From: Promicromonospora soli
Lineage (GTDB): Bacteria > Actinomycetota > Actinomycetes > Actinomycetales > Cellulomonadaceae
Direction of reading: 5' to 3'
Assembly: GCF_014653785.1 (NCBI RefSeq)
Contig: NZ_BNAS01000002.1
Span: forward strand, 244,756 to 308,755
Length of the DNA stretch: 64,000 bases
Part shown: positions 1-64,000 of the stretch, in pieces
Numbering within the stretch: position 1 is the stretch's first letter
Layout: the number at the start of each line of letters is the position of its first letter
The notes under the pieces: generated by a model
The model's input: the letters and a program-made list of their open reading frames with translations, nothing else
The model's database searches: none
Told to the model about the DNA's origin: nothing
Position numbers and translations under genes: made by a program

Positions 1-977
1 GTGGTGTACAGGTCGACCCCGACCAGGCCCTTCTCCGCGACGCCCACGAGGGCCGTCTGCCGGCCGAGGCCCGGGAAGGCTTCGGTCACGACGGCTCCGC
101 CCCCGTCGATCACGAGCCACGGACGCACGCCGAGCTCGTACAGGCGGCGGACCGCGATCTGGGCCGACTCCCCAGCGGTCTCCTCGTCCGCGCCGAAGAA
201 CAGCCAGATGTCCCGCTCGGGCACGAAGCCCTCGCCCAGCAGCGTCTCCACGGCGTCGAGCACCGCCACGAGCGAACCCTTGTCGTCGAGCGTGCCGCGG
301 CCGTGCACCGCGCCGTCGCGCACCTCGCCCGAGAACGGGTTCTCGGTCCAGACCATGCCCTGGACCGGCGCCACGTCCTGGTGCGCCATGAGCACCACGG
401 GGTACGGGTGCAGCACGTCCTGGCGCCCCCGGCCGGGCCAGCGGTAGAGCAGGCCGTGGTCGCCCGACGGCTCGCTCTGCAGGGCGTGCACGCGGGGGTA
501 GAAGGCCGCCAGCGCTGCTCGGTGGCGGGCGAACGCGTCGTGGTCGATGTACTGCGGGTCCCACGAGGACACGGTCGGGATCTGCACGAGCGAGGCCAGG
601 TGCCCGGCCGCGATGTGGCCCGCGGAGAAGTGCCGCTCGCTGTACGGCTCCGACGCGACGAACGGGGAGGAGCCCGGCTGCTCGGGCAGCGCGGCGTCCG
701 GCGCCGCAGGCTGCTCGGTGACCTTCTTCTCCGGCCGGCTCTTCTCGGGCGCGTCGCGCTCGGCCGACGTCAGGGACGCGGCCTGCGGAAGGCGCGCGCG
801 CGACGTGTCCGGGCGCGTGGCCGACAGCAGTGGCGACGCCGTCGGCGCCGCCGTCTGCGGGCGCGCCTCGGGCTTGGGTTCGACGGCGGGCGACGGGGCC
901 TGTCGGGCTGCCGTCTTCGCGATCATTTCGGCCGTGACCTGAGGGATGGCCTCGGTCGGGTCGATGTCGGCACTCAC
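1..977 (-). CDS. M20 family metallopeptidase (dipeptidase / carboxypeptidase-like), C-terminus outside the window
   Basis: About 325 residues are visible; the gene runs off the left edge. The GTG start at 977 is chosen because a GGAGAAGG ribosome site sits a few bases upstream. The first ~115 residues are Pro/Ala-rich and low complexity, then the M20 catalytic fold begins: LMAHQDVAPV carries a metal-binding His and catalytic Asp, GRGTLDDKGS carries the bridging Asp, and FGADEETAG carries the general-base Glu and a metal Glu. The family are cytoplasmic di-zinc exopeptidases cleaving dipeptides or N-acyl amino acids; the exact substrate cannot be read here. The long disordered N-terminal extension is unusual for M20 enzymes. 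Confidence 0.9.
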   Translation of the reverse strand, partial: MSADIDPTEAIPQVTAEMIAKTAARQAPSPAVEPKPEARPQTAAPTASPLLSATRPDTSRARLPQAASLTSAERDAPEKSRPEKKVTEQPAAPDAALPEQPGSSPFVASEPYSERHFSAGHIAAGHLASLVQIPTVSSWDPQYIDHDAFARHRAALAAFYPRVHALQSEPSGDHGLLYRWPGRGRQDVLHPYPVVLMAHQDVAPVQGMVWTENPFSGEVRDGAVHGRGTLDDKGSLVAVLDAVETLLGEGFVPERDIWLFFGADEETAGESAQIAVRRLYELGVRPWLVIDGGGAVVTEAFPGLGRQTALVGVAEKGLVGVDLYT

Positions 978-1155
978 GGGACCTTCTCCTGCTCCGGGTC
1001 TCCCACGACGGGGGCTCCTGCATCGGGGCTCTCGTTCGCACCCGCGGACCGCGGGGCGTGCGGGAGCGCAACACCGCAGACGATAGCGGTAGCACCGGGT
1101 TTTCCACACAACCCGCGGTGATCCTGGATACCCCAGCCTCCGATGTCCATCGAGG

Positions 1156-3849
1156 TCACCGTGCCGCCCAGTGGATCGCCGTCGCCGCCTGGCTGAGACC
1201 ACCCCGGGGGTGGGTGCGAAAGAACACCGAGGTGCCGAACACAAACGCCCGCGCCTGTCCTACTTTGCCTGATACTGCACCGATCTGCCCGTTGACCGCG
1301 GATGGCCCGGCCGCGTCGCCCGGCTCGGCCCAGTGGCCCGCCAGGAAGCTGCCGTACGTCAGTTCCGCCGTGGTCTCCCTGCCGAGGTCCGTGAACCACA
1401 CGGCGGGGTAGACAAACCCTTGGTCCTGCGGGTGGTCGTCCAGCACCTCGCCCGCGACGTCGGTCTCGATGATGCCGTTGCCGGCCGGATCGCCCGTCAC
1501 CGCAGTGCCGCTGACCAGCCCGTACGTCTCCGCGGCCGCGAAGGCGCCCGCCCCGCGCCCGACGATGGCGCCGCCGTCACGCAGCCAGGACCGGACGTAC
1601 GCTCGGCCGGCCGAGCCGGCCGAGAGCCCCAGGGACGAGCCCACCCACAGCACGTCCGCGCGCTCGAGGCCGGTCGGCGTCCCGGCGGACGCTCCCGTCT
1701 CGATCCCCCTCGCCGAGACCGCCACCAGGTCGTCGAACCCGAGTGCCAGGAGCGACAGCCGGTCGTCCTGGTTGCCGGTGTAGGCGATGGTCAGGTCCTC
1801 GGCCGGCTCCCCCGCTCGGTAGTCCGCGCGTGCAGCGGCAGCGAAGTCGACGCCGTACCGGTCGGCCGCGTCGCGCGCCGCCCGCCGCCCGTGCGGCCCG
1901 ACGACGGCGTTCCCGTCCGCCGTCAGCCGCACCGCCACGCCCTGTCCGAGCAGGTAGTTCAGGGTGCGGTGGTCCGCGACGCCGGCCAGGTCGAAGCGGA
2001 CGTACCGTGCCTCGCGGGGGACGCTCCCGTCCCGGTCGGCGGCGCGGACCGGGGTGGTCCGCCCGACGGGGCCATCCGTCGTTGCGCCCACGCTGTCCAC
2101 GGTCGCGCCCCAGAGAGCCGCGAGGGACCACGCCGAGATGTCGTACATCGTGGGGACCTTGGCGGAGATGTCGGAGCCGAGCGCGAGCAGCGAGCTCGCG
2201 AGCCCGCGCAGCGGCTGGTGCAGGTCGACCACGTACGAGCCCGCCGGGTAGGTGGTCCCCTCGACCCGCGTGGGGGCGACCAGCCGCTCCACCTCGACGC
2301 CGTGGAACAGCAGCGTGTCCACGAGGTCCTCGGCGTCGCTCGCCGACCGCTGCCCGGCGCCCACCGGGATCACATAGGCGCGCGGCAGACGCACCGGGTC
2401 CTGATCGTCCACGACGTCCCAGAGCGGCTTCCACTCGTCCGGGCCAGGAACGGCATCGACGTTCTCGGAGGTCAGTGGAACCCTTGGCGCACCAGCGACG
2501 CCGCGGCGGAACATCTCGATCTGGTCGGCGAGCATCGCTCCGGAGTAGGTGTGGACGTAGTCGATCATCGAGGTCATCGTCGTGACCGCCACCTGGGTGT
2601 CCACCGTCGAGTCCGCCGGCGTCGTGGTGGCGCCCGTCCGGCCCAGCGGCAGCTCGACGGTGGTGCTCACCGCGCCGTGGAGCGGCATGTACTGCGCGGT
2701 GAAGACCGGCGGGTAGTCGTCCCAGCCCGACGGCGTGTCCCGGTACGGGATCTTGATGAACCCCGTGTTGTCCTCGACGACGCCGCCCGTGTCCGGGTCG
2801 TAGTAGGTGTTGCCCTCGATCCCGGCCGCGACGACGACGTCCTCCACCTGGCGCGCTATCGCGTAGCTGTGCGGGATGAACAGGTCGTACTCGTAGTTCT
2901 CGCCGTGCGGTGGGCCGGCAGGCTCCACCTGGAGCACGTCCGTGTACCCGTGGAAGTCGGCCGCGTACAGCGGCTGCACCGCCTGCGCCGTCCGCACGAA
3001 CGAACGCGCCTCCGGTGTGGCGAGCGTGATCATGTCGCGGTTGGCGTCCAGGCCGAGCGACGTCGAGCGGGTCGCGTGCGTGCGGCCGTCGGGGTTGAGC
3101 GTGAGGCTGAACGTGAGCCGGTGGTTCTCCAGCGTCTCCCGCGTGGCGGCGTCGTCCGCCGTCGCGAGGTCCTCGACGACGCGCAGCGCGGCGTCGGTGC
3201 CCTCCCACTCGTCGCCGTGGAGGTTCGCGCTGATCCAGATCGGGGTCTTGTAGCCCGACCGCAGCGCGCGGTCCCGCGCGGCGCGCGCCGGATGCTCCCT
3301 GATCTCCTCCCGCCAGGCGGCCTGCCGGGCGGTCTCCAACCGCCGCTCCGGAGCCGTCACGGTGACCAGGTACAGGTCACGCCCCTCGGACGACCGCCCC
3401 ACGACCTGCGTCGATACCCGGTCGCTCCGCTCCATCAGCTTCGTCAGGCGCGGCGCGAGGTCCGCGTGGCTGACTGTCCCGTTCCGCTCCGTTGCGTCCC
3501 GGGCGTTCCGCGGGAAGACCCGGAGCTCCGGCTGGTACGGGTACGACGCCGGCATGCGGAGCTCGGCGCCGCGCGGGACCGGATCGGGCGGGTCGGGCGG
3601 GGTGTTCGTCGTCCGGTCGGGCGCCGCAGGGTCGTCGGCCGGGTCCTCGGGGCCGGACGGGTGCGCCGCCGTCGGACCGGCCGGGAGGTTCGCCTCGACG
3701 CCCCGGCCGAGGCCGGCCGGGGCCACGCCGGCGACGGACTTGCCGTCCGCGGGTGCCACCGAGGGCTGCGCGACGGCGGCCGCCGCGAGCGGGCCGACCG
3801 CGAGCACCACGCCGGTCAGCGCGGCGAGCGAGCGAGTACGAACGAGCAA
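1156..3849 (-). CDS. Secreted M14 family zinc carboxypeptidase
   Basis: About 897 residues. TTG at 3849 is preferred because GGGGAGG lies six bases upstream; an in-frame TTG at 3879 would add ten residues but has no ribosome site. The N-terminus is a signal peptide (Arg/Leu start, then an Ala/Leu/Val run ending in AAAAVAQPS). A Pro/Asp-rich linker leads to the M14 domain: NLHGDEWEG near residue 208 gives the HxxE zinc ligands, DFHGYTD near 300 the third His, and TTVELPLGR near 400 the catalytic Glu. The C-terminal half is a large extra region typical of long bacterial M14 proteins. It probably acts outside the cell on peptides or wall peptides (inference). No operon partner is evident. Confidence 0.9.
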   Translation of the reverse strand: MLVRTRSLAALTGVVLAVGPLAAAAVAQPSVAPADGKSVAGVAPAGLGRGVEANLPAGPTAAHPSGPEDPADDPAAPDRTTNTPPDPPDPVPRGAELRMPASYPYQPELRVFPRNARDATERNGTVSHADLAPRLTKLMERSDRVSTQVVGRSSEGRDLYLVTVTAPERRLETARQAAWREEIREHPARAARDRALRSGYKTPIWISANLHGDEWEGTDAALRVVEDLATADDAATRETLENHRLTFSLTLNPDGRTHATRSTSLGLDANRDMITLATPEARSFVRTAQAVQPLYAADFHGYTDVLQVEPAGPPHGENYEYDLFIPHSYAIARQVEDVVVAAGIEGNTYYDPDTGGVVEDNTGFIKIPYRDTPSGWDDYPPVFTAQYMPLHGAVSTTVELPLGRTGATTTPADSTVDTQVAVTTMTSMIDYVHTYSGAMLADQIEMFRRGVAGAPRVPLTSENVDAVPGPDEWKPLWDVVDDQDPVRLPRAYVIPVGAGQRSASDAEDLVDTLLFHGVEVERLVAPTRVEGTTYPAGSYVVDLHQPLRGLASSLLALGSDISAKVPTMYDISAWSLAALWGATVDSVGATTDGPVGRTTPVRAADRDGSVPREARYVRFDLAGVADHRTLNYLLGQGVAVRLTADGNAVVGPHGRRAARDAADRYGVDFAAAARADYRAGEPAEDLTIAYTGNQDDRLSLLALGFDDLVAVSARGIETGASAGTPTGLERADVLWVGSSLGLSAGSAGRAYVRSWLRDGGAIVGRGAGAFAAAETYGLVSGTAVTGDPAGNGIIETDVAGEVLDDHPQDQGFVYPAVWFTDLGRETTAELTYGSFLAGHWAEPGDAAGPSAVNGQIGAVSGKVGQARAFVFGTSVFFRTHPRGGLSQAATAIHWAAR

Positions 3850-3983
3850 GAGGTGCCTCCCCAGCGGCAAGTCGGCCAATTCTGGCCCATGGCCACGGCG
3901 AACGGGAGTGACGAAACAGAGAGTTCACAGCAGGTTCGGACCGCGCGCCGCGCGAGCGGCCGACCCGCCGCCGGACAATGCCG

Positions 3984-4012
3984 TTGACCGGGCCCGGGCG
4001 CCAGGGTGCACT
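3984..4012 (+). promoter_or_regulatory. Predicted promoter giving a leaderless DinB-like mRNA
   Basis: TTGACC at 3984-3989, a 17-base spacer and TGCACT at 4007-4012 form a sigma-A-like promoter. The ATG of the next gene follows after six bases, so transcription would start at or next to the start codon. This fits the missing Shine-Dalgarno sequence there. It is inferred from sequence only. Confidence 0.45.
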
Positions 4013-4018
4013 GTGCCC

Positions 4019-4597
4019 ATGACCACCGAGCGATGGACCTCCGCCACCGTCTACCCCGACATGTGGGCAGATCCGGACGACGACCCGCGCGCGGCGCTGG
4101 CGAATCCGGTCGGTGAGAAGGCAACCCTATGGAACTATCTCAAGCACTACCGGATCACGCTTGAGATGAAGTGCGACGGGCTCGACGCCGAGCAGCTGGC
4201 GCGGCGGTCCGTGCCGCCGTCGACCATGTCGCTGCTAGGGCTGGTGCGGCACCTCGCACACGTCGAGCAGAGCTGGTTCCAGCGCGTGCTGCAGGGTCAG
4301 CCGGACCTGCCCAAGCTGTTCGGCAAGACGGCGGAGAACCCTGACGCGGACTTCGACGGCGCCGTGGCCGACCCCGCCGTCGTCGAGGACGCGTGGGAGA
4401 GCTGGCGGCGCGAGGTCCGAGCCGCCGACGCCTGGCTGGAGACCCTCCCCGAGGACGACCTGGGGCGGACGGTCGCCCGCGGCGACGAGCAGATCCCGGT
4501 TCGCGACGTCCTGGTCCACATGGTCGAGGAGTACGCCCGCCACGTGGGCCATGCCGACCTGCTCCGCGAATGCATAGACGGCCGCGTGGGCCAGTAG
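4019..4597 (+). CDS. DinB family / DUF664 protein
   Basis: 192 residues. It matches the DinB-like four-helix bundle (DUF664, mini-circle protein type): the helix with LGLVRHLAHVEQSWF carries the first metal His region, and the C-terminal VRDVLVHMVEEYARHVGHADLLRE carries two more His residues in the typical HxxxEYxxHxGHxDLLRE pattern. Members are metal-binding proteins; several are thiol-dependent S-transferases (for example bacillithiol or mycothiol transferases), so a mycothiol-dependent role is possible but unproven. ATG 4019 is used; no ribosome site is visible and a leaderless start fits the promoter just upstream. An in-frame GTG at 4013 is possible. Confidence 0.85.
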   Translation: MTTERWTSATVYPDMWADPDDDPRAALANPVGEKATLWNYLKHYRITLEMKCDGLDAEQLARRSVPPSTMSLLGLVRHLAHVEQSWFQRVLQGQPDLPKLFGKTAENPDADFDGAVADPAVVEDAWESWRREVRAADAWLETLPEDDLGRTVARGDEQIPVRDVLVHMVEEYARHVGHADLLRECIDGRVGQ

Positions 4598-4621
4598 CGG
4601 GGTTCCCCAGGGGTCCGCTTT

Positions 4622-4675
4622 GAGAACGATCTCGGGTACCGATCCGAGCTGGATTCGGTACCCGAGGTCGTTCTC
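4622..4675. terminator. Bidirectional terminator hairpin between convergent genes
   Basis: Two 21-base arms (4622-4642 and 4655-4675) pair with one G-T mismatch around a 12-base loop. The arms read GAGAACGAYCTCGGGTACCG and its complement. It sits between the DinB-like gene (+) and hppA (-), whose 3' ends face each other, so it can end both transcripts. There is no clear U-run. Confidence 0.75.
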
Positions 4676-4691
4676 GAAGGGGACTACCTCG

Positions 4692-6995
4692 TTAGACCGA
4701 GGCGATCGCGCGGTCCTGCTCCGCCTGCTGCTCCGCGTCCACGCGGGACGCCCGGACCCGGGACCAGATCACGGCGCCGAACGCCACGGCCGCCGCCACG
4801 AGGGCGATGCCGATGCGGAGCCCGTGGTTGGCGTCCGCGGGCACGCTGATCGCGACCACTGCCGGCGCGATCAGCAGCGCCACCAGGTTCATCACCTTGA
4901 TCAGCGGGTTGATCGCCGGGCCGGCGGTGTCCTTGAACGGGTCACCCACGGTGTCGCCGATGACCGTCGCGGCGTGTGCGTCGGAGCCCTTGCCGCCGTA
5001 CTTGCCGTCCTCGACGATCTTCTTCGCGTTGTCCCAGGCGCCGCCCGAGTTGGCCAGGAAGATCGCCATGAGCACGCCCGATCCGATGGCCCCGGCCAGG
5101 AACCCGGCCAGCGGCCCGACGCCGAGCCCGAAGCCCACCGCGATGGGCGCGAACGCCGCCAGCAGACCCGGAGTGATGAGCTCGCGCAGCGAGTCCCGGG
5201 TGCAGATGTCGACGACCTTGCCGTACTCGGGGCGCTCCTCGTACGTCATGATGCCCGGGTGCTCGCGGAACTGGCGGCGCACCTCGAACACGATGGCGCC
5301 GGCGGCGCGCGTCACGGCGTCGATCGCGAGCCCGGAGAACAGGAACACGGTGGCGCCACCGAGGATCACACCGACCAGGGTCACCGGCGAGATGATCTCG
5401 TAGCTGAGCATCGAGGTCACGAGCCCGGTGCCGACGTTCTCGACCTCGGCGAGCGCGTGCGTCACGGCGTCGGCGTACGAGCCGAACAGCGCGGTCGCGG
5501 CGAGCACGGCCGTGGCGATCGCGATGCCCTTGGTGATCGCCTTGGTGGTGTTGCCGACGGCGTCGAGGTCGGTCAGGATCTGCGCGCCCTCCTCGTCGAC
5601 GTCGCCGGACATCTCGGCGATGCCCTGCGCGTTGTCGCTGACCGGGCCGAACGTGTCCATGGCGACGATGACGCCGACCGTGGTGAGCAGGCCGCAGCCC
5701 GCGAGCGCCACGAGGAACAGTGCGAGCGGCACGGAGCCGCCGGCCAGCAGGAACACGCCGCAGATCGCGGCGGCGATGATGCCTGCCGTGTATACCGCGG
5801 ACTGGAAGCCCACGCCGATGCCGGAGAGCACGACTGTCGCTGCGCCGGTCCGGGAGGTCGCGGCCACGTGCAGGGTCGGCTTCTTGTCGGTGCCGGTGAA
5901 GTAGCCGGTCACCCAGAGGATGACGCCCGCGAGGACCACGCCGATGAGCACGGCGAGCGAGGACACGACGCGCGGGTCGGCGGTCACGCCGGAGAGGTCG
6001 GCGGTGCCGGGCGACTGGTCGAACGAGGAGGGCAGGTAGGCGAAGGCCGCGATCCCGGCCAGCACCGCGCCGACGACGGCGGAGATGTAGAAGCCACGGT
6101 TGATCGCGGCGAGGCCGCTCTCGGACCCGCGGACCCGGGTGATGAACACGCCCAGCAGGGCGACGAATGCGCCGATGGTGGTGACGATCAGCGGGAACAC
6201 GAGACCCTGCTCGCCCATCGCTGCCTTGCCCAGGATGAGGGCGGCCACGAGGGTCACGGCGTAGGACTCGAAGAGGTCGGCGGCCATGCCGGCGCAGTCG
6301 CCGACGTTGTCACCCACGTTGTCCGCGATGGTGGCCGCGTTGCGCGGGTCGTCCTCGGGGATGCCCTGCTCGACCTTGCCCACCAGGTCCGCGCCGACGT
6401 CGGCCGCCTTGGTGAAGATGCCGCCGCCCACGCGCATGAACATGGCGAGCAGCGCGGCGCCGAAGCCGAAGCCTTCGAGCACGGCGGGCGCGTCGACGTC
6501 GTACACGAGCACGACGAGCGCGGCGCCGAGCAGGCCGAGGCCCACCACGGACATACCGACGACGCCGCCGGTGCGGAAGGCGATGCGGGCGCCCTCGGCC
6601 CGGCCCCCGGGACGGGTCGCGGCGGAGGCGACGCGGACGTTGGCCCGCACCGCGAGCCACATGCCCAGGTAGCCGATCGCCGCGGAGAACCCGGCGCCGA
6701 AGACGAACGCGATGGAGCGTCCGACCCGCACGCCGCCGTCGCCCGGCAGCAGGAAGAGCAGCGCGAACACGACCGCGGCGAACAGCACGAGGGTGCGCAG
6801 CTGTCGCTTCAGGTAGGCGGACGCGCCCTCCTGGATGGCCTGGCCGATGTCCTGCATCTTGGCGGTTCCGTCAGGCGCGGCAAGCACCTGGCGACGCAGC
6901 ACGAAGGCACACCCGAGTGCGGCAACCGCGATGACGGCGATCACCGCCACCGTGGTGTAGCTGCCTGCGCCGAAAACAATGCCGTCTTCGAGCAT
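4692..6995 (-). CDS. hppA: K+-independent membrane H+-translocating pyrophosphatase
   Basis: 767 residues, the normal length for the family. ATG 6995 is chosen because GAGGAGG lies just upstream; frames extending further have no such site. The protein is a string of about 16 hydrophobic helices. The substrate-binding signature DVGADLVGKVEQGIPEDD (near residue 200) and the Asp-rich stretch DNVGDNVGDCAGMAADLFESY are intact. GNTTKA near residue 480 has Lys where K+-dependent enzymes have Ala, which in this family predicts a K+-insensitive proton pump. It hydrolyses pyrophosphate in the cytoplasm and exports protons. It appears monocistronic, closed by the hairpin at 4622-4675. Confidence 0.97.
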   Translation of the reverse strand: MLEDGIVFGAGSYTTVAVIAVIAVAALGCAFVLRRQVLAAPDGTAKMQDIGQAIQEGASAYLKRQLRTLVLFAAVVFALLFLLPGDGGVRVGRSIAFVFGAGFSAAIGYLGMWLAVRANVRVASAATRPGGRAEGARIAFRTGGVVGMSVVGLGLLGAALVVLVYDVDAPAVLEGFGFGAALLAMFMRVGGGIFTKAADVGADLVGKVEQGIPEDDPRNAATIADNVGDNVGDCAGMAADLFESYAVTLVAALILGKAAMGEQGLVFPLIVTTIGAFVALLGVFITRVRGSESGLAAINRGFYISAVVGAVLAGIAAFAYLPSSFDQSPGTADLSGVTADPRVVSSLAVLIGVVLAGVILWVTGYFTGTDKKPTLHVAATSRTGAATVVLSGIGVGFQSAVYTAGIIAAAICGVFLLAGGSVPLALFLVALAGCGLLTTVGVIVAMDTFGPVSDNAQGIAEMSGDVDEEGAQILTDLDAVGNTTKAITKGIAIATAVLAATALFGSYADAVTHALAEVENVGTGLVTSMLSYEIISPVTLVGVILGGATVFLFSGLAIDAVTRAAGAIVFEVRRQFREHPGIMTYEERPEYGKVVDICTRDSLRELITPGLLAAFAPIAVGFGLGVGPLAGFLAGAIGSGVLMAIFLANSGGAWDNAKKIVEDGKYGGKGSDAHAATVIGDTVGDPFKDTAGPAINPLIKVMNLVALLIAPAVVAISVPADANHGLRIGIALVAAAVAFGAVIWSRVRASRVDAEQQAEQDRAIASV

Positions 6996-7043
6996 TCGTC
7001 CTCCTCGACGAGCTCCGGGGCAGTTCCCCCAGAAAGTGTGTTG

Positions 7044-7055
7044 CCCTGTACAGGG
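7044..7055. promoter_or_regulatory. 12-base palindrome upstream of hppA
   Basis: CCCTGTACAGGG is a perfect palindrome about 50 bases upstream of the hppA start, and GTACA occurs again in CCGTACAAGG a few bases on. It may be an operator for hppA; no regulator is identified. Confidence 0.3.
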
Positions 7056-7150
7056 TTGACCCGTACAAGGCCTATGCGTCCCGCCGGCAACGTCGATGGC
7101 GGGAAGAAGCCAGAGTCTACCCACATGTGACGGCAGTCACTATGTCGAAA

Positions 7151-7178
7151 CCGCCGGGCACGACACCTCACCCGGCGG
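7151..7178 (-). terminator. Hairpin downstream of the HAD phosphatase gene
   Basis: Arms CCGCCGGG (7151-7158) and CCCGGCGG (7171-7178) pair perfectly around a 12-base loop. On the minus strand it follows the stop codon at 7184 and is followed by TTTC, so it can end the regulator-HAD transcript. Confidence 0.55.
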
Positions 7179-7183
7179 ATCTT

Positions 7184-7936
7184 TTACGGCGGCCCCGCAC
7201 TCGAAGTGAGCTCGTGGATCTCCTGGAGCAGCCGCACCGGGTCCGTGAGGTCCGGCAGCACCACGTCGGCGCCCGCCTCGGCGAGCACCTCCGCCGGCGT
7301 CGTGCCCGAGGCGACGGCGACCACCCGCGCGCCGCCCTCCAAGCCGCTCCGCACGTCCTCCAGGGAGTCCCCGACGATCACGGTGTTGCCCCGGTGGAAG
7401 GTGCAGGAGTACTGGTCGCCGGCGCGGCGCTGGGCGACGGCCACGAGAGCCGGCCGGTGCGCGTCGTCGGACGCGAAGCCGCCCACCGCGGCGTCGACGT
7501 ACCGGTCCATGCCGAAGACGCGCAGCTTGATCAGGGCGTTCGCCTCGAGGTTGCCCGTCAGGACCGTCGCGACCAGGTCGGGCTCGGCCGCGACCGCCTT
7601 GAGCGACTGCATGGCACCGGGGAGCACGGCGCCGAGGCGCCGCACGTCCTCGGTGTGCGCCGCGAAGCGCAGCGGCACTACTTCGAGCATGTGCGGCAGG
7701 AGGTCGTCGACCTCGCGCTCGGTCACCCCGTTGTCCTCCAGGAGGCCACGGATAGCCAGCGGCATGGTCACGCCGGTGCCCTTGGCCGGGAGGCGTTCGG
7801 CGGGCCGTCCCACGACCTCGGCGAACGCCTCCCGGTATGCCGTCCGGTCTACCTCCCCGACGTACACGAGCGTCCGATCGATGTCCCAGAGCACGAGGGC
7901 CTTGGCATCACCGCCGGGGGTGACCGGTGCTGTCAC
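7184..7936 (-). CDS. HAD family hydrolase (phosphatase, Gph/PGP-like)
   Basis: 250 residues. The GTG start at 7936 overlaps the TGA of the upstream regulator (GTGA), so translation is probably coupled. HAD motif I is DIDRTLVYVG, motif II the Thr of VLTGN, and motif IV GDSLEDV, with a cap domain between I and II. It should be a cytoplasmic magnesium-dependent phosphatase of the phosphoglycolate-phosphatase type; the substrate is unknown. Motif I has Arg after the second Asp (DxDR), as in several HAD phosphatases. Its pairing with the HTH/TPR regulator suggests the two act in one response. Confidence 0.9.
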   Translation of the reverse strand: MTAPVTPGGDAKALVLWDIDRTLVYVGEVDRTAYREAFAEVVGRPAERLPAKGTGVTMPLAIRGLLEDNGVTEREVDDLLPHMLEVVPLRFAAHTEDVRRLGAVLPGAMQSLKAVAAEPDLVATVLTGNLEANALIKLRVFGMDRYVDAAVGGFASDDAHRPALVAVAQRRAGDQYSCTFHRGNTVIVGDSLEDVRSGLEGGARVVAVASGTTPAEVLAEAGADVVLPDLTDPVRLLQEIHELTSSAGPP

Positions 7937-9552
7937 GACGAGAGTGCCGCTATCCGCTCGGTCAGCACCTGCGCTCCCACGCCGGACCGACGCGTCGTGC
8001 TGCCTCGCCTCAGGTCCGCCGACAAGTCCCGCAGGTGCTCGCGCAGCCGCGCCGACTGCACGGTCTCCGCGATGCTCACGGCTTCCTCGCCGGTGGCGCA
8101 GGCCGCGTCGAGATCGCCCGCCCTGGCGTGCGCCTGGGCCGCCCGGCTGAGGAACAGCCCGTGGGTCCGGCGCTCGCCCGCGCGGTCCGCCTGGATCGCG
8201 TGGCCGAAGCTCTCCACGGCGCGCGCCGTGTCGCCGAGCGCGAGGTGCGCCGACCCGGACTGCCCGTGGATCTCGCCCTCGTTCATCCAGTACAGCCAGT
8301 GCGGGTCGTCCTCGCCGCGGCCGCGGGCGCACAGCTCCGAGGCCTCGCCGAGGGCACGGCGGGCTGCCTCGCCCTCGCCGGCGGCGGCGTGGCCGCGCGC
8401 CTGCCGGGTGAGGAGCGTCGCGGAGAGGTGCGGCGCGTCGAGCCGGGCGACCCGACGTCGGCCCGCCTCCGCGGCACGGACCGCGTCCCGCGGGTCGCCG
8501 CTGGAGTAGCCGTGGATCGCGAGGTAGGACAGCGCGCCCGCGCCGAGCCGGTCGTCCGCGGCCGCGTGCGCGGCCCGCAGCCCGGCGAGCATGTAGGCGC
8601 GTGCTGCGTCCGGCCGTCCGGCGTCGAAGGCGAACCAGCCCGCCTGCGTGGCGGTGTCCGCGGCGACGGCGGCGAGCTTGCGGCCCGTGACCTCGTCGTA
8701 CGTGCTGCGCTCCAGGACCCGGACCACCAGGGCGAGGTGGGCGCGGGCCAGGTCGGCCACCGCCCCGCTGCCCGAGCCCTTGTCCATGACCCGCAGCTCG
8801 TCCAGCGTGCCCTGCAGGTGCCCGCACAGCTCGAGCGACACCCGGGTGCCGGCCGTGGCGCGACGCAGCGGCTCGGCCTGCTCGGCGTCCCACCGCTGGA
8901 TCATGGAGTTCAGTGCGATGCCCGACGCCGGCCGCGGGGTGTCGGTGCCGGCCGCCTCGCTCATCGCCGTGGCCGAGACGGGGCCGTTCGCGTCCGTGGG
9001 CAGCCAGTCCGCCGCGTTGTCGGCGACGTGGGCCAGGCGGAGCGCGGTCAGCATGCGGTCCGCCGTCCACGGCAGGGCCGGGTCGGGTGCGGTAGGAGTC
9101 ACCTGCTCCGGTGCGCTCACCTGGCCGGACATCGCTGTCCGCGCGGGCGCCGCGGCGTCGGGCAGGGGTGTGATTCCCGGGAGCGGGAGGCGCACCAGGT
9201 CCGGCGGCGTGCCCAGCCCCGTGAGGAACTGGACCACGCGCGAGACGTCGGTGAGACGGCGGTCGCCACATTCGAGCATCGACAGGTAGGACTGGCTGAG
9301 CCCGGTCAGGGCCGCCACATCCTCCTGGCGCAGTGGGACGAGCTGCCGCACCATGCGGCTTACCTGGCCGAAGTCCCAGTCGGCGAGTGCCGAGCGGACT
9401 GCTTCGTCCTGCCAGACCCGTGACGGCACGCTGGGTAGCGACACCACCGGGACTGACTCGGTGCGCCGGCAAGCGGCACACCGGGCTTCGGAGTTGTAAC
9501 GGCTGAGTACACAACCGCATCGGGCACAAGTGCGAACGGTGGCACGAGGCAA
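7933..9552 (-). CDS. Zinc-ribbon / XRE-type HTH / TPR regulatory protein
   Basis: 539 residues starting at a TTG with GGGAGC upstream. Residues ~9-28 form a four-Cys knuckle (CARCGC, then CAAC). Residues ~55-105 are an XRE-type helix-turn-helix (LRQEDVAALTGLSQSYLSMLECG). A low-complexity linker is followed from ~200 to the end by Ala-rich helical repeats with TPR character (for example ALSYLAIHGYSSGDPRDAVRAAEAGR). This architecture is common in actinomycete regulators of the XRE/TPR type, which bind DNA through the HTH and a ligand or partner through the TPR part. It is the first gene of a two-gene unit with the HAD phosphatase. An operator-like palindrome at 9725-9740 lies upstream, so autoregulation is plausible. 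Confidence 0.88.
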   Translation of the reverse strand: MPRATVRTCARCGCVLSRYNSEARCAACRRTESVPVVSLPSVPSRVWQDEAVRSALADWDFGQVSRMVRQLVPLRQEDVAALTGLSQSYLSMLECGDRRLTDVSRVVQFLTGLGTPPDLVRLPLPGITPLPDAAAPARTAMSGQVSAPEQVTPTAPDPALPWTADRMLTALRLAHVADNAADWLPTDANGPVSATAMSEAAGTDTPRPASGIALNSMIQRWDAEQAEPLRRATAGTRVSLELCGHLQGTLDELRVMDKGSGSGAVADLARAHLALVVRVLERSTYDEVTGRKLAAVAADTATQAGWFAFDAGRPDAARAYMLAGLRAAHAAADDRLGAGALSYLAIHGYSSGDPRDAVRAAEAGRRRVARLDAPHLSATLLTRQARGHAAAGEGEAARRALGEASELCARGRGEDDPHWLYWMNEGEIHGQSGSAHLALGDTARAVESFGHAIQADRAGERRTHGLFLSRAAQAHARAGDLDAACATGEEAVSIAETVQSARLREHLRDLSADLRRGSTTRRSGVGAQVLTERIAALSS

Positions 9553-9853
9553 CGGGGGCTCCCTGAGGGTCCGGCATTTCTCTTTTGCCGAGAGTTCACG
9601 GCTCGGTTGACCACAGTGGTATCACCCCCCTGAGGCCGATGCATCCGGACCGTACTAGGTATTTTTCTTCCAGACCATCGGACAACCTAGTTCGCACGTT
9701 TTCGCAGGTCAGGCCCGGTCTTTATTGGACAAGTGTCCAACTCGCGCCCGATTTAAGTCAATTGTCGACCGGGACAGAACCAACGAAACATGCATAAGCG
9801 CAGGTCACTCCGATTAACGTCGCTTCCGTCGTGTTCCGGGAGGATTCGACGAT
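9553..9853. other. AT-richer regulatory intergenic region, no gene seen
   Basis: This 301-base stretch between the M18 peptidase stop and the regulator start is clearly less GC-rich than its surroundings. It holds the palindrome at 9725-9740 and a second pair of 7-base inverted repeats, ACTAGGT at 9654-9660 and ACCTAGT at 9685-9691. No ORF in it looks like a gene. Confidence 0.6.
9725..9740. promoter_or_regulatory. Operator-like palindrome upstream of the HTH/TPR gene
   Basis: TTGGACA and TGTCCAA, perfect 7-base arms around two bases, lie about 175 bases upstream of the regulator start in an AT-richer stretch. A dimeric repressor site is the simplest reading; the binding protein is unknown, and the adjacent XRE/TPR protein is the first candidate. 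Confidence 0.45.
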
Positions 9854-11227
9854 TCAACGGGCCAGGACGGCCGCCATGGCCCGCATCAGGTACCACGGGT
9901 CGACGACGGCGGTGAGCTCTCGCGCCGAGTGCATCGACAAAATTGCTACCCCGACGTCCACAGTGCGGATGCCGAGACGCGTCGCCGAGATGGGTCCGAT
10001 GGTCGAGCCGCACGGCATCGCGTTGTTGGAGACGAACTCCTGGGTGGGCACACCAGCGCCTCGGCAGGCCACGTTCCAGGCCGCCGCGCCGTGCGCGTCG
10101 GTCGCGTAGCGCTGGTTCGCGTTGATCTTGAGGATCGGGCCGCCGCCGGCAACGGGGCGGTTGGCCGGGTCGTGCCGCTCGGGGTAGTTCGGGTGCACCG
10201 CGTGCCCGACGTCGGACGACACGTGCAGCGACGCGGCGAACGCCTGCGCCCGCTCCTCCGGGGAGGCGCCCAGCGCGGTCGAGATGCGGACCAGCACCTC
10301 CTCCAGGAACGGTCCCGCCGCCCCCGAGCGGGACTCGCTTCCGATCTCCTCGTGGTCGAAGGCTGCGAACAGCTCGATCGAGCCACCGGTGGCCGAGCCT
10401 GTCGAGGCCCTGGTCTCGACAGGCTCGACCCCCGAGGAGACCCGGCCCAGGATCGCCGTCAGGCCAGCGTGGGTGGAGAGGAGGTTGTCCAGCCGGGCCG
10501 ACGCGAACAGCGCCTGGCCGGCGCCGAAGGCGCGGGCCGGCTGCGTGTCGGCCAGCACCACGTCGTACCCGCCGATCGTCGCCGGGTCGACGCCCGCGTC
10601 CGCGGCGAGCGCCGCCAGGACGTCCGCGCTCTGCGCGTCCCCGAGCCCCCAGACGGGCTGCGTGTGGCGCTGCTTGTCCAGGGTGAGCCCGTTGTCGTTC
10701 ACGCCCCGGTCCAGGTGGACCGCGAGCTGCGGGATGCGCAGCATCGGGCCGGTGCGCACCAGGTGCTCGGCGCCGTCGTGCGTGACGATCCGCCCGGCCA
10801 GCTCGAGCTCGCGGTCCAGCCAGGAGCTGAGCAGCGGCCCGCCGTACACCTCGACACCGGCCTGCCACCAGCCGCCGGCGCCGTGCGTCGTCGGCTTGGG
10901 CTTGAGCTTGAAGCCCGGGGAGTCGGTGTGGGCGCCGACGATGGTGAAACGCGTGGTGGGGCCCGCGGCGTCGGGCACGGTGAAGACGATGACCGAGCCG
11001 TCGCGGACCACGACGTACCGCCCGCCTCCGATCACGGACCAGGCGGCGTCCTCCGCAAGGAGGGTGAAGCCCGCCGCCTCCGCGCGGCGGGCCACCTCCG
11101 CGGCCGCGTGGTAGGACGACGGCGACGCCGACACGAAGGCGCCGAGGTCCGCGATGTGCTCGCGGGCCTCGGCGGGGACCTCCGGTGCCGACGCCTGCTG
11201 GGCGGGGCTGAAGCTCTGGTCCGTCAT
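9854..11227 (-). CDS. M18 family aminopeptidase
   Basis: 457 residues. The M18 signatures are present: GAHTDSPGFKLKP (first zinc His and catalytic Asp), HLDRGVND, DHEEIGSES (catalytic Glu and metal Glu), SSDVGHAVHPNY, and MHSARELTAVVD near the C-terminus with the last zinc His. M18 enzymes are cytoplasmic aminopeptidases preferring acidic or neutral N-terminal residues, forming large complexes. ATG 11227 gives the expected N-terminus. An extra peptide with VEPVETRASTGSA, just before the EL FAAFDHEEIG metal-binding strand, is encoded by a palindromic repeat (10391-10430) and looks like an in-frame insertion. Confidence 0.95.
   Translation of the reverse strand: MTDQSFSPAQQASAPEVPAEAREHIADLGAFVSASPSSYHAAAEVARRAEAAGFTLLAEDAAWSVIGGGRYVVVRDGSVIVFTVPDAAGPTTRFTIVGAHTDSPGFKLKPKPTTHGAGGWWQAGVEVYGGPLLSSWLDRELELAGRIVTHDGAEHLVRTGPMLRIPQLAVHLDRGVNDNGLTLDKQRHTQPVWGLGDAQSADVLAALAADAGVDPATIGGYDVVLADTQPARAFGAGQALFASARLDNLLSTHAGLTAILGRVSSGVEPVETRASTGSATGGSIELFAAFDHEEIGSESRSGAAGPFLEEVLVRISTALGASPEERAQAFAASLHVSSDVGHAVHPNYPERHDPANRPVAGGGPILKINANQRYATDAHGAAAWNVACRGAGVPTQEFVSNNAMPCGSTIGPISATRLGIRTVDVGVAILSMHSARELTAVVDPWYLMRAMAAVLAR
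10391..10430. repeat. Palindromic element family 1, in-frame copy in the M18 gene
   Basis: Arms at 10391-10406 and 10415-10430 pair over 16 bases with one mismatch (GGYCGAGCCTGTCGAG). Read on the minus strand it encodes VEPVETRASTGSA inside the aminopeptidase without a frameshift. Other copies or pieces are at 30852-30895, 27257-27269 and 30066-30081. Confidence 0.8.
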
Positions 11228-11264
11228 CCGACCATTATGTCCGGCCCGGCTGGGGCGTCTCGCA

Positions 11265-11310
11265 CGTGCCAGACGCTCAGGTCACGTGGGTGACCTGAGC
11301 GTCTGACACG
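11265..11310. terminator. Long hairpin terminator after sensor gene A
   Basis: Arms 11265-11285 and 11290-11310 pair over 21 bases with one mismatch around GTGG (core CAGACGCTCAGGTCAC). It lies just beyond the stop of the minus-strand gene at 11347 and before the M18 start, so it can isolate the two transcripts. Confidence 0.7.
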
Positions 11311-11346
11311 TCGGGGTCTGCTCGCTGGGCCAGTAGCAGCGCCAGG

Positions 11347-13044
11347 TCAGCCGCGGGTGGAGTAGGTCTTCCAGCGACCCGACATGTCCATGGTGACCCG
11401 CATCCCCAGGTAGCCGTCCGGCTCCGCCCGCTGGGCGTCGGCCTCCTCTGCCGTGAGCAGACCCGCAGCGACCACCTCGGCCCAGGCCTCATCCGAGTCG
11501 TGGAACGCCCCGGTCGCGACCCTGGGCCAGACGACAGACGCGTCGGGCATGCCCTCGCCGACGATGTGAGGGACGGTACCGGTCAGCAGTGCGGCAAGCG
11601 TCCGGTAGTGCTCCGTGCCGGGCTCGGGCAGCGCGAACGTCTGTTCCGGGGTCTCCGTGCCGTTCAGGATCTCGGTCTTCGAGTCGTTCGCCAGGGCGAT
11701 CAGCGCTTCGGAGTCGCAGTTCATCGCCGCGATCACGATGGACCCGGCAGTTGCCGCGGTGCTCCCGGTCACCGAGCTCCCCGGAACGTACTCCGGCTCG
11801 AAGCCGGTCGCCGAGCACTCGGGGCCGGCGCCCCCGTCTTCGACCGTCTCCGGCTCGAGGGAGACCCAGAGCCGCACCACGCCGTCGGGCACGCTCGGCA
11901 GCCGGATATCGATGACCCCCCCGCTTCTGTTCTCGGACAGGACTCCGATCGCCGTCCCCGACTCGCCCCCGTCGCAGGAGATCTGGTCGGTCCCGACCAC
12001 ATCGCCTGTCGACGCCACCAGCTCGATCGGGAGCAATGCCTCCGGGTCCCCGCCCTCGCACTGGCCGATGACCCTCATCGGGATGTCCGACGAGTAGGCC
12101 TGCTGGGTCATCTCCGCGCTGACCCAGTCCGTGGTGCGGTCCAGCTCGAACCGCGAGACCTGGCCCTTTGCCGGCTTCGGGAACTCGATGGTCGGCACGG
12201 CGCGCGCTTCGCCCGGGCTGTGCGCGCCGTCGACATCGAGGCGAACCGGCACCGGGTCGCTCACCGCCGTGGCGTGCAGACCCGCGGACGTCTCCGGGAA
12301 GGCGACGACCCGCACCTCGTAGTCACCATCCGGAAGCTGTGTCTCGTGCTGCAGGTCGCCCCCGTACGAGCCCGGCACGCACGTCGTCATCGAGCTGCCC
12401 CTGGCCGCGACGGTGTTGCCACCCGTACCGAGGAGAGGGTCCGACTGCGCGTCCCACCCCTCGAAGACGTTCGGCCCCAGATCCAGCACCACGCCGTCCT
12501 GGCTCCACACCAGGACGGGTGGGGCGTCGAGCGTGCCCTTCCCCTCCTGGAGCGTCGCTGCCATGCCCCAAGCTCGCGAGCGTTCGCCCCCGAGGTCCGC
12601 CGTCCGGGCGTAGATGTCGCCGGCCGGCGCCACCGACCAGCCCGATGCCGTCGACTTCAGGTCGGCCACCGGCATACCGCACGTCAGGTCGCTCCAGTCG
12701 AGCCAGGGCGGCTGGTAACCGTCCTTCACCTGGAAGTCCGGGGCCGACGACGACGGTGTGGACGCCCCGGGCAGCAGCTCGGACTGCTCCGCGGGCGCTA
12801 GTTGCCCTGCCCCGAGCACCAGCGCGCCCGCCAGGGCGAGTGCTCCGCCGCCGAGCCCACCCAGCTTCGCCGTCCGACGCCGTCGCACCCGCCGGCTCAT
12901 CGCCGTCATCGCAGCGGCCGGCCCCGTGGGCGACGCGGGGTCCACCCCGCCGGCCATCGCGCTGAAGGTCTGCTTCAGGAGCCCGCTCCCCGCCGGATCC
13001 ACCCAGCCGTGGTCCTGGCCCAGGCCGTCGTCGTGCTGGTTCAT
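11347..13044 (-). CDS. Membrane-anchored extracytoplasmic partner of sigma A (module A)
   Basis: 565 residues, starting at ATG 13044 inside the TGA of the sigma gene (ATGA overlap). The N-terminal ~60 residues are cytoplasmic and end in RRVRRRRTAKLGG; one transmembrane helix follows (GGALALAGALVLGAG). Outside is a domain with DGYQPPWLDWSDLTCGM, shared by all five modules, then two further beta-rich parts, and a C-terminal module VVWPRVATGAF..SDEAWAEVVAAGL shared with modules C and E. No HxxxCxxC zinc anti-sigma motif is visible. Its position and coupling suggest it anchors, senses for or inhibits the sigma factor (inference). It could also be simply a target of the regulon. Confidence 0.75.
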   Translation of the reverse strand: MNQHDDGLGQDHGWVDPAGSGLLKQTFSAMAGGVDPASPTGPAAAMTAMSRRVRRRRTAKLGGLGGGALALAGALVLGAGQLAPAEQSELLPGASTPSSSAPDFQVKDGYQPPWLDWSDLTCGMPVADLKSTASGWSVAPAGDIYARTADLGGERSRAWGMAATLQEGKGTLDAPPVLVWSQDGVVLDLGPNVFEGWDAQSDPLLGTGGNTVAARGSSMTTCVPGSYGGDLQHETQLPDGDYEVRVVAFPETSAGLHATAVSDPVPVRLDVDGAHSPGEARAVPTIEFPKPAKGQVSRFELDRTTDWVSAEMTQQAYSSDIPMRVIGQCEGGDPEALLPIELVASTGDVVGTDQISCDGGESGTAIGVLSENRSGGVIDIRLPSVPDGVVRLWVSLEPETVEDGGAGPECSATGFEPEYVPGSSVTGSTAATAGSIVIAAMNCDSEALIALANDSKTEILNGTETPEQTFALPEPGTEHYRTLAALLTGTVPHIVGEGMPDASVVWPRVATGAFHDSDEAWAEVVAAGLLTAEEADAQRAEPDGYLGMRVTMDMSGRWKTYSTRG

Positions 13045-13634
13045 CGCAATGCTCCTTCTGCCGTGGCCACTCCAGCCGGTTCCAGCACGTCGCGCAGAAT
13101 GCGCAGCGCGTCATGCAGGTGGCGCTTGACGGTCCCCGGGGCGTTCCCGAGCGTTTCCGCCACCTGGTCGATCGTCATGTCCTCGAAGTAGCGCAGCACC
13201 ACGCATGCGCGCTGCCGGGGCGAGAGCCTGCTGAGCGCCTGCACTACGTCCGCCCGGGCCGTGATACCCGAGTCGGGAAAGCGCACCCGGTCGTGCGTGG
13301 CGACCCTGGGCTCGATGTCGGCCCACTTCTTCTTGCGGCGCCAGCCGTCCAGGTACAGGTTCAGGACCGTGCGACGCACATACGCCTCCGCGTACTCCAC
13401 GGGTGCGTGCCCGCCGTCGCTCCGTGCGCTCTCGTCGAGCGACAGCGTGTACGTGCCCGCCGCCGCCTGACCGCGGCGCCCGCCCCGTCGCACCAGGCGA
13501 GAGCAGTACTTGACCAGCGCCTCCTGCACCAGGTCCTCGGCCTGCCGGACGTCGCCGCACAACGTGTACGCGTACCCGACGAGCACGCTGCCGCGCTGTG
13601 CGGCGAGCGTCTCCAGGTCTTCGTGCCAGCCCAT
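13041..13634 (-). CDS. SigE-family RNA polymerase sigma factor (module A)
   Basis: 197 residues, ATG at 13634 with GGAAGGAG upstream. Region 2 (LVGYAYTLCGDVRQAEDLVQEALVKYCSRL, then YVRRTVLNLYLDGWRRKKKW) and region 4 (LSPRQRACVVLRYFEDMTIDQVAETLG, then GTVKRHLHDALRILRDVL) are complete, matching the short actinobacterial SigE-family (SigE70) ECF-like sigma factors. It should direct polymerase to its own regulon. The predicted promoter at 13666-13691 has the box pair found before modules C, D, E, which suggests autoregulation. It is translationally coupled to the membrane protein downstream. Confidence 0.93.
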   Translation of the reverse strand: MGWHEDLETLAAQRGSVLVGYAYTLCGDVRQAEDLVQEALVKYCSRLVRRGGRRGQAAAGTYTLSLDESARSDGGHAPVEYAEAYVRRTVLNLYLDGWRRKKKWADIEPRVATHDRVRFPDSGITARADVVQALSRLSPRQRACVVLRYFEDMTIDQVAETLGNAPGTVKRHLHDALRILRDVLEPAGVATAEGALR

Positions 13635-13665
13635 TGCCGGCTCCTTCCTGCCAACTTGAACGTAC

Positions 13666-13691
13666 CGACGAACCACCCCGCCAGAAGGTTG
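13666..13691 (-). promoter_or_regulatory. ECF-type promoter of module A
   Basis: On the minus strand CAACCTT (13685-13691) and CGTCG (13666-13670) are separated by exactly 14 bases. The same spacing and similar boxes occur at 19248-19273, 21078-21103, 21355-21380 and 23263-23288. AAC and CGT are typical ECF -35 and -10 cores. Confidence 0.65.
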
Positions 13692-13746
13692 GGGCACTTC
13701 GGCATCGATCCCTGTTCGTGCGGGGGCAGACGGGTCAGGATGGGGC

Positions 13747-15258
13747 ATGGCCAGCACCGTGGACGACGTCGGACAAACGACCGGCTCGCCGTACCCTGCA
13801 CGGTTCCGTGCCGCCGAGGCACGCGGGACCCGGATCGCCCGGCCGCTGCGCCTGCTCGGCCGGGTGCGCGGCGTGGACGAGGCGCTCCTGGACCGGATCG
13901 GCCGTGCCTTCTTCGAGCAGGACGACGCCGCGGCGGCGCTCGCCGCTGCCATGCGGCTGCCCGCCGGGACGCCGGGACGTGTGACGCACGCGCAGCTCCG
14001 TGCGGCGCTGGCTGGTGCCGGCACCTTGGACGGTGCCGCTGAGATCGGTCCGTCGCCTGGTGGCGGCGCTGAGATCGGTCCGTTGCCTCGAGATCGGTCA
14101 ATCGATGGACCGATCTCAAGGCAAGCGACCGATCTCGGCGCAGGAATCCAGCAAACGACCGAGCCCAGCACGGGAACCCCGCAAACGACCGAGCCCAGCG
14201 CGAGAACCCAGCCAGCATCAGATGTCGGGTCGCACTCTCCGAAGGCACTCCGGGATTTTCTTGCCGAGGTCACCCCCGTGCCCAGCTGGGTGGACTGGGA
14301 CCTCGTCGAGGCCGGCGCCGCCGTGCAGCGGCGGCTCGGGCAGAACGCGGGCGACGTGCTGCTGCAGCTGTCGCTCGTGGGCGGGTACCGGTTCAGCGGG
14401 CCCACGGACCTGCTCGCGGCGACCGGCGCGCTGACGGGCGGCACGCTGCGCCGGCTCGCGGAGACGCAGGAGTGGACGGTCGGGCTGTCCGAGCCCGGGG
14501 CGCTCCGGCCGTACGGCCCCGCCTGGCGGGCCACCGTGCAGGTCCGGGCGATGCACGCACTGGTCAGCGCATCCTTCGAGGACCGTTCCGGGCCGGAAAG
14601 GTGGGACACCGGCCGCTGGGGCCTGCCGATCAACCAGGCCGACCAGGCGGCGACGCTCGGGCTGTTCGACGGCACCCTGATCCTCGGGTGCCGGGCGCTC
14701 GGGGTGCGCATCCCGCCGTCGGACAGCCAGGCCCTGATGCACCTGTGGAAGTGGGTGGGGCACCTGCTGGGGGTGCACCAGGACTTCCTGGTCGACGACG
14801 AGTGGGCGCGGCACCGGATCAACTATCACGTGCTGCTCGCGCAGGCCGGGATCTCGGACGCGGGGCCGCGCCTCGCCCGGGCCGTGGTCGCCGCGCAGGC
14901 CGACCGGATCTACCCCGGCCCGTCCTGGTGGCAGCCGGGGCGGGCGCGGTTCGAGCGGGAGCGGCTGCTGTCGATGCTGACGGCGTTCCTCGGGGTGCGC
15001 AGCATGCGTGAGCTCGGCCTGCCGCTGCGTCCGCCGTGGGCGCACGCGTACCTGCTGCCGCTCAACGTGTGGCGGTACCACGTGTTCGGCCGCCTCCCCG
15101 GCGGACGGGACCGCCTCGAACGCCGGGGCCGACGCCGCAGCGCCGCCATCATCACGAGCTACCGCGCCTGGCCCGAACCGTCCGCCAGCGTCACGCGCAC
15201 CGGCGCGGAGACAGGGAGCCAGACGACATCCTCACCGAATACCGGCATCACGGCGTAG
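13747..15258 (+). CDS. DUF2236 / MpaB-like oxygenase family protein
   Basis: 503 residues. Residues ~170-470 match DUF2236 (MpaB / latex-clearing-protein related): WVDWDLVEAGAAVQRRLGQNAGDVLLQLSLVGGY, LLAATGAL, VQVRAMHALV, and PINQADQAATLGLFDGTLILGCRALG. Lcp-type members bind haem b and cleave isoprenoid carbon chains; whether this one does is unknown. Residues ~98-160 between the N-terminal helices and the core are made of repeated DNA: a palindromic element (14071-14136) and two 30-base repeats (14151-14210). The last ~30 residues are encoded antisense to sensor gene B, since the two genes overlap tail to tail by 100 bases. That tail is low complexity and looks like read-through beyond an ancestral stop. 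Confidence 0.85.
   Translation: MASTVDDVGQTTGSPYPARFRAAEARGTRIARPLRLLGRVRGVDEALLDRIGRAFFEQDDAAAALAAAMRLPAGTPGRVTHAQLRAALAGAGTLDGAAEIGPSPGGGAEIGPLPRDRSIDGPISRQATDLGAGIQQTTEPSTGTPQTTEPSARTQPASDVGSHSPKALRDFLAEVTPVPSWVDWDLVEAGAAVQRRLGQNAGDVLLQLSLVGGYRFSGPTDLLAATGALTGGTLRRLAETQEWTVGLSEPGALRPYGPAWRATVQVRAMHALVSASFEDRSGPERWDTGRWGLPINQADQAATLGLFDGTLILGCRALGVRIPPSDSQALMHLWKWVGHLLGVHQDFLVDDEWARHRINYHVLLAQAGISDAGPRLARAVVAAQADRIYPGPSWWQPGRARFERERLLSMLTAFLGVRSMRELGLPLRPPWAHAYLLPLNVWRYHVFGRLPGGRDRLERRGRRRSAAIITSYRAWPEPSASVTRTGAETGSQTTSSPNTGITA
14071..14136. repeat. Palindromic element family 3, in-frame copy in the DUF2236 gene
   Basis: A 66-base nested palindrome. The inner arms GAGATCGGTC (14090-14099) and GACCGATCTC (14108-14117) are perfect; outer arms 14071-14088 and 14119-14136 pair with two mismatches. 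An extra outer arm is at 14041-14058. It encodes PRDRSIDGPIS in frame. The second copy, 46725-46790 in the helicase gene, is also 66 bases and is read in the same frame. Confidence 0.85.
14151..14210 (+). repeat. 30-base tandem repeat, two copies
   Basis: Units 14151-14180 and 14181-14210 differ at only a few positions and each begin GCAAACGACCGAGCCCAGC. They encode a Thr/Pro-rich linker (TTEPSTGTPQ then TTEPSARTQP) in the DUF2236 protein, right after the palindromic element. Confidence 0.85.
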
Positions 15259-16190
15259 ACGTCGAACGTGCCGCCTTCGCGCAGGTGTGTGTACACCGCC
15301 GGCCAGTCCTCCTCCGAACCCTCGATCTCGGCAGCACACGCGTTGGTAGCCTCCGTCAGTGCCTCCAAGTCCCACGGCCCCTCCGGAGCGCCCACCTCGG
15401 GTGCGTAGTAGCTCAGTTCGGAGGCGTTGATGGCCGGGATGTCTACCACCACACCGTCCTGCACCCAGACCAGCATCGGGTCCAGATAGCCGCTGAGCGC
15501 GGCGGCGTCACCAGTGAGCCGCGTGCCCGCTCGCCAGCCCGGCCAGTCCTGTCGCATGCTCAGACCGCTCGTCATCTCGAGCCCGAAGCCCCCGTCCGGT
15601 GCGCTCAGCAGGTCCTCGACAGCCATACCGCAGTACGCGTCGAGCCCCTCGACCTGGAGGCTGTTGAGCCAGCCCTGCGGCACGTACCCCTTGACGTAGG
15701 TCGCGGTGATCGGGAACGTCTCGTCCGTGGCCACCGAGGAGGCACTCGGGTCGGCACTCGGCTCGACGGCCGCGGCGCCCGACGGCACCGGGTCCGGGGT
15801 CTCCGACGGCGACGCGGACGGCGTCGGGCTCGCGGACGCCGTCGGGCTCGGGGAAACGCGCGTCGTCGGGATCTCCGACGGCACCGGCCCTGTCTCGGTG
15901 CTTTGCACGGTGGGACGGCCGGGCAGCGGCTCGGACCGGCTCCAGGTGGTGGCCTGCGCCGTGCTGAAGGCGAGCGCGCCGACGACGATCGCGGTGGTCA
16001 GCCCGACTGCGCCGGCCTTGGCGAGGCGCCAGGTCCGCACCCTCCGGCGCAGGAGCCCGAGGTTCACCTCCGGTGCGCTGGGCACGTCGCGGGGTGTGGC
16101 GCCGTCGACCAGCGCGCCGATGGTCTGCTTCAGGACGTCGCGGCCGGGGCCAAGATCGGCGTCGAACCCGAGGTCGTCGTGCCCGCTCAT
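15159..16190 (-). CDS. Membrane-anchored extracytoplasmic partner of sigma B (module B)
   Basis: 343 residues from ATG 16190, overlapping the sigma stop by ATGA. About 55 cytoplasmic residues are followed by one transmembrane helix (AVGLTTAIVVGALAFSTAQ). A long Ser/Pro/Thr linker (SPSPTASASPTPSASPS) then leads to one short domain with YVPQGWLNSLQVEGLDAYCGM, the WxxxxxxCGM-type motif shared by the array. It lacks the C-terminal WPRV module of A, C and E, so it is the minimal version. Its 3' end overlaps the opposite-strand DUF2236 gene by 100 bases. A role as sensor or anti-sigma partner is inferred from the coupling. Confidence 0.75.
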   Translation of the reverse strand: MSGHDDLGFDADLGPGRDVLKQTIGALVDGATPRDVPSAPEVNLGLLRRRVRTWRLAKAGAVGLTTAIVVGALAFSTAQATTWSRSEPLPGRPTVQSTETGPVPSEIPTTRVSPSPTASASPTPSASPSETPDPVPSGAAAVEPSADPSASSVATDETFPITATYVKGYVPQGWLNSLQVEGLDAYCGMAVEDLLSAPDGGFGLEMTSGLSMRQDWPGWRAGTRLTGDAAALSGYLDPMLVWVQDGVVVDIPAINASELSYYAPEVGAPEGPWDLEALTEATNACAAEIEGSEEDWPAVYTHLREGGTFDVYAVMPVFGEDVVWLPVSAPVRVTLADGSGQAR

Positions 16191-16738
16191 AGGAGCTCTC
16201 CTTCCGGCACGAGCACGCCGCGCAGGGCGCGGATCCCGTCGGCCAGGTGTCGCTTGATGGTGCCCTGCGAGATCCCGAGCGTGGTGGCGATCTGGGGCAC
16301 GGTCAGGTCGTCGTAGAAGCGGAGCACCACGCACGCCCGCTGGCGCGGGCTGAGGCCGCGCAGCGCGGCCGTCACGTCGGCACGGGCGGTGATGTCCGAC
16401 GCAGGCGCTCGCACCCGGTCCTCCACCGCCACCTTGGGCTGGGCCTTGCGCCACAGCGCGAACCGCCGGGTCTCGTCGAGGTAGAGGTTGAGCATCGTCC
16501 GGCGCACGTACGCCTCGATGCCCGCGTGGCTTCCGCCGTCGTGCAGGGGGAACTCGGAGTAGCCCTCGGTGCCGGCGGCCTCGGGGCGGCGGAACCGCCG
16601 GAAGACGCGGACCAGGGCGTCCTGCACCAGGTCTTCCGCCCGGCGCACATCCCCCGTCAGCGCGTACCCGTACCCCACGAGGGCACGCCCTCGGCGCGTC
16701 ACGAGCTCCGTGAGCTCATCGTCCCAGCGGGTGCTCAC
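16187..16738 (-). CDS. SigE-family RNA polymerase sigma factor (module B)
   Basis: 183 residues. The second of two adjacent GTG codons (16738) is favoured because AGGGG lies six bases before it; GTG 16741 is possible. Region 2 (LVGYGYALTGDVRRAEDLVQDALVRVFRRF; YVRRTMLNLYLDETRRF) and region 4 (LSPRQRACVVLRFYDDLTVPQIATTLG; GTIKRHLADGIRALRGVL) are intact. Unlike the other modules, no CAACnTT / 14 bases / CGTYA promoter was found upstream, so it may be controlled differently. It is coupled to the downstream membrane protein. Confidence 0.92.
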   Translation of the reverse strand: MSTRWDDELTELVTRRGRALVGYGYALTGDVRRAEDLVQDALVRVFRRFRRPEAAGTEGYSEFPLHDGGSHAGIEAYVRRTMLNLYLDETRRFALWRKAQPKVAVEDRVRAPASDITARADVTAALRGLSPRQRACVVLRFYDDLTVPQIATTLGISQGTIKRHLADGIRALRGVLVPEGELL

Positions 16739-16808
16739 CACGCACCCCTGTTCTGACCCTGTCGGATCGCTTGCCTGGTCACATGCCCGTCCCCTCGCCC
16801 CGGCGGGC

Positions 16809-16847
16809 CCTGTGCCCCGCTCTCGCTACATACGAGCGGGGCACAGG
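16809..16847 (-). terminator. Hairpin terminator after module C
   Basis: Perfect 14-base arms CCTGTGCCCCGCTC (16809-16822) and its complement (16834-16847) surround 11 bases. It follows the stop of the module C membrane gene at 16879 on the minus strand. Confidence 0.7.
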
Positions 16848-16878
16848 AACCGTTGGGACGCCGACCGGGCTATTTGGG

Positions 16879-18621
16879 TCAGTCGCTGGCGGAGTAATAC
16901 CGCCAGGTGCCGTCCTCGGCGATGCCGATCCGCATCCCCTGGTAGCCGAACACCTCGTCCGCCCGCCAGGACGCGGCCTGCTCGGCCGTGGCGAGACCCG
17001 CCGTGACTACCTCATCCCAGGCCTCGTCCGAGTCGGCGAACTCCTCGGTGGCGACCCGCGGCCACACGACCGTCTCGTTCCCGGCGTCCCCGCCGCTGGT
17101 CTGGCCACGGGTACCGGCCAGCAGCCGGACCAGCGTCTCGTACGGCAACGCGTCGTTCTCGGGCAGGCCGAAGACCTGCTCCGGGGTCTCGACGCTGAAC
17201 ATGAGCTCCGTACTGTCGTCCGTCGCGAGCTGGATCAGCCGTTCGGAGTCGCAGGCGACCGCGGCATCCACGATGGCCGCAGCCTTCGCCCCGGAGTTCG
17301 GGCTCGGCGAGTTCGCCGGGTCGTACTCCATGCCCAGATTGCTCGCCGAGCACTCGGCGGCGGCGTTCCCGGCGTCCGGCGTCGGACCGAAGGCGGCCCA
17401 GAACCGAGCGACGCCGTCGGGCACGGACGTCAGCCTGATGGCCACGACCTCCTTGCCGCCACCGACCACGGGCAGCGACTCGTACCAGGAACCGTCGCAC
17501 AGGACCTCGCCTGATCCGAGCGCCTCGTTGGTGGATGGCTGCACAACCTCGTAGGTCACCATGTCTGCCGGGTCCGTGCTCTCGCACTCCGCGCTGACCA
17601 AGGGCGTACCCGTCGTCACATAGCCGCGCTGAGTCAGCTCCGCCGTGACCCAGTCGGTGCTGCGGTCGAGCACCAACCGCGAGAGCTCGCCCTCGGCAGG
17701 CTCGGGCGGCTCGATCGTCGCCGGGCCGCCGCGCGTCCCGGTCGCGGTGTGCGCGCCGTCGGCGTCGATGCGGACCGAGACCGGCTCGCTCACCGCCGTC
17801 GCCCACTGGCCCGCGGCGATCTCCGGATAGGCGACCACCCGGACCTCGTAGTCACCATCGGGCAGCGGCGTCTCGAACGTGTCGTTCGTCTCGGCCTCGG
17901 AGGGCTCGCACGACGTGAACGCGCCCCCTTCCGCCTCGACGGCTCCCGCGCCACCGCCGATCAGCGGCTCCGACTGCTTGCCCGGCGCCTCGAGGACGTT
18001 CGTCCCGAGGTCCACCACCACGCCGTCCTGGCTCCACACCAGGACCGGGGCGGCATCGAGCGTTCCCTCGCCCCCCTCGACCAGCGCTGACATCCCCCAC
18101 GTCGTCGAGGGATCGCCGTCGAGATCCGCGGTCCGGCCGTAGATGTCGCCCGTCGACGTCGCCGACCAGCCCGGCGCCGTCGACTCCAGGTCCGCCACGG
18201 GCATGCCGCACTGCAGGTCGCTCCAGGTGAGCCAGTCGGGCTGGTATCCGTCCTGGATGACGCTCGTGGCTGGCGGTCCCGCCCAGCTCGCCTCCGGCGC
18301 CAGGGTCGAGGTGTCGCTCTGGGACTTGTCCGGGGTCATGAACGCGCTCTGGGACGATCCTGGGAGCACCGGACCGTTGCCGTCCAGCAGCGGCCCCTTC
18401 GTCGCGCCGAAGGCGATCCCGCCCACCAGCACGAGGCTCACGCCGGCGAGGCCGCCGATCTTGACGGCACGACGGCGTCGCACGCGGTCACGTACCACTC
18501 CGAATGAGATATGCAGATCGTTCACCTCCCCACCGGGCATCTCGTCGGCGGCTCCGCGGAGCACGCCGCTCAGGAAGTCGTTGTCGCTGTTCCAGCTCTC
18601 GTCTCGGTCGATGCTGTTCAT
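16879..18621 (-). CDS. Membrane-anchored extracytoplasmic partner of sigma C (module C)
   Basis: 580 residues, ATG 18621 within the sigma stop (ATGA). It is the closest relative of the module A protein in this window: cytoplasmic N-terminus ending RDRVRRRRAVKIGG, one transmembrane helix (LAGVSLVLVGGIAFGA), then DGYQPDWLTWSDLQCGMPVADLESTAPGW, and the C-terminal WPRVATEEFADSDEAWDEVVTAGL module. The extra domains between are beta-rich and unannotated. No zinc anti-sigma motif is seen. The similarity over the whole length to A indicates duplication of the whole two-gene module. Confidence 0.75.
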   Translation of the reverse strand: MNSIDRDESWNSDNDFLSGVLRGAADEMPGGEVNDLHISFGVVRDRVRRRRAVKIGGLAGVSLVLVGGIAFGATKGPLLDGNGPVLPGSSQSAFMTPDKSQSDTSTLAPEASWAGPPATSVIQDGYQPDWLTWSDLQCGMPVADLESTAPGWSATSTGDIYGRTADLDGDPSTTWGMSALVEGGEGTLDAAPVLVWSQDGVVVDLGTNVLEAPGKQSEPLIGGGAGAVEAEGGAFTSCEPSEAETNDTFETPLPDGDYEVRVVAYPEIAAGQWATAVSEPVSVRIDADGAHTATGTRGGPATIEPPEPAEGELSRLVLDRSTDWVTAELTQRGYVTTGTPLVSAECESTDPADMVTYEVVQPSTNEALGSGEVLCDGSWYESLPVVGGGKEVVAIRLTSVPDGVARFWAAFGPTPDAGNAAAECSASNLGMEYDPANSPSPNSGAKAAAIVDAAVACDSERLIQLATDDSTELMFSVETPEQVFGLPENDALPYETLVRLLAGTRGQTSGGDAGNETVVWPRVATEEFADSDEAWDEVVTAGLATAEQAASWRADEVFGYQGMRIGIAEDGTWRYYSASD

Positions 18622-19199
18622 CGGGCGGCCCTCCCTTCGGCGGCCGGACGGAAGTCGTCAGGGCGCAGGAACTCCTGCATGTTCTTGGTGGCGTCGGACA
18701 GGTAGCGCTTGACCGTGCCCTGGGCGGTGCCCAGGGACTCGGCAATCTGGGGCACCGTCATGTCCTCGAAGTAGCGCAGCACCACGCAGGCTCGTTCGCG
18801 GGCTCCGAGCTGGGCGAGCGCCGCCATCACGTCGACCCGCGCCGAAGCGGCCTGGTCGGCCCCGCGGCTGCTGGCGTCGTCGGCCAGGAGGTGCTTGACC
18901 CCGGTCCAGCGCTGCCGCTTGCGGTAGCCGTCCAGGTAGACGGTCAGGACGGCACGGCGCACGTAGCCCTCCGCGTTCGTGAACGGGGCGTCCAGGTCGT
19001 GCGCCCGGCTGCCCTCGGGCACACCCACTGGTCTGCCCCGACCGGGAACGCCGCGCAACCGCGAGTAGACCTTGACCAGCGCGTCCTGGACCAGGTCCTC
19101 GGCAAGCGCGCGGTCTCCGGAGAGCATGTAGGCATAGCGGACGAGGGCGCTTCCGCGCGTCCTCATGAGCTCATCGAGCTCGTTCTCCCATACCGCCAT
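18618..19199 (-). CDS. SigE-family RNA polymerase sigma factor (module C)
   Basis: 193 residues. ATG 19199 is chosen because GGGGAGG lies five bases upstream; the in-frame GTG at 19205 would abut that site. Region 2 (LVRYAYMLSGDRALAEDLVQDALVKVYSRLRG; YVRRAVLTVYLDGYRKRQRW) and region 4 (LGARERACVVLRYFEDMTVPQIAESLG; GTVKRYLSDATKNMQEFL) are complete. The predicted promoter is at 19248-19273. A 12-base inverted repeat (ACCTCCCCGGTG and complement) links the ribosome site with the -35/spacer region, which could be a protein site. Confidence 0.93.
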   Translation of the reverse strand: MAVWENELDELMRTRGSALVRYAYMLSGDRALAEDLVQDALVKVYSRLRGVPGRGRPVGVPEGSRAHDLDAPFTNAEGYVRRAVLTVYLDGYRKRQRWTGVKHLLADDASSRGADQAASARVDVMAALAQLGARERACVVLRYFEDMTVPQIAESLGTAQGTVKRYLSDATKNMQEFLRPDDFRPAAEGRAAR

Positions 19200-19247
19200 G
19201 ACCACCTCCCCGGTGCGTGTGTCCTGTCATCGTCTCCACACGCACAA

Positions 19248-19273
19248 TGACGCACACCGGGGAGGTTTCGTTG
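19248..19273 (-). promoter_or_regulatory. ECF-type promoter of module C
   Basis: On the minus strand CAACGAA (19267-19273) and CGTCA (19248-19252) are 14 bases apart. It starts one base after the stop codon of module D, so module C has its own promoter despite the tight packing. Confidence 0.6.
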
Positions 19274-19274
19274 G

Positions 19275-21047
19275 TCAGTTTTCGGCGATGTGTTGCGATC
19301 CTGCAGCCACGGACATGAACTGCCGCTCGCCGCCCGAACCGGGGTCGAGCTCCGTAAGGGCGTACAGCTTGTAGTCCCCATCCGGCATCCCGGCGTCCGG
19401 GTCCGTGAGGCACGTCCGGTCGGGCTCGGTGATCGGCAAGACGGCGGACCACTCGCCGTTGGCGTCCACCCGGAAGCGCTCCACCGGGCCGGACCACACG
19501 TCGCTGCCGACCCCGACCACGCGCCCGTCACTTAGCCAGACCATGGTGAACGGCGTACGGGTCGTGTCGACGGCCTCCCCCTCGGTCTCGGTGAGCCTGA
19601 TCGTTACTTCGTCGTCGGTGGAATCGATATTCAGCTCCAGGCCCAACGGCTCCCAGGGCGCCCAGCCGCCAGGGATATCGGACGCATAGACGCCGCAAGC
19701 CAGTCTCGTGCCCTCGAGCCACGGCGGCTGGTAGCCGTCTCTGATGTCGACGGTCAGCGGCGGCAGGGGCGGCACCTCGACCGCGGGGACCTCCATGGTG
19801 ACCGGCTGGCTGACAGCCAGGCCGCTTGCCCTCGGGCCCTCATAGGCGGCCCACGGCAGCACCACGTATACGTCGTAGGTTCCGGCCGGACGTTGGTCCC
19901 GGTAGTTCTCGTGGATGTCCGAGATCGTCCACGCCCCGCACGCGGTGGTGGCACTCGCCTCGGCGACGTCGTCCGCGGACTCGCCGGCATCGGGCATGAC
20001 GTACCCGCCCTCGTTCCAGCCCCCGCTGATATCGACCACCAGACCGTCTTGCGCGAAGACCAGCTGGGGGCCCTGGCCGTCGAGGGACGGGCCCTCGGCG
20101 TCGGTCCGGGTGATCCGGATGGGCGCCGCCAGATGGTCGTTCGGGTGCCCCTCGTTACCTTCCACGCCTTCCACGAGCTCGACGTCGCCGGTGAGCTCCA
20201 CGCGTACGGTGTCTGACGACGACACCAGGGCCGTCACCTCCATGCCGCAGTAGAACTGCTCGCCCTTGCTCGTCCAGCCTTGGGGTGTCCACCCCGCGCC
20301 GACCGCGCCGTTCGACACCTCCGGGCTCGGAGTGGCCGGCGGCACCGGGTCCGACAGGAGCCGTGCGGGCCCCCACAGCGCGGCCATCGCCAGCAGGCCC
20401 GCCAGCACCAGCGAGGCGCCGCCGAGGGCGCCGACCTTCGCCGCCCGACGTCGGCGTACCGAACCCGACACGGCGCCGAGTCGCTCCTCCAGCGACGTCT
20501 CCATCTCGGGTGCCACGATCTCGGCGAGCGAGCCCCGCAGCAGCTCCATCGCGTTCGACAGGTGCCGCTTGATCGTCCCGGGCCTCGTCCCCAGCGTCTG
20601 CGCGATCTGCGGCACCGTCATGTCCTCGAAGAACCGCAGCACTACTGCCTCTCGCTGGCGCGGAGACAGCTTGGCGAGCGCCACGCCGACGTCGACCCGG
20701 GCTGTCGCGACGCGCTCCGCCCCGGGTGCATAGAGGTCGTCGGCCAGAAGGTGCTTGAAGCCGGTCCAGCTGCTCTGCCGCCTGTACCCGTCAAGGTAGA
20801 TCGTCAGGATTGCCCGGCGGACGTACGCCTCCACGTTCGTCAGCCGGGGCTGATCCAGATCGACGGTCTGCCGCCCGACGTCGGCCATCTCGGGCGGACG
20901 CCGCAGCCGGGAGTAGACCTTGACCAGCGCGTCCTGCACCAGATCCTCGGCCTGCGGCTTGTCCCGCGTCAGCGAGTACGCGTACCCCACCAGCGCACCG
21001 CTGCGCCGCATCACGAGCTCCGTGAGCTCCGTCTCCCAGTGCGCCAT
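19275..21047 (-). CDS. Fused SigE-family sigma factor - transmembrane - extracytoplasmic protein (module D)
   Basis: 590 residues in one frame from ATG 21047, which has AGGAGG upstream. Residues 1-175 are a complete SigE-family sigma factor: region 2 (LVGYAYSLTRDKPQAEDLVQ; YVRRAILTIYLDGYRR) and region 4 (LSPRQREAVVLRFFEDMTVPQIAQTLG; GTIKRHLSNAMELLRGSL). A linker SLEERLGAVSGSVRRRRAAK, like the N-terminus of the separate partner proteins, leads to a transmembrane helix at ~205-227. The outside part has two copies of the array domain: QFYCGMEV and YQPPWLEGTRLACGVY. There is no stop, start or frameshift between the parts. The sigma factor would be tethered to the membrane unless cleaved. Promoter at 21078-21103. 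Confidence 0.88.
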   Translation of the reverse strand: MAHWETELTELVMRRSGALVGYAYSLTRDKPQAEDLVQDALVKVYSRLRRPPEMADVGRQTVDLDQPRLTNVEAYVRRAILTIYLDGYRRQSSWTGFKHLLADDLYAPGAERVATARVDVGVALAKLSPRQREAVVLRFFEDMTVPQIAQTLGTRPGTIKRHLSNAMELLRGSLAEIVAPEMETSLEERLGAVSGSVRRRRAAKVGALGGASLVLAGLLAMAALWGPARLLSDPVPPATPSPEVSNGAVGAGWTPQGWTSKGEQFYCGMEVTALVSSSDTVRVELTGDVELVEGVEGNEGHPNDHLAAPIRITRTDAEGPSLDGQGPQLVFAQDGLVVDISGGWNEGGYVMPDAGESADDVAEASATTACGAWTISDIHENYRDQRPAGTYDVYVVLPWAAYEGPRASGLAVSQPVTMEVPAVEVPPLPPLTVDIRDGYQPPWLEGTRLACGVYASDIPGGWAPWEPLGLELNIDSTDDEVTIRLTETEGEAVDTTRTPFTMVWLSDGRVVGVGSDVWSGPVERFRVDANGEWSAVLPITEPDRTCLTDPDAGMPDGDYKLYALTELDPGSGGERQFMSVAAGSQHIAEN

Positions 21048-21077
21048 GTCGACGCCTCCTCTCCCTCTCATGCTCCC

Positions 21078-21103
21078 TGACGGGTAGGGAGGGGAAAACG
21101 ATG
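21078..21103 (-). promoter_or_regulatory. ECF-type promoter of module D
   Basis: On the minus strand CATCGTT (21097-21103) and CGTCA (21078-21082) are separated by 14 bases, about 30 bases before the start codon of the fused gene. Confidence 0.6.
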
Positions 21104-21176
21104 ATGCCAGCGGCGAGAAATTCGCCGGAACCACGATGACGTGCCATCGGAAGTCTCCGTTTGGACTACGGCTTCG

Positions 21177-21326
21177 CTAACTACATCTGCTGCAGTTTGG
21201 TCGCTGGTGATGCTGCAGTTTCGTCGCTACCTCTGCTGCAGTCTCGTCGCAACGGATACCGCAGTTTCGTCGCTGGCCGGTGCGCCGCATCACGAGCTCC
21301 GCGAGCTCCGACTCCCACTGCGCCAT
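21177..21326 (-). pseudogene. Truncated SigE-family sigma gene remnant between modules D and E
   Basis: From ATG 21326 the first 16-17 codons (MAQWESELAELVMRRTG) match the start of the module D and E proteins (MAHWETELTELVMRRSG, MAQWEAELAELVLRRSG). The match then stops abruptly at a 23-base tandem repeat, and the frame ends at 21177 after 49 codons. The ribosome site and an array-type promoter (21355-21380) are preserved. It looks like the 5' end of a lost module, cut by repeat expansion or recombination. Confidence 0.8.
21187..21276. repeat. 23-base tandem repeat, about four copies
   Basis: Units begin near 21188, 21211, 21234 and 21258 and share TGCTGCAGTTTCGTCGCT with a few changes. The array starts exactly where the sigma remnant loses similarity to its paralogues. 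Confidence 0.85.
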
Positions 21327-21354
21327 GTCGACGCTCCTCTCGTCCGGCCGCCTG

Positions 21355-21380
21355 TAACGGACGGAGCGTACGAAACGTTG
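21355..21380 (-). promoter_or_regulatory. ECF-type promoter of the sigma remnant
   Basis: On the minus strand CAACGTT (21374-21380) and CGTTA (21355-21359) are 14 bases apart. It is nearly identical to the module E promoter and may still be active, producing a short transcript through the repeat array. Confidence 0.6.
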
Positions 21381-21409
21381 AGCCGTACCGATGGCGGAGA
21401 CGCCGAAGG

Positions 21410-23233
21410 CTACCTGCACCCGTGTTCGGCGTCGGGACGGGAGCACCAACTGTCGTCGCCCACGTAGAAGTCGCTCCAGATCCGACGGACGGGATCCCCA
21501 CCCAACGAGATGAAGCCGAGCTGCCAACCCGTGTACCGGCCGGCCGCACGATCCTCCGCCGCCTGCTCCTCGGTGACCACGCCGGCGTCGATCGCCTCCT
21601 GCCACGCCGCGTCGCTGTCGACCGACCTGTCCACTCGTGGCCAGGTCCCGTCGCTCCCGAGCTCATCGCTCACCGGCAGAGTTTCGGTGAGGAGCCGCGC
21701 GACTGTCGCATAGGGCGTCCGGCCGTCGGTCTCCGGCAGCGCGAAGACCTCGTTGACCTCAGGCATGGCCCACGTGGCATGCGGTTCGGTCTGCAGGCCC
21801 TCGCCGAGCTCGGCCACACGCCGCGCGTCACAGGTAGTTACCGCCTCGAGGAGGTCCAGGGCCAGGTCGCGTGCATCGTCCGGCAGGTCCTGCGCCTTCA
21901 GGCTCCGCCCCGCGTAAGCGGCCCCGCTGCATTCGTCCGACGGCGGCGGGAAGGTCGGTGCCGGGGCGACACCGCTGTCCAGCTCCACGGTGACCGGATC
22001 GCTGACGAGGAGGTCAGCCTTCCCGTCGGCCGCGGACGCCGAGCCGTCGGACATCACCACGCGCAGCTCGTAGCTCGCCCCCGGCCGCTCGTTGTCATAT
22101 TCGTCGCCCATGGGGTTGTCTGCCACGAGGGTTTCTTCGCGGCACGTCGTCGAGTTGCCCGCCGTCGCCGGCCCACTCCAGGCGCCGTCCTCGGACAGCG
22201 CCCACGAGATCTCCGCGTCGGCCTCACGCCACCCGGTGCCGAGGTCGACCACCCGGCCGTCGTGGGCCCATACGATCAACGGCGACGTCATGAAGTACCC
22301 GCGCTCGTCGTCGGCCATGTCCTCGGGAACGGTCCCGGTGACCGTCACCGGAACCTCCCAGAAGGTGGGGATGCCATGCGCTCGCGGAGCAAGGCCACCG
22401 GTGATCTCCACCTCGAACCTGCCGGCGTCCAGCGCCTCGAGTTCCTCGACCGGCATCCCGCAGTACACGCCGTCGTCGGTGGACCAGCTGGCCGGCACGT
22501 ATCCCGGCGTGTACTCGACCTTGTCGTCCGCGGGCAGCGGCTCCGACCGGATCCACGGCTTCACCGCGAAAGCACCCCACGCCAGCACCACGGCCAGCAC
22601 CATCGACACACCAGCGACCGCGCCCACCTTCGCCGTCCGACGGCGACGCACCGCACCCGCCACCGTGTCCAGCCGCTCGTCGAGGTCCGTGTCCATGGCG
22701 GGCACCGGGGCGTCCGCGAGGGCCTGGCGCAGCACGGCCGTCGCGTCGAACAGGTGCCGCTTGATCGTGCCCTGGCTCGTGCCCAGCGCCTCCGCGATCT
22801 GCGGCACGGTCAGGTCGTCGAAGAACCGCATCATCACGGCCTCACGCTGCCGGGGCGAGAGCTGCTTGAGCGCCGTGCCGACGTCGACCCGCGCCGTCGC
22901 CACCCGGTCCGCCCCCGGCGCGGAGACATCGTCCGCCAGGAGGTGCTTCAGGCCGGACCAGTGGTTCCGCCGCCGGTAACCGTCCAGGTAGATCGTCAGG
23001 ATCGCGCGCCGCACGTACCCCTCGGCGTTGGTCGCCTCCGGCCGGTCCAGGTCGACCTGCGTCTGCCCCGCGACCGACGGCGGACGCCGCAGCCGGGAGT
23101 AGACCTTCACCAGCGCGTCCTGCACCAGATCCTCGGCCTGCGGCTTGTCCCGCGTCAACGAGTACGCGTACCCCACCAGCGCACCGCTGCGCCGCAACAC
23201 GAGCTCCGCGAGCTCCGCCTCCCACTGCGCCAT
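21410..23233 (-). CDS. Fused SigE-family sigma factor - transmembrane - extracytoplasmic protein (module E)
   Basis: 607 residues from ATG 23233 with GAGGAG upstream. Residues 1-172 are a full sigma factor closely resembling that of module D (LVGYAYSLTRDKPQAEDLVQDALVKVYSRLRRPP; LSPRQREAVMMRFFDDLTVPQIAEALG). The linker DLDERLDTVAGAVRRRRTAK precedes a transmembrane helix at ~201-222 (VAGVSMVLAVVLAWGAFAV). Outside are PASWSTDDGVYCGM, beta-rich domains and the C-terminal TWPRVDRSVDSDAAWQEAIDAGV module shared with A and C. So it has the fused form of D but the domain content of A and C. Promoter at 23263-23288; no separate partner gene follows. Confidence 0.88.
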   Translation of the reverse strand: MAQWEAELAELVLRRSGALVGYAYSLTRDKPQAEDLVQDALVKVYSRLRRPPSVAGQTQVDLDRPEATNAEGYVRRAILTIYLDGYRRRNHWSGLKHLLADDVSAPGADRVATARVDVGTALKQLSPRQREAVMMRFFDDLTVPQIAEALGTSQGTIKRHLFDATAVLRQALADAPVPAMDTDLDERLDTVAGAVRRRRTAKVGAVAGVSMVLAVVLAWGAFAVKPWIRSEPLPADDKVEYTPGYVPASWSTDDGVYCGMPVEELEALDAGRFEVEITGGLAPRAHGIPTFWEVPVTVTGTVPEDMADDERGYFMTSPLIVWAHDGRVVDLGTGWREADAEISWALSEDGAWSGPATAGNSTTCREETLVADNPMGDEYDNERPGASYELRVVMSDGSASAADGKADLLVSDPVTVELDSGVAPAPTFPPPSDECSGAAYAGRSLKAQDLPDDARDLALDLLEAVTTCDARRVAELGEGLQTEPHATWAMPEVNEVFALPETDGRTPYATVARLLTETLPVSDELGSDGTWPRVDRSVDSDAAWQEAIDAGVVTEEQAAEDRAAGRYTGWQLGFISLGGDPVRRIWSDFYVGDDSWCSRPDAEHGCR

Positions 23234-23262
23234 GACCGACGCTCCTCTCGTCCCGCCGCCTG

Positions 23263-23288
23263 TAACGCACGGAGGGGGCAGAACGTTG
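23263..23288 (-). promoter_or_regulatory. ECF-type promoter of module E
   Basis: On the minus strand CAACGTT (23282-23288) and CGTTA (23263-23267) are separated by 14 bases, about 30 bases before the ATG. It is the best match to the remnant promoter. Confidence 0.65.
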
Positions 23289-23346
23289 AGTCGGGACCGC
23301 CGGGCAGAAACCGATGAGTCTCACCGACGCGGACAGTCCGCACCAC

Positions 23347-23844
23347 ATGAACTCTTACCGTGTTGAAACACGCCCCGAGGTTCCCACCGTCGGCATCACC
23401 GAGACCATCACCATGACGGAGTTCGGGAAGGTCGCGGACCGACTCTCCGAGCTCGTCGGCTGGCTCGCCGAGCGCGGCACGCATCCTGTCGGCCCGCCGT
23501 TCTTCCGCTACCACGTCATCGACATGACCACCCGCCTCGTCGTCGAGGGAGGCTTCCCCGTGCCCGACGACGCCGTGCTCGCCTCAGCCGGAGACGTCGC
23601 CGTGGGCGTCATCCCGGCCGGGCGGTACGTGACCACCGTCCACCACGGGCACCCGGACCAGCTGGTCGACGTCACCGGCGCCCTGCTGAGCTGGGCGGCC
23701 GCCGAGGGGCTCCCGTTCGACCGGCACGACACCGACGCCGGAGACGCGTGGGCCGGCCGGTTCGAGTTCTACCTCACCGACCCGGCCGAGCAGCCCGAAA
23801 TGGCCGAGTGGGACACGGAGCTGGCCTTCAAGCTGGCGGACTGA
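23347..23844 (+). CDS. GyrI-like / AraC effector-binding domain protein
   Basis: 165 residues. The sequence follows the GyrI-like small-molecule-binding fold: NSYRVETRPEVPTVGITETITMTEFGKVADRLSELVGWLAERG, GPPFFRYHVIDM, VEGGFPV, GVIPAGRYVTTVHHGHPDQL and the C-terminal EFYLTDPAEQPEMAEWDTELAF. Stand-alone members bind or hydrolyse small ligands or mimic regulators' effector domains. ATG 23347 gives the usual N-terminus; ATG 23314 is also in frame and neither has a good ribosome site. It is divergent from module E and ends 11 bases from the nnaR-like gene. Confidence 0.85.
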   Translation: MNSYRVETRPEVPTVGITETITMTEFGKVADRLSELVGWLAERGTHPVGPPFFRYHVIDMTTRLVVEGGFPVPDDAVLASAGDVAVGVIPAGRYVTTVHHGHPDQLVDVTGALLSWAAAEGLPFDRHDTDAGDAWAGRFEFYLTDPAEQPEMAEWDTELAFKLAD

Positions 23845-23855
23845 CCCCCGCGGGC

Positions 23856-25031
23856 TCAGGCCAGCTCGATGCGGTAGCCCCGCTTCACCACCGTGCGGAT
23901 CAGGTCGCGGCGCCCGGCCGCCTCGCGCAGGCGCGCGATAGCCACCTCCGCCGCGTGCGTGTCCTGCGAGACGCCCGGCAGCGCGGCGAGCACCTGGTCG
24001 CGCGGCACGACGTCACCCTGGGCGGCGGCTAGCAGCCGCAGCACCGCGACGCCGGTCGGCGACAGCGGCAGCACCTTGCCGTCAAGGACCGCCACGCGCG
24101 CTCGGATCACCAGCGCCCCGGCGACGGTGTTCAGCGCTACGGAGTCGATGTGCTCGTAATGGCCCACCAGCGCCCGCACGAGCGCTCCGAGCCGGCCGCG
24201 CTCGGGCTGCAGCGGCACGATCCCGCGGTGCTCCAAGGGCTTCGCCGTCACGGGACCGACGGCGGCCGCTACCGTCCCGCCGTCGACGAACCGCGCGCGC
24301 ACCCGGTCCATCAGCCCCTCGGCCTCGACGGCCTGCACCCATGCTTCGGCGGCCGGCGCGGACGTGAAGACCACGGCGTCGATCTCGCCGTCGGCCACGG
24401 CGTGCGCGGAGTCGCGTACCGCCGTCGGGTCCGGTGCCGGACCCCAGCGGTAGACGACGAGGCTCGCGACCTGAGCGCCGGCCTTCTCGAAGACGTCGTC
24501 CAGCCCGTCGGAGCCCGCGCCGTGGTGCTGGATCGCTATGCGCAGTCCATCCACACCCTCGCTGAGCAGCACTTCCGCCACCTCGGCGGACGTCTCGGAC
24601 TCGGCGACCCAGTCGGCCCGCAGCCCGGCTGCCTGGATGGCGCCGCGGGCCTTGGGGCCGCGCGCCACGAGCCGGACCTTGCCGAGCATGTCGAGGAGCG
24701 GCTCGGCAAGCCCGTGCGCGTCGGCGGCCTCGATCCAGGCGCGGAAGCCGATCCCGGTCGTGACAACGACGACGTCGGGCCGGGCGGCGAGGATGGCGCG
24801 CGTGGCCGCGATCAGGGTCTCGTCGTCGACGTGCGGGATCATGCTGAGCGCCGGCGCGTGCCGGATCGTGGCCCCGCGCCGCTCCAGGGCGGCGGCGAGC
24901 TCCGTGGCCCGGCGCTCCGCCGTGACGAGCACCGTCGCGCCGGCCATGACCTGGCCCAGCGCGGACTGCGTCGCATGGGCGTGGGCGGGCGCTGCGACGT
25001 CAGACATTGGCACCTGCCAGACGTCGCTCAT
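23856..25031 (-). CDS. nnaR: HemD-like / winged-helix nitrate-assimilation regulator (NnaR type)
   Basis: 391 residues from ATG 25031, chosen for its strong GGAGGG site; ATG 25007 is the alternative. Either start overlaps the end of cobA. Residues ~25-290 are a uroporphyrinogen-III synthase fold (ATVLVTAERRATELAAALERRGATIRHAPAL; VVVTTGIGFRAWIEAA; VVFTSAPAAEAW). Residues ~295-390 are a PhoB/OmpR-like winged helix ending RTVVKRGYRIELA. NnaR proteins of Streptomyces and mycobacteria have this build and activate nitrate/nitrite genes together with GlnR. As the last gene of the nitrate operon it fits that role well. Residual uroporphyrinogen synthase activity cannot be judged. Confidence 0.87.
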   Translation of the reverse strand: MSDVWQVPMSDVAAPAHAHATQSALGQVMAGATVLVTAERRATELAAALERRGATIRHAPALSMIPHVDDETLIAATRAILAARPDVVVVTTGIGFRAWIEAADAHGLAEPLLDMLGKVRLVARGPKARGAIQAAGLRADWVAESETSAEVAEVLLSEGVDGLRIAIQHHGAGSDGLDDVFEKAGAQVASLVVYRWGPAPDPTAVRDSAHAVADGEIDAVVFTSAPAAEAWVQAVEAEGLMDRVRARFVDGGTVAAAVGPVTAKPLEHRGIVPLQPERGRLGALVRALVGHYEHIDSVALNTVAGALVIRARVAVLDGKVLPLSPTGVAVLRLLAAAQGDVVPRDQVLAALPGVSQDTHAAEVAIARLREAAGRRDLIRTVVKRGYRIELA

Positions 25032-25827
25032 TCGTACCCTCCAGAAGTCCTTCTGCCGCCACGTGGCCGATGACGACCACCGCGGGCGACTGCACACCGC
25101 GAGCCGCTGACACCTGGGCCGCCTCCTCGAGACGGGCCCGCGTGACACGCTGCTGCGGCGTGGAACCGTTCTCCACGATCGCCACGGGAGTTCCGGGATC
25201 GGCGCCCGCGGCCAGGGCCTGCGCCACTATCGCGCCGAGAGACCGCACCCCCATCAGTACTACAAGCGTAGCGGTGGCATCGCGCACGCAGGAGAGGGCT
25301 GCGGCATCAAGTGGTCCGGATGTGTCAGAGGTCGTTCCCGAGGCGCAGTGCCCCGAGACCACGTGGAAACCCGTGGTGACCCCGCGGTGGGTGAGCGGGA
25401 TCCCGGCCAGCCCGGGCACGGAGACGGCCGATGTCACGCCCGGGACCACCTCGACCGGCACGCCGGCCGCCGCGCACGCGGCGACCTCCTCGCCGCCCCG
25501 GCCGAGCACGAATGGGTCGCCACCCTTGAGCCGCACCACGTGCGCGCCCGCCCGGGCGTGCTCCACGAGCAGCTCGTTGATGCGTTCCTGCGGTACGGGG
25601 TGACGGCCGGGCTCCTTGCCGACGTCGACCACGCGGACGTGCGGCGGGAGGTCGGCCAGGATCTCGACCGGACCCAGCCGGTCGGCGACCACGACGTCGG
25701 CCGCCTGCAGCGCCCGCCAGGCGCGCACGGTGAGCAGGTCGGGCGCGCCCGGGCCGCCACCGACCAGGGTGACCTTCCCGAGCAGGTCAGGCGCACGGGT
25801 CGCCGGAGTGACCTGTGCTTCTGACAT
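25000..25827 (-). CDS. cobA: Uroporphyrinogen-III C-methyltransferase
   Basis: 275 residues from ATG 25827, two bases after the nirD stop. The SUMT signatures are clear: VTLVGGGPGAPDLLTVRAWRALQAADVVVADRL, VGKEPGRHPVPQERIN, VVRLKGGDPFVLGRGGEE and PGVTSAVSVPGLAGIPLTHRGV. It methylates uroporphyrinogen III twice with S-adenosylmethionine to give precorrin-2 for siroheme. Siroheme is the cofactor of NirB just upstream, which explains the place in this operon. It is a single SUMT domain without the CysG oxidase/chelatase part, so those steps must be encoded elsewhere. Confidence 0.95.
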   Translation of the reverse strand: MSEAQVTPATRAPDLLGKVTLVGGGPGAPDLLTVRAWRALQAADVVVADRLGPVEILADLPPHVRVVDVGKEPGRHPVPQERINELLVEHARAGAHVVRLKGGDPFVLGRGGEEVAACAAAGVPVEVVPGVTSAVSVPGLAGIPLTHRGVTTGFHVVSGHCASGTTSDTSGPLDAAALSCVRDATATLVVLMGVRSLGAIVAQALAAGADPGTPVAIVENGSTPQQRVTRARLEEAAQVSAARGVQSPAVVVIGHVAAEGLLEGTNERRLAGANV

Positions 25828-25829
25828 GG

Positions 25830-26240
25830 TCACGGCAGCCCCACGTGGACCACGCCGTCGCGCACCTCCACCGGGTACACCGCGAGGTCCGGCGCCAGCC
25901 CCTCCTTTGGGCTCTTGTCCGCCGTGACCAGGCACTTGCCCGTGACCAGGGAGAACACCTGCTTGTAGACCGGCGCGGCCACGGTGGGCTCGCCGGCTCG
26001 GGTGCCGACGATGCCCCGCGACATGACGTGCGCCGTGGAGAACGGGTCGAGGTTCTGGACCGCGTACACCTGCCCGGCGTGGGCCGCGTACGCGGGATCC
26101 TCGGGCAGCCGGAACAGGGCCACCTGGACGTCCCCGAAGAGCGCCGCCGCGCCGCGCTCGGGGAACAGGTCCGTGATCAGGCAGGCCCGCTCCCAGCGGA
26201 CCGTGGTCTCGGTCGTGGCCTGTTCGGTCAGGGAGCTCAT
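25830..26240 (-). CDS. nirD: Nitrite reductase small subunit
   Basis: 136 residues; ATG 26240 overlaps the nirB stop by ATGA. It has the Rieske-like fold of NirD (RWERACLITDLFPERGAAALFGDVQVALFRL; YAVQNLDPFSTAHVMSRGIVG; VYKQVFSLVTGKCL) without the CxH/CxxH cluster ligands, as usual for NirD. It stabilises or completes the cytoplasmic NADH-dependent siroheme nitrite reductase. Confidence 0.95.
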   Translation of the reverse strand: MSSLTEQATTETTVRWERACLITDLFPERGAAALFGDVQVALFRLPEDPAYAAHAGQVYAVQNLDPFSTAHVMSRGIVGTRAGEPTVAAPVYKQVFSLVTGKCLVTADKSPKEGLAPDLAVYPVEVRDGVVHVGLP

Positions 26241-28873
26241 GCTCGTACCTCCAGCTTGGGGCCCGCGATGACGACGCCGGACGCGCGCTCCTCCGCCGTG
26301 GCAGGACGGCGCTGGCCGCGCTCCTCCACGTAGGCGAGGGACGGGTCGGCGTCCTTGGGGGCGTTGACGAACGACGAGAACCGGCGCAGCTTCTCCGGGT
26401 CCTCGAGCACGGCCTTCCACTCGTCCTCGTAGTTCTCGACGTGGCGCGCCATGGCGGCGTCGAGGTCGGCGCAGATGCCGAGCGAGTCCTCCATGATCAC
26501 CTCGCGCACGCCGTCCAGGCCGCCGTCGACCTCCTCGATCCACGGCGCGGTGCGCTGCAGGCGGTCGGCGGTGCGCACGTAGTACATGAGGAAGCGGTCG
26601 ATGGTGCGCAGGAGCTCCTCGGACGTCAGGTCCTCGGCGAGCAGCTTCGCGTGCCGCGGCGTCTGCCCGCCGTTGCCGCCCACGTAGATGTTCCAGCCCT
26701 TGTCCGTCGCGATGACGCCCACGTCCTTGCCGCGGGCCTCCGCGCACTCGCGGGCGCAGCCGGAGACGCCCATCTTGAGCTTGTGCGGCGAGCGCAGGCC
26801 GCGGTAGCGCAGCTCCAGCTCGACGGCCATGCCGACGGAGTCCTGGACTCCGTAGCGGCACCACGTGGACCCGACGCACGACTTCACGGTGCGCAGCGAC
26901 TTGCCGTACGCGTGCCCGGACTCGAAGCCGGCGTCGACGAGGCGGCGCCAGATGTCCGGCAGCTGCTCGACGCGGGCCCCGAACATGTCGATGCGCTGGC
27001 CACCCGTGATCTTCGTGTACAGCCCGAAGTCCTTGGCGACCTGCCCGACGACGATGAGCCCTTCCGGCGTGACCTCACCACCGGGCATCCGGGGCACCAC
27101 CGAGTAGGTGCCGTCCTTCTGCAGGTTGGCGAGCATGTGGTCGTTGGTGTCCTGGAGCGTGGACTGCTCACCGGCCAGGATGTGGCCGTTGCCCAGCGAC
27201 GCAAGGATCGAGGCGACCACGGGCTTGCAGATGTCGCAGCCGCGGTTGCCGACGCGGGTCTCGACAGGCGCCGAACCGGGCTCGGCCACCGGGTGGCGCC
27301 CGAAACGGCCCACGATGTCGCTGAACGAGTGCAGGTCGGCGACCCGGACGGCGTCGAACAGCTGAGCGCGGGACATGTCGAAGTGCTCGCACAGCGCGGT
27401 GCTGATCTCGATGCCGGCGCGCTCCAGCTCGGTGTCCACGAGCTTCTTCACCAGCGGCAGGCAGGCGCCACAGGTGGTGCCGGCCCGGGTGCAGGCCTTC
27501 ACGCCCGGGACGTCGGTGCACTGGTGCTCGGTGACCGCGCCCCTGATCGTCCCCGCGGAGACGCTGTTGCACGAGCAGACGTTGGCGTCGTCGGGCAGCT
27601 CCAGGCTCGGGGCGCCGCCGCCGCCCTCGGGGAGCAGGAAGGCGCTCGGGTCCTCGCCGGGCAGCTCCGCGCCGAGCATGGGGCGCAGGCTCGCGTACGG
27701 TCCGGCGTCGCCCACGAACACGCCACCCAGGAGGGTGCGGGCGTCGTCGGACAGGACGAGCTTCTTGTAGACGCCGGCCACGGGGTCGGCCCAGACCACC
27801 TCGACCACGTTCTCGGTCCGGGCGTGCGCGTCGCCGAACGACGCGACGTCGACGCCGGAGAGCTTGAGCTTGGTGGCGGTGTCCGCGCCGGGGAACTCCG
27901 CGAGGCCACCGAGCAGCCGGTCCACGACCACCTCGGCCATCGTGTTGCCGGGGGCGACCAGACCGATGCAGCGGCCCTCGATGCAGGCCACCTCGCCCAC
28001 GGCCCAGATGTGCGGGTCCTCGGTACGGCACGACAGGTCGACGACGGCGCCGCCGCGCTCCCCGACCGGCAGGCCGGCCGCTCGCGCGAGCTCGTCGCGG
28101 GGGCGCACGCCGGTGGCCACCACGACGACGTCGACGTCGAGCCGCCCGCCGTCGGCGAAGTCCAGCCGGCCCACGTGGCCGCTGCGGCGGTGCGGCTTCA
28201 TCTGGCTGGTCGCGGTCTCCGTGCGGACGCCGATGCCCTTGCCGTTGATGAGACGCTTCAGCGCCTGGCCGCCACCGAGGTCGACCTGCACGCCCATGAG
28301 GTGCGTGCCGAACTCGATCACGGTGGCCTGCGCGTCGAGCGCGGTGAGCGCGCCCGCGGCCTCCAGGCCGAGCAGGCCGCCGCCGATCACGGCTCCGCGT
28401 ACCGGCTTGCCCTCCGGGTAGCTCTTACGCTTCTGCTCCACCCAGCCGCGCAGTGCCGCGACGTCGTCGATGGTGCGGTACACGAAGACGCCCGGGAGGT
28501 CGTTGCCCGGGATCGGCGGCATCGCGGCGCTGGAGCCGGTGGCGAGCACCAGCTCGTCGTACGCGTGGACGTGGCCGAGCCGGTCGGTGACCGTCTTGGC
28601 CTCGCGGTCGATCGACTCGATCTTGCGGTCGGTGTGCAGGGTGACGAGCGGGTCGGCCCACAGGGCCGGGTCGCCGAGCGCGATGCTGTCGGGGCCCTCC
28701 TGGAACCAGCGGGTCAGACCCACCCGGTCGTAGGGCGCGCGGGGCTCTTCCGCGAAGACGGTGACGCGGTAGCGGCCGGCGTCGTCCCGGGCGCGGAGCG
28801 CCTCGACGAGCCGCTGCGCGACCATGCCGCCGCCGATCACGACAAGGTGCTGAGATTCGCCGGAGTTGACCAT
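26237..28873 (-). CDS. nirB: NADH-dependent nitrite reductase large subunit
   Basis: 878 residues, ATG 28873. In order: an FAD/NAD(P)-binding disulfide-reductase-like half (VVIGGGMVAQRLVEAL; GGGLLGLEAAGAL), a BFD-type [2Fe-2S] domain (CSCNSVSAGTIRGAV with CGACLPL, about residues 430-470), a second CDICKP near 546, and the sulfite/nitrite reductase half with the siroheme/[4Fe-4S] Cys pattern CVGSTWC near 664 and GCAREC near 702. It reduces nitrite to ammonium in six electron steps. Before CDICKP a peptide AEPGSAPVETRVG is partly encoded by a piece of palindromic family 1 (27257-27269). Confidence 0.97.
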   Translation of the reverse strand: MVNSGESQHLVVIGGGMVAQRLVEALRARDDAGRYRVTVFAEEPRAPYDRVGLTRWFQEGPDSIALGDPALWADPLVTLHTDRKIESIDREAKTVTDRLGHVHAYDELVLATGSSAAMPPIPGNDLPGVFVYRTIDDVAALRGWVEQKRKSYPEGKPVRGAVIGGGLLGLEAAGALTALDAQATVIEFGTHLMGVQVDLGGGQALKRLINGKGIGVRTETATSQMKPHRRSGHVGRLDFADGGRLDVDVVVVATGVRPRDELARAAGLPVGERGGAVVDLSCRTEDPHIWAVGEVACIEGRCIGLVAPGNTMAEVVVDRLLGGLAEFPGADTATKLKLSGVDVASFGDAHARTENVVEVVWADPVAGVYKKLVLSDDARTLLGGVFVGDAGPYASLRPMLGAELPGEDPSAFLLPEGGGGAPSLELPDDANVCSCNSVSAGTIRGAVTEHQCTDVPGVKACTRAGTTCGACLPLVKKLVDTELERAGIEISTALCEHFDMSRAQLFDAVRVADLHSFSDIVGRFGRHPVAEPGSAPVETRVGNRGCDICKPVVASILASLGNGHILAGEQSTLQDTNDHMLANLQKDGTYSVVPRMPGGEVTPEGLIVVGQVAKDFGLYTKITGGQRIDMFGARVEQLPDIWRRLVDAGFESGHAYGKSLRTVKSCVGSTWCRYGVQDSVGMAVELELRYRGLRSPHKLKMGVSGCARECAEARGKDVGVIATDKGWNIYVGGNGGQTPRHAKLLAEDLTSEELLRTIDRFLMYYVRTADRLQRTAPWIEEVDGGLDGVREVIMEDSLGICADLDAAMARHVENYEDEWKAVLEDPEKLRRFSSFVNAPKDADPSLAYVEERGQRRPATAEERASGVVIAGPKLEVRA
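27257..27269. repeat. Fragment of palindromic element family 1 in nirB
   Basis: Thirteen bases GGTCTCGACAGGC match the core of the complete element at 30852-30895 and encode PVETR in the same frame as the complete copies. The rest of the element is not recognisable. Confidence 0.5.
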
Positions 28874-29134
28874 GTCTTGACCGTAGAGTGCTGGTTTTTC
28901 GCGCTGGTGCGCCAGTGGTTACCCAGGCCGAACATCTTCCTCACAGGCTAGATAGCCGCCGAGTGAGTGTGCCCCGGGGCAGGCCCGCAGGACCGCCCAC
29001 AGAGGCGCTTCGGGGGACGTCTTACAGGCCCAGAGGGGTAACGCTGAGGAAACAATGCTGTCTCAGCGTTACCCCTCTGGGCCGAGCAGGTCCTTGAGTG
29101 GACGCGGCCGGCCTGACTGCCGGCCGCGTTCAGC
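28874..29134. other. Gap inside the nitrate operon
   Basis: These 261 bases separate nirB from the upstream FAD subunit gene and hold no convincing ORF. The main content is the long hairpin at 29027-29083. The rest, next to nirB, is AT-richer and could carry a second promoter for nirBD-cobA-nnaR. Confidence 0.5.
29027..29083. repeat. Palindromic element family 2, intergenic copy
   Basis: Perfect 22-base arms (29027-29048 and 29062-29083; core GAGGGGTAACGCTGAG) surround a 13-base loop containing CAATGCT. A second copy with the same loop length and loop core lies inside moeA at 36391-36453. Here it lies between two genes of the nitrate operon and could attenuate transcription. Confidence 0.85.
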
Positions 29135-30802
29135 TCACGCCGGCTCCGGGACCGCCTCCTTGCTCTCCCGCAGCCAGTCCACCAGGCCGCACACGGCGTC
29201 CTTGCACGAGCCGCAGCCCGTCGTCGCCCGGGTCTCGCGGACTACCTCGTCGACCGAGTGCGTCCCCGCCGCGCACGAGTCCGCGATGTCGCCCTTGGTC
29301 ACGCCGTTGCAGCGGCACACCACGGCGTCCTCCGGCATGTGCTCGGGGGACGACGCCGGCGCGGCCGCCGGCATCACCGGCGTCAGCAGCAGGAACGCGG
29401 GGTCGAGCGGGACGGGCGTGCGACGGGTGTAGGCGGCCGTGAGGTCGGCGGCAACCCGCGGGTCGCCCACGCACGTGGCGCCCACGAGGATCCCGTCGGA
29501 CACCACCACCTCGATGTACCGGCCCGCTCTCGGGTCGGCCAGACGGACCGCCCGCTGCGTCACGCCGTTCGGGCGCGACGGCCCGCAGACCCCCATCGTC
29601 GTGACGCTGAGCGCGCCACCCTTGACCTTCACGACGTCGGTGCCGCGCGTGTCTATCCCCCGGTCAGACTGCGCGCGGGTGGTTGCGCCACCCGTCAGCA
29701 GGGCGCCGAGGCGGACGGCCATGCTGGGCTGGGCCTCGTCGCTGGGCAGGCGGAGGTGGGCCTTGGCCTCGACGTCCGCGGCAACGAGCTCGACCGCCGC
29801 GGACACGGGCTCCACCAGCGAGACCAGCTTCTCTGCCAGGCGGCGAGCCTGGTCCCAGCCCTCCGCGACGAGGCCCCGCGAGCCGTTCGGCGGCTGCGCG
29901 CAGTCGCCGATCGCGTACACGCGTGGATCGTCGGGACTTGCGAGATCGTGGCCGACGACGATGCCCCGGTCCGTCGACAGCCCCGCCGCCGCGGCGAGCC
30001 CGGTCTCGGGAATGGTGCCTACGGAGAAGACGATGAGGCGGGCAGCCACTACTTCCTCACGCCGCCCTGAGCCTGTCGACGGGTTGCCGGCCTGACTCGC
30101 GTTGTCCTTGACGCGGACGCCGACGGCGTGGCCGCCCGCCACGAGCACCTCGCTGGACAGGCTGTCCGGCCGCACGGTGATGCCCTGCTCCTCGAGGCCG
30201 GACCGGACCACGGCCGCGGCCTCCGGGTCGAGCTGGCGCTCCATGAGCGACTGCACGTTGTGGATCAGCGTCACGCTCAGCCCGCGGCCGGCGAGCCCGA
30301 CGGCAGCCTCGAGCCCCAGCACGCCGCCGCCCACCACCACGGCACGCGGGGAGTTCACGGTGGCGGCCACGATCTCGCGGGCGTCGTCGAGGTTGCGCAG
30401 CGCGTGGACGCCGGCGGGCAGGCTGCCGTCGGACGTGCGCAGGCCCGGGATCGGCGGGATGCGGGCCGCCGCTCCGGTCGCGAGGACCACGTGGTCGTAC
30501 GCGTGCGAGCTGCCGTCGTCGGCGATCACCGTGCGCGACTCCCGGTCGATCGATGTCGCGGTGACGCCCCGGCGCACGTTGACCCGGGCGCCGTCGGGCA
30601 GCGGCATCGTGATGGCGGCGACGTCGGTACGCCCGGCCACCACGTCGCTGAGCAGCACCCGGTTGTACGGCTCGTACGGCTCGGCGCCGAGCACGGTGAT
30701 GTCGAACGCCTCGGGCTCGCGGCGCAGCAGCTCGTCGACGAGCCGCGAGCCGACCATCCCGAAGCCGACCACGACGACTTTCACGGGGACACGTAGGTTC
30801 AT
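29135..30802 (-). CDS. FAD/NAD(P)H electron-transfer subunit of assimilatory nitrate reductase (NasB/NirB N-terminal-like)
   Basis: 555 residues; ATG 30802 overlaps the upstream stop (ATGA). It resembles the flavin half of NirB: KVVVVGFGMVGSRLVDELL, VGGGVLGLEAAVGLAGRG, VYAIGDCAQPPNG, with a C-terminal BFD [2Fe-2S] domain (CRCNGVTKGDI and GCGSCKDAVC) and no siroheme half. Such proteins pass electrons from NAD(P)H to the molybdenum nitrate reductase encoded next to it. A short insert GNPSTGSGRR is encoded by a piece of palindromic family 1 (30066-30081). Confidence 0.88.
   Translation of the reverse strand: MNLRVPVKVVVVGFGMVGSRLVDELLRREPEAFDITVLGAEPYEPYNRVLLSDVVAGRTDVAAITMPLPDGARVNVRRGVTATSIDRESRTVIADDGSSHAYDHVVLATGAAARIPPIPGLRTSDGSLPAGVHALRNLDDAREIVAATVNSPRAVVVGGGVLGLEAAVGLAGRGLSVTLIHNVQSLMERQLDPEAAAVVRSGLEEQGITVRPDSLSSEVLVAGGHAVGVRVKDNASQAGNPSTGSGRREEVVAARLIVFSVGTIPETGLAAAAGLSTDRGIVVGHDLASPDDPRVYAIGDCAQPPNGSRGLVAEGWDQARRLAEKLVSLVEPVSAAVELVAADVEAKAHLRLPSDEAQPSMAVRLGALLTGGATTRAQSDRGIDTRGTDVVKVKGGALSVTTMGVCGPSRPNGVTQRAVRLADPRAGRYIEVVVSDGILVGATCVGDPRVAADLTAAYTRRTPVPLDPAFLLLTPVMPAAAPASSPEHMPEDAVVCRCNGVTKGDIADSCAAGTHSVDEVVRETRATTGCGSCKDAVCGLVDWLRESKEAVPEPA
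30066..30081. repeat. Fragment of palindromic element family 1 in the FAD subunit gene
   Basis: GAGCCTGTCGACGGG on the plus strand resembles one arm of the family; on the minus strand it gives STGS, in the same frame as STGS in the M18 copy. Similarity is short, so confidence is limited. Confidence 0.4.
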
Positions 30803-33165
30803 GTCGAGAGCTCCTTCTGTATGGGACCCCGCTGGGCGAGAGGACCCCGCTGGTCGAGCTTGTCGAGACCCGTCCTGGTCTCGACAGGCTCGACCACCGA
30901 GGTGTCAGGCTCGACCACCGAGACATCTACGGCGCAGACCTTGAACTCTGGCATCCCGGAGATCGGGTCGGTGGCGTCGGTCGTCACCTGGTTGACCGAC
31001 CCGATGCCGCTCCAGTGGAACGGCATGAAGACGGTGTCGGGGCGTACGGCGTCGGTCCAGCGGGCCGTCGCCTCGACCCGGCCGCGAGAGCTGGTGAGTC
31101 GCACGCGGGCGCCGTCGGGCACCCCGATGCGGAAGCCCAGCACCGGGTGCAGCTCGACGTACGGCTCGGCCACGAGGCGCTCCAGCTCCGCGACACGGTG
31201 CGTCTGCGCTCCGGACTGGTAGTGCTGCAGCACCCGGCCCGTGACCAGGTAGAACGGGGCGCCGGGGCGCACGTCGTCGCTCGGCCCCACGTGGTCGACG
31301 GCGACCATGCGCGCCCGCCCGTCCGGCGTCGCGAAGCGGTCGAGGAAGAGCCGGGGCGTGCCGGGGTGCTGGAGTGGGTCAGCGGTTGCGACCTGCGTGC
31401 CTGACCCGGCAGAGGGAATCGCCGGGACCGGCCAGAACAGGCCCGGGCCGCTGGATGCCTCGTCGGCGTCGAGCCGGGCGTGGGACAGCCCGGAGTAGTC
31501 GGCGGGGCCGCCCGCGGAGGCGCGGGCGAGCTCGTCGAACACCACGGCAGGGTCGGTCGAGAAGGCGAGCGACTCGGGCGCGCCCAGGCGGCGCGCCAGC
31601 TCGGCGAGGATCCACAGCTCGGAGCGCGCCTCGCCGGGCGCGGCGACGGCGGCCCGACGGCGGATGACGCGCCCTTCGAGCGACGTCATCGTGCCCTCCT
31701 CCTCGGCCCACTGGGTCACGGGGAGGACGACGTCGGCCAGCAGTGCCGTCTCGCTCGGGACGAAGTCGCAGACCACCAGGAGGTCGAGGCTCTTGAGGCG
31801 GTCGATCACGTTGCTCGCGTTGGGCGCGCTGACCACGAGGTTGGAACCGTGCACCAGGAGCGCTCGGGGCCGGACCGGGCCGCCCTTCCGGCTCGCCTCG
31901 TCGCTCCGCGCGCCGAGGGAATTGAGCAGCTGCACCGCGGGGAGCCCCGGGCCCGGCAGCGTCTCCGGGTCCACGCCCCATACGGCCGCGACGTGCTCGC
32001 GCGCCGCCGGGTCGTCGATCTTGCGGTACCCCGGGAGCTGGTCGGCCTTCTGCCCGTGCTCGCGGCCGCCCTGACCGTTGCCCTGTCCGGTGATCGCGCC
32101 GTACCCCGAGCCGATCCGGCCCGGCAGGCCGAGCGCGAGCGCCAGGTTGATCGACGCCGTCACCGTGGCGGTGCCCTGCGTGGACTGCTCGACGCCGCGG
32201 CCGGTCAGCACGTATGCGCCGCTCCCGCCGTGCACCGGGGCGGCGGCCGCGAGCAGCCGGGCCACGCGGCGCAGGTCGGCGGCGGGCACGCCCGACACGG
32301 ACTCGACACGCTCGGGCCACCAGGCGGCGACCGACCGGGCGACGTCGTCGAACCCGGTGGTGCGCTCCTCGAGATACGCCCGGTCGGCGAGCCCCTCCGC
32401 GAGCACCACGTGCAGCAGCCCGAGCAGCACCGCGAGGTCCGTGCCCGGCACGGGCGCCAGGTGCACACCCTCTGCGGGCTGACCCGAGCCCGGGTCCTCC
32501 GCGAGCCGGGCAGTCGCGGACCGCCGCGGGTCGACGACGACCAGCCCGCCCGCCGCCCGTGCCCCCGCGAGGTGCTGGACGGCGGGCGGCATGGTCTCGG
32601 CGACGTTCGAGCCGAGAAGCAGCACGGCCTGGGCGCCGCCCAGGTCGGCCAGCGGGAACGGCAGGCCGCGGTCGACGCCGAACGACCGGTTCATCCCGGC
32701 CGCCGCGGACGCCATGCAGAACCGCCCGTTGTAGTCGATGTTCGGGGTACGGAGCACGGTGCGTGCGAACTTGCCGAGCGCGTACGCCTTCTCGTTGGTG
32801 AGGCCCCCGCCGCCGAACACGGCCACGGCCTCCGGGCCGTGCTCGGCGGCGATCGCCCCGAGCCGGGACGCGACCAGGTCGAGGGCCACGTCCCAGCTCG
32901 TCGGCTCCAGATCCCCGGAGGCGCCCCTGACCAGCGGGGTCACTATCCGGTCGGACGTCCCGAGCACAGCCGCGGACGTCCACCCCTTCTGGCACAGCCC
33001 GCCCCGGTTGGTGGGGAAGTCGCGAGGCTGTACCACCGGCAGGCTCGGCACGGACGTTCCATCGCGCAGTCCTGTCGAAGGACCGGGCGTCGTCAACGAC
33101 ATCCCGCACTGCAGAGCGCAATAGGGGCAGTGCGAGTCGACCAGGGTTCCGGGGGTGGCAGGCAT
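30799..33165 (-). CDS. Molybdopterin-dependent assimilatory nitrate reductase catalytic subunit
   Basis: 788 residues from ATG 33165, two bases after the transporter stop. The N-terminus binds a [4Fe-4S] cluster through CPYCALQC and GGLCQKGW. The molybdopterin oxidoreductase core follows (DRIVTPLVRG; YNGRFCMASAAAGMNRSFG with the likely Mo-ligand Cys; LLGSNVAETMPP; GQGNGQGGREHG) and a C-terminal molydopterin-binding domain (FYLVTGRVLQHYQSGAQTHR; PFHWSGIGSVNQVT). There is no signal peptide, so it is cytoplasmic and assimilatory. The last ~35 residues, with VVEPVETRTGLDKLD and two short Q-R-G-P repeats, are encoded by a complete family 1 palindromic element and look like an acquired tail. Confidence 0.94.
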   Translation of the reverse strand: MPATPGTLVDSHCPYCALQCGMSLTTPGPSTGLRDGTSVPSLPVVQPRDFPTNRGGLCQKGWTSAAVLGTSDRIVTPLVRGASGDLEPTSWDVALDLVASRLGAIAAEHGPEAVAVFGGGGLTNEKAYALGKFARTVLRTPNIDYNGRFCMASAAAGMNRSFGVDRGLPFPLADLGGAQAVLLLGSNVAETMPPAVQHLAGARAAGGLVVVDPRRSATARLAEDPGSGQPAEGVHLAPVPGTDLAVLLGLLHVVLAEGLADRAYLEERTTGFDDVARSVAAWWPERVESVSGVPAADLRRVARLLAAAAPVHGGSGAYVLTGRGVEQSTQGTATVTASINLALALGLPGRIGSGYGAITGQGNGQGGREHGQKADQLPGYRKIDDPAAREHVAAVWGVDPETLPGPGLPAVQLLNSLGARSDEASRKGGPVRPRALLVHGSNLVVSAPNASNVIDRLKSLDLLVVCDFVPSETALLADVVLPVTQWAEEEGTMTSLEGRVIRRRAAVAAPGEARSELWILAELARRLGAPESLAFSTDPAVVFDELARASAGGPADYSGLSHARLDADEASSGPGLFWPVPAIPSAGSGTQVATADPLQHPGTPRLFLDRFATPDGRARMVAVDHVGPSDDVRPGAPFYLVTGRVLQHYQSGAQTHRVAELERLVAEPYVELHPVLGFRIGVPDGARVRLTSSRGRVEATARWTDAVRPDTVFMPFHWSGIGSVNQVTTDATDPISGMPEFKVCAVDVSVVEPDTSVVEPVETRTGLDKLDQRGPLAQRGPIQKELST
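30852..30895. repeat. Palindromic element family 1, complete copy at the 3' end of the nitrate reductase gene
   Basis: Arms 30852-30870 and 30877-30895 pair over 19 bases with one mismatch (GGTCGAGCYTGTCGAGACC) around CGTCCT. It encodes VEPVETRTGLDKLD in the same frame as the M18 copy. A partial direct repeat of one arm lies just beside it at about 30896-30920. Confidence 0.85.
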
Positions 33166-33167
33166 GG

Positions 33168-34538
33168 TCAGACCCGCGCCTCGGCCATGGCGCCGCGGCC
33201 GTAGACGAACCAGGTGACGGCGGCCATGACCACGTACGCCCCGATGAACACGTACAGCGCCGGCACGAGCGACCCGTACACCGTGGTGGACATCGCGAAC
33301 CCGCGCGGGATCAGGAAGCCTCCGAACGCACCCACCGCACCGGCGATGCCGATGCAGCCGGCGGCGGCCTTCAGCGTGCCGCCCGAGACCCGGAAGACCG
33401 CCGGGATCATGCGGTAGACGGACCCGTTGCCGATGCCGGTAGCGACGAACAGCAGCAGGAAGGAGCCGAAGAACAGGGGGAAGCTGTGGGTGCCGAGCGC
33501 GTAGATCGCGCCGAGGGTACCGATCGTCATCACGGCGAAGGCTGCGATGGTGACGCGGACGCCGCCGATCTTGTCGGAGAGGATGCCGCCGAGCGGACGC
33601 GACACCGAGCCCACGAGGGCGCCCATGAACGCGATCGAGAGCGTCATCTCCGGGAACTGGCCCTTGAGCAGCGTCGGGAACGCGCCGGAGAACCCGATGA
33701 ACGAGCCGAAGGTGCCGATGTAGATGAACGAGATGATCCACGTGTGGCGGTCACGGACAGCGACGCCGAACGAGCGGGGGTCCGCCTTCGCGGTGGTGAG
33801 GTTGTCCATGTAGCGCCACGCCAGGAACGCGGCGAGCAGGATGAACGGGATGAAGATCAGGCCGGCACGCTCGAGCGAGACGCCCGCGGCCGTGACGATG
33901 ACGAGCGGCACCACGAGCTGCACGGCCGCCGTGCCGAGGTTGCCGCCGGCGGCGTTCCAGCCGAGCGCCGCACCCTTCTCCTTCTCCGGGTAGAAGAACG
34001 AGATGTTGGCCATCGACGAGGCGAAGTTGCCGCCGCCGAGGCCGGCGAGCGCCGCGACGCCGACCATCACCATGAAGGGGGTCTGCGGGTTCTGCACCAC
34101 GATGGCGAGCGCGCCGACCGGCAGCAGGAGCAGCAGCGCCGAGACGATCGTCCAGTTGCGGCCGCCGAAGACGGGCACCGCGAACGTGTAGGGGATGCGG
34201 AGCGTGGCACCGACGAGGCTCGGGACCGCGATGAGCCAGAACATCTGGTCGACGCTGAGCGTGAAGCCGGCGGCCGGCAGCTGCGGCACGACGATCGACC
34301 ACAGTGCCCAGGCGGCGAAGCCGAGGAACTCGGCGAAGATCGAGGCGATCAGGTTGCGGCGGGCGATGCGCTTGCCGCCGTCGTGCCAGAGGGTCGAGTC
34401 CTCGGGGTCCCAGTTCTCGATCCAGCGGCCGGTGTGGCGCTGGATGGCCGACGTCGGAGCCGCGGTCTCGGCAGCTGCCGAGGATGCGGTCCCGCTCGGA
34501 GCGGCGGTCTGGTCGTCGCGTGTGGTCGGAGTGGACAT
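33168..34538 (-). CDS. narK: NarK-type nitrate/nitrite MFS transporter
   Basis: 456 residues; ATG 34538 is preceded by GGGAGG. It has 12 predicted membrane helices and NNP-family nitrate signatures: GGGNFASSMANISFFYPEKEKGAALGWNAAGGNLG in the first half and GIGNGSVYRMIP with GAVGAFGGFLIPRGF in the second. The pre-helix segment WIENWDPEDSTLWHDGGKRIARRNL is also typical of actinobacterial NarK. It imports nitrate (and possibly exchanges nitrite) across the cell membrane. It is the first gene of the operon, so upstream sites control the whole nitrate pathway. Confidence 0.93.
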   Translation of the reverse strand: MSTPTTRDDQTAAPSGTASSAAAETAAPTSAIQRHTGRWIENWDPEDSTLWHDGGKRIARRNLIASIFAEFLGFAAWALWSIVVPQLPAAGFTLSVDQMFWLIAVPSLVGATLRIPYTFAVPVFGGRNWTIVSALLLLLPVGALAIVVQNPQTPFMVMVGVAALAGLGGGNFASSMANISFFYPEKEKGAALGWNAAGGNLGTAAVQLVVPLVIVTAAGVSLERAGLIFIPFILLAAFLAWRYMDNLTTAKADPRSFGVAVRDRHTWIISFIYIGTFGSFIGFSGAFPTLLKGQFPEMTLSIAFMGALVGSVSRPLGGILSDKIGGVRVTIAAFAVMTIGTLGAIYALGTHSFPLFFGSFLLLFVATGIGNGSVYRMIPAVFRVSGGTLKAAAGCIGIAGAVGAFGGFLIPRGFAMSTTVYGSLVPALYVFIGAYVVMAAVTWFVYGRGAMAEARV

Positions 34539-34657
34539 GTTTGTCCTCCCTAAATGGGGGGGTATGCCCGACGACGCCGGGCGTGCCCAGACCGACAGGT
34601 GCCGGATCCGGGGCCGGCCCGACGTCGGACCGACAAGGAGGAACCTAGGGAGAGGGT

Positions 34658-34696
34658 GTTTCATCGCCCAACAAAGAGCAGTTAATCGACCGTAAG
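34658..34696 (-). promoter_or_regulatory. GlnR-like binding region upstream of narK
   Basis: On the minus strand CTTAC, TTAAC, TTGTT and TGAAAC follow each other at 6-base spacings, resembling the actinomycete GlnR pattern of alternating gTnAC and GaAAc half-sites. It lies about 120 bases before narK, in an AT-richer stretch. GlnR control of nitrate genes is established in several actinomycetes; here it is inferred. Confidence 0.45.
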
Positions 34697-34751
34697 GAAG
34701 AACGCACAGCGCCCTGGGTCACACTGTGAGCGATTCCACTCGGTCGACTGG

Positions 34752-35141
34752 TCACACGACGGGGGTCAGGACCTCCACGCGGTTGCCCGCACCGTCGAAC
34801 GCGTGGAAGCGCTCGTAGCCGTCGAAGGTGTGGCGGTCCTTCCAGGTGATCTCGTACCCGAGCTCTTCGAGACGGGCGCCGATGGACTCGAGGTGGGCGA
34901 CGTCGTCGGCGACGAGGGCGGGGTGCGCCTTCCGGGCGGGAGTGAACGGGTCCTCGACTCCGACGTGGATCTCGGCGGTGGTGCGACCGTCCTCGTCGAA
35001 GTCACGGAACCAGCAGAGAGCCCGGCCCGCGAGCCCCTCGGGCCTGGGGACCTCGGTGAGGCCGAGTCCGTCGGCGTAGAAGCGGCGGGCGGCGTCCTCG
35101 CCTCCGGGCGGGCAGGTGACCTGCACGTGGTGAAGCCTCAT
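34752..35141 (-). CDS. VOC family (glyoxalase-like) protein
   Basis: 129 residues from ATG 35141, with GGGGAGGG nine bases upstream. It shows the paired beta-alpha-beta-beta-beta VOC fold: LHHVQVTCPPGGEDAARRFYADGLGLTEVPRP, then HVGVEDPFTPARKAHPALVADDV and the closing GNRVEVLTPV. Metal ligands H at the start, H in the middle and E near the end are present. It may be a dioxygenase, lyase or resistance protein; no substrate can be named. Palindromes at 35166-35179 and 35189-35216 lie in the promoter region shared with moeA. Confidence 0.88.
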   Translation of the reverse strand: MRLHHVQVTCPPGGEDAARRFYADGLGLTEVPRPEGLAGRALCWFRDFDEDGRTTAEIHVGVEDPFTPARKAHPALVADDVAHLESIGARLEELGYEITWKDRHTFDGYERFHAFDGAGNRVEVLTPVV

Positions 35142-35165
35142 AGCGGCAACCCTCCCCAGCCGATA

Positions 35166-35179
35166 TCTTGATGTCAAGA
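35166..35179. promoter_or_regulatory. Operator-like palindrome in the VOC-moeA intergenic region
   Basis: TCTTGATGTCAAGA has perfect 6-base arms around TG and lies 25 bases before the VOC gene start. The form resembles sites of MarR-type repressors in actinomycetes (from memory); no such regulator is encoded nearby. Confidence 0.5.
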
Positions 35180-35188
35180 GATTGCGCG

Positions 35189-35216
35189 CTCACAACGACC
35201 GACACAGCGTTGTGAG
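35189..35216. promoter_or_regulatory. Second operator-like inverted repeat, near the moeA promoter
   Basis: CTCACAACG (35189-35197) and CGTTGTGAG (35208-35216) are perfect 9-base arms around ten bases, centred about 58 bases before moeA. The half-sites are about one helical turn and a half apart, as for a dimeric regulator. The regulator is unknown. Confidence 0.5.
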
Positions 35217-35260
35217 ACACAGGAAATCCCGTTCGAACGCGGCTCGCCTAGCGTCGACTT

Positions 35261-36664
35261 ATGGAGTCCAGGTTGCGGAGCGTCACCGAGCACGTCGAGC
35301 GCGTGCTCGCGCTCGTCTCTCCGCTGCCTGTCGTCACGCTGGGCCTCGCGGACGCCGACGGATCGGTGCTCGCCGAGGACATGCACGCCGCCGTCTCCGT
35401 CCCGCCCTTCGACAGCGCCGCGATGGACGGGTACGCCGTGCGGCTGGCAGATCTCCCGCCCGGCGGCGGCTCGGTGACCCTCGACGTGACAGGCGACGTC
35501 GCCGCCGGCCCGAGCGATGTCGCGAGCGATGTCACTAGCGATGTCACTAGCGATGGTCCGGGCTATATGGCTGGGATCGGGCCGGGGCAGGCCGTGCGGA
35601 TCATGACCGGCGCCCCGCTCCCGCCGGGCGCGGACGCCGTGATCCCCGTCGAGCACACCTCGACCGGCGGGTTCGTCGCCGGCGCACCCCGCGCAGAGGT
35701 TTCGGTGACTCTGGCCCGGCGGCAACGGCCGCACGTCCGGCGCGCCGGCGAGGACGTCCGCGCGGGACAGCTCCTCGCGCACGCCGGGACCGAGGTGACG
35801 GCGGCGCTGGTGGGCGCGCTCGCGGCGTCGGGCACGGTGCGCGTTCCTGTCCGACGGCGTCCGCTGGTCGCCGTCATCTCCACCGGTTCCGAGCTGGTGC
35901 CGGTCGGCGGGGCGCTCGGGCCGGGGCAGATCACGGACTCCAACGGGCCGATGCTCGCGGCAGCCGCCCGCGCGGCCGGGGCCGACGTCGTACGGCTCGG
36001 GCCGGCCTCCGACGACCCCGCTGCCCTCCGCGCGGCGCTCGACGACGCCGTCCTCGACGGACCTGCTGCTAGGGGCGGTCCTGCTGCCGGGGGCGGGCCG
36101 CCCGTCGACCTGATAGTCACCGCCGGGGGCGTATCGGCCGGCGCCGCGGACGTGGTGCGGGAGGTCCTGGCGGCGCCGTCCTCCGCGGGCGAGGACGACG
36201 GCGGAGCGACTGACGTCGACGTCGCCACCGTGGCCATGTCCCCCGGCAAGCCTCAGGCGCTGGCTCGCTGGCGCGGCGTGCCGTGGCTCGCGCTGCCGGG
36301 CAACCCGGTGGGGGCGTACGCGTCGTTCGAGCTGTTCGCGCGCCCGGCGATCGACCGGCTCCGGGGGCTGGGGGTCGCTGGGGAAGGCTCACCCGGCCGA
36401 GGAGGTAACGCAGAGCTAGCAATGCTCCCTCAGCGTTACCCCCTCGGCCGGGTATGCCGTTCCCTCCCGGCCGCCGTGGCATGGTCGAGCCCGGCGGGCA
36501 AGCTCCAGGTGCTCCCGGTACGGGTGTCCGACGGCGCCGCCGAGCCCTGCGGCTCGCACCACGCCCTCTCCGCGCTCGCGACGGCCGACGGCCTGGCCCT
36601 CGTCCCGCCCGACGTCGAGAAGGTGCGCGCCGGCGACCTCGTCCAGGTGCTGATGTTGCGATGA
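35261..36664 (+). CDS. moeA: Molybdopterin molybdotransferase
   Basis: 467 residues. The MoeA/Glp signatures are present: PPFDSAAMDGYAVR, TGAPLPPGADAVIP, GSELVP with ITDSNGPMLAAA, TAGGVSAGAADVV and LPGNPVGAYASFELF. It inserts molybdate into adenylylated molybdopterin, the cofactor of the neighbouring nitrate reductase. Two oddities are seen. A 12-base tandem repeat (35513-35556) gives SDVASDVTSDVTSD in the substrate domain. The C-terminal domain holds a 21-residue insert (GRGGNAELAMLPQRYPLGR) encoded by a family 2 palindromic element, in frame. mobA overlaps its stop by ATGA. Confidence 0.95.
   Translation: MESRLRSVTEHVERVLALVSPLPVVTLGLADADGSVLAEDMHAAVSVPPFDSAAMDGYAVRLADLPPGGGSVTLDVTGDVAAGPSDVASDVTSDVTSDGPGYMAGIGPGQAVRIMTGAPLPPGADAVIPVEHTSTGGFVAGAPRAEVSVTLARRQRPHVRRAGEDVRAGQLLAHAGTEVTAALVGALAASGTVRVPVRRRPLVAVISTGSELVPVGGALGPGQITDSNGPMLAAAARAAGADVVRLGPASDDPAALRAALDDAVLDGPAARGGPAAGGGPPVDLIVTAGGVSAGAADVVREVLAAPSSAGEDDGGATDVDVATVAMSPGKPQALARWRGVPWLALPGNPVGAYASFELFARPAIDRLRGLGVAGEGSPGRGGNAELAMLPQRYPLGRVCRSLPAAVAWSSPAGKLQVLPVRVSDGAAEPCGSHHALSALATADGLALVPPDVEKVRAGDLVQVLMLR
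35513..35556 (+). repeat. 12-base tandem repeat in moeA
   Basis: Three full units of AGCGATGTCRCK and part of a fourth encode SDVA/SDVT repeats. Because the unit is a multiple of three, length changes keep the frame. Confidence 0.85.
36391..36453. repeat. Palindromic element family 2, in-frame copy in moeA
   Basis: Arms 36391-36415 and 36429-36453 pair over 25 bases with two mismatches around a 13-base loop with CAATGCT. The inner arms (GGTAACGC and its complement) and the loop match the intergenic copy at 29027-29083. The element is 63 bases, 21 codons, and keeps moeA open. Confidence 0.85.
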
Positions 36665-37311
36665 CCGCACGGATGCCCGAGATCGTGTACGACGCCGTGG
36701 TGCTGGCCGGCGGCCGGGCCTCCCGCCTGGACGGCACGTCCAAGGCCGGCCTCGTCGTCGAGGGCGCGCGGCTGCTCGACCGCGCGCTCGCGGCGAGCGC
36801 GCGGGCACGTCGAGTCGTGGTGGTGGGCCCGCCGGAGCTGGCGGGTGCGCTCCCGGTCTCGGATCCGGCGTCGGGCTATGCGGGCCCGGCGCCCGGCCTC
36901 ACCAGGGAGGACCCACCGTTCGGCGGGCCCGTCGCGGGTCTCGCCGCCGGCCTGCGCGCCCTGCCGGACTCGGGTGCGCCGTGGGTGCTGCTCCTCGCCG
37001 TGGACGTGCCGCGCGCGGCCAGGGCGATCGCCCTCCTGGAGGACGCGGTCTCCCGCGCACCGGTGGACGGTGCCTACCTGGTGCGCGACGGTCGGGCCCA
37101 GTGGCTGGTCGGGCTGTACCGCCGCGCGGCACTCGACGCCGCCCTCGACGGCATCGAGACCGACGGGGCGCCGATGAAGCACCTGGTCGGCGCGCTCCGC
37201 TGCGTCGAGGTCCCGGACCGGGCAGGCTGGAGCGACGACATCGACACCCCCGCCGACGCGGCCCGCCTGGGCGCGCGCGTCGCCGGAAGGGGAGCCGACC
37301 GAGACCGCTGA
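36661..37311 (+). CDS. mobA: Molybdenum cofactor guanylyltransferase
   Basis: 216 residues, starting in the moeA stop (ATGA). It has the nucleotidyltransferase start VVLAGGRASRLDGTSKAGLVVEG, the central GGPVAGLAAGLRAL and LLAVDVPRAA (metal Asp), and a C-terminal WSDDIDTPADAARLG typical of MobA. It would add GMP to Mo-molybdopterin. The usual D of the GxDKA motif is Ser here (GTSKA), so the nucleotide loop is slightly divergent. Linked to moeA and DUF6457, as often in actinomycetes. Confidence 0.88.
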   Translation: MTARMPEIVYDAVVLAGGRASRLDGTSKAGLVVEGARLLDRALAASARARRVVVVGPPELAGALPVSDPASGYAGPAPGLTREDPPFGGPVAGLAAGLRALPDSGAPWVLLLAVDVPRAARAIALLEDAVSRAPVDGAYLVRDGRAQWLVGLYRRAALDAALDGIETDGAPMKHLVGALRCVEVPDRAGWSDDIDTPADAARLGARVAGRGADRDR

Positions 37312-37339
37312 CCGGCGAAGACCGGCGAAAGGACACGAG

Positions 37340-37600
37340 ATGGCAGAGCTCGACAGCTGGGTGGAGGCCCTGGAGGCCGAGCTCGGCCTTCCCCCCGGGA
37401 CGGTCGACGTCGGTGCGGTGCTCGACCTCGCCCGCGACGCCGCGCACGCCGTCGCCCGGCCGGCCGCGCCGGTCACCACGTACGCGGTGGGCTACGCGGA
37501 AGGTCTCGCCGCGGCGAGGGACCTGGCCACGACCGCGCGGAAAGGGCCGGACGCCGCGGAGAAGGCGAGCGACCTCGCGGCGCGCTGGGTCACCGACTGA
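37340..37600 (+). CDS. DUF6457 domain protein of the molybdenum-cofactor cluster
   Basis: 86 residues, with AAGGA before the ATG. The sequence (LDSWVEALEAELGLPPGTVDVGAVLDLARDAAHAVARPAAPVTTYAVGYAEGLAAA) matches the small helical DUF6457 proteins commonly found beside mobA/moeA. The function is unknown; a helper role in cofactor synthesis is inferred from the context. Confidence 0.85.
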   Translation: MAELDSWVEALEAELGLPPGTVDVGAVLDLARDAAHAVARPAAPVTTYAVGYAEGLAAARDLATTARKGPDAAEKASDLAARWVTD

Positions 37601-37748
37601 CCGGCTCGGTCGCGTCGGAGTCGGAGTCGGCGTCGGCCGGGGTGCCCGCCGGACGGGCCGCCCGCCGCGCGACGGCCGCGCAGCCCGCCCCGACCAGGAG
37701 CGCCGCCGCCGTCGTGCCGAGCGCCCAGGCCATCTGCTGGAGCTGCAT
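37590..37748 (-). CDS. Possible small membrane protein
   Basis: 52 residues from ATG 37748. One hydrophobic segment (MAWALGTTAAALLVGAGCAAVARRAARP) is followed by an acidic tail with DADSDSDATE. It overlaps the DUF6457 3' end by 11 bases, tail to tail. No family is recognised. The hydrophobic helix followed by Arg residues is a reasonable membrane anchor, but the ORF is short and may not be translated. Confidence 0.35.
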   Translation of the reverse strand: MQLQQMAWALGTTAAALLVGAGCAAVARRAARPAGTPADADSDSDATEPVSR

Positions 37749-37805
37749 CAGCGCCGCGATGACCGCACGGATCGGATGTCAGAGTCCCGGCCTATCGTGG
37801 GGCGC

Positions 37806-38354
37806 ATGGCCCAGAACAGCCTGGAGTTTGCTGTGATCCCCACGGCGATCGGCGAGTGCGCGCTCGTGTGGAACGAGAGCGCGGAGATCGTCGGATCGAC
37901 CCTGCCCCACGGCAGCGCCGACCAGGTGCGGGGCGCCGTGCGCGGCTGGTACCCGGGCGCCGTCGAGGCATCGCCCGCCCCCGTCGCACCGGCCGTCGCC
38001 GCGATGACGCGCCTGCTCGACGACGGCGTCGGGGACCTCGCGCAGATCCCCTTGGACATGAGCGCCGCCCCTGACTTCGACCGTCGCGTGTACGAGGTCG
38101 TGCGCGCGATCCCGCCCGGCGAGACGCGCACGTACGGCGAGGTCGCGGCCGCGCTGGGCGCACCCGGAGCGGCTCAGGCCGTGGGGCAGGCCATGGGCCG
38201 CAACCCGTTCCCGCCGATCGTGCCGTGCCACCGCGTGCTGGCGGCGGGCCGCCGCATCGGCGGGTTCTCTGCCCGCGGCGGCCCGCGCACCAAGCTGCGC
38301 ATGCTGGAGAACGAGGGCGTCTACCTGAAGCAGCCCACACTCTTCGACCTGTGA
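37806..38354 (+). CDS. ogt: Methylated-DNA--protein-cysteine methyltransferase
   Basis: 182 residues. The C-terminal domain has the HTH and active site: FDRRVYEVVRAIPPGETRTYGEVAAALGAPGAAQAVGQAMGRNPFPPIVPCHRVL, where PCHRV holds the acceptor Cys, then GGFSARGGPRTKLRMLENEG. The N-terminal ~85 residues are the usual non-catalytic domain. It removes O6-alkyl groups from guanine in a single suicide reaction. It appears to be a single gene. Confidence 0.95.
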   Translation: MAQNSLEFAVIPTAIGECALVWNESAEIVGSTLPHGSADQVRGAVRGWYPGAVEASPAPVAPAVAAMTRLLDDGVGDLAQIPLDMSAAPDFDRRVYEVVRAIPPGETRTYGEVAAALGAPGAAQAVGQAMGRNPFPPIVPCHRVLAAGRRIGGFSARGGPRTKLRMLENEGVYLKQPTLFDL

Positions 38355-38375
38355 GCAGCCCAACGGTGCCTCTAT

Positions 38376-38387
38376 CTCATATATGAG
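38376..38387. promoter_or_regulatory. Palindrome overlapping the start of the XRE-MurA gene
   Basis: CTCATATATGAG is a perfect 12-base palindrome that contains the ATG at 38383-38385. In this GC-rich region such an AT-rich palindrome stands out. It could be the operator for the protein's own XRE domain, or part of a -10 element with translation starting at GTG 38401. Confidence 0.45.
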
Positions 38388-39963
38388 TTACGGTCCTACC
38401 GTGACTATCGCCAGCACAGAACGCCCACTGACCGGATCGATCCCCGCCGTGGACGCTGCCCAGGTAGGTGCCCTGGTCCGAGGAGCCCGGCAACACCGCG
38501 GGCTCACCCAGGCACAGCTCGCCGAGCGGCTCAACACGAGCCAGAGCGCCGTGCACCGCATCGAGCAGGGTGCGCAGAATCTCAGCCTTGAGATGATCGG
38601 CCGCATCAGCGCCGCCCTCGACTCCGAGCTGATCACCGTCGGCGCGCCCAAGCGCACGCACCTGCGCGTCGAGGGCGGGCACCAGCTCTCGGGCCGGATC
38701 GAGGTGAACTCGTCCAAGAACGGCGCAGTGGCCCTGCTGTGCGCTTCGCTGCTCAACCACGGTCGGACGGTGCTGCGAAACGTCGCCCGGATCGTCGAGG
38801 TGGATCGCATCCTCGACGTGCTCCGCTCCATCGGGGTGCGCGCCACGTGGGCGCCGAACGGGCGTGATCTCGAGATCGTCCGGCCCGAGTCGCTCGACCT
38901 GGCTGCCATCGACGTCGACGCAGCTGTCCGGACGCGTTCGATCATCATGTTCTTCGGTCCGCTGCTGGGGCTCGAGCCGGCCTTCGAGCTTCCGTATGCC
39001 GGTGGCTGCGACCTCGGCACCCGCACCGTCGAGCCGCACATGATCGCGCTGCGCCGGTTCGGGCTCGACGTCACCGCCACGGCCGGCCACTACCAGGCGC
39101 GGGTCACGCCCGGCAGCGGCGACCTGTCGATCGTCCTCACCGAGCGGGGCGACACCGTGACCGAGAACGCGCTGATGGCGGCCGCGGGCCGCGACGGTGT
39201 GACCACGCTCCGGAACGCCAGCCCCAACTACATGGTCCAGGACCTGTGCTTCTACCTCGAGCAGCTGGGCGTGCGGATCGAAGGCATCGGCACGACCACT
39301 CTGCGTGTCCAGGGCCGCACCAGGTTCGAGAACGACGTCGAGTACACGGTCTCCGAGGACCCGGTCGAGGCGATGAGCCTCCTGACGGCCGGCATCGTGA
39401 CCGGATCCGAGATCACCGTCGCGCGGGTGCCGATCGAGTTCATGGAGATCGAGCTCGCCACGCTCGCCGAGATGGGCCAGGAGTACACCTTGAGCCCGGA
39501 GTACGTGGCCTACAACGGGCGCACCCGGCTGGTCGACGTCACCGTCCACCCGAGTGAGCTGCGCGCGCCGATCGACAAGATCCACTCGATGCCGTTCCCC
39601 GGCCTGAACATCGACAACCTGCCGTTCTTCGCCGTGATCGCGGCTCGTGCAACCGGCAGCACGCTCATCCACGACTGGGTCTACGAGAACCGGGCCATCC
39701 ATCTCACCGACCTCACCCGCCTCGGCGCGGACGTGCGACTCATGGACGCCCACCGGCTCCAGGTCAACGGCCCGACGCGCTGGCGCGGCGCCGAGGTGAG
39801 CTGCCCGCCGGCCCTGCGGCCGGCCGTGGTCATCCTCCTCGGGATGCTCGCGTCCACCGGGACGTCGGTACTGCGCGACGTCGACATCATCGCCCGCGGT
39901 TACGAGCAGCTGGCCGAACGCCTCATCGAGCTCGGCGCGCGGATCGAGACCTTCCGCGACTGA
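38383..39963 (+). CDS. XRE DNA-binding domain fused to a MurA-like enolpyruvyl transferase
   Basis: 526 residues; ATG 38383 is used, GTG 38401 is an alternative and would still keep the XRE part. Residues ~25-85 are an XRE-type HTH (VGALVRGARQHRGLTQAQLAERLNTSQSAVHRIEQGAQNLSLEMIGRISAAL). Residues ~90-526 follow UDP-GlcNAc 1-carboxyvinyltransferase: SGRIEVNSSKNGAVALL (Lys-Asn pair), PYAGGCDLGTRTVEPH with the active-site Cys near residue 208, and ATGSTLIHDWVYENR. Where MurA has the catalytic Asp in FPTD, this protein reads MPFPGLNIDN, so the Asp is missing or shifted. It may be a regulator derived from MurA, or a transferase with another role; a standard MurA is expected elsewhere in the genome. 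Confidence 0.85.
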   Translation: MSYGPTVTIASTERPLTGSIPAVDAAQVGALVRGARQHRGLTQAQLAERLNTSQSAVHRIEQGAQNLSLEMIGRISAALDSELITVGAPKRTHLRVEGGHQLSGRIEVNSSKNGAVALLCASLLNHGRTVLRNVARIVEVDRILDVLRSIGVRATWAPNGRDLEIVRPESLDLAAIDVDAAVRTRSIIMFFGPLLGLEPAFELPYAGGCDLGTRTVEPHMIALRRFGLDVTATAGHYQARVTPGSGDLSIVLTERGDTVTENALMAAAGRDGVTTLRNASPNYMVQDLCFYLEQLGVRIEGIGTTTLRVQGRTRFENDVEYTVSEDPVEAMSLLTAGIVTGSEITVARVPIEFMEIELATLAEMGQEYTLSPEYVAYNGRTRLVDVTVHPSELRAPIDKIHSMPFPGLNIDNLPFFAVIAARATGSTLIHDWVYENRAIHLTDLTRLGADVRLMDAHRLQVNGPTRWRGAEVSCPPALRPAVVILLGMLASTGTSVLRDVDIIARGYEQLAERLIELGARIETFRD

Positions 39964-39990
39964 GCTGGTCCGCCGGCCGCTGACCGACCG

Positions 39991-40034
39991 CCAGCTGACC
40001 GGGGCGACTCATGTGGGTCGCTCCGGTCAGCTGG
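39991..40034. terminator. Hairpin between convergent genes
   Basis: Arms 39991-40008 and 40017-40034 pair over 18 bases with one G-T type mismatch (CCAGCTGACCGGRGCGAC) around eight bases. It lies between the XRE-MurA gene and the oppositely oriented secreted-protein gene. Confidence 0.7.
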
Positions 40035-40091
40035 CCGAGCCCGATCTTGAGGACGGGATCCGACGTCCGCGGACAGTCGGGCCAGGCACGT

Positions 40092-42401
40092 TCAACGGAT
40101 CACGCTGGTCGGCTCAGCCGTGACGGTCTTGGTCGTGTAGCCCGCGCGCAAGCCCGTCACGGTCACGACGATCCGCTTGCCCCTCGCGGAGGCCGGCACC
40201 CTGAACAGATAGTCCGTGGCCCCCCTGACCGCGACGCCGCCGACCTTCCACTGGTACCTCACCGTCGTCGGCTGCGGAGACCACGTGCCGCGAACCACCC
40301 TCAACGTGGAGCCCACGCTCGCGGTACCCGTGATCGTGGGACGAGGCGCGACAAACACGCCCGCCCGCACCGCCTCCGTCGCGGGGCTCACGAGGGTCTT
40401 GGTCGCGTAGCCCACCTTGGAGCCCGTGATCGCGACGGTGACCCGCTTGCCCCTGGCCGACGCCGGGACCGTCCAGGTCTTCGAGGTCGCACCGGAGACG
40501 GCGTTGCCGTCGAGGCGCCACTGGTACTTGACCGTCGTGGGCGTCGGCGCCCAGGTCCACCGGTTTGCCGTGAGGGTCTTACCGACCTGGACAGTGCCCG
40601 AGATGGAGGGGGACCGGGAGGCCACGAAGTTCGTCCCGACGGTCAGCGTTCCTCGCCACTGCGCCGGAGCGGTCGGGGCGTACCAACCATAGAATCGGCT
40701 CTCGGGGATGTACTTCGCCTTGATGGCGTACTGCCCGTCCGGCAAGGCATTCGAGTCGATGTCCACCACGACAGGATCGGTCGATTCCACACTTACATAG
40801 CCAAGGTTCACGTCGTCGTCCGTGTATCCGAGGTCATCGTCATCTTCTCCAATGACCGCTCGCAGCAAGACCTCGCCGGCGGGAACCGTCTCGTCCTCAA
40901 CGTTCACGATGAAGGACGCAGTGACCTCAGTACCCGGTGCATAGTTCGCCGGCACGCTTGCCGTAAGCTGCGTAGCTGCCGGCGGGAGCACCTCGAACGT
41001 CGCTGTCGTGTAGGTGAACCGGCCGACCGGGCTGATGAAACCGAAGCCGAACTTACGAGTACCAGGTCCCTGGATCGAGCTCGCGATGCTTTCGTCCGTC
41101 TCGATCCGGATGGTGCCTACGCCATCCGACACCACGAACGCGCACAGTGCGTCCGTGCTCTCGCTGTAGTCCACGAGACAGAGTTTCCCGTTCGGACGAT
41201 AGACGCCGTCGAGCGCAACCTCGACCCTTGCGTTCACCGGCTGACCGATCCGCACGCTCTCCGGAACGGTTACGTCGATGCTTAGATCCAGGACTTCATG
41301 TGCCCAGATGGCGTACGTGCTACCCCACGAGTCTTCGCTGACCGCGATGAATCGATCTGTTCCCACAGGTAAGTCGGGCATTGTGAGCGGCTTGCCCCAC
41401 GTCGTCAAAGAGCCGTCGCTCAGGATGTATGCGCCGGTCCTGGCTCCCGCTGAGAGCCCGACGACCGAAGACCCATCCGGCGGCTGCGGCGGAACCAGGC
41501 TGGTGGAGCCGAACGACATGACCGCACCTGTGGTCGAGGCGGCCAGTCCGTAGACCCGGCCGGCGTCGACACCCACGTATGTCGAGCCACTCGGAGCAGC
41601 ATGGACTTCGCCGACGTAGGGGTCTGGGCCTTCTGCGTAACCGCACGTCACGACAGCGCCATCAGATCGGAGCGCCATCCAGCTCCCGCCCGCCGCGCTG
41701 ATCGCCGTGTACCGAGTCCCGCCAGCCGGCACCCAGTGGTCCAGGCACTTGAGCCGCGGCCTGTCGACGGGCTTGGCGAAACCGACAACCTCTCCGTTAC
41801 CGCGGAGCGCATAGACGAGGCCGTCGCCGGCAGCGACGGCGGAGTAGCCAAGATCCTGCGGATCCTCGGGGAGAATCTGCTGCCACTCCCAGTAGGCGGT
41901 GGTGAGATCGCCGTCACCCGTGACAACGAACGCGGACCCGAAGCTCGAGCTGCCTGCCATGCTGAGTACGTCGCTCTCTGCCGGCACGTCCGGCATCCAG
42001 TTGCCGCCATCGTCGAACTGTTCGATCGAGCCATCGCTCCGGTAGACCGCCGCGATCCGGGAGAACGACACGAATGCCGTGTCCAGCACACCGTCCTCGA
42101 CGCTCATCTCACCAGAGAACGGATACCCGCCGCCCTTCGTCATCGAGTACGACGGGCCTTCGATGGAGAACGGATCGAGCTGGATGAGGCGCCCGCCAAC
42201 CGGTGCCGGGGTGCCCTCCTGGACGAAGCTGTCGATGTACGTGTTCTCCATTGCCTGGGTGTCAGCAGGTTCGCTTGGTGAGACATCCTGCGCAATCGCC
42301 GTGGACGGGAACATTGCTGCAATGAGCGCACCCGTTATTGCTCCGGCAAGGACGCCTCGCGTCGTCGCACGGTGTGAAGCCCTGTTGTCCGTAGCGTGCA
42401 T
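40092..42401 (-). CDS. Secreted protein with RCC1-like propeller and C-terminal Ig-like repeats (paralogue 1)
   Basis: 769 residues. A signal peptide (TTRGVLAGAITGALIAAMFPSTAIAQ) precedes an N-terminal half of short repeats with LRSDGAVVTCG, YVGVDAGRVYGLAAS and GAYILSDGSLTTWG, as in RCC1-like beta-propellers. Two or more beta-sandwich domains follow, then two tandem ~85-residue repeats ending the protein: SISGTVQVGKTLTANRWTWAPTPTTVKYQWRLDGNAVSGATSKTW and TITGTASVGSTLRVVRGTWSPQPTTVRYQWKVGG. Such repeats are common in secreted actinobacterial proteins. No enzyme domain or LPxTG anchor is seen. It may bind the cell wall or a surface ligand (inference). The neighbouring gene is a longer paralogue. 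Confidence 0.8.
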   Translation of the reverse strand: MHATDNRASHRATTRGVLAGAITGALIAAMFPSTAIAQDVSPSEPADTQAMENTYIDSFVQEGTPAPVGGRLIQLDPFSIEGPSYSMTKGGGYPFSGEMSVEDGVLDTAFVSFSRIAAVYRSDGSIEQFDDGGNWMPDVPAESDVLSMAGSSSFGSAFVVTGDGDLTTAYWEWQQILPEDPQDLGYSAVAAGDGLVYALRGNGEVVGFAKPVDRPRLKCLDHWVPAGGTRYTAISAAGGSWMALRSDGAVVTCGYAEGPDPYVGEVHAAPSGSTYVGVDAGRVYGLAASTTGAVMSFGSTSLVPPQPPDGSSVVGLSAGARTGAYILSDGSLTTWGKPLTMPDLPVGTDRFIAVSEDSWGSTYAIWAHEVLDLSIDVTVPESVRIGQPVNARVEVALDGVYRPNGKLCLVDYSESTDALCAFVVSDGVGTIRIETDESIASSIQGPGTRKFGFGFISPVGRFTYTTATFEVLPPAATQLTASVPANYAPGTEVTASFIVNVEDETVPAGEVLLRAVIGEDDDDLGYTDDDVNLGYVSVESTDPVVVDIDSNALPDGQYAIKAKYIPESRFYGWYAPTAPAQWRGTLTVGTNFVASRSPSISGTVQVGKTLTANRWTWAPTPTTVKYQWRLDGNAVSGATSKTWTVPASARGKRVTVAITGSKVGYATKTLVSPATEAVRAGVFVAPRPTITGTASVGSTLRVVRGTWSPQPTTVRYQWKVGGVAVRGATDYLFRVPASARGKRIVVTVTGLRAGYTTKTVTAEPTSVIR
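40454..40598 (-). repeat. 145-base direct repeat, copy 1
   Basis: Identical base for base to 42813-42957, 2359 bases away. It encodes one Ig-like repeat (TVQVGKTLTANRWTWAPTPT and onward). The surrounding parts of the two genes are much more diverged. Confidence 0.9.
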
Positions 42402-42450
42402 AGAGTTTCCTAGCTGGTGAGGGACTACCTGAAGAATTGCGGGGAGTTCG

Positions 42451-45400
42451 TCAGCGGACCATGCTGGTCAACGCGCTGGTCACCGTCTTCGTCACGTAAC
42501 CCGTCCGCGAGCCGGTGACCACGACGGCAACCCGCTTGCCCTTGGCCGAGGTCGGCACCTTGAACCAGTAGTTGGTCGCCCCCTTGACCGCGACACCGCC
42601 GACCTTCCACTGGTACTTCACCGTGGACGGCTGCGGGGTCCACGTGCCGCGCACGGCCTTGAGCGTGGAGCCGACCTTGACCGTGCCCGTGACCGTCGGC
42701 TTCGGCGCGACGAACGCGCCGGCCTTGACAGCCGCTGTTGTGGGACTGACGAGGGTCTTCGTCGTGTAGCCCGTCCTCGCTCCGGTGATCGCGACGGAGA
42801 CCTTCTTGCCCTTGGCCGACGCCGGGACCGTCCAGGTCTTCGAGGTCGCACCGGAGACGGCGTTGCCGTCGAGGCGCCACTGGTACTTGACCGTCGTGGG
42901 CGTCGGCGCCCAGGTCCACCGGTTTGCCGTGAGGGTCTTACCGACCTGGACAGTGCCGGAGACGGACGGCAACCTCGATGGGGCAAACACCCCAAGGACT
43001 GGCACCGTCTGGGTGCTCGTTCGCGTCAGGTTCGTGTAGTTCGCACGAGCTCCGGTCACGGCCACGCTGATCCGCTTGCCCAGCGCTGACTCAGGAACAG
43101 TGAGACTCGACGTCGTGGCGCCGGCGATCGGTACGCCGTCGGCCATCCACACATAAGTCATCGAAGAAGGGACCGGCGTCCACGTTCCTCGGTTCGCGGT
43201 GAGCGTTGCGCCGACCTGGGCTGTCCCGACGACCGTGACGGCAGGAGCGGAGAAAGCTGCTCGAGCCACCTCGATCTGCTGGGAAACAGCAGACGGCTTC
43301 AGCCGATCCGATCCGAGGTAAGAGATCTCAAGCTGATGCGTACCCGCCGACACGCCGCTCAGCAGCACCGGAACGGACACGCCCACGCCGGAAGTATCAG
43401 TACGGTCGCGCACGACGTCAGCGCGACCAACTTCCACACCATCGATCTTGGCCACGAGCTCACCTTCGACATCAGTGATGGTGCTGGGGACGACCGCGAC
43501 GCTGACCGACGTGTCTCGGCCGTACTCGAACCCGTTGGAGGTGGCGACACGCGTCGAGGTAGGAGCCTTGCGGATCGTCAGTGTCCCGGTCCACTGGGAA
43601 GGCAGCGTCTCACCTGTGGGATGAGCAAGGTCCCAGTCGTGTGTCGGGACCCAGGCGACGGTGACCGGGTACTCACCGGGTGGCATCTCGTCCAAGTACA
43701 CGTACACCGAGTCGGTCAGAACGCCCGATTCGTCGTCCCAGAGCTGTCCGGATGAACCCAGCACCGTTCCGTCCGCGGCACGGATCTCGAAGCTGCCAAC
43801 CCCCAGACGTGAGCCATCGCGGGTCCTGACCGAGACATCGACATCGAGCAGCGCGCTGTAGTCCGCGTAGTCGACGACCAGTTCGGACTCTGCGGTCGTC
43901 ACTGTTTCTGGCGTGGGCAGGACCGTCACCCTACCCACCCACGATGTCGAAGCAGCCGGCCCCTCGGACAGATAGTCGACACGAACCCGCTGGTTGCCAC
44001 CGACGGGAAGAACGCTCGTATCGATCTTCAGGCGCCCCAGATAGGAGCTTGTGCTCAGTGCCTCACCGGTGGCCTCGGCGATCACCCTGAGCGAGCCGCC
44101 CTCGGTCGAGGCACCGCCTTCGGCCGTCACGTGGGTCTGCACGTAGACACCGGACTCACCCACACGCCAAGACTCGGGCATGTCGACAGTGAGCGTTGAA
44201 GGCTGCTGCGGACGCACGACGAAGTCGACGGGGAGCTCGGTCGTCGTGAACGGCGGACCGTCGAACCTGAGCATCCTGTGGTAGGTGCCCTCGGGGTACG
44301 CCTTGAAGCTGAACGTCACACGACCGTCCACGACACGCTGCGGAGCGTCCTCCCACCACGTCGTACCGTCGTCGAGCAAGTAACCGAGTCGCACCACGCC
44401 CGTCGGAGAGACCTGCCCCGCCATGACCCTGACCTCGACGTCCGTCCGCTCGTTGTAGTTCACGGTGGTGGACGACGTGACCTCCATCTCGACCGAGACG
44501 GGGTTGCCCCTTCGGATCAGCCACTTCTCCGAGCTCGAGCTCGAGAGGGCGGCGAAGCCCGGCACACCCGGGATCTCGGGCGGCAGATCGGATTCCGCAC
44601 CGCCCCAGGTCATGACCGTTCCGTCGTCGAGCACCGCAGCCCCGCCAGGAATTGGCTCCCCGTTGGTGGAGCGCTCGTACGCCGCCAACCCGACGACGGT
44701 TCGTCCCAGCGGCACCTGGGCGGGCGCAGGAGCGAAGCCGAATGCGGTGATCGCGCCGTCGTCGCGTGCCGCATAGCCATAGTTCCGAGTGGTGTCGTTG
44801 GCGCCCCGGGTGACCTTGACACCCGTGTATCGAGTCCCGACGTCCGGCACGAGCACCTCGGCGGCCGAGCTGCCCCAGAAGCAGTACACGACTGCGCCAT
44901 CGGAACGCAGAGCGGCCCAGCTGAGATGGTCGACGTTGATCGCGGTGTACTTGAGACCTGCCGGGGGAGAGAACGCGTCAGCGCAGGTCAAAGGAAGTGA
45001 ACTACTCCAACCTGCCTTGAAACCTACGATCTGACCGTCAGAACGGACCGCATACGCACCGGCAAGGCCGGCGTCAACCGCGACATAGGACATCCCAGCG
45101 GGTAAGGCTGGGATCTGCGGGACGGGCACCGTCCCCCGAAGGACCGTGATGAGCTCGCCGTCTGACCGAAGAAGGAAGCTCGCGCCGCTCTCGCCGGCGG
45201 AGACTGCCGTGTACTCGAGGCCGTCGGGAAGCGCAGGGATCACCGGCTGGGAGAATCGATCATCGTCCACCATGCCGACGACCTGGCCGTCACTGCGCAG
45301 CATCATCGCCAGACCAGCGGAGCCCGCGCTGCCCGTCGAGATCGCTGTGTGCGTCACACCGGAAGGCAGCTCCCATGCGTACCTGGTGTCGCCCTCGCCC

Positions 45401-45621
45401 CTGAGTCCGAGACCGGCTCCCCAGGGCACCGCCTGGCCGCCGACCTCGACCGGGGTGCCCTCCTGAACGAACCGGGGCGCATCCGCAGAAGGAGCCACTA
45501 CGACAGGTACGGCCGTCGCCCCGGGTCCCAGCCCGACGACCAGGGCACTTGTCGCGCCGAAGGCAACAAGTGACGAGAGCGCCCGTCGCGACAGCGACGG
45601 GCCTTCGAACGAGCGTGACAT
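42451..45621 (-). CDS. Secreted protein with RCC1-like propeller and C-terminal Ig-like repeats (paralogue 2)
   Basis: 1056 residues from ATG 45621 (GGAG upstream); an upstream ATG at 45681 is less likely. A signal peptide (SRRALSSLVAFGATSALVVGLGPGATAVP) is followed by RVQEG-like FVQEGTPVEVGGQAVPWG, as in paralogue 1. The RCC1-like repeats are clear (LPDGLEYTAVSAGESGASFLLRSDGELI; LPAGMSYVAVDAGLAGAYAVRSDGQIVGF). Middle beta-sandwich domains follow, then three C-terminal repeats instead of two (VGTAQVGATLTANRGTWTPVP; SGTVQVGKTLTANRWTWAPTP; TGTVKVGSTLKAVRGTWTPQP). It ends without a recognisable anchor. Function unknown; likely surface or secreted binding. Confidence 0.8.
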   Translation of the reverse strand: MSRSFEGPSLSRRALSSLVAFGATSALVVGLGPGATAVPVVVAPSADAPRFVQEGTPVEVGGQAVPWGAGLGLRGEGDTRYAWELPSGVTHTAISTGSAGSAGLAMMLRSDGQVVGMVDDDRFSQPVIPALPDGLEYTAVSAGESGASFLLRSDGELITVLRGTVPVPQIPALPAGMSYVAVDAGLAGAYAVRSDGQIVGFKAGWSSSLPLTCADAFSPPAGLKYTAINVDHLSWAALRSDGAVVYCFWGSSAAEVLVPDVGTRYTGVKVTRGANDTTRNYGYAARDDGAITAFGFAPAPAQVPLGRTVVGLAAYERSTNGEPIPGGAAVLDDGTVMTWGGAESDLPPEIPGVPGFAALSSSSSEKWLIRRGNPVSVEMEVTSSTTVNYNERTDVEVRVMAGQVSPTGVVRLGYLLDDGTTWWEDAPQRVVDGRVTFSFKAYPEGTYHRMLRFDGPPFTTTELPVDFVVRPQQPSTLTVDMPESWRVGESGVYVQTHVTAEGGASTEGGSLRVIAEATGEALSTSSYLGRLKIDTSVLPVGGNQRVRVDYLSEGPAASTSWVGRVTVLPTPETVTTAESELVVDYADYSALLDVDVSVRTRDGSRLGVGSFEIRAADGTVLGSSGQLWDDESGVLTDSVYVYLDEMPPGEYPVTVAWVPTHDWDLAHPTGETLPSQWTGTLTIRKAPTSTRVATSNGFEYGRDTSVSVAVVPSTITDVEGELVAKIDGVEVGRADVVRDRTDTSGVGVSVPVLLSGVSAGTHQLEISYLGSDRLKPSAVSQQIEVARAAFSAPAVTVVGTAQVGATLTANRGTWTPVPSSMTYVWMADGVPIAGATTSSLTVPESALGKRISVAVTGARANYTNLTRTSTQTVPVLGVFAPSRLPSVSGTVQVGKTLTANRWTWAPTPTTVKYQWRLDGNAVSGATSKTWTVPASAKGKKVSVAITGARTGYTTKTLVSPTTAAVKAGAFVAPKPTVTGTVKVGSTLKAVRGTWTPQPSTVKYQWKVGGVAVKGATNYWFKVPTSAKGKRVAVVVTGSRTGYVTKTVTSALTSMVR
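42813..42957 (-). repeat. 145-base direct repeat, copy 2
   Basis: Identical to 40454-40598. It encodes the second of the three C-terminal repeats of paralogue 2. Confidence 0.9.
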
Positions 45622-45824
45622 GACTGCACTCCGAGGATGTACGTGAGGGGTGCTCGGAATGTATCGGCTGAGAAGCCGCAAAACCGTCGAGGACGGGTGA
45701 ATCAGCGGGTGAAGTGGGTCGCCCTCAACGGAGCATCATCGGGACCCGGCCCCACACGCCCCTTGAACGGCACCGGATACGAACCGGTCTACGCGCCGCC
45801 GCACCCCGGTGCGACACTGTCCGC

Positions 45825-48455
45825 GTGCCCGACGTCTCCACCCACCCCCTCCTCGAGGTGCTCCTCGCGGGTGAAGCGCGCGCCGGCCGGCTGACGGCGT
45901 CGCGCATCTTCCCGGAGCGCACGGCGGAGCACGCGGCCTGGCCCCGCTGGGCCGACGCGACGGTGGTGCAGGGGTACCGGCGGCTCGGCGTCGACCGGCC
46001 GTGGACGCACCAGGCCGTGGCCGCCGACCTCGTCCACCAGGGCCGGCACACTGCCCTGGCCACGTCGACGGGGTCGGGCAAGTCGCTCGCGTTCTGGCTC
46101 CCCGCGCTGTCCGCGGTCCGGTCCGCTGCCGCCGCCGCGGCGCTCGACCCGGGGAACATCGAGTCGGCGCACGTCCGCCCCACGACCATCTACCTCAGCC
46201 CCACCAAGGCGCTGGCCGCGGACCAGCTCAACGCGCTCGAACGAATCCTCGAGGCGGCCGGCACGCGGGACGTCCGTGTCGCCACGTGCGACGGCGACAC
46301 CTCGCGCGAGGAGCGCTCCTGGGTGCAGGACCACGCCGACGTCGTCCTCACCAACCCCGACTTTCTGCACTACGCCCTGCTGCCGAACCATCGGCGCTGG
46401 TCGCGGTTGTTGAAGGGGCTGCGGTACGTAGTCGTCGACGAGGGGCACGCCTACCGTGGCGTCTTCGGCGCGCACGTCTCGCTGGTGCTGCGGCGGCTCG
46501 CGCGTCTCTCGGCGCGGTACGGAGAGGGCTCGCCCACGTTCGTCGTCGCCTCGGCGACGACGGCGGAGCCAGCAGTCAGCGCGGCGCGCCTCATCGGCGT
46601 GCGGCCCGACGACGTCGCCGCCGTCACCGAGGACGCCTCACCCTCCGGACGCCGCACCGTTGTGTTGTGGCAGCCGCCGGAGATCGTGGGCTGGCGCCCG
46701 CCCGCCGACGTCGGCCCCGGCGCCGAGGTCGGTGCTTCGCATCGAGATCGGCCCACCGATGGACCGATCTCGATGCGACCTGCCGATCTCGCCGAGCCGG
46801 ATCCCTGGGCCCTGCCCGCTGCCGAGCCGGATCCCGAGGCCGACGCCGTCGCCACCGAGGCCCCGCCGGAGCACCCTCGCCGGTCGGCGACCGCCGAGGT
46901 CGCCGACCTGCTCGCCGACCTCGCGGCGGCCGGCGCCCGGACCCTCGCGTTCACCCGGTCGCGGCGCGGCGCGGAGTCGGTGGCCCAGCAGGCCCGCGAC
47001 CACTTGCGCCACGCGGCGCCCGACGCCGCCCGCAGGATCGCGGCGTACCGCGGCGGCTACCTGCCGGAGGAACGCCGCGAGCTGGAGCAGGCGCTCCGCA
47101 CGGGTGACCTCCTCGGCCTGGCGACGACCAACGCGCTCGAGCTCGGTGTGGACATCTCCGGCCTCGACGCGGTGCTCATCGCAGGGTGGCCGGGCACTCG
47201 CATGTCGCTGTGGCAGCAGGCGGGCCGCGCCGGGCGGGCCGGTGCGGACGGCCTGGTCGCGTTCGTAGCGCGCGAGGACCCGCTCGACACCTATCTCGTG
47301 ACCCACCCCGAGGCGGTGTTCGACGCCCCGCTCGAGGCCACAGTGTTCGACCCTGCGAACCCGCACGTGCTTGCGCCCCACCTGTGTGCGGCGGCCCAGG
47401 AGTCGCCGCTGCGGTCCGAGGACCTTGCGGCGTTCGGCGACCCCGCCCATGTGCGGGGGATCCTTGACGTGCTGGTCGCCCGGGGTGCGCTCCGGCGTCG
47501 GACTTCGGGGTGGTACTGGACCCACCACCAGGCCGCCGCGAGCCTCACCGACCTGCGCGGCGCGGGCGGGTCGCCCGTGCGGGTGGTGGAGCAGGGGACG
47601 GGCCGGATGCTGGGGACGGTCGACGCGGCGTCCGCGGACGGCCAGGTGCACGACGGCGCCGTCTACGTGCACCAGGGCACCACCTACGTGGTGACGCACC
47701 TCGACCTGGCCGACCACACCGCAGTCGTGCAGCGGCGGCGGCTCGACTACGGGACGTGGTCGCGCTCGGTCATGTCGGTGGCGATCGAGGGCTGGGACCA
47801 ACACGCCGAGGCGCCCGACGAGGCCGCCGCGCCCCGGGGCGAGGACGGCCCGGGCCACGACCTGGTGACCCTGGAGTGGGGGCCGGTCACGTGGGGCCTC
47901 GGGCCGGTCGAGGTGACGTCGCAGGTGGTGAGCTTCCAGCGGCGGCGCATCCCGGACATGCAGGTACTGGGCACGGAACAGCTCGACCTGCCCGAGCACA
48001 CCCTCGGCACCGTCGCCGTGTGGTGGTCGGTGCCCGAGTTCGTGCTGCGGGCCGCCGACATCTCCCCCGAGCAGGCGCCCGGCGCGCTGCACGCCGCGGA
48101 GCACGCGTCGATCGGGCTGCTGCCGCTCCTGGCGACGTGCGACCGCTGGGATCTCGGTGGGGTATCGACCGAGCTGCACCCGGATACGGGCGAGGCCACC
48201 GTGTTCGTCTACGACGCGTACCCCGGCGGAGCAGGCTTCGCGGAGCGGGCCTACGACCTGGGCGCGACGTGGCTCCGGGCCACCCGCGACGCGATAGCGG
48301 CCTGCCCCTGCGCCGACGGGTGCCCGGCATGCGTGCAGTCGCCGAAGTGCGGCTCGTACAACGCCCCGCTCGACAAGGCAGCGGCGGTGCGACTCCTGGA
48401 GGCCGTGCTCTCGCACGCGCCCCAGGGCACGCCTGACGGCAAGGCGCACGGCTAG
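45825..48455 (+). CDS. DEAD/DEAH-box helicase with DUF1998 C-terminal domain
   Basis: 876 residues from GTG 45825; no clear ribosome site is seen. Helicase motifs: I ATSTGSGKS, Ia TTIYLSPTKALAADQ, II VVVDEGHAY, III SATTAEPA, and VI QQAGRAGRAG. The C-terminal DUF1998 part has YDAYPGGAGFAERAY and four Cys residues (CPCADGCPACVQSPKCG). It matches the Hrq1-like helicases of the actinobacterial helicase/secretion neighbourhood (Rv3649 type), beside the Tad genes as here. Between motifs III and IV, residues ~301-322 (HRDRPTDGPIS region) come from a family 3 palindromic element (46725-46790), an in-frame insertion. Confidence 0.93.
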   Translation: MPDVSTHPLLEVLLAGEARAGRLTASRIFPERTAEHAAWPRWADATVVQGYRRLGVDRPWTHQAVAADLVHQGRHTALATSTGSGKSLAFWLPALSAVRSAAAAAALDPGNIESAHVRPTTIYLSPTKALAADQLNALERILEAAGTRDVRVATCDGDTSREERSWVQDHADVVLTNPDFLHYALLPNHRRWSRLLKGLRYVVVDEGHAYRGVFGAHVSLVLRRLARLSARYGEGSPTFVVASATTAEPAVSAARLIGVRPDDVAAVTEDASPSGRRTVVLWQPPEIVGWRPPADVGPGAEVGASHRDRPTDGPISMRPADLAEPDPWALPAAEPDPEADAVATEAPPEHPRRSATAEVADLLADLAAAGARTLAFTRSRRGAESVAQQARDHLRHAAPDAARRIAAYRGGYLPEERRELEQALRTGDLLGLATTNALELGVDISGLDAVLIAGWPGTRMSLWQQAGRAGRAGADGLVAFVAREDPLDTYLVTHPEAVFDAPLEATVFDPANPHVLAPHLCAAAQESPLRSEDLAAFGDPAHVRGILDVLVARGALRRRTSGWYWTHHQAAASLTDLRGAGGSPVRVVEQGTGRMLGTVDAASADGQVHDGAVYVHQGTTYVVTHLDLADHTAVVQRRRLDYGTWSRSVMSVAIEGWDQHAEAPDEAAAPRGEDGPGHDLVTLEWGPVTWGLGPVEVTSQVVSFQRRRIPDMQVLGTEQLDLPEHTLGTVAVWWSVPEFVLRAADISPEQAPGALHAAEHASIGLLPLLATCDRWDLGGVSTELHPDTGEATVFVYDAYPGGAGFAERAYDLGATWLRATRDAIAACPCADGCPACVQSPKCGSYNAPLDKAAAVRLLEAVLSHAPQGTPDGKAHG
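46725..46790. repeat. Palindromic element family 3, in-frame copy in the helicase gene
   Basis: 66 bases, the same length as the copy at 14071-14136. The inner part GAGATCGGCC...GACCGATCTC (46744-46771) and the outer arms (46725-46743, 46772-46790) form the same nested palindrome. It encodes HRDRPTDGPIS in the frame used by the other copy (PRDRSIDGPIS). Confidence 0.85.
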
Positions 48456-48462
48456 CTCTTGG

Positions 48463-48699
48463 CTATTCGCCGAGCCGCCTGAACGGTGTCGTCGAGAACA
48501 CGACCTCGACGGCGACGCCGAAGTACTCCGCTATCCGCAGCGCGAGGTGCAGCGATGGGCTGTACTCGCCCCGCTCGAGATACCCGACGGTCTGGTAGTG
48601 GACCCCGAGCGCCTCGGCGAGCTCACGCCGCGAGACGCCGCGCTCGGCACGCAGCATCGCTATGCGGTTGTGGACGACGTCGGACTGCTCTGCCACCAC
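48463..48699 (-). CDS. Small XRE family regulator
   Basis: 78 residues. It is a single XRE HTH (NRIAMLRAERGVSRRELAEALGVHYQTVGYLERGEYSPSLHLALRIAEYFGV) followed by VEVVFSTTPFRRL, typical of YozG/HigA-like stand-alone regulators that control nearby transporter genes. It begins at a GTG directly after the permease stop, so it is the third gene of the ABC operon and probably represses it. Confidence 0.9.
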   Translation of the reverse strand: MVAEQSDVVHNRIAMLRAERGVSRRELAEALGVHYQTVGYLERGEYSPSLHLALRIAEYFGVAVEVVFSTTPFRRLGE

Positions 48700-49566
48700 T
48701 CAGTACCCCTTGGCCATGTAGCGCTCCCGGGCCGCGGCCACCGTGGAACCCGATTCTCTGCGGGCCATCTTGCGGAGCACGATCGGCGCGAGCACCATAC
48801 CCACGACTGCCCAGACGCCGAGCACCGCGAACATCTCGAACGTGCGCCACGACTCGCCGATCTCCGCCGTGACCATGCTCTCCGGGAGCATCGCCGACCG
48901 CGCACCCAGCCCGAGCCAGTAGTACGGGAACGCCTGCCCCACCCACTGCAGCCACTCGGGAAGCGCGGTGATCGGGTAGAAGATCCCGGAGGGGACGATC
49001 AGGAGCATCGACGCCAGGAACAGCAGTCCAGTCTGTCCAGCGGTCTTCAACAGCGAACCGAGCGCGACGCTGATCGGTACGGTCGCGAGCATTCCGACAC
49101 CGAAGATCAGTACCAGCAGGAGCCAGGTGCGGGCGTCCAGCCGCAGGTCGCCCGCGACCGTGACGGCGGGGATGACCAGCGCGACCAGGCTCATCAGCGT
49201 GGTGAGTGTGAACATCAGGATCTTGCCGACGAGATAGCCGACCATCCCGTTGGGTGTCGCCTTCGCCCGTAGCAGCGTGCCGTCCTCCCGGTCGACCGCG
49301 ATGGTGCCGGCCGGTCCCTGCAGCCCGCCGAACGCGATCGACATGCCGACCAGGCTCGGTAGCACCATGGCCCCCAGCGCGAAGTCGGTGCCGGGTACGG
49401 TGCTGCCCCGCATGAACAGCATGACCACCACGTAGATGACAGGGAACGCCAGGTACCAGATGAAGTCGCTCGGCTCCTGGATCGAGTACTTGGTCTCGAG
49501 CAGACCTCGAGAGACCCCTGCGCGCACGGCCGCCCATCGCGCGTCGGGCTTTGTGGTCGTGGTCAT
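48700..49566 (-). CDS. ABC-2 type transporter permease
   Basis: 288 residues; ATG 49566 overlaps the ATPase stop (ATGA). Six hydrophobic segments are visible (FIWYLAFPVIYVVVMLFM; LMSLVALVIPAVTVAG; LLVLIFGVGMLATVPISVALG; LLFLASMLLIVPSGIFYPI; FAVLGVWAVVGMVLAPIVL), with the ABC-2 pattern including a Pro/Gly motif before LPEWLQWVGQAFPYYW. It forms the membrane channel of an exporter with the ATPase upstream; the substrate (lipid, peptide or drug) is unknown. Confidence 0.92.
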   Translation of the reverse strand: MTTTTKPDARWAAVRAGVSRGLLETKYSIQEPSDFIWYLAFPVIYVVVMLFMRGSTVPGTDFALGAMVLPSLVGMSIAFGGLQGPAGTIAVDREDGTLLRAKATPNGMVGYLVGKILMFTLTTLMSLVALVIPAVTVAGDLRLDARTWLLLVLIFGVGMLATVPISVALGSLLKTAGQTGLLFLASMLLIVPSGIFYPITALPEWLQWVGQAFPYYWLGLGARSAMLPESMVTAEIGESWRTFEMFAVLGVWAVVGMVLAPIVLRKMARRESGSTVAAARERYMAKGY

Positions 49567-50528
49567 GACTGCACCTCCTCGGCCGGTTCGGCCTGCTCGA
49601 TCTGCCCCGTCTGCTGTGCCTGCTCCGTCTCGGCTCGGTGGACGAGCGACATGTAGGTGTCCTCGAGGCTTGCCCGTCGGACCTCAAGCTCCGTGACGCC
49701 ACGGTCGTCCGCCAGCAGCTGGCGGACGAACCCAGTGGGGTCGCCTTCCATCACGGCGTGGACGTGCCGGCGCCCCTCGGACGTCCAGCGCACCTCCGCC
49801 TGAGTGGTCAGCTCGCGCGCGAGCTGCTCCGCGGAACCGTTGGCGACGATCGTGCCCTCGTCGAGCACGAGGATCCGGTCGGCCAGCTTCTCGGCCTCGT
49901 CCAGGTCGTGCGTCGTGAGCAGGACCGTTGTGTTCTCGAAGTCCGCCAGGCGGTGCACCAGGTCGTGGAACTCCCGCCGGGCGTGCGGGTCGAAGCCCGC
50001 CGTCGGCTCGTCGAGGAACACGAGCTCCGGCCGGCCGACGATGCCGATCGCCACGTCCAGGCGCCGCCGCTGGCCGCCCGACAGCGTCTGCACCTTGGCG
50101 TTCGCCTGCTCCGTCAGGCCCACCACCGCGATCAGCTCGTCCACGTCCCACGGCCGCGAGACCTCGGGAGTCGCGTACGGCGCGTAGAACCGGGCGAGGT
50201 ACCCGAGCAGGTCCCGCACCCGCCATCGGCCGTGATCACGCCACGACTGGAGGACGACACCCAGCCGCGCGCGCCACGCCTCGTCACCGTGTGCCGGATC
50301 GTGCCCGAGCACCGAGACCGAGCCGGCCGACCGCATGCGGAAGCCCTCGAGGATCTCGATGGTGGTGGTCTTGCCCGCTCCGTTCGGCCCGAGCAGGGCG
50401 ACGACCTCGCCCCGGTGCGCCGTGAACGACACCCCCGTGAGCACGTCCTTCGTCCCGTACCGCATCCGTAGGTCACGCACGTCGAGCGCCACCTCGCCCG
50501 TCGGCGGAGGCGCACTGGGAGCCATCAT
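49563..50528 (-). CDS. ABC transporter ATP-binding protein
   Basis: 321 residues. The ATG at 50528 is preferred because GGAGG lies six bases upstream; ATG 50549 is in frame. Walker A GPNGAGKTT near residue 46, Q-loop VVLQSW, signature LSGGQRRRLDVAIGI near 150, Walker B LVFLDEPTAGFDP and H-loop TTHDLDEAEKLADR are intact. It is of the DRR/CcmA exporter type. The C-terminal ~75 residues are an extra regulatory part. A TAGTAT-like -10 lies just upstream, in the gap shared with the Tad genes. Confidence 0.95.
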   Translation of the reverse strand: MMAPSAPPPTGEVALDVRDLRMRYGTKDVLTGVSFTAHRGEVVALLGPNGAGKTTTIEILEGFRMRSAGSVSVLGHDPAHGDEAWRARLGVVLQSWRDHGRWRVRDLLGYLARFYAPYATPEVSRPWDVDELIAVVGLTEQANAKVQTLSGGQRRRLDVAIGIVGRPELVFLDEPTAGFDPHARREFHDLVHRLADFENTTVLLTTHDLDEAEKLADRILVLDEGTIVANGSAEQLARELTTQAEVRWTSEGRRHVHAVMEGDPTGFVRQLLADDRGVTELEVRRASLEDTYMSLVHRAETEQAQQTGQIEQAEPAEEVQS

Positions 50529-50582
50529 CGCATCCTCCGTACTGTCCATAGCAGAAATACTACAAGTCGTAACGGAGCCATG

Positions 50583-50987
50583 TCATCCCATTTCCGCTCC
50601 CGGTCCATGTGTCCCAACGACCCGCGGCCCGGCTCGCGCAGACGCTCGCGCCTGGCCCAGGGCGCCGCTGAGCTCCCCGCCCGGTCCGGGCGCCTCCCGC
50701 GTAGCCACGACCCGCACCACGCCGCCGTCAAACACTTCACACGACGCGATCTCGGCACCGTTGCGGGCCACCGCGGCACGCGCCGTCTCGCACGGGTCGA
50801 ACCCGTCACGCAGTGCGGTGGCACCGGCGAGCGCGCCGAGGTCCGCCGCGGCCTGCGTTGCGCCGCGGACGTTCTGGGCAGTGCCGAGCGCCGCGATCCC
50901 GAGCGCGAGCAGCAGGATCGCGGCAACGATCCCGAGAACCAGGACGGTGCCCGCGCCGCGTTCGGGATCACGCCGCCCGGCCCTCAC
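50583..50987 (-). CDS. TadE-like (Rv3654c family) protein of the Tad locus
   Basis: 134 residues. GTG 50987 overlaps the TadE stop (GTGA) and has GGTGGAG upstream; ATG 50999 is possible. It begins ERGAGTVLVLGIVAAILLLALGIAALGTAQ, a prepilin-like hydrophobic helix, then ATQAAADLGALAGATAL and a small domain with two Cys. This is the pattern of the Rv3654c / helicase-secretion neighbourhood TadE-like proteins, minor pseudopilins or secreted factors of the Tad system. Confidence 0.85.
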   Translation of the reverse strand: MRAGRRDPERGAGTVLVLGIVAAILLLALGIAALGTAQNVRGATQAAADLGALAGATALRDGFDPCETARAAVARNGAEIASCEVFDGGVVRVVATREAPGPGGELSGALGQARASARAGPRVVGTHGPGAEMG

Positions 50988-51328
50988 GGCTCCACCCATG
51001 TAACCGCTGTGCCCGTGGCCCGCAGCGGCCCCGACAGCCAGCCGCCGGCGACCGGCCGCACAACTGTCACGCGGGCCCACTCGCCCTCGTGCACGAGCGA
51101 CATCTCGGCCTCGGGTCCGCCGACCTGCGCCACAGCCGCTGCTACCGCCGACTCCGGCTCCCCGATCGCCACCGCCCGCGCCCCCGCACGGGCCGCGTCC
51201 AAGGCGCGCATCTGCGCCGTGGACGCGGCCGCGAGGGTGAGCACGGCAACCAGCACGAGGACCACGACGGGCAGGCCGATCGCCAGCTCCGCCGTGACGG
51301 TGCCCCGGTCCGACTCACGCTCCGCCAT
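50984..51328 (-). CDS. TadE family minor pilin
   Basis: 114 residues. The N-terminus DRGTVTAELAIGLPVVVLVLVAVLTLAAAS has a prepilin-type cleavage Gly followed by Glu at +5 and a long hydrophobic helix, as in TadE pseudopilins. The rest is a short beta domain. It lies four bases after the DUF4244 stop and is coupled to the next gene. Confidence 0.88.
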   Translation of the reverse strand: MAERESDRGTVTAELAIGLPVVVLVLVAVLTLAAASTAQMRALDAARAGARAVAIGEPESAVAAAVAQVGGPEAEMSLVHEGEWARVTVVRPVAGGWLSGPLRATGTAVTWVEP

Positions 51329-51331
51329 GGG

Positions 51332-51550
51332 TCAGCCGGTCGAGAGCGCCGACTGGATCAGCGACGTGAGCATCGCCTTCACGTCACCACCCTTGAGGAT
51401 CGCCATCAGTGCGCCCGCAAAGGCGGCAGCACCGAGCGTCGCGATCGCGTACTCGGCGGTAGCCAGCCCTCTCTCCGACTCGCGCTCGTCGACCTCCGCC
51501 TGCGACCGCTCCTCCGGTTCGGGGCAGGCCACCACCGTCGTCATCGTCAT
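51332..51550 (-). CDS. DUF4244 Flp-pilin-like protein
   Basis: 72 residues; ATG 51550 has AAGGAGGAG upstream. SERGLATAEYAIATLGAAAFAGALMAILKGG is a type IVb (Flp) prepilin N-terminus: Gly, then Glu at +5 and Tyr at +6, then a hydrophobic helix. Known DUF4244 proteins occupy the pilin slot of actinobacterial Tad loci (Rv3656c type), so this is the probable major pilin. A strong hairpin upstream may separate its expression from the assembly genes. Confidence 0.9.
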   Translation of the reverse strand: MTMTTVVACPEPEERSQAEVDERESERGLATAEYAIATLGAAAFAGALMAILKGGDVKAMLTSLIQSALSTG

Positions 51551-51611
51551 GTCTCCTCCTTCTCCGCCCGTGTCCGGGCATCCCGGCCCGCACGCAGGCA
51601 CCTTGTACGGC

Positions 51612-51640
51612 CCGCACGGCGGGCCCCGCCCGCCGTGCGG
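51612..51640. terminator. Strong GC hairpin between the assembly genes and the pilin gene
   Basis: Perfect 13-base arms CCGCACGGCGGGC (51612-51624) and complement (51628-51640) enclose only CCC. It lies in the 183-base gap between the TadB/C-like gene and DUF4244. It may be a partial terminator or an mRNA-stabilising structure. Confidence 0.65.
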
Positions 51641-51733
51641 CGGGCGGCATCGGCGCACGCGGGGCGCGCGCCGAAGTCCTCTCTCCTGGGCGGCGTCGGA
51701 CGCCGCCGTGCGACGCCGACGTCCGGCGCCGGC

Positions 51734-52876
51734 TCAGCCCGTGAGCAGGTCGATCCCCAGCGCCAGCAGCACCGGAACCAGGCCCACCAGCACGAACGCC
51801 GGCAGGTAGCAGGCGCCGAGCGGGAGCACGAGCCGCACCCCGAGCCGCGCGGCCGCAGTCCGTGCCGTGGAGCTCCGCTCGTGCCGCACCTCCTCGCCGG
51901 CAGCCCGGAGCGCCTCGCCCGGTGCGGCGCCGTCCAGCCAGGCACCCCGCAGTGCCCGGACCATCGGGGCGAGCGCCGCCGGGGCGTAGGCCCACGACCG
52001 CTCCCACGTGGCGCCGAGCACGAGGGCGTGGGCCGCCCGGGTGAGCACCTCGCCGTCCGGCCCACCGACCGCGGTGCCGGTCGCCTCCAGCGCCCGCGGC
52101 ACACCTGAGCCGGCCCGCATCGCGGCAGCCACCAGCTCCAGCACCACCTGGACGTCCACACCGGGCGGATCGGCGCCGCGTGCGGCCGCCACCAGCCGGT
52201 CCGACCAGACGCGTCCCGCCACGAGCAGCACCACGCCCGCTCCGACCGCCGCCGTGCCGACACCACCGTCCGTGGCCGTCGCCACCAGGTCGGCGCCGAG
52301 GGCCCACCCGAGGAACCCGCCGGCGATCGGCAGCCACATGAGCAGCCGCCCCGTGGTCCGCGGACCGGCGAGCACCGCGTCCCGTTCGGCACGCGCCTCG
52401 GCCTCCGCCACCAGCGTTCCGGCCACCTGCTCCAGCACCCGCCCGAGCGGGGCACCGACGTCGAGCGCGAGCCGGGTCGCGGCCACGACCGCCTCCGCAT
52501 GCCGGACGCCGAGCACCCGGGCCAGCGCCTCGACGTCGGGCACGCCCGTGAGGTCCACCCCGACGCCGACGGCGCGCGACCATGCCGCCCCGGGCGGCGA
52601 CCCGGCCCTGAGCAGCGCGACCACCTGCAGCACGACCACCCGGACGTCGCCGCCGGGACCTCGTGCGGCCGGTCGACTGCGGACCCACGGAGCCGTACGC
52701 GTGCTCGGCACCGGCTCGGCGCCGGGGACCGCGCCGAGGACAGGGTCTGCGACAGCACCCCGAAGAGGACCCGACGGAACCAGCACCTCCCGTAGCCGGC
52801 GACCACCGCGCGCCAGCACCAGCCAGGCCCCGACCGCGACGAGCAGGCCCACGCCGAGCGACTCCGCGACCCTCAC
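51734..52876 (-). CDS. Type II secretion system F family protein (TadB/TadC-like, apparently both halves)
   Basis: 380 residues; GTG 52876 overlaps the tadA stop (GTGA). Two T2SSF-like repeats are visible: VVLQVVALLRAGSPPGAAWSRAV near residues 60-190 and VVLELVAAAMRAGSGVPRALEATGTAVGG near 220-330, each with hydrophobic helices after it (GRLLMWLPIAGGFLGWALGA; LGVRLVLPLGACYLPAFVLVGLVPVLLALGI). Many Tad loci have separate tadB and tadC; here one gene seems to supply both. It forms the inner-membrane platform of the pilus machine. Confidence 0.82.
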   Translation of the reverse strand: MRVAESLGVGLLVAVGAWLVLARGGRRLREVLVPSGPLRGAVADPVLGAVPGAEPVPSTRTAPWVRSRPAARGPGGDVRVVVLQVVALLRAGSPPGAAWSRAVGVGVDLTGVPDVEALARVLGVRHAEAVVAATRLALDVGAPLGRVLEQVAGTLVAEAEARAERDAVLAGPRTTGRLLMWLPIAGGFLGWALGADLVATATDGGVGTAAVGAGVVLLVAGRVWSDRLVAAARGADPPGVDVQVVLELVAAAMRAGSGVPRALEATGTAVGGPDGEVLTRAAHALVLGATWERSWAYAPAALAPMVRALRGAWLDGAAPGEALRAAGEEVRHERSSTARTAAARLGVRLVLPLGACYLPAFVLVGLVPVLLALGIDLLTG

Positions 52877-54033
52877 CACGGCCCGTACCTCCCGGCCAGC
52901 TCGCCCCACGCGTGCGGCTCGATCTCCCAGCCGCCGCTCCCGTCCCAGCGCGCGGCCGTCCGCACCTCCAGCTCCCCGCCCCGGGCGCGCCCCACCAGCC
53001 CGATCTCCGCCAGGTACCGGGCCCCGCGCGATCGCCTGAGGTGCAGCACCACGTCCAGCGCACCTGCGGCCTGCGCTGCCACGGCCTCCCGGGTCATCCC
53101 GGCCAGGCCCGCGAGCGCCTCCAGCCTCGCCGGCACCACGGCGACGGCGTTGGCGTGCAGGGTCGCGAAGCCGCCGTCGTGGCCGGTGTTCATAGCCATG
53201 AGGACCTCGCGCACCTCGGCGCCACGGCACTCGCCGAGCACTATCCGGTCGGGACGCATGCGCAGCGCGTTCCGCACGAGGTCGGCGAGGTCCACCGCCC
53301 CAGCGCCCTCGACGTTGGCGCGTCGGGCGGCGAGATGGACCACGTGCGGGTGCGCCGGTCGCAGCTCGCGCGCCTCTTCGACGGTCACCATCCGCTCGTC
53401 GTCGGGCACCAGGGAGAGCAGGGCGGCGAGCAGCGTCGTCTTGCCGGTGCCTGTTCCCCCGCTGACCAGCACGTTCGCCCGCCGCCGGACGAGCGACCGC
53501 AGGAGACCCGCCCACTGGTCGGGCAGGGCGCCACCGGCCACAAGCTCCTCGAGCGTGAACGCGCGGGCGCGCAGGACCCGTAGCGAGACCACGGCGCCTG
53601 TTTCGGCGAGCGGTTCCAGGACGGCGTGCAGGCGCGTGCCGTCGGGCAGGCGCGCGTCCACGGTGGGGCAGGCGTCATCGAGGCGCTGCCCGCCGAGCGC
53701 GGCCAGCCGGACGGCGAGCGCCCGCACCTCGGAGGCCGATCCGAGCTCCACCGGGACCCCCTCGAGCCCCGCGCCACGGTCGACCCACACGTCGCCGGGA
53801 CCGTTGACGAGCACGTCGGTCACGTCGGGCGCGTCGAGCAGCGGCTGCAGCGGCCCGGCGCCCGTGAGCTCGGCCCGTGCGGCGCGCTCCAGGTCCTGCA
53901 GCGCGTCCGACCCGAGCACCCGCCCGCTGTCCCGCACCGCGTCGCGTACGGCCGCGCCCGCGCCGGTGCGACCGGACGCGAGCCGGGCGCGGACGTCGTC
54001 GAGCAGGGAGATCTCGACCGCCGGCGCGCTCAC
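52873..54033 (-). CDS. TadA/CpaF-type secretion ATPase
   Basis: 386 residues; GTG 54033 overlaps the preceding stop (GTGA). The N-terminal domain (DVLVNGPGDVWVDRGAGLE; DARLPDGTRLHAVLEPLA) is followed by Walker A SGGTGTGKTT near residue 191, an Asp box, Walker B MRPDRIVLGECRGAEV and the His box NTGHDGGFATLHAN. It powers pilin assembly at the cytoplasmic face of the membrane. Confidence 0.94.
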   Translation of the reverse strand: MSAPAVEISLLDDVRARLASGRTGAGAAVRDAVRDSGRVLGSDALQDLERAARAELTGAGPLQPLLDAPDVTDVLVNGPGDVWVDRGAGLEGVPVELGSASEVRALAVRLAALGGQRLDDACPTVDARLPDGTRLHAVLEPLAETGAVVSLRVLRARAFTLEELVAGGALPDQWAGLLRSLVRRRANVLVSGGTGTGKTTLLAALLSLVPDDERMVTVEEARELRPAHPHVVHLAARRANVEGAGAVDLADLVRNALRMRPDRIVLGECRGAEVREVLMAMNTGHDGGFATLHANAVAVVPARLEALAGLAGMTREAVAAQAAGALDVVLHLRRSRGARYLAEIGLVGRARGGELEVRTAARWDGSGGWEIEPHAWGELAGRYGPW

Positions 54034-54818
54034 AGGGCGGCTGCCATGTCGGCTGCGAACCGGCCGAGCGTGGTCCGGTGTGCGATCGCCGGGCCCTCGC
54101 CCCGTTCGATCGCCCGGGCCAACCCTGCGTCCCGACCAACGGCCGCGACGACGGGCAGTCCCAGGGCTGCGGCGACGTCGTCCTCCTCGACCGCCCCGGG
54201 CGCCGGGCCGCGCGCAACTACCCGCACGTCGGGCACGCCGACTCGGCGCAAAGCGTCGCGAACCCGTTGCGCGCCGACGGTCGCCGGCAGCGTCAGCGGC
54301 ACCACGAGCAGCACCGTCTCGCACTCCGCCAGCAGGGTGCGGACGGCGAGGCCGGCGTTGCCCGGCGCTTCGGCCGCCGGCCCGACGCCCCGCCGGGTCG
54401 CGGTACCCCAGGCGCCGGGACGCGGCAGGTCGAGCACCAGCGTCTCGCCGGCTCGCACGAGCCCGCGACAGACGTCGAGCACTACATCGTCGTCCGGTGG
54501 ACCGCCTGACGCGGTACCGCTCAGCACGGGAACGACTCCCCATCGGGGCAACGCCGCGACCACACCGACGCCCTCGACGTCGCCGCGCGCCTCGACGAGG
54601 TCCGGCCAGCGCGCGCCGCTCCCGCCGTCGGACCCGAGCAGCAGGTCCGTCCCCGGCGCGTGAGCGTCGAGATCCACGAGGGTGGCGCGCTCGCCGCTCC
54701 GGCGCAGCCCATGGGCCACACATGCGGCCACCACGGACGTACCCGCGCCGCCGCACGCCCCGACCACGCCGATCACGCGCCCCGGCTCGGGCTGGACGCC
54801 GTCCACTGTGCTGACCAT
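54030..54818 (-). CDS. CpaE/Ssd-like (septum-site-determining type) ATPase-fold protein
   Basis: 262 residues from ATG 54818 with GGAGGAGG upstream. It has a MinD/ParA-like fold: VIGVVGACGGAGTSVVAACVAHGLRRSGERATLVDLDAHAPGTDLLLG. The usual deviant Walker A Lys-Gly-Gly-x-Gly-K-T/S is here GACGGAGTSV, without the normal second Lys, as in Rv3660c-type Ssd proteins. It is the first gene of the Tad operon and probably localises the pilus machine. Confidence 0.88.
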   Translation of the reverse strand: MVSTVDGVQPEPGRVIGVVGACGGAGTSVVAACVAHGLRRSGERATLVDLDAHAPGTDLLLGSDGGSGARWPDLVEARGDVEGVGVVAALPRWGVVPVLSGTASGGPPDDDVVLDVCRGLVRAGETLVLDLPRPGAWGTATRRGVGPAAEAPGNAGLAVRTLLAECETVLLVVPLTLPATVGAQRVRDALRRVGVPDVRVVARGPAPGAVEEDDVAAALGLPVVAAVGRDAGLARAIERGEGPAIAHRTTLGRFAADMAAAL

Positions 54819-55102
54819 CGCGCCTCCTCCGCCTGGGCTGCCCCGGGCATCCGCCGGGCACCCGCCCGGCACGACCCGGGCACTCCACCCGGGCTCCGGA
54901 ATCAGGTTGGGCGATCGGTGTCCCACCGCGATGGCCAGGCCGGCGCAGCTGTGCACAGACGGCGGAAAGCGGTGCCTGTGGTCGGACTCGCCCGCCTGTC
55001 CCGTCGTGGGCAGGGACCGCCGTTCGAACGGACGAGTTCATCCAGGTGCCCGAAAAACCTGCAAAGTGATGTCCGACGGCGAGCCCACCCCGTTAGGCTC
55101 GG

Positions 55103-55936
55103 GTGGTGACCGAGCAGGTTCCCCAGATCGCTCCCCGACCGCTGTCGCGGGCACCGCGCACCGCCGCGTTCTTCGATCTCGACAAGACGATCATCGCCAC
55201 CAGTTCGTCGGCCGCTTTCTCCAAGCCGTTCATCGCGGGCGGGCTGCTCTCGCACGCCGATGTGCTGCGCAGTGCGTACGCCCACTTCGTCTTCATGATC
55301 GGCAACGCCGACGCGGACCAGACGGAGCGGATGCGCGCCCACCTCTCGTCGCTCGTCACGGGCTGGGACGTGGAGAAGGTCCGGCAGATCGTGACCCAGA
55401 CGGTGCACGAGCTCATCGACCCGTACGTCTACGCGGAGGCGGTCGAGCTGATCGACGAGCACCACGCGGCCGGCCGGGACGTAGTGGTCGTGTCGGCGTC
55501 GGCCGCCGTGCTGGTGGAGCCCATCGCCGCCGCGCTCGGCGCGGACCATGTGCTCTCTACCGAGATGACGGTCCGGGACGGCCGCTTCACCGGCGGGATC
55601 GACTTCTACAACTACGGCGACAACAAGGCGGTGGGCGTCCGCCGGCTCGCCGCTCGCGAGGACTACGACCTCGCGCGGAGCTTCGCCTACTCGGACTCCA
55701 TCACGGACGCCCCGATGCTCGCCGCCGTCGGCCACGCCTACGTGGTCAACCCGGACCGGGTGCTCAGGCGCCGAGCGCTGCGGTCCGGCTGGGGCGTGCT
55801 CGCGTTCACCCGCCCGATCGCCCTGCGTCCGCGCATCGAACCCGTCCCGCTCCTCGCGGTGGTGGGCGTGGTGGCGGTGGGCGTCACGGTCTGGCTGGTC
55901 TGGCGTGCCGCCCGGCGCCGGGCACGGCGCCGCTGA
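55103..55936 (+). CDS. HAD-IB family phosphatase with C-terminal membrane helix
   Basis: 277 residues. GTG 55103 is used (GTG 55106 also possible); a TTAGGCT -10-like box seven bases upstream suggests a leaderless transcript. HAD motif I AFFDLDKTII, motif II VVVSASAAVL, motif III Lys of GDNKAVGV and motif IV AYSDSITDAPML are intact, as in SerB-like HAD-IB enzymes (Rv3661 type, next to ssd in mycobacteria). The C-terminus has a transmembrane helix (PLLAVVGVVAVGVTVWLVWRAARRR), anchoring it to the inner face of the membrane. Confidence 0.92.
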   Translation: MVTEQVPQIAPRPLSRAPRTAAFFDLDKTIIATSSSAAFSKPFIAGGLLSHADVLRSAYAHFVFMIGNADADQTERMRAHLSSLVTGWDVEKVRQIVTQTVHELIDPYVYAEAVELIDEHHAAGRDVVVVSASAAVLVEPIAAALGADHVLSTEMTVRDGRFTGGIDFYNYGDNKAVGVRRLAAREDYDLARSFAYSDSITDAPMLAAVGHAYVVNPDRVLRRRALRSGWGVLAFTRPIALRPRIEPVPLLAVVGVVAVGVTVWLVWRAARRRARRR

Positions 55937-56483
55937 GGTCGAACCGCAAGACGGTGGTATTCCGGCTGCCGAACCAAAGCGCCGTATCCCAAGCCATGGG
56001 GTCGACCTAACTACCGCATCAGGTCAAGCCAAGGCAAGCCGAAGATTTTCCCCGCCAATTGCAGACATGACAGGAATTGGCAATTGTGAAGATCGGTCCG
56101 CTCAGGTTGCTTTTGTTTGCAGAAGGCAGTGTGATTGTGTTCACAGCAAGAATTCAGGGCGGAAGGGATCGTGCCCTGGGGTCGAAAGGGTCTAGGCCCT
56201 TCGGCGGCGAGCGAAGTGCACGGTCACCCCGCCAACTGGTGAGAGCGGTATCCGGCTTGAGGATGCTCCCGGACACCGTACTCGTGGGCCGAGATCTCGC
56301 CACCGCGGTGGCCGGGCCCTCGCACTTCCGGATAGCTGTCGGAAAATGCGAGGAGCCCGGCCGCACGGCGAATCGTTTCGCGGAATGCACGCCGGCTGGA
56401 AAAGAATCACCGGCTCGACATTCCTCCCGGCGTGAAGCGCCGCCGGACGGGATTCGCGCTCACCGCACAGCCGTCACCACCAG
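55937..56483. other. 547-base stretch with no supported gene, lower GC
   Basis: Between convergent genes lies a region noticeably richer in A and T than its surroundings, without codon-position bias in any frame that I can see. The longest ORFs here (about 78-144 codons) are rich in Arg/Ser/Gly and match no family. It holds the inverted repeat at 56054-56081 and a GCCACCGCGGTGGC palindrome near 56300. It may carry a small RNA or be the relic of inserted DNA. Confidence 0.5.
56054..56081. promoter_or_regulatory. Inverted repeat in the non-coding stretch
   Basis: GCCAATT (56054-56060) and AATTGGC (56075-56081) are perfect 7-base arms 14 bases apart. A role is not known. Confidence 0.35.
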
Positions 56484-57608
56484 TCACCGCCACTGGGCGC
56501 GGTTGTACTGAGGCTGCATCCCAACCCCGGAATCCACGGGCAGCGTCCCTATCTTTTCGCCCAGAGTGTGCGCCGCGCGCAGCGGCCAGTACGGGTCGCG
56601 CAGGGCCTCGCGCCCGAGCATGACGGCGTCCGCCGAGCCCTCCACGAGGATCTGCTCGGCCTGGGCCGGGTCACTGATCAGCCCGACCGCGCTGACCGGC
56701 AGCCCCGTCAGCTCGCGCATCCGGCGCGCATGCGGCACCTGGTAGCCCGGACCGACGGCGATCGTCGCGGGTGCCACGCCGCCGGTCGAGACGTCGATGA
56801 GATCCGCACCCAGCCTGCCGAGGCGACCGGCCACGGCGGCGACGTCGTCCACGCCGAGCCCGTTCTCGAGCCAGTCGGTCGCGGACAGCCGCACGAGCAC
56901 CGGCAGCTCGTCCGGCCATGCCGACCGCACGGCTCCCACCGTCTCCTCGACGAGCCGCGAGCGCCCCTCCGGCGAACCGCCGTAGGCGTCGGTGCGGAAG
57001 TTCGCGAGCGGCGACAGGAACTGGTGGAGCAGGTAGCCGTGCGCGGCGTGCACCTCGACCGCGTCGAACCCGGCCTCGCGGGCCCGGCGTGCGGCTGCCG
57101 CGAACTGCTCGGGAACGTCCGCCACCTGCGCAGGTGTCATCTCGTCGGGGGCGTCGTAACCCGGGTATGCGGAGGCCGACGGCCCGACGGTCGGCCATCC
57201 GCCGTCGGACGCCGGGACGGTGCCGTGCACGGGCGACCACGGGCGGAACGTGGACGCCTTGCGCCCCGCGTGGGCGAGCTGGATGCCGATTCGCGCCCCG
57301 CGCTCGTGCACGAAGTCGACTATGCGCTTCCATGCGGCGGTCTGCTCGTCGTTCCAGATGCCTGTGTCCTCCGGGGCGATGCGCCCCTCCGGCACGACGG
57401 CGGTGGCCTCGGTCAGGACCAGCCCGAACCCGCCCACCGCGCGGGACCCGAGATGGACGAGGTGCCAGTCGTTCGGGACGCCATCGACCGCGGAGTACTC
57501 GCACATGGGCGCGAGCCAGACGCGGTTGGGGAGGGACAGGCCGCGCAGGGCCATCGGTTGGAAGAGGAGGCTCACGTCAACCCGCAACGTGGCCGGTCGC
57601 CCGGCCAT
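56484..57608 (-). CDS. Old-yellow-enzyme family NADH:flavin oxidoreductase (YqjM-like)
   Basis: 374 residues; ATG 57608 is given, but GTG 57575 (SLLFQPMALRGL start) would match the usual N-terminus better. The TIM-barrel signatures are present: NRVWLAPMCEYSAVDGVPNDWH with the redox-tuning Cys of YqjM-type enzymes, GIQLAHAGRKAS, VEVHAAHGYLLHQFLSPLANFRTDAYGG with the substrate-binding His pair, and AVMLGREALRDPYW. It reduces activated C=C bonds with NAD(P)H through FMN. It is divergent from acs. Confidence 0.93.
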   Translation of the reverse strand: MAGRPATLRVDVSLLFQPMALRGLSLPNRVWLAPMCEYSAVDGVPNDWHLVHLGSRAVGGFGLVLTEATAVVPEGRIAPEDTGIWNDEQTAAWKRIVDFVHERGARIGIQLAHAGRKASTFRPWSPVHGTVPASDGGWPTVGPSASAYPGYDAPDEMTPAQVADVPEQFAAAARRAREAGFDAVEVHAAHGYLLHQFLSPLANFRTDAYGGSPEGRSRLVEETVGAVRSAWPDELPVLVRLSATDWLENGLGVDDVAAVAGRLGRLGADLIDVSTGGVAPATIAVGPGYQVPHARRMRELTGLPVSAVGLISDPAQAEQILVEGSADAVMLGREALRDPYWPLRAAHTLGEKIGTLPVDSGVGMQPQYNRAQWR

Positions 57609-57648
57609 TCCGCGGCGGGCGCCCCCATCTCAGGACGTGACATCGGGT

Positions 57649-57679
57649 TGTGAGGGGTGTCACTGTCCGGGACTACACT
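57649..57679 (+). promoter_or_regulatory. CRP/GlxR-like site and -10 box upstream of acs
   Basis: TGTGAGGGGTGTCACT (57649-57664) matches the TGTGA-N6-TCACA consensus of CRP/GlxR at nine of ten positions. TACACT at 57674-57679 is a good -10 hexamer. The site overlaps the expected -35, as in a repressed or class II activated promoter. cAMP control of acetate genes is known in actinobacteria (GlxR, mycobacterial Crp). Confidence 0.6.
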
Positions 57680-57755
57680 CACCGGGCAGAGAGAACGCCA
57701 AGGCAGCGCCATGCACCTGCCCGTACGAACGCGAAGATGCGCACCGGAGGTCACC

Positions 57756-59786
<2,031 letters not shown>

Positions 59787-59796
59787 CACCGCGCAC

Positions 59797-59919
59797 GCCG
59801 AAGTAGAACTGTGGCGAGATAGAACCCTGGCGACGTAGAACTACAGCATCCCGCCGCGGTTCTATCTCGCCAGGGTTCTATCGCGCCAGGGTTCTATCGC
59901 GCCACAGTTCTACTTCGGC
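59797..59919. repeat. Large palindrome with internal tandem repeats between convergent genes
   Basis: Arms 59797-59841 and 59875-59919 pair over 45 bases with about three mismatches, starting GCCGAAGTAGAACTGTGGCG. Each arm is itself built from a ~16-base unit (GGTTCTATCGCGCCAG on the right, with another copy at 59858-59873 in the loop). It may end both acs and the flavin-reductase transcripts, but is much longer and more regular than a usual terminator. Confidence 0.85.
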
Positions 59920-59925
59920 AGAGGG

Positions 59926-60459
59926 CTATCGCTGTTCCTCGGGCGCGCCGGCCGCACCGAGCTGATGGAACGCCCGGTCGAAGTGCACCAGCGCACGCCC
60001 CTGGTCGGACCTGGCGGAGTGCACCCGGACGACCCGCCCGACGAGCAGCACGTGGTCGCCGGCCTCGATCTCCTCCCAGGTCTCGCACTCGAGGATGTGG
60101 CGCGCGTCCTCGGGGAGGACGGGAATACCGCCCAGGCCGGGGCGGACCGCGAGGCCGGCGAACTTGTCCGGGGCCTTGGAGGCGAAGAGGGTCGCCACCT
60201 TCTCACGGTCGTGCGGCAGCACGTGCACGGCGAACCGCCGAGCCTCGCGCAGCGGCGCGAGCGTCCGGCTGGACGTCCCGACGCCGACGGCGACCAGCGG
60301 CGGCTCGAGGCTCACGCTCATCACCGCGGTGGTCGTCAGCCCGGCGGGGACGCCGTCCGCCGCCGTCGTGACCACGCAAACCCCGCTCGCCAGCCCGGCC
60401 ATCGCGTCCCGGAAGCCGTCGGTGACGGAATCGCGAGGCGATGTTGATGACATCAACAT
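59926..60459 (-). CDS. Flavin reductase family protein (FMN-binding split barrel)
   Basis: 177 residues. FRDAMAGLASGVCVVTTAADGVPAGLTTTAVMSVSLEPPLVAVGV, then SSRTLAPLREARRFAVHVLPHDREKVATLFAS and LVGRVVRVHSARSDQGRALVHFDRAFHQLG are the standard signatures. Such proteins supply reduced FMN to a partner monooxygenase or act as small oxidoreductases. ATG 60459 (GGAG 4 bases before) and ATG 60453 are both possible. A 19-base palindrome overlaps the start, and an XRE-cupin regulator is divergent upstream. Confidence 0.92.
   Translation of the reverse strand: MLMSSTSPRDSVTDGFRDAMAGLASGVCVVTTAADGVPAGLTTTAVMSVSLEPPLVAVGVGTSSRTLAPLREARRFAVHVLPHDREKVATLFASKAPDKFAGLAVRPGLGGIPVLPEDARHILECETWEEIEAGDHVLLVGRVVRVHSARSDQGRALVHFDRAFHQLGAAGAPEEQR
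60441..60459. promoter_or_regulatory. 19-base operator-like palindrome over the flavin-reductase start
   Basis: ATGTTGATGACATCAACAT has perfect 9-base arms around a single base and covers the start codon. Its AT-rich makeup stands out. The divergent XRE-cupin regulator is the obvious candidate binder. Confidence 0.65.
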
Positions 60460-60590
60460 ATCTCCATCTTCGGTGCTCGATGTTTCGCCGGGATCACCCC
60501 CGCGCGCGGGTTCTGTTACGGGTACCGCGACGGCGGCAAAACCCCCGGTGGCACCCCCGTCCGGACGCCGCGTTCCCCTAACATCGAGGA

Positions 60591-61190
60591 ATGGACGCGC
60601 TCATCGACGAGGACACCGACCCCCTCGGTCGCTCGGTCGCCCGCCTCGGGCGGAAGATTCGCGCGCTGCGGCGCGACCAGGGCCTGACCCTCGTCCAGCT
60701 CGCCGAGGCGACCGGGCTCTCGCACTCGTTCCTGAGCCAGGTCGAGCGGGGCCGGGCACGACTCAGCATGTCGTCGTTGTTCCGCGTCGCGACCACGCTG
60801 GGCACCACCCAACAGATCCTGCTCACCGAGGGCACCGCGCCCGCCGCCGGCGGCACGCCGGTGGTGCGCCGTACCGACGACGCGTCGGCGGCTTCGCCGG
60901 GCGGCGGCACGGTTCGCGCCCTCGCGCCGGCCGGCGACCGCCCGTTCGACCCGATGGAGTTCACAGGCACGTCGCGCGAACCGGGCCCGTACTGGGCGCA
61001 CGACGAGGACGAGTTCGTCTACGTCGTGGAGGGTGACGCGCTGCTCGACCTCGACGGCACCCTGGAGCGCATCGGTCCAGGCGACTCCGCCTTCTACCGC
61101 GCCGGGACCCGCCATCGCTGGTCGAGCGCCGACGGAGGCCCCTACCGCCTGCTGGTCGTCAAGCAACGACTCGCGCGAGACGCCGGCTGA
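60591..61190 (+). CDS. XRE-cupin transcriptional regulator
   Basis: 199 residues. Residues ~18-75 are an XRE HTH (LGRKIRALRRDQGLTLVQLAEATGLSHSFLSQVERGRARLSMSSLFRVATTLG). Residues ~120-195 are a cupin (GPYWAHDEDEFVYVVEGDALLDLDGTLERIGPGDSAFYRAGTRHRW). XRE-cupin proteins sense small metabolites and often control catabolic genes beside them. Its 3' end overlaps the convergent amidohydrolase gene by 32 bases. A TAACAT -10-like box lies just upstream of the ATG. Confidence 0.93.
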   Translation: MDALIDEDTDPLGRSVARLGRKIRALRRDQGLTLVQLAEATGLSHSFLSQVERGRARLSMSSLFRVATTLGTTQQILLTEGTAPAAGGTPVVRRTDDASAASPGGGTVRALAPAGDRPFDPMEFTGTSREPGPYWAHDEDEFVYVVEGDALLDLDGTLERIGPGDSAFYRAGTRHRWSSADGGPYRLLVVKQRLARDAG

Positions 61191-62556
61191 GCCCGCGGGC
61201 GACCTCGCGCTCGTCGGCCGCTACGAGGCGGCCGTCGCGCACGACGACGCGACCGCCGACGACCACATGGCGCGGCCGGCGGCCCGGCGAGGCCCACAAC
61301 AGGCCCGCGACCGGGTCCGCCACCCCTGCGTCGGCGACCCCGCCGACGTCCCAGACGCACAGGTCCGCCGCCGAGCCTGGCTGGAGCCTGCCGAGCTCGG
61401 GCCTGCCGAGCCCGTCCGCAGAACCGGCGGTCGCGGCGTCGAGGAGCTCGCGCGCCGTGAGCTGGCGGCCGACGAGCGAAGAGACCTGCATGGCCAGCCG
61501 GGCGTCGGCGAGCAGGTGGCCGGCGTCGTTCGACCCTCCGCCGCTCGTGCCCAGGCCCACCACGACGCCCTCGGCGAGGAGCCGCGCCACCGGCGCGACG
61601 CCCCAGCCCATGGGGACGTCGCACCCGGGCGCATGCGTAGCGTGCGCGCCCGACGCCGCCACACGCGCGATCTCCTCGTCCGTGACGTCGCACAGGTGCG
61701 CGACCGTGACGTCGGGGGCGAGCCAGCCCCACTCGTCCAGCAGGTCCAGGGGGCGCCGGCCGTAGCGCTCGCGCGCCGCGGCGACGTCGACCTGCTCGTT
61801 GGCCTGGGTGCGGCGCCGCAGCCCGCGGCGCGCCGCCACCTCCCCCAGCAACCGGAAGGTCGCCTCGCCGTCGCTGTGCACCCCCGCCGGGCCGACGGCG
61901 ACCTGCACGCCGCCGTCGGGCCGCACCCCGCCGGGCACGTCGCCGACCAGCTCCGCCGCGATGGCGTCGGCGCTCAGCGCCGCCGTCTCGGGGTCGTCCC
62001 CCGCGGTGCCGCGGACGACGACGAGGCGCGCCCCGAGCTCGTCTGCCGCGCCGGCGGCCGCCCGAGCGAGGTCGACCGTCTCCGCGGGGCCGAGCGAGAC
62101 CGGCCAGGTCAGGTGGTGGTCCGCGACGGTGGTGACCCCGCTGAGCAGCGCCTCGGCGAGCCCGGCCCGGGCCGCGACACCGACCAGCTCGGCGTCCACC
62201 GAGGCGCGCCCGTACGCGGCGGCCATCAGTGCGAGCCACCGGCTCATGGGGACCCCACGGGTGCCGGGCAGCGTCCGGAACGCCGTCTGGAGCAGGTGGT
62301 GGTGCGCGTTCACCAGTCCCGGCGTGACGACGCATCCCGTCGCGTCGAGCTCCGGAACCCCCACTCCGCCGAGCGCAGCGGGTGCAGCCGCCGCCGCTCC
62401 GACGCTCACCACCCGCCCGTCGCCGCCGACGACGACGTCACCACCCGGCTCGTCCTCGCCCGCACCTGGCCCGGTCCGCACAGCGAGCGCGCCGCGGACG
62501 ACCAGCAGCGGCGCCGTTCCGTCGACCTCGGGCATGTCGGCCTCGGGCGCGCTCAC
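61159..62556 (-). CDS. Amidohydrolase family protein (8-oxoguanine deaminase / TrzN-like), with altered metal residues
   Basis: 465 residues; GTG 62556 overlaps nothing upstream but shares GTGA with the creatininase stop. The TIM-barrel metal site begins normally (TPGLVNAHHHLLQTAFR) and the third His is in TVAHLCDVTDEEIA. Two other ligand positions look changed: where the family has HTHLAE it reads RTQANE, and where it has GLGVDGSASNDS it reads GLGTSGGGSNDAG, without the metal Asp. The ring-deaminase body (DHHLTW; GVAPVARLLAEGV; GSAADLCVWD) is otherwise clear. It may use another metal set-up or substrate, or have lost activity. Confidence 0.85.
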   Translation of the reverse strand: MSAPEADMPEVDGTAPLLVVRGALAVRTGPGAGEDEPGGDVVVGGDGRVVSVGAAAAAPAALGGVGVPELDATGCVVTPGLVNAHHHLLQTAFRTLPGTRGVPMSRWLALMAAAYGRASVDAELVGVAARAGLAEALLSGVTTVADHHLTWPVSLGPAETVDLARAAAGAADELGARLVVVRGTAGDDPETAALSADAIAAELVGDVPGGVRPDGGVQVAVGPAGVHSDGEATFRLLGEVAARRGLRRRTQANEQVDVAAARERYGRRPLDLLDEWGWLAPDVTVAHLCDVTDEEIARVAASGAHATHAPGCDVPMGWGVAPVARLLAEGVVVGLGTSGGGSNDAGHLLADARLAMQVSSLVGRQLTARELLDAATAGSADGLGRPELGRLQPGSAADLCVWDVGGVADAGVADPVAGLLWASPGRRPRHVVVGGRVVVRDGRLVAADEREVARGLSRRLARVVA

Positions 62557-63377
62557 GCCCGGTCCCGCGCGCCCAGCGCGCCCGCGCCGTCGGCCGGTGT
62601 CGTGAACCGGGACGCCTCGACCAGCGTGCGCGCCAGCTGCTCGACCGCGTGCTCGAACAGCTCCTTGCCCGCCTCGGCGGTCGCGGTCGTCGGGTCGCCG
62701 ATGTGACCTTCGGGACCGAAGTCGCTCGACAGCCAGCCGAACGACGTAGCGCGGCCGAACCCGATCTGCTCGTACGCGAGCAGGTCTTCCGGCACGCGAC
62801 GCTCTGCGAGGTCCATGCGGACCAGCCCGGGGCGAAGGTGCAGCATGAGCGACGTCTCCCCGTGGCCCCCGTGCACGCCGAGCCCGTGCTCCGCACCCGA
62901 GGCAGGAACGCCGCCCTGGTCGCGCGGTGTCGCGACGTGCGCGAAGAACGTGCGCAGCCCGAACCGGCGGCGCAGCTCACGGTTCGCCACCTGGCCGAGC
63001 GCGGAGTTGCCGCCGTGGCCGTTGACGAACAGCAGCCGCGTGATGCCCGACGCCGCCAGCGACCGCCCGACGTCGATCAGGACCCGCATGAGCGTGTCCC
63101 ACGACAGCCAGATCGTGCCCGGGAACCCCGCGTGCTCGTCCGACTTGGTGTACGCGAGCGGCTCCAGCAGCACGACGGAGGCCGCGCCGGAGGCGGCCAC
63201 CGCCCCGGCCGCCGCTGTCGCCGCCTCCGTCGCGGTCACGAGGTCCGTCGAGACCGGCAGGTGCGGGCCGTGCTGCTCGACGGCGCCGAGCGGCAGGACC
63301 GCCACCGTGTCCGCGGGCAGCGCCTCGATCTCGCGCCATGTCAGGTCCGCGAACCGCGGGACCCGGGCCGCACCCAT
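62553..63377 (-). CDS. Creatininase family amidohydrolase
   Basis: 274 residues; ATG 63377 shares a base with the upstream stop (TGATG). Signatures: LPLGAVEQHGPHLPVSTDLVTA (metal Glu, His and Asp), FPGTIWLSWDTLMRVLIDVGRSLAASGITRLLFVNGHGGN, and GVHGGHGETSLML with the last ligands. Family members hydrolyse creatinine, ring amides in flavin or nucleobase catabolism, or the MftA peptide (MftE). The neighbouring FAD oxidase and amidohydrolase favour a small-molecule catabolic role; no mycofactocin genes are visible here. Confidence 0.93.
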   Translation of the reverse strand: MGAARVPRFADLTWREIEALPADTVAVLPLGAVEQHGPHLPVSTDLVTATEAATAAAGAVAASGAASVVLLEPLAYTKSDEHAGFPGTIWLSWDTLMRVLIDVGRSLAASGITRLLFVNGHGGNSALGQVANRELRRRFGLRTFFAHVATPRDQGGVPASGAEHGLGVHGGHGETSLMLHLRPGLVRMDLAERRVPEDLLAYEQIGFGRATSFGWLSSDFGPEGHIGDPTTATAEAGKELFEHAVEQLARTLVEASRFTTPADGAGALGARDRA

Positions 63378-64000
63378 CAGCGCACCCCGATGTTGACGCG
63401 GGTGTCCACCGGCGGTGCGTCCACGAGCTTGCCGGGGTTGAGCAGGCGCTTCGGGTCCGTGGTCCGGGCCACCTCGCGGGCGAGGTCCACGTGCCGGTCC
63501 ACGTACCACTGGTGCGGCGAGTGCACGCCGAGGCCGAGCGCCTCGAGGCGCGGTATCCCCGCGAGCGCCTCCTCCTCGGAGACGTAGTCGGCGACGACCA
63601 TCGCGAGCGGGGCGCTGCCCATGAGCTCCAGATGGAGGTGGACGTCGCCGTCGTAGACCGCCCGGACGTCGTCCGGGCGCTCCCAGTGCGCGAGCCCGCC
63701 GGTCTCCATGTGGAACCACGTGCGGTCGGGATGCGCCTTCTGCAGGAAGTACACGGGGTGGTTGTACGACATCGACGACAGCTTGTCCGTCTCCGCGTAG
63801 TCGGCGAGGCTCGCGACGACGACGCCGCCCGCGGCCACCACCAGCGCCTCGATCTCCGTCGCGGTCGAGGCCTCCGCGATGATCCGCAGGCTGTGCTGCG
63901 CGGGGTCGAGCGCCACGGCGGCGGGCAGGCTGGGCACCAGAGCGGGCGGGTCGGCGGACGCGAGCCGGGGCAGGACCGGCAGGTCGAGCAGCGCGCGGTG
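63377..64000 (-). CDS. FAD-linked oxidase, C-terminal part only (cut by the window edge)
   Basis: About 207 residues are visible and the frame continues beyond 64000. The end of the protein (HSPHQWYVDRHVDLAREVARTTDPKRLLNPGKLV) has the typical closing motif of FAD_binding_4 / lactate- or glycolate-oxidase-like flavoproteins. The region YVSEEEALAGIPRLEALGLGVHSPH is the C-terminal substrate domain. It is coupled to the creatininase gene by a one-base overlap. Substrate unknown. Confidence 0.85.
   Translation of the reverse strand, partial: HRALLDLPVLPRLASADPPALVPSLPAAVALDPAQHSLRIIAEASTATEIEALVVAAGGVVVASLADYAETDKLSSMSYNHPVYFLQKAHPDRTWFHMETGGLAHWERPDDVRAVYDGDVHLHLELMGSAPLAMVVADYVSEEEALAGIPRLEALGLGVHSPHQWYVDRHVDLAREVARTTDPKRLLNPGKLVDAPPVDTRVNIGVR

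Follow-up and report, generated by a model that had tools for sequence, protein, structure and literature searches.

Are the two long open frames called modules D and E natural one-piece fusions of a sigma factor with a membrane sensor, and if so, how would a sigma factor held at the membrane reach its promoters? These frames lie in a 64,000-nucleotide stretch of the Promicromonospora soli genome (the window), close to three modules, A-C, in which the sigma factor and its membrane partner are separate genes. Membrane-anchored ECF proteins are already known, namely Pseudomonas IutY and the actinobacterial ECF48/52/53, but have been little studied. In the present locus, fused genes stand next to their split relatives, a likely direction of change can be named, some sensors are naturally mismatched, and the candidate regulons are small. 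It offers a clean setting for asking if tethering is enough to keep a sigma factor silent, and what becomes of a sigma/membrane-partner pair when its two parts are fused.

The frames of D and E are open over their whole extent in the ORF reading (Table 1), the likely start of D being the ATG at 21047, with AGAGGAGG upstream, which gives 590 aa. Both proteins exhibited the same layout: an ECF sigma factor is joined through a short linker to RRRR, after which come a single predicted membrane helix and the outside part. Sigma and RRRR are some 22 residues apart, and hydropathy gave one hydrophobic stretch following RRRR. We recovered Sigma70_r2 and Sigma70_r4_2 above the Pfam cut-offs in D and in E, the region 2 match covering only the first ~40 of 71 model positions, and helices for both sigma domains were present in the AlphaFold model of D, confirming the sequence-only reading in which both regions had been recognised. 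With regions 2 and 4 only, D and E are ECF (group 4) sigma factors. The best NCBIfam match was TIGR02983 (SigE family), yet at 106.7 bits for D and 102.6 bits for E it was below the curated cut-off of 141.55, as were the separate sigmas (A 120.5, B 128.1 and C 123.7 bits). When the D model was compared with the PDB, the matches included M. tuberculosis SigL (E 2.7e-7) and SigH (2.8e-6) from polymerase complexes; the rmsd of 15-19 across both sigma domains means that the domains of D match singly and not as one body. The outside part of D matched beta-sandwich proteins such as RbmA (5.3e-7, rmsd 19), which we read only as an Ig-like fold. The model of the E outside part had a pLDDT of 87.4 and matched nothing in the PDB below E 0.001, the best value being 0.016.

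Table 1. Positions of the sigma/sensor modules, their parts and neighbouring elements in the window
Feature	Positions	Strand	Basis or remark
Module D ORF: sigma, linker, TM, two outside beta domains	19275..21047	-	590 aa
D sigma domain, regions 2 and 4	20523..21047	-	residues 1-175
D linker including RRRR	20445..20522	-	residues 176-201; does not vary in length among the genus's 24 complete fused genes
D transmembrane helix	20370..20444	-	residues 202-226; hydropathy; AlphaFold helix 212-225
D outside part, two beta domains	19278..20369	-	conserved cysteines
Module E ORF: sigma, linker, TM, outside part	21410..23233	-	607 aa
E sigma domain	22715..23233	-	residues 1-173
E transmembrane helix	22550..22639	-	residues 199-228; hydropathy
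E outside part	21413..22549	-	beta domain, then C-terminal domain related to module A/C partners
Module C sigma	18618..19205	-	separate gene
Module C partner, TM and outside part	16879..18621	-	start overlaps sigma stop (ATGA)
Module B sigma	16187..16741	-	separate gene
Module B partner	15159..16190	-	
Module A sigma	13041..13634	-	separate gene
Module A partner	11347..13044	-	ATGA overlap
Broken copy of E-type gene start	21277..21385	-	promoter element, ribosome site, first ~17 codons
D promoter-like element	21079..21103	-	CATCGTT-N14-CGTC
E promoter-like element	23262..23289	-	TCAACGTT-N14-CGTTAC

The fusions are shared by the genus. We found 26 fused genes in 13 Promicromonospora genomes, 25 of which belong to the cluster, the 26th (L060) lying on a separate contig of genome G010; two have early ends (L054:3503-4789 and L057:3181-4596). 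Stop-free matches that span D almost completely (query 2-580 or more) numbered 17 in 12 of the 13 genomes, including the gene itself, the other 16 being 65-78% identical to it, and the thirteenth genome (G002) has a fusion carrying an E-type outside part. The proposal that D and E are natural sigma-transmembrane-sensor fusions, read as single frames, was thus upheld. Since all 13 genomes have fused genes without internal stops, an assembly or annotation error that deleted a stop or start between the two parts has a negligible probability.

In the sigma tree, the 26 fused genes formed one clade among split sigma/partner pairs (SH-aLRT 100). Most simply, this clade would go back to one fusion event before the 13 genomes diverged, and the change would have run from split to fused. 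Outside the genus, the only fused relative among the matches listed for 101 family genomes (8 of them from the genus) was G038:C66, and the matches listed for 198 order genomes with L078 as query included none outside its own genome. A remote Bacillus match was one of 11 loci in a database search, the other ten belonging to ten of the Promicromonospora genomes already counted above and adding nothing to them.

The split pairs, both modules A-C and those of other genera, share with D and E a homologous sigma factor, RRRR with a transmembrane helix, and outside domains. Unlike D and E, they consist of two genes, mostly with an ATGA or GTGA overlap, and their partners have a cytosolic segment of 40-60 residues. 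The joint had been reported to match the N-terminus of these partners; the RRRR(A/T)xK motif is indeed shared, but in the partners it lies some way into the chain (residues ~46-60), directly before their helix and not at the N-terminus. Some family matches traverse one TGA within the sigma frame. A reading of these as fusion precursors by simple loss of a stop is not supported, because in almost every pair the partner starts in a different frame.

The 24 complete fused genes align without a gap column in the linker; along the alignment, gap columns amounted to 0/31 in positions 171-201 and 1/25 in the helix, against 76/232 and 71/209 in the outside domains. RRRR..K ahead of the helix was invariant in 24/24 rows, as were P180, R189 and G195 in the linker. 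Among 12 D orthologues, pN/pS was 0.34 for sigma, 0.46 for linker residues 176-197, 0.27 for the transmembrane helix and 0.60 and 0.64 for the outside domains; D is constrained along its entire span.

The invariant linker residues, together with a short helix at 186-195 in the D model, would suit an arrangement in which the linker helix or the sensor folds back on sigma and serves as a built-in anti-sigma segment, activation then needing no more than a conformational change. However, linker parts 178-188 and 195-213 are below 50 pLDDT, so the D model gives nothing firm about packing, and the likeness of the D/E linker to the N-terminal cytosolic segment of the C partners was not above that of shuffled sequences (27/150 reached the score). 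Against the N-terminal segments of all partners it exceeded the shuffles weakly (1/100, that one an outlier), and the fused linker may or may not descend from the partners' cytosolic segment. We consider the folded-back arrangement improbable. A hidden anti-sigma domain in D or E was also sought and discarded, with none in the full Pfam lists and none among the NCBIfam matches listed.

How do D and E compare with the anchored sigma factors already described? The outside region of IutY is FecR-like. Such a domain, expected of an IutY-type hybrid, had no match in D and E in Pfam at E<=1, and zinc finger (zf-HC2) and carbohydrate-binding domains were likewise absent at this threshold. IutY of Pseudomonas putida (ECF243) resembles D and E in joining a cytosolic ECF sigma, one transmembrane helix and an outside regulatory part in one chain, and differs in that it comes from a Gram-negative bacterium and combines an anti-sigma outside part with an outer membrane receptor, whereas D and E are actinobacterial and have beta domains outside (PMC5411451; PMC8999054). 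Prc and RseP process this sigma-transmembrane-periplasmic hybrid, yielding a sigma fragment of ~23 kDa, the size expected for D and E (PMC5411451), and a 2022 review gives IutY alone as having characterised activation by proteolysis of its extension (PMC8999054). The actinobacterial membrane-anchored ECF48/52/53 (PMC8999054), for example SCO4117, share with D and E a C-terminal transmembrane extension, and their release by proteolysis has been predicted; they have a zinc-finger domain, and ECF52 also a carbohydrate-binding domain, in contrast to D and E (PMC5826349; PMC8999054). A separate protein of the P. soli genome (L084) has zf-HC2 and hydrophobic stretches after its sigma part.

It is reasonable to suppose that a tethered sigma factor either needs release from the membrane or does its work there. 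We infer the anchoring, topology, cut and regulon of D and E, and on balance favour a reading in which both are one-piece membrane-anchored ECF sigmas that are released by proteolysis and transcribe their own gene, D acting in addition on one small membrane protein gene. The sigma domain would lie inside, kept at the membrane by the short linker of fixed length and one helix, with the sensor outside. Positive residues flank the cytosolic side of a membrane helix (the positive-inside rule), so the invariant RRRR..K before the helix points to this topology. Upon a signal, the outside part would be cut and an intramembrane protease would then free a fragment of ~210 residues (~23 kDa by length), which could join RNA polymerase and transcribe its own gene; the freed D sigma would also switch on the small membrane protein gene. 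A gene for an M50 (site-2) protease was found at G000:C4:180427-181578, but since M50 proteases were also found in 14/14 control genomes, its presence says little.

Two proteins could also arise from each fused gene by internal initiation near the joint. In 14/26 genes this region offers a start codon in frame, accompanied by a Shine-Dalgarno-like run of at least 4; in seven genes such a start aligns with D residue 179 and in six with residue 193, e.g. the GTG at V193 of D. The other 12/26 genes lack one, seven genes is the most that share it at any one alignment column, and the same test was positive in 18/26 genes for a control stretch within sigma and in 21/26 for the gene starts. Internal initiation is thus quite improbable, and the suggestion that it always gives separate proteins is unsupported.

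Candidate regulons may be approached through the promoter-like elements. By our reading, 18 of the 19 genes whose promoter is D-type have CATCGTT-N14-CGTC upstream, and in 13/13 genomes of the genus this element is also found ahead of an unlinked gene for a small membrane protein of 58-77 aa with a single helix. The pattern had 68 matches in the 13 genomes, versus one for the reversed control pattern. By our tally, 36 of the 68 lie at neither the fused genes nor the small gene, seven of them being one site common to 7 genomes; the D-like element may be read by another sigma.

The two apparent targets of D, its own gene and the small one, both code for proteins predicted to lie in the membrane. 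This, and the fixed linker length that a mechanical link would need, would agree with a sigma factor that works while anchored, its exposure altered by the outside signal and polymerase recruited at the membrane to membrane-protein genes brought there by translation and insertion. However, the second target is on another contig (C6, against C2 for D), and the best analogue, IutY, is cut; we regard anchored activity as unlikely. That the fused sigma is no activator and serves as a membrane decoy soaking up polymerase or DNA sites is very improbable, the sigma part being well kept (pN/pS 0.34) and the promoter elements retained.

The fused genes also differ in how their parts are combined. Sigma type and sensor type were mismatched in 6/26 fused genes, which look as if they had been swapped at the joint, and promoter type followed sigma type in 24/26. 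As the promoter adjoins sigma, simple linkage could account for the two being inherited together. New here are these mismatches with the promoter following sigma, and the placing of the two promoter patterns: the D-type core also upstream of the unlinked gene for the small membrane protein, the E-type pattern ahead of fused genes and one broken copy only. More tentatively, the anchor could be the sole inhibitor, with no anti-sigma domain, the circuit could consist of the own gene and one unlinked small membrane protein, and the joint could be a live border where fused paralogues trade sensors. The E pattern, which fails to capture the E-like promoter of genome G007 (TCAACCTT), had seven matches in the 13 genomes, six ahead of fused genes and one ahead of the broken copy.

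Five modules lie in a row on the minus strand of the window, in the order E, D, C, B, A. Modules A, B and C each consist of a sigma gene and, behind it, a partner gene encoding a one-helix protein whose outside part is large; the start of the partner gene overlaps the stop of the sigma gene. In D and E, the sigma part and the membrane/outside part form one frame each. The sequence-only reading had placed D and E correctly, as checked on the frames in the window; the start of D was put at ATG 21047 because AGAGGAGG precedes this codon. Its proposal that the fusions are natural also held, as fused frames were recovered in all 13 Promicromonospora genomes searched, P. soli included. We found 17 stop-free near-full-length matches to D in 12 of these genomes (including P. 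soli), and the 13th has a fusion carrying an E-type outside part. The fetched regions of the genus genomes contained 26 fused frames, two of them with an early end, alongside 39 distinct sigma frames without fusion, including a few fragments. One fused frame (L060) lies on a contig different from that of its genome's cluster.

Across 12 D orthologues, pN/pS was 0.34 for the sigma part, 0.46 for the linker, 0.27 for the helix and 0.60-0.64 for the outside part. Among 24 complete fused rows, stretch 171-201 had no gap columns, with 11/173 in sigma and 1/25 in the helix. Judged from sequence, the D span behaves as a single protein and linker length is conserved in the fused genes.

Positions of the genes and sites discussed
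Feature	Position	Remarks
D	window 19275-21047 (-)	590 aa
E	window 21410-23233 (-)	607 aa
Broken copy of E-type gene start	window 21277-21385	between E and D; promoter element, ribosome site, ~17 codons
Short tandem array	window 21181-21274	period 23, ~4 copies; directly behind the broken copy
Small single-TM protein gene	L137:2060-2254 = own genome C6:278059-278253	D-type promoter element upstream
L078	own genome C6:148388	sigma-TM-outside fusion
L081	own genome C1:1088973	sigma-TM-outside fusion
L084	own genome C10:83328	ECF sigma, very long frame
L142	own genome C4:122727	identical in 7/13 genus genomes
L057 frame	6985-7813	N-terminus of sigma, then late sensor part

The P. soli genome has 39 sigma-70 region 2 matches, five of them in proteins whose post-sigma extension contains a TM helix (D, E, L078, L081 and L084); hydrophobic calls in L067, L080, L083, L085 and L094 were excluded by eye, being inside sigma or in the C-terminal part. 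A Pfam search detected the zinc finger zf-HC2 in L084 and no zinc finger in D, E, L078 and L081. L084 also has two hydrophobic stretches, a layout resembling ECF48/52/53. L078 and L081 form a separate lineage, and matches with similarly long frames are among those listed in other genomes of the genus. In a family search (101 genomes), the matches listed from other genera either reach no further than query residue 196 or cross a stop, except one fusion (L119, G038:C66). The outside part of L119 has a weak PknH_C match (E 3.9e-5, below the cut-off).

IutY has the layout of D and E (sigma, TM, outside), and Prc and RseP activate it (PMC5411451). A similar mode of action is expected for ECF48/52/53 (PMC8999054), SCO4117 being the studied case among them (PMC5826349). 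The mode of action of D and E is most likely that of these proteins. However, they differ from IutY in having no FecR and from ECF48/52/53 in having no zinc finger, and Pfam found no carbohydrate-binding domain either; by the features tested, they belong to none of these types. Open-licence literature on Promicromonospora and sigma factors included nothing about such proteins by title or abstract start, and the phrase "membrane-tethered sigma factor" was absent from the open-licence literature searched; membrane-associated sigma factors in E. coli are the subject of PMC12037070. The fusions are real and conserved, and anchored sigma factors as such are already known. The value of the locus lies rather in split and fused genes side by side, sensor mismatches and a small candidate regulon.

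A tree of 111 sigma domains, built by a quick method with SH-aLRT support only, placed the 26 fused genus genes in one clade (support 100), which grouped (83) with module C plus split genes from other genera. Further fused rows were L078 and L081, which grouped together (99), and L119, on a long branch of unsure position. The fused label (29 rows) changes 3 times on the best tree, and starred branches force 2. Gain and loss of the fusion are indistinguishable from the tree alone, and the outgroup was mixed (2/6 fused). We infer that the split arrangement preceded the fusion, the split state being taken as first because most rows are split. In 76 of the 80 different split pairs found (35/36 within the genus), the first base of the partner start codon lies one base ahead of the sigma stop codon. 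This overlap is weaker than it looks, because 13/29 fused genes likewise carry a start codon at the same place of their stop.

Typing each of the 26 fused genes part by part against D and E of the window, we found the RRRR-TM and outside parts of the same type in all 26, and promoter and sigma of the same type in 24, with patterns loosened after looking. Sigma and outside types were mismatched in about 6/26, the border being the sigma/TM joint; this count is approximate because some sigma calls are close (L051, 77/76%; L052:12744, 78/75%). By the tree, four fused genes (L051, L054:3503, L057:5069 and L062:3988) belong to the clade of D-like sigmas (support 99). Modules of the fused genes apparently still move. 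The G008 cluster (L057) has additional and decayed E-type copies, so the cluster gains and loses copies.

D-type genes are preceded by CATCGTT-N14-CGTC(AGG) and E-type genes by TCAACGTT-N14-CGTTAC; the elements of A, B and C are related yet different. Over the 13 genomes, the E pattern gave 7 matches, of which 6 precede fused genes and the seventh precedes the broken copy; it missed a TCAACCTT variant in G007. The core D pattern gave 68 matches against 1 for the reversed control. By our tally, 19 are in clusters: 18 stand at genes with a D-type promoter, of which there are 19, and one is an extra site in G006. Another 13, one per genome, precede a gene encoding a single-helix protein of 58-77 aa, and 36 are elsewhere, seven of these being one identical site common to 7 genomes. 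L142 reads CATCGTTCGCGATCGCCTGGGCGTC, identical in 7/13 genus genomes, and is perhaps coding.

The small gene was recovered independently of the element, by protein search, in 13/13 genus genomes. Both boxes are kept before it and the spacer is variable. An in-frame GTG lies 34 bases from the element start (12 copies), a distance so short that a leaderless mRNA is possible. Upstream, a second conserved block, CGTTCCC(G/T)AA..GTTA, may bind another regulator. Remote homologues of the small protein (36-43% identity) occur in the 4 genomes of genus g14, with no D-type fusion among the matches listed. Judged from sequence, the D circuit looks like its own gene plus one small membrane protein gene, a candidate regulon read in this way because the element stands at both, including all 13 small-gene copies, and is missing before the g14 homologues (4/4 genomes) and that of G090 (E 0.006).

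In the AlphaFold model of D (57 rows; mean pLDDT 75.5, pTM 0.55), sigma is confident except for loops, the linker and pre-TM stretch are not, and two beta domains lie outside. The E outside part (37 rows; pLDDT 87.4) consists of a beta domain plus a C-terminal domain that partners A and C also have; a PDB search with this model returned no confident relative. The outside part of D has two invariant cysteines, C267 and C370, which could form a disulphide.
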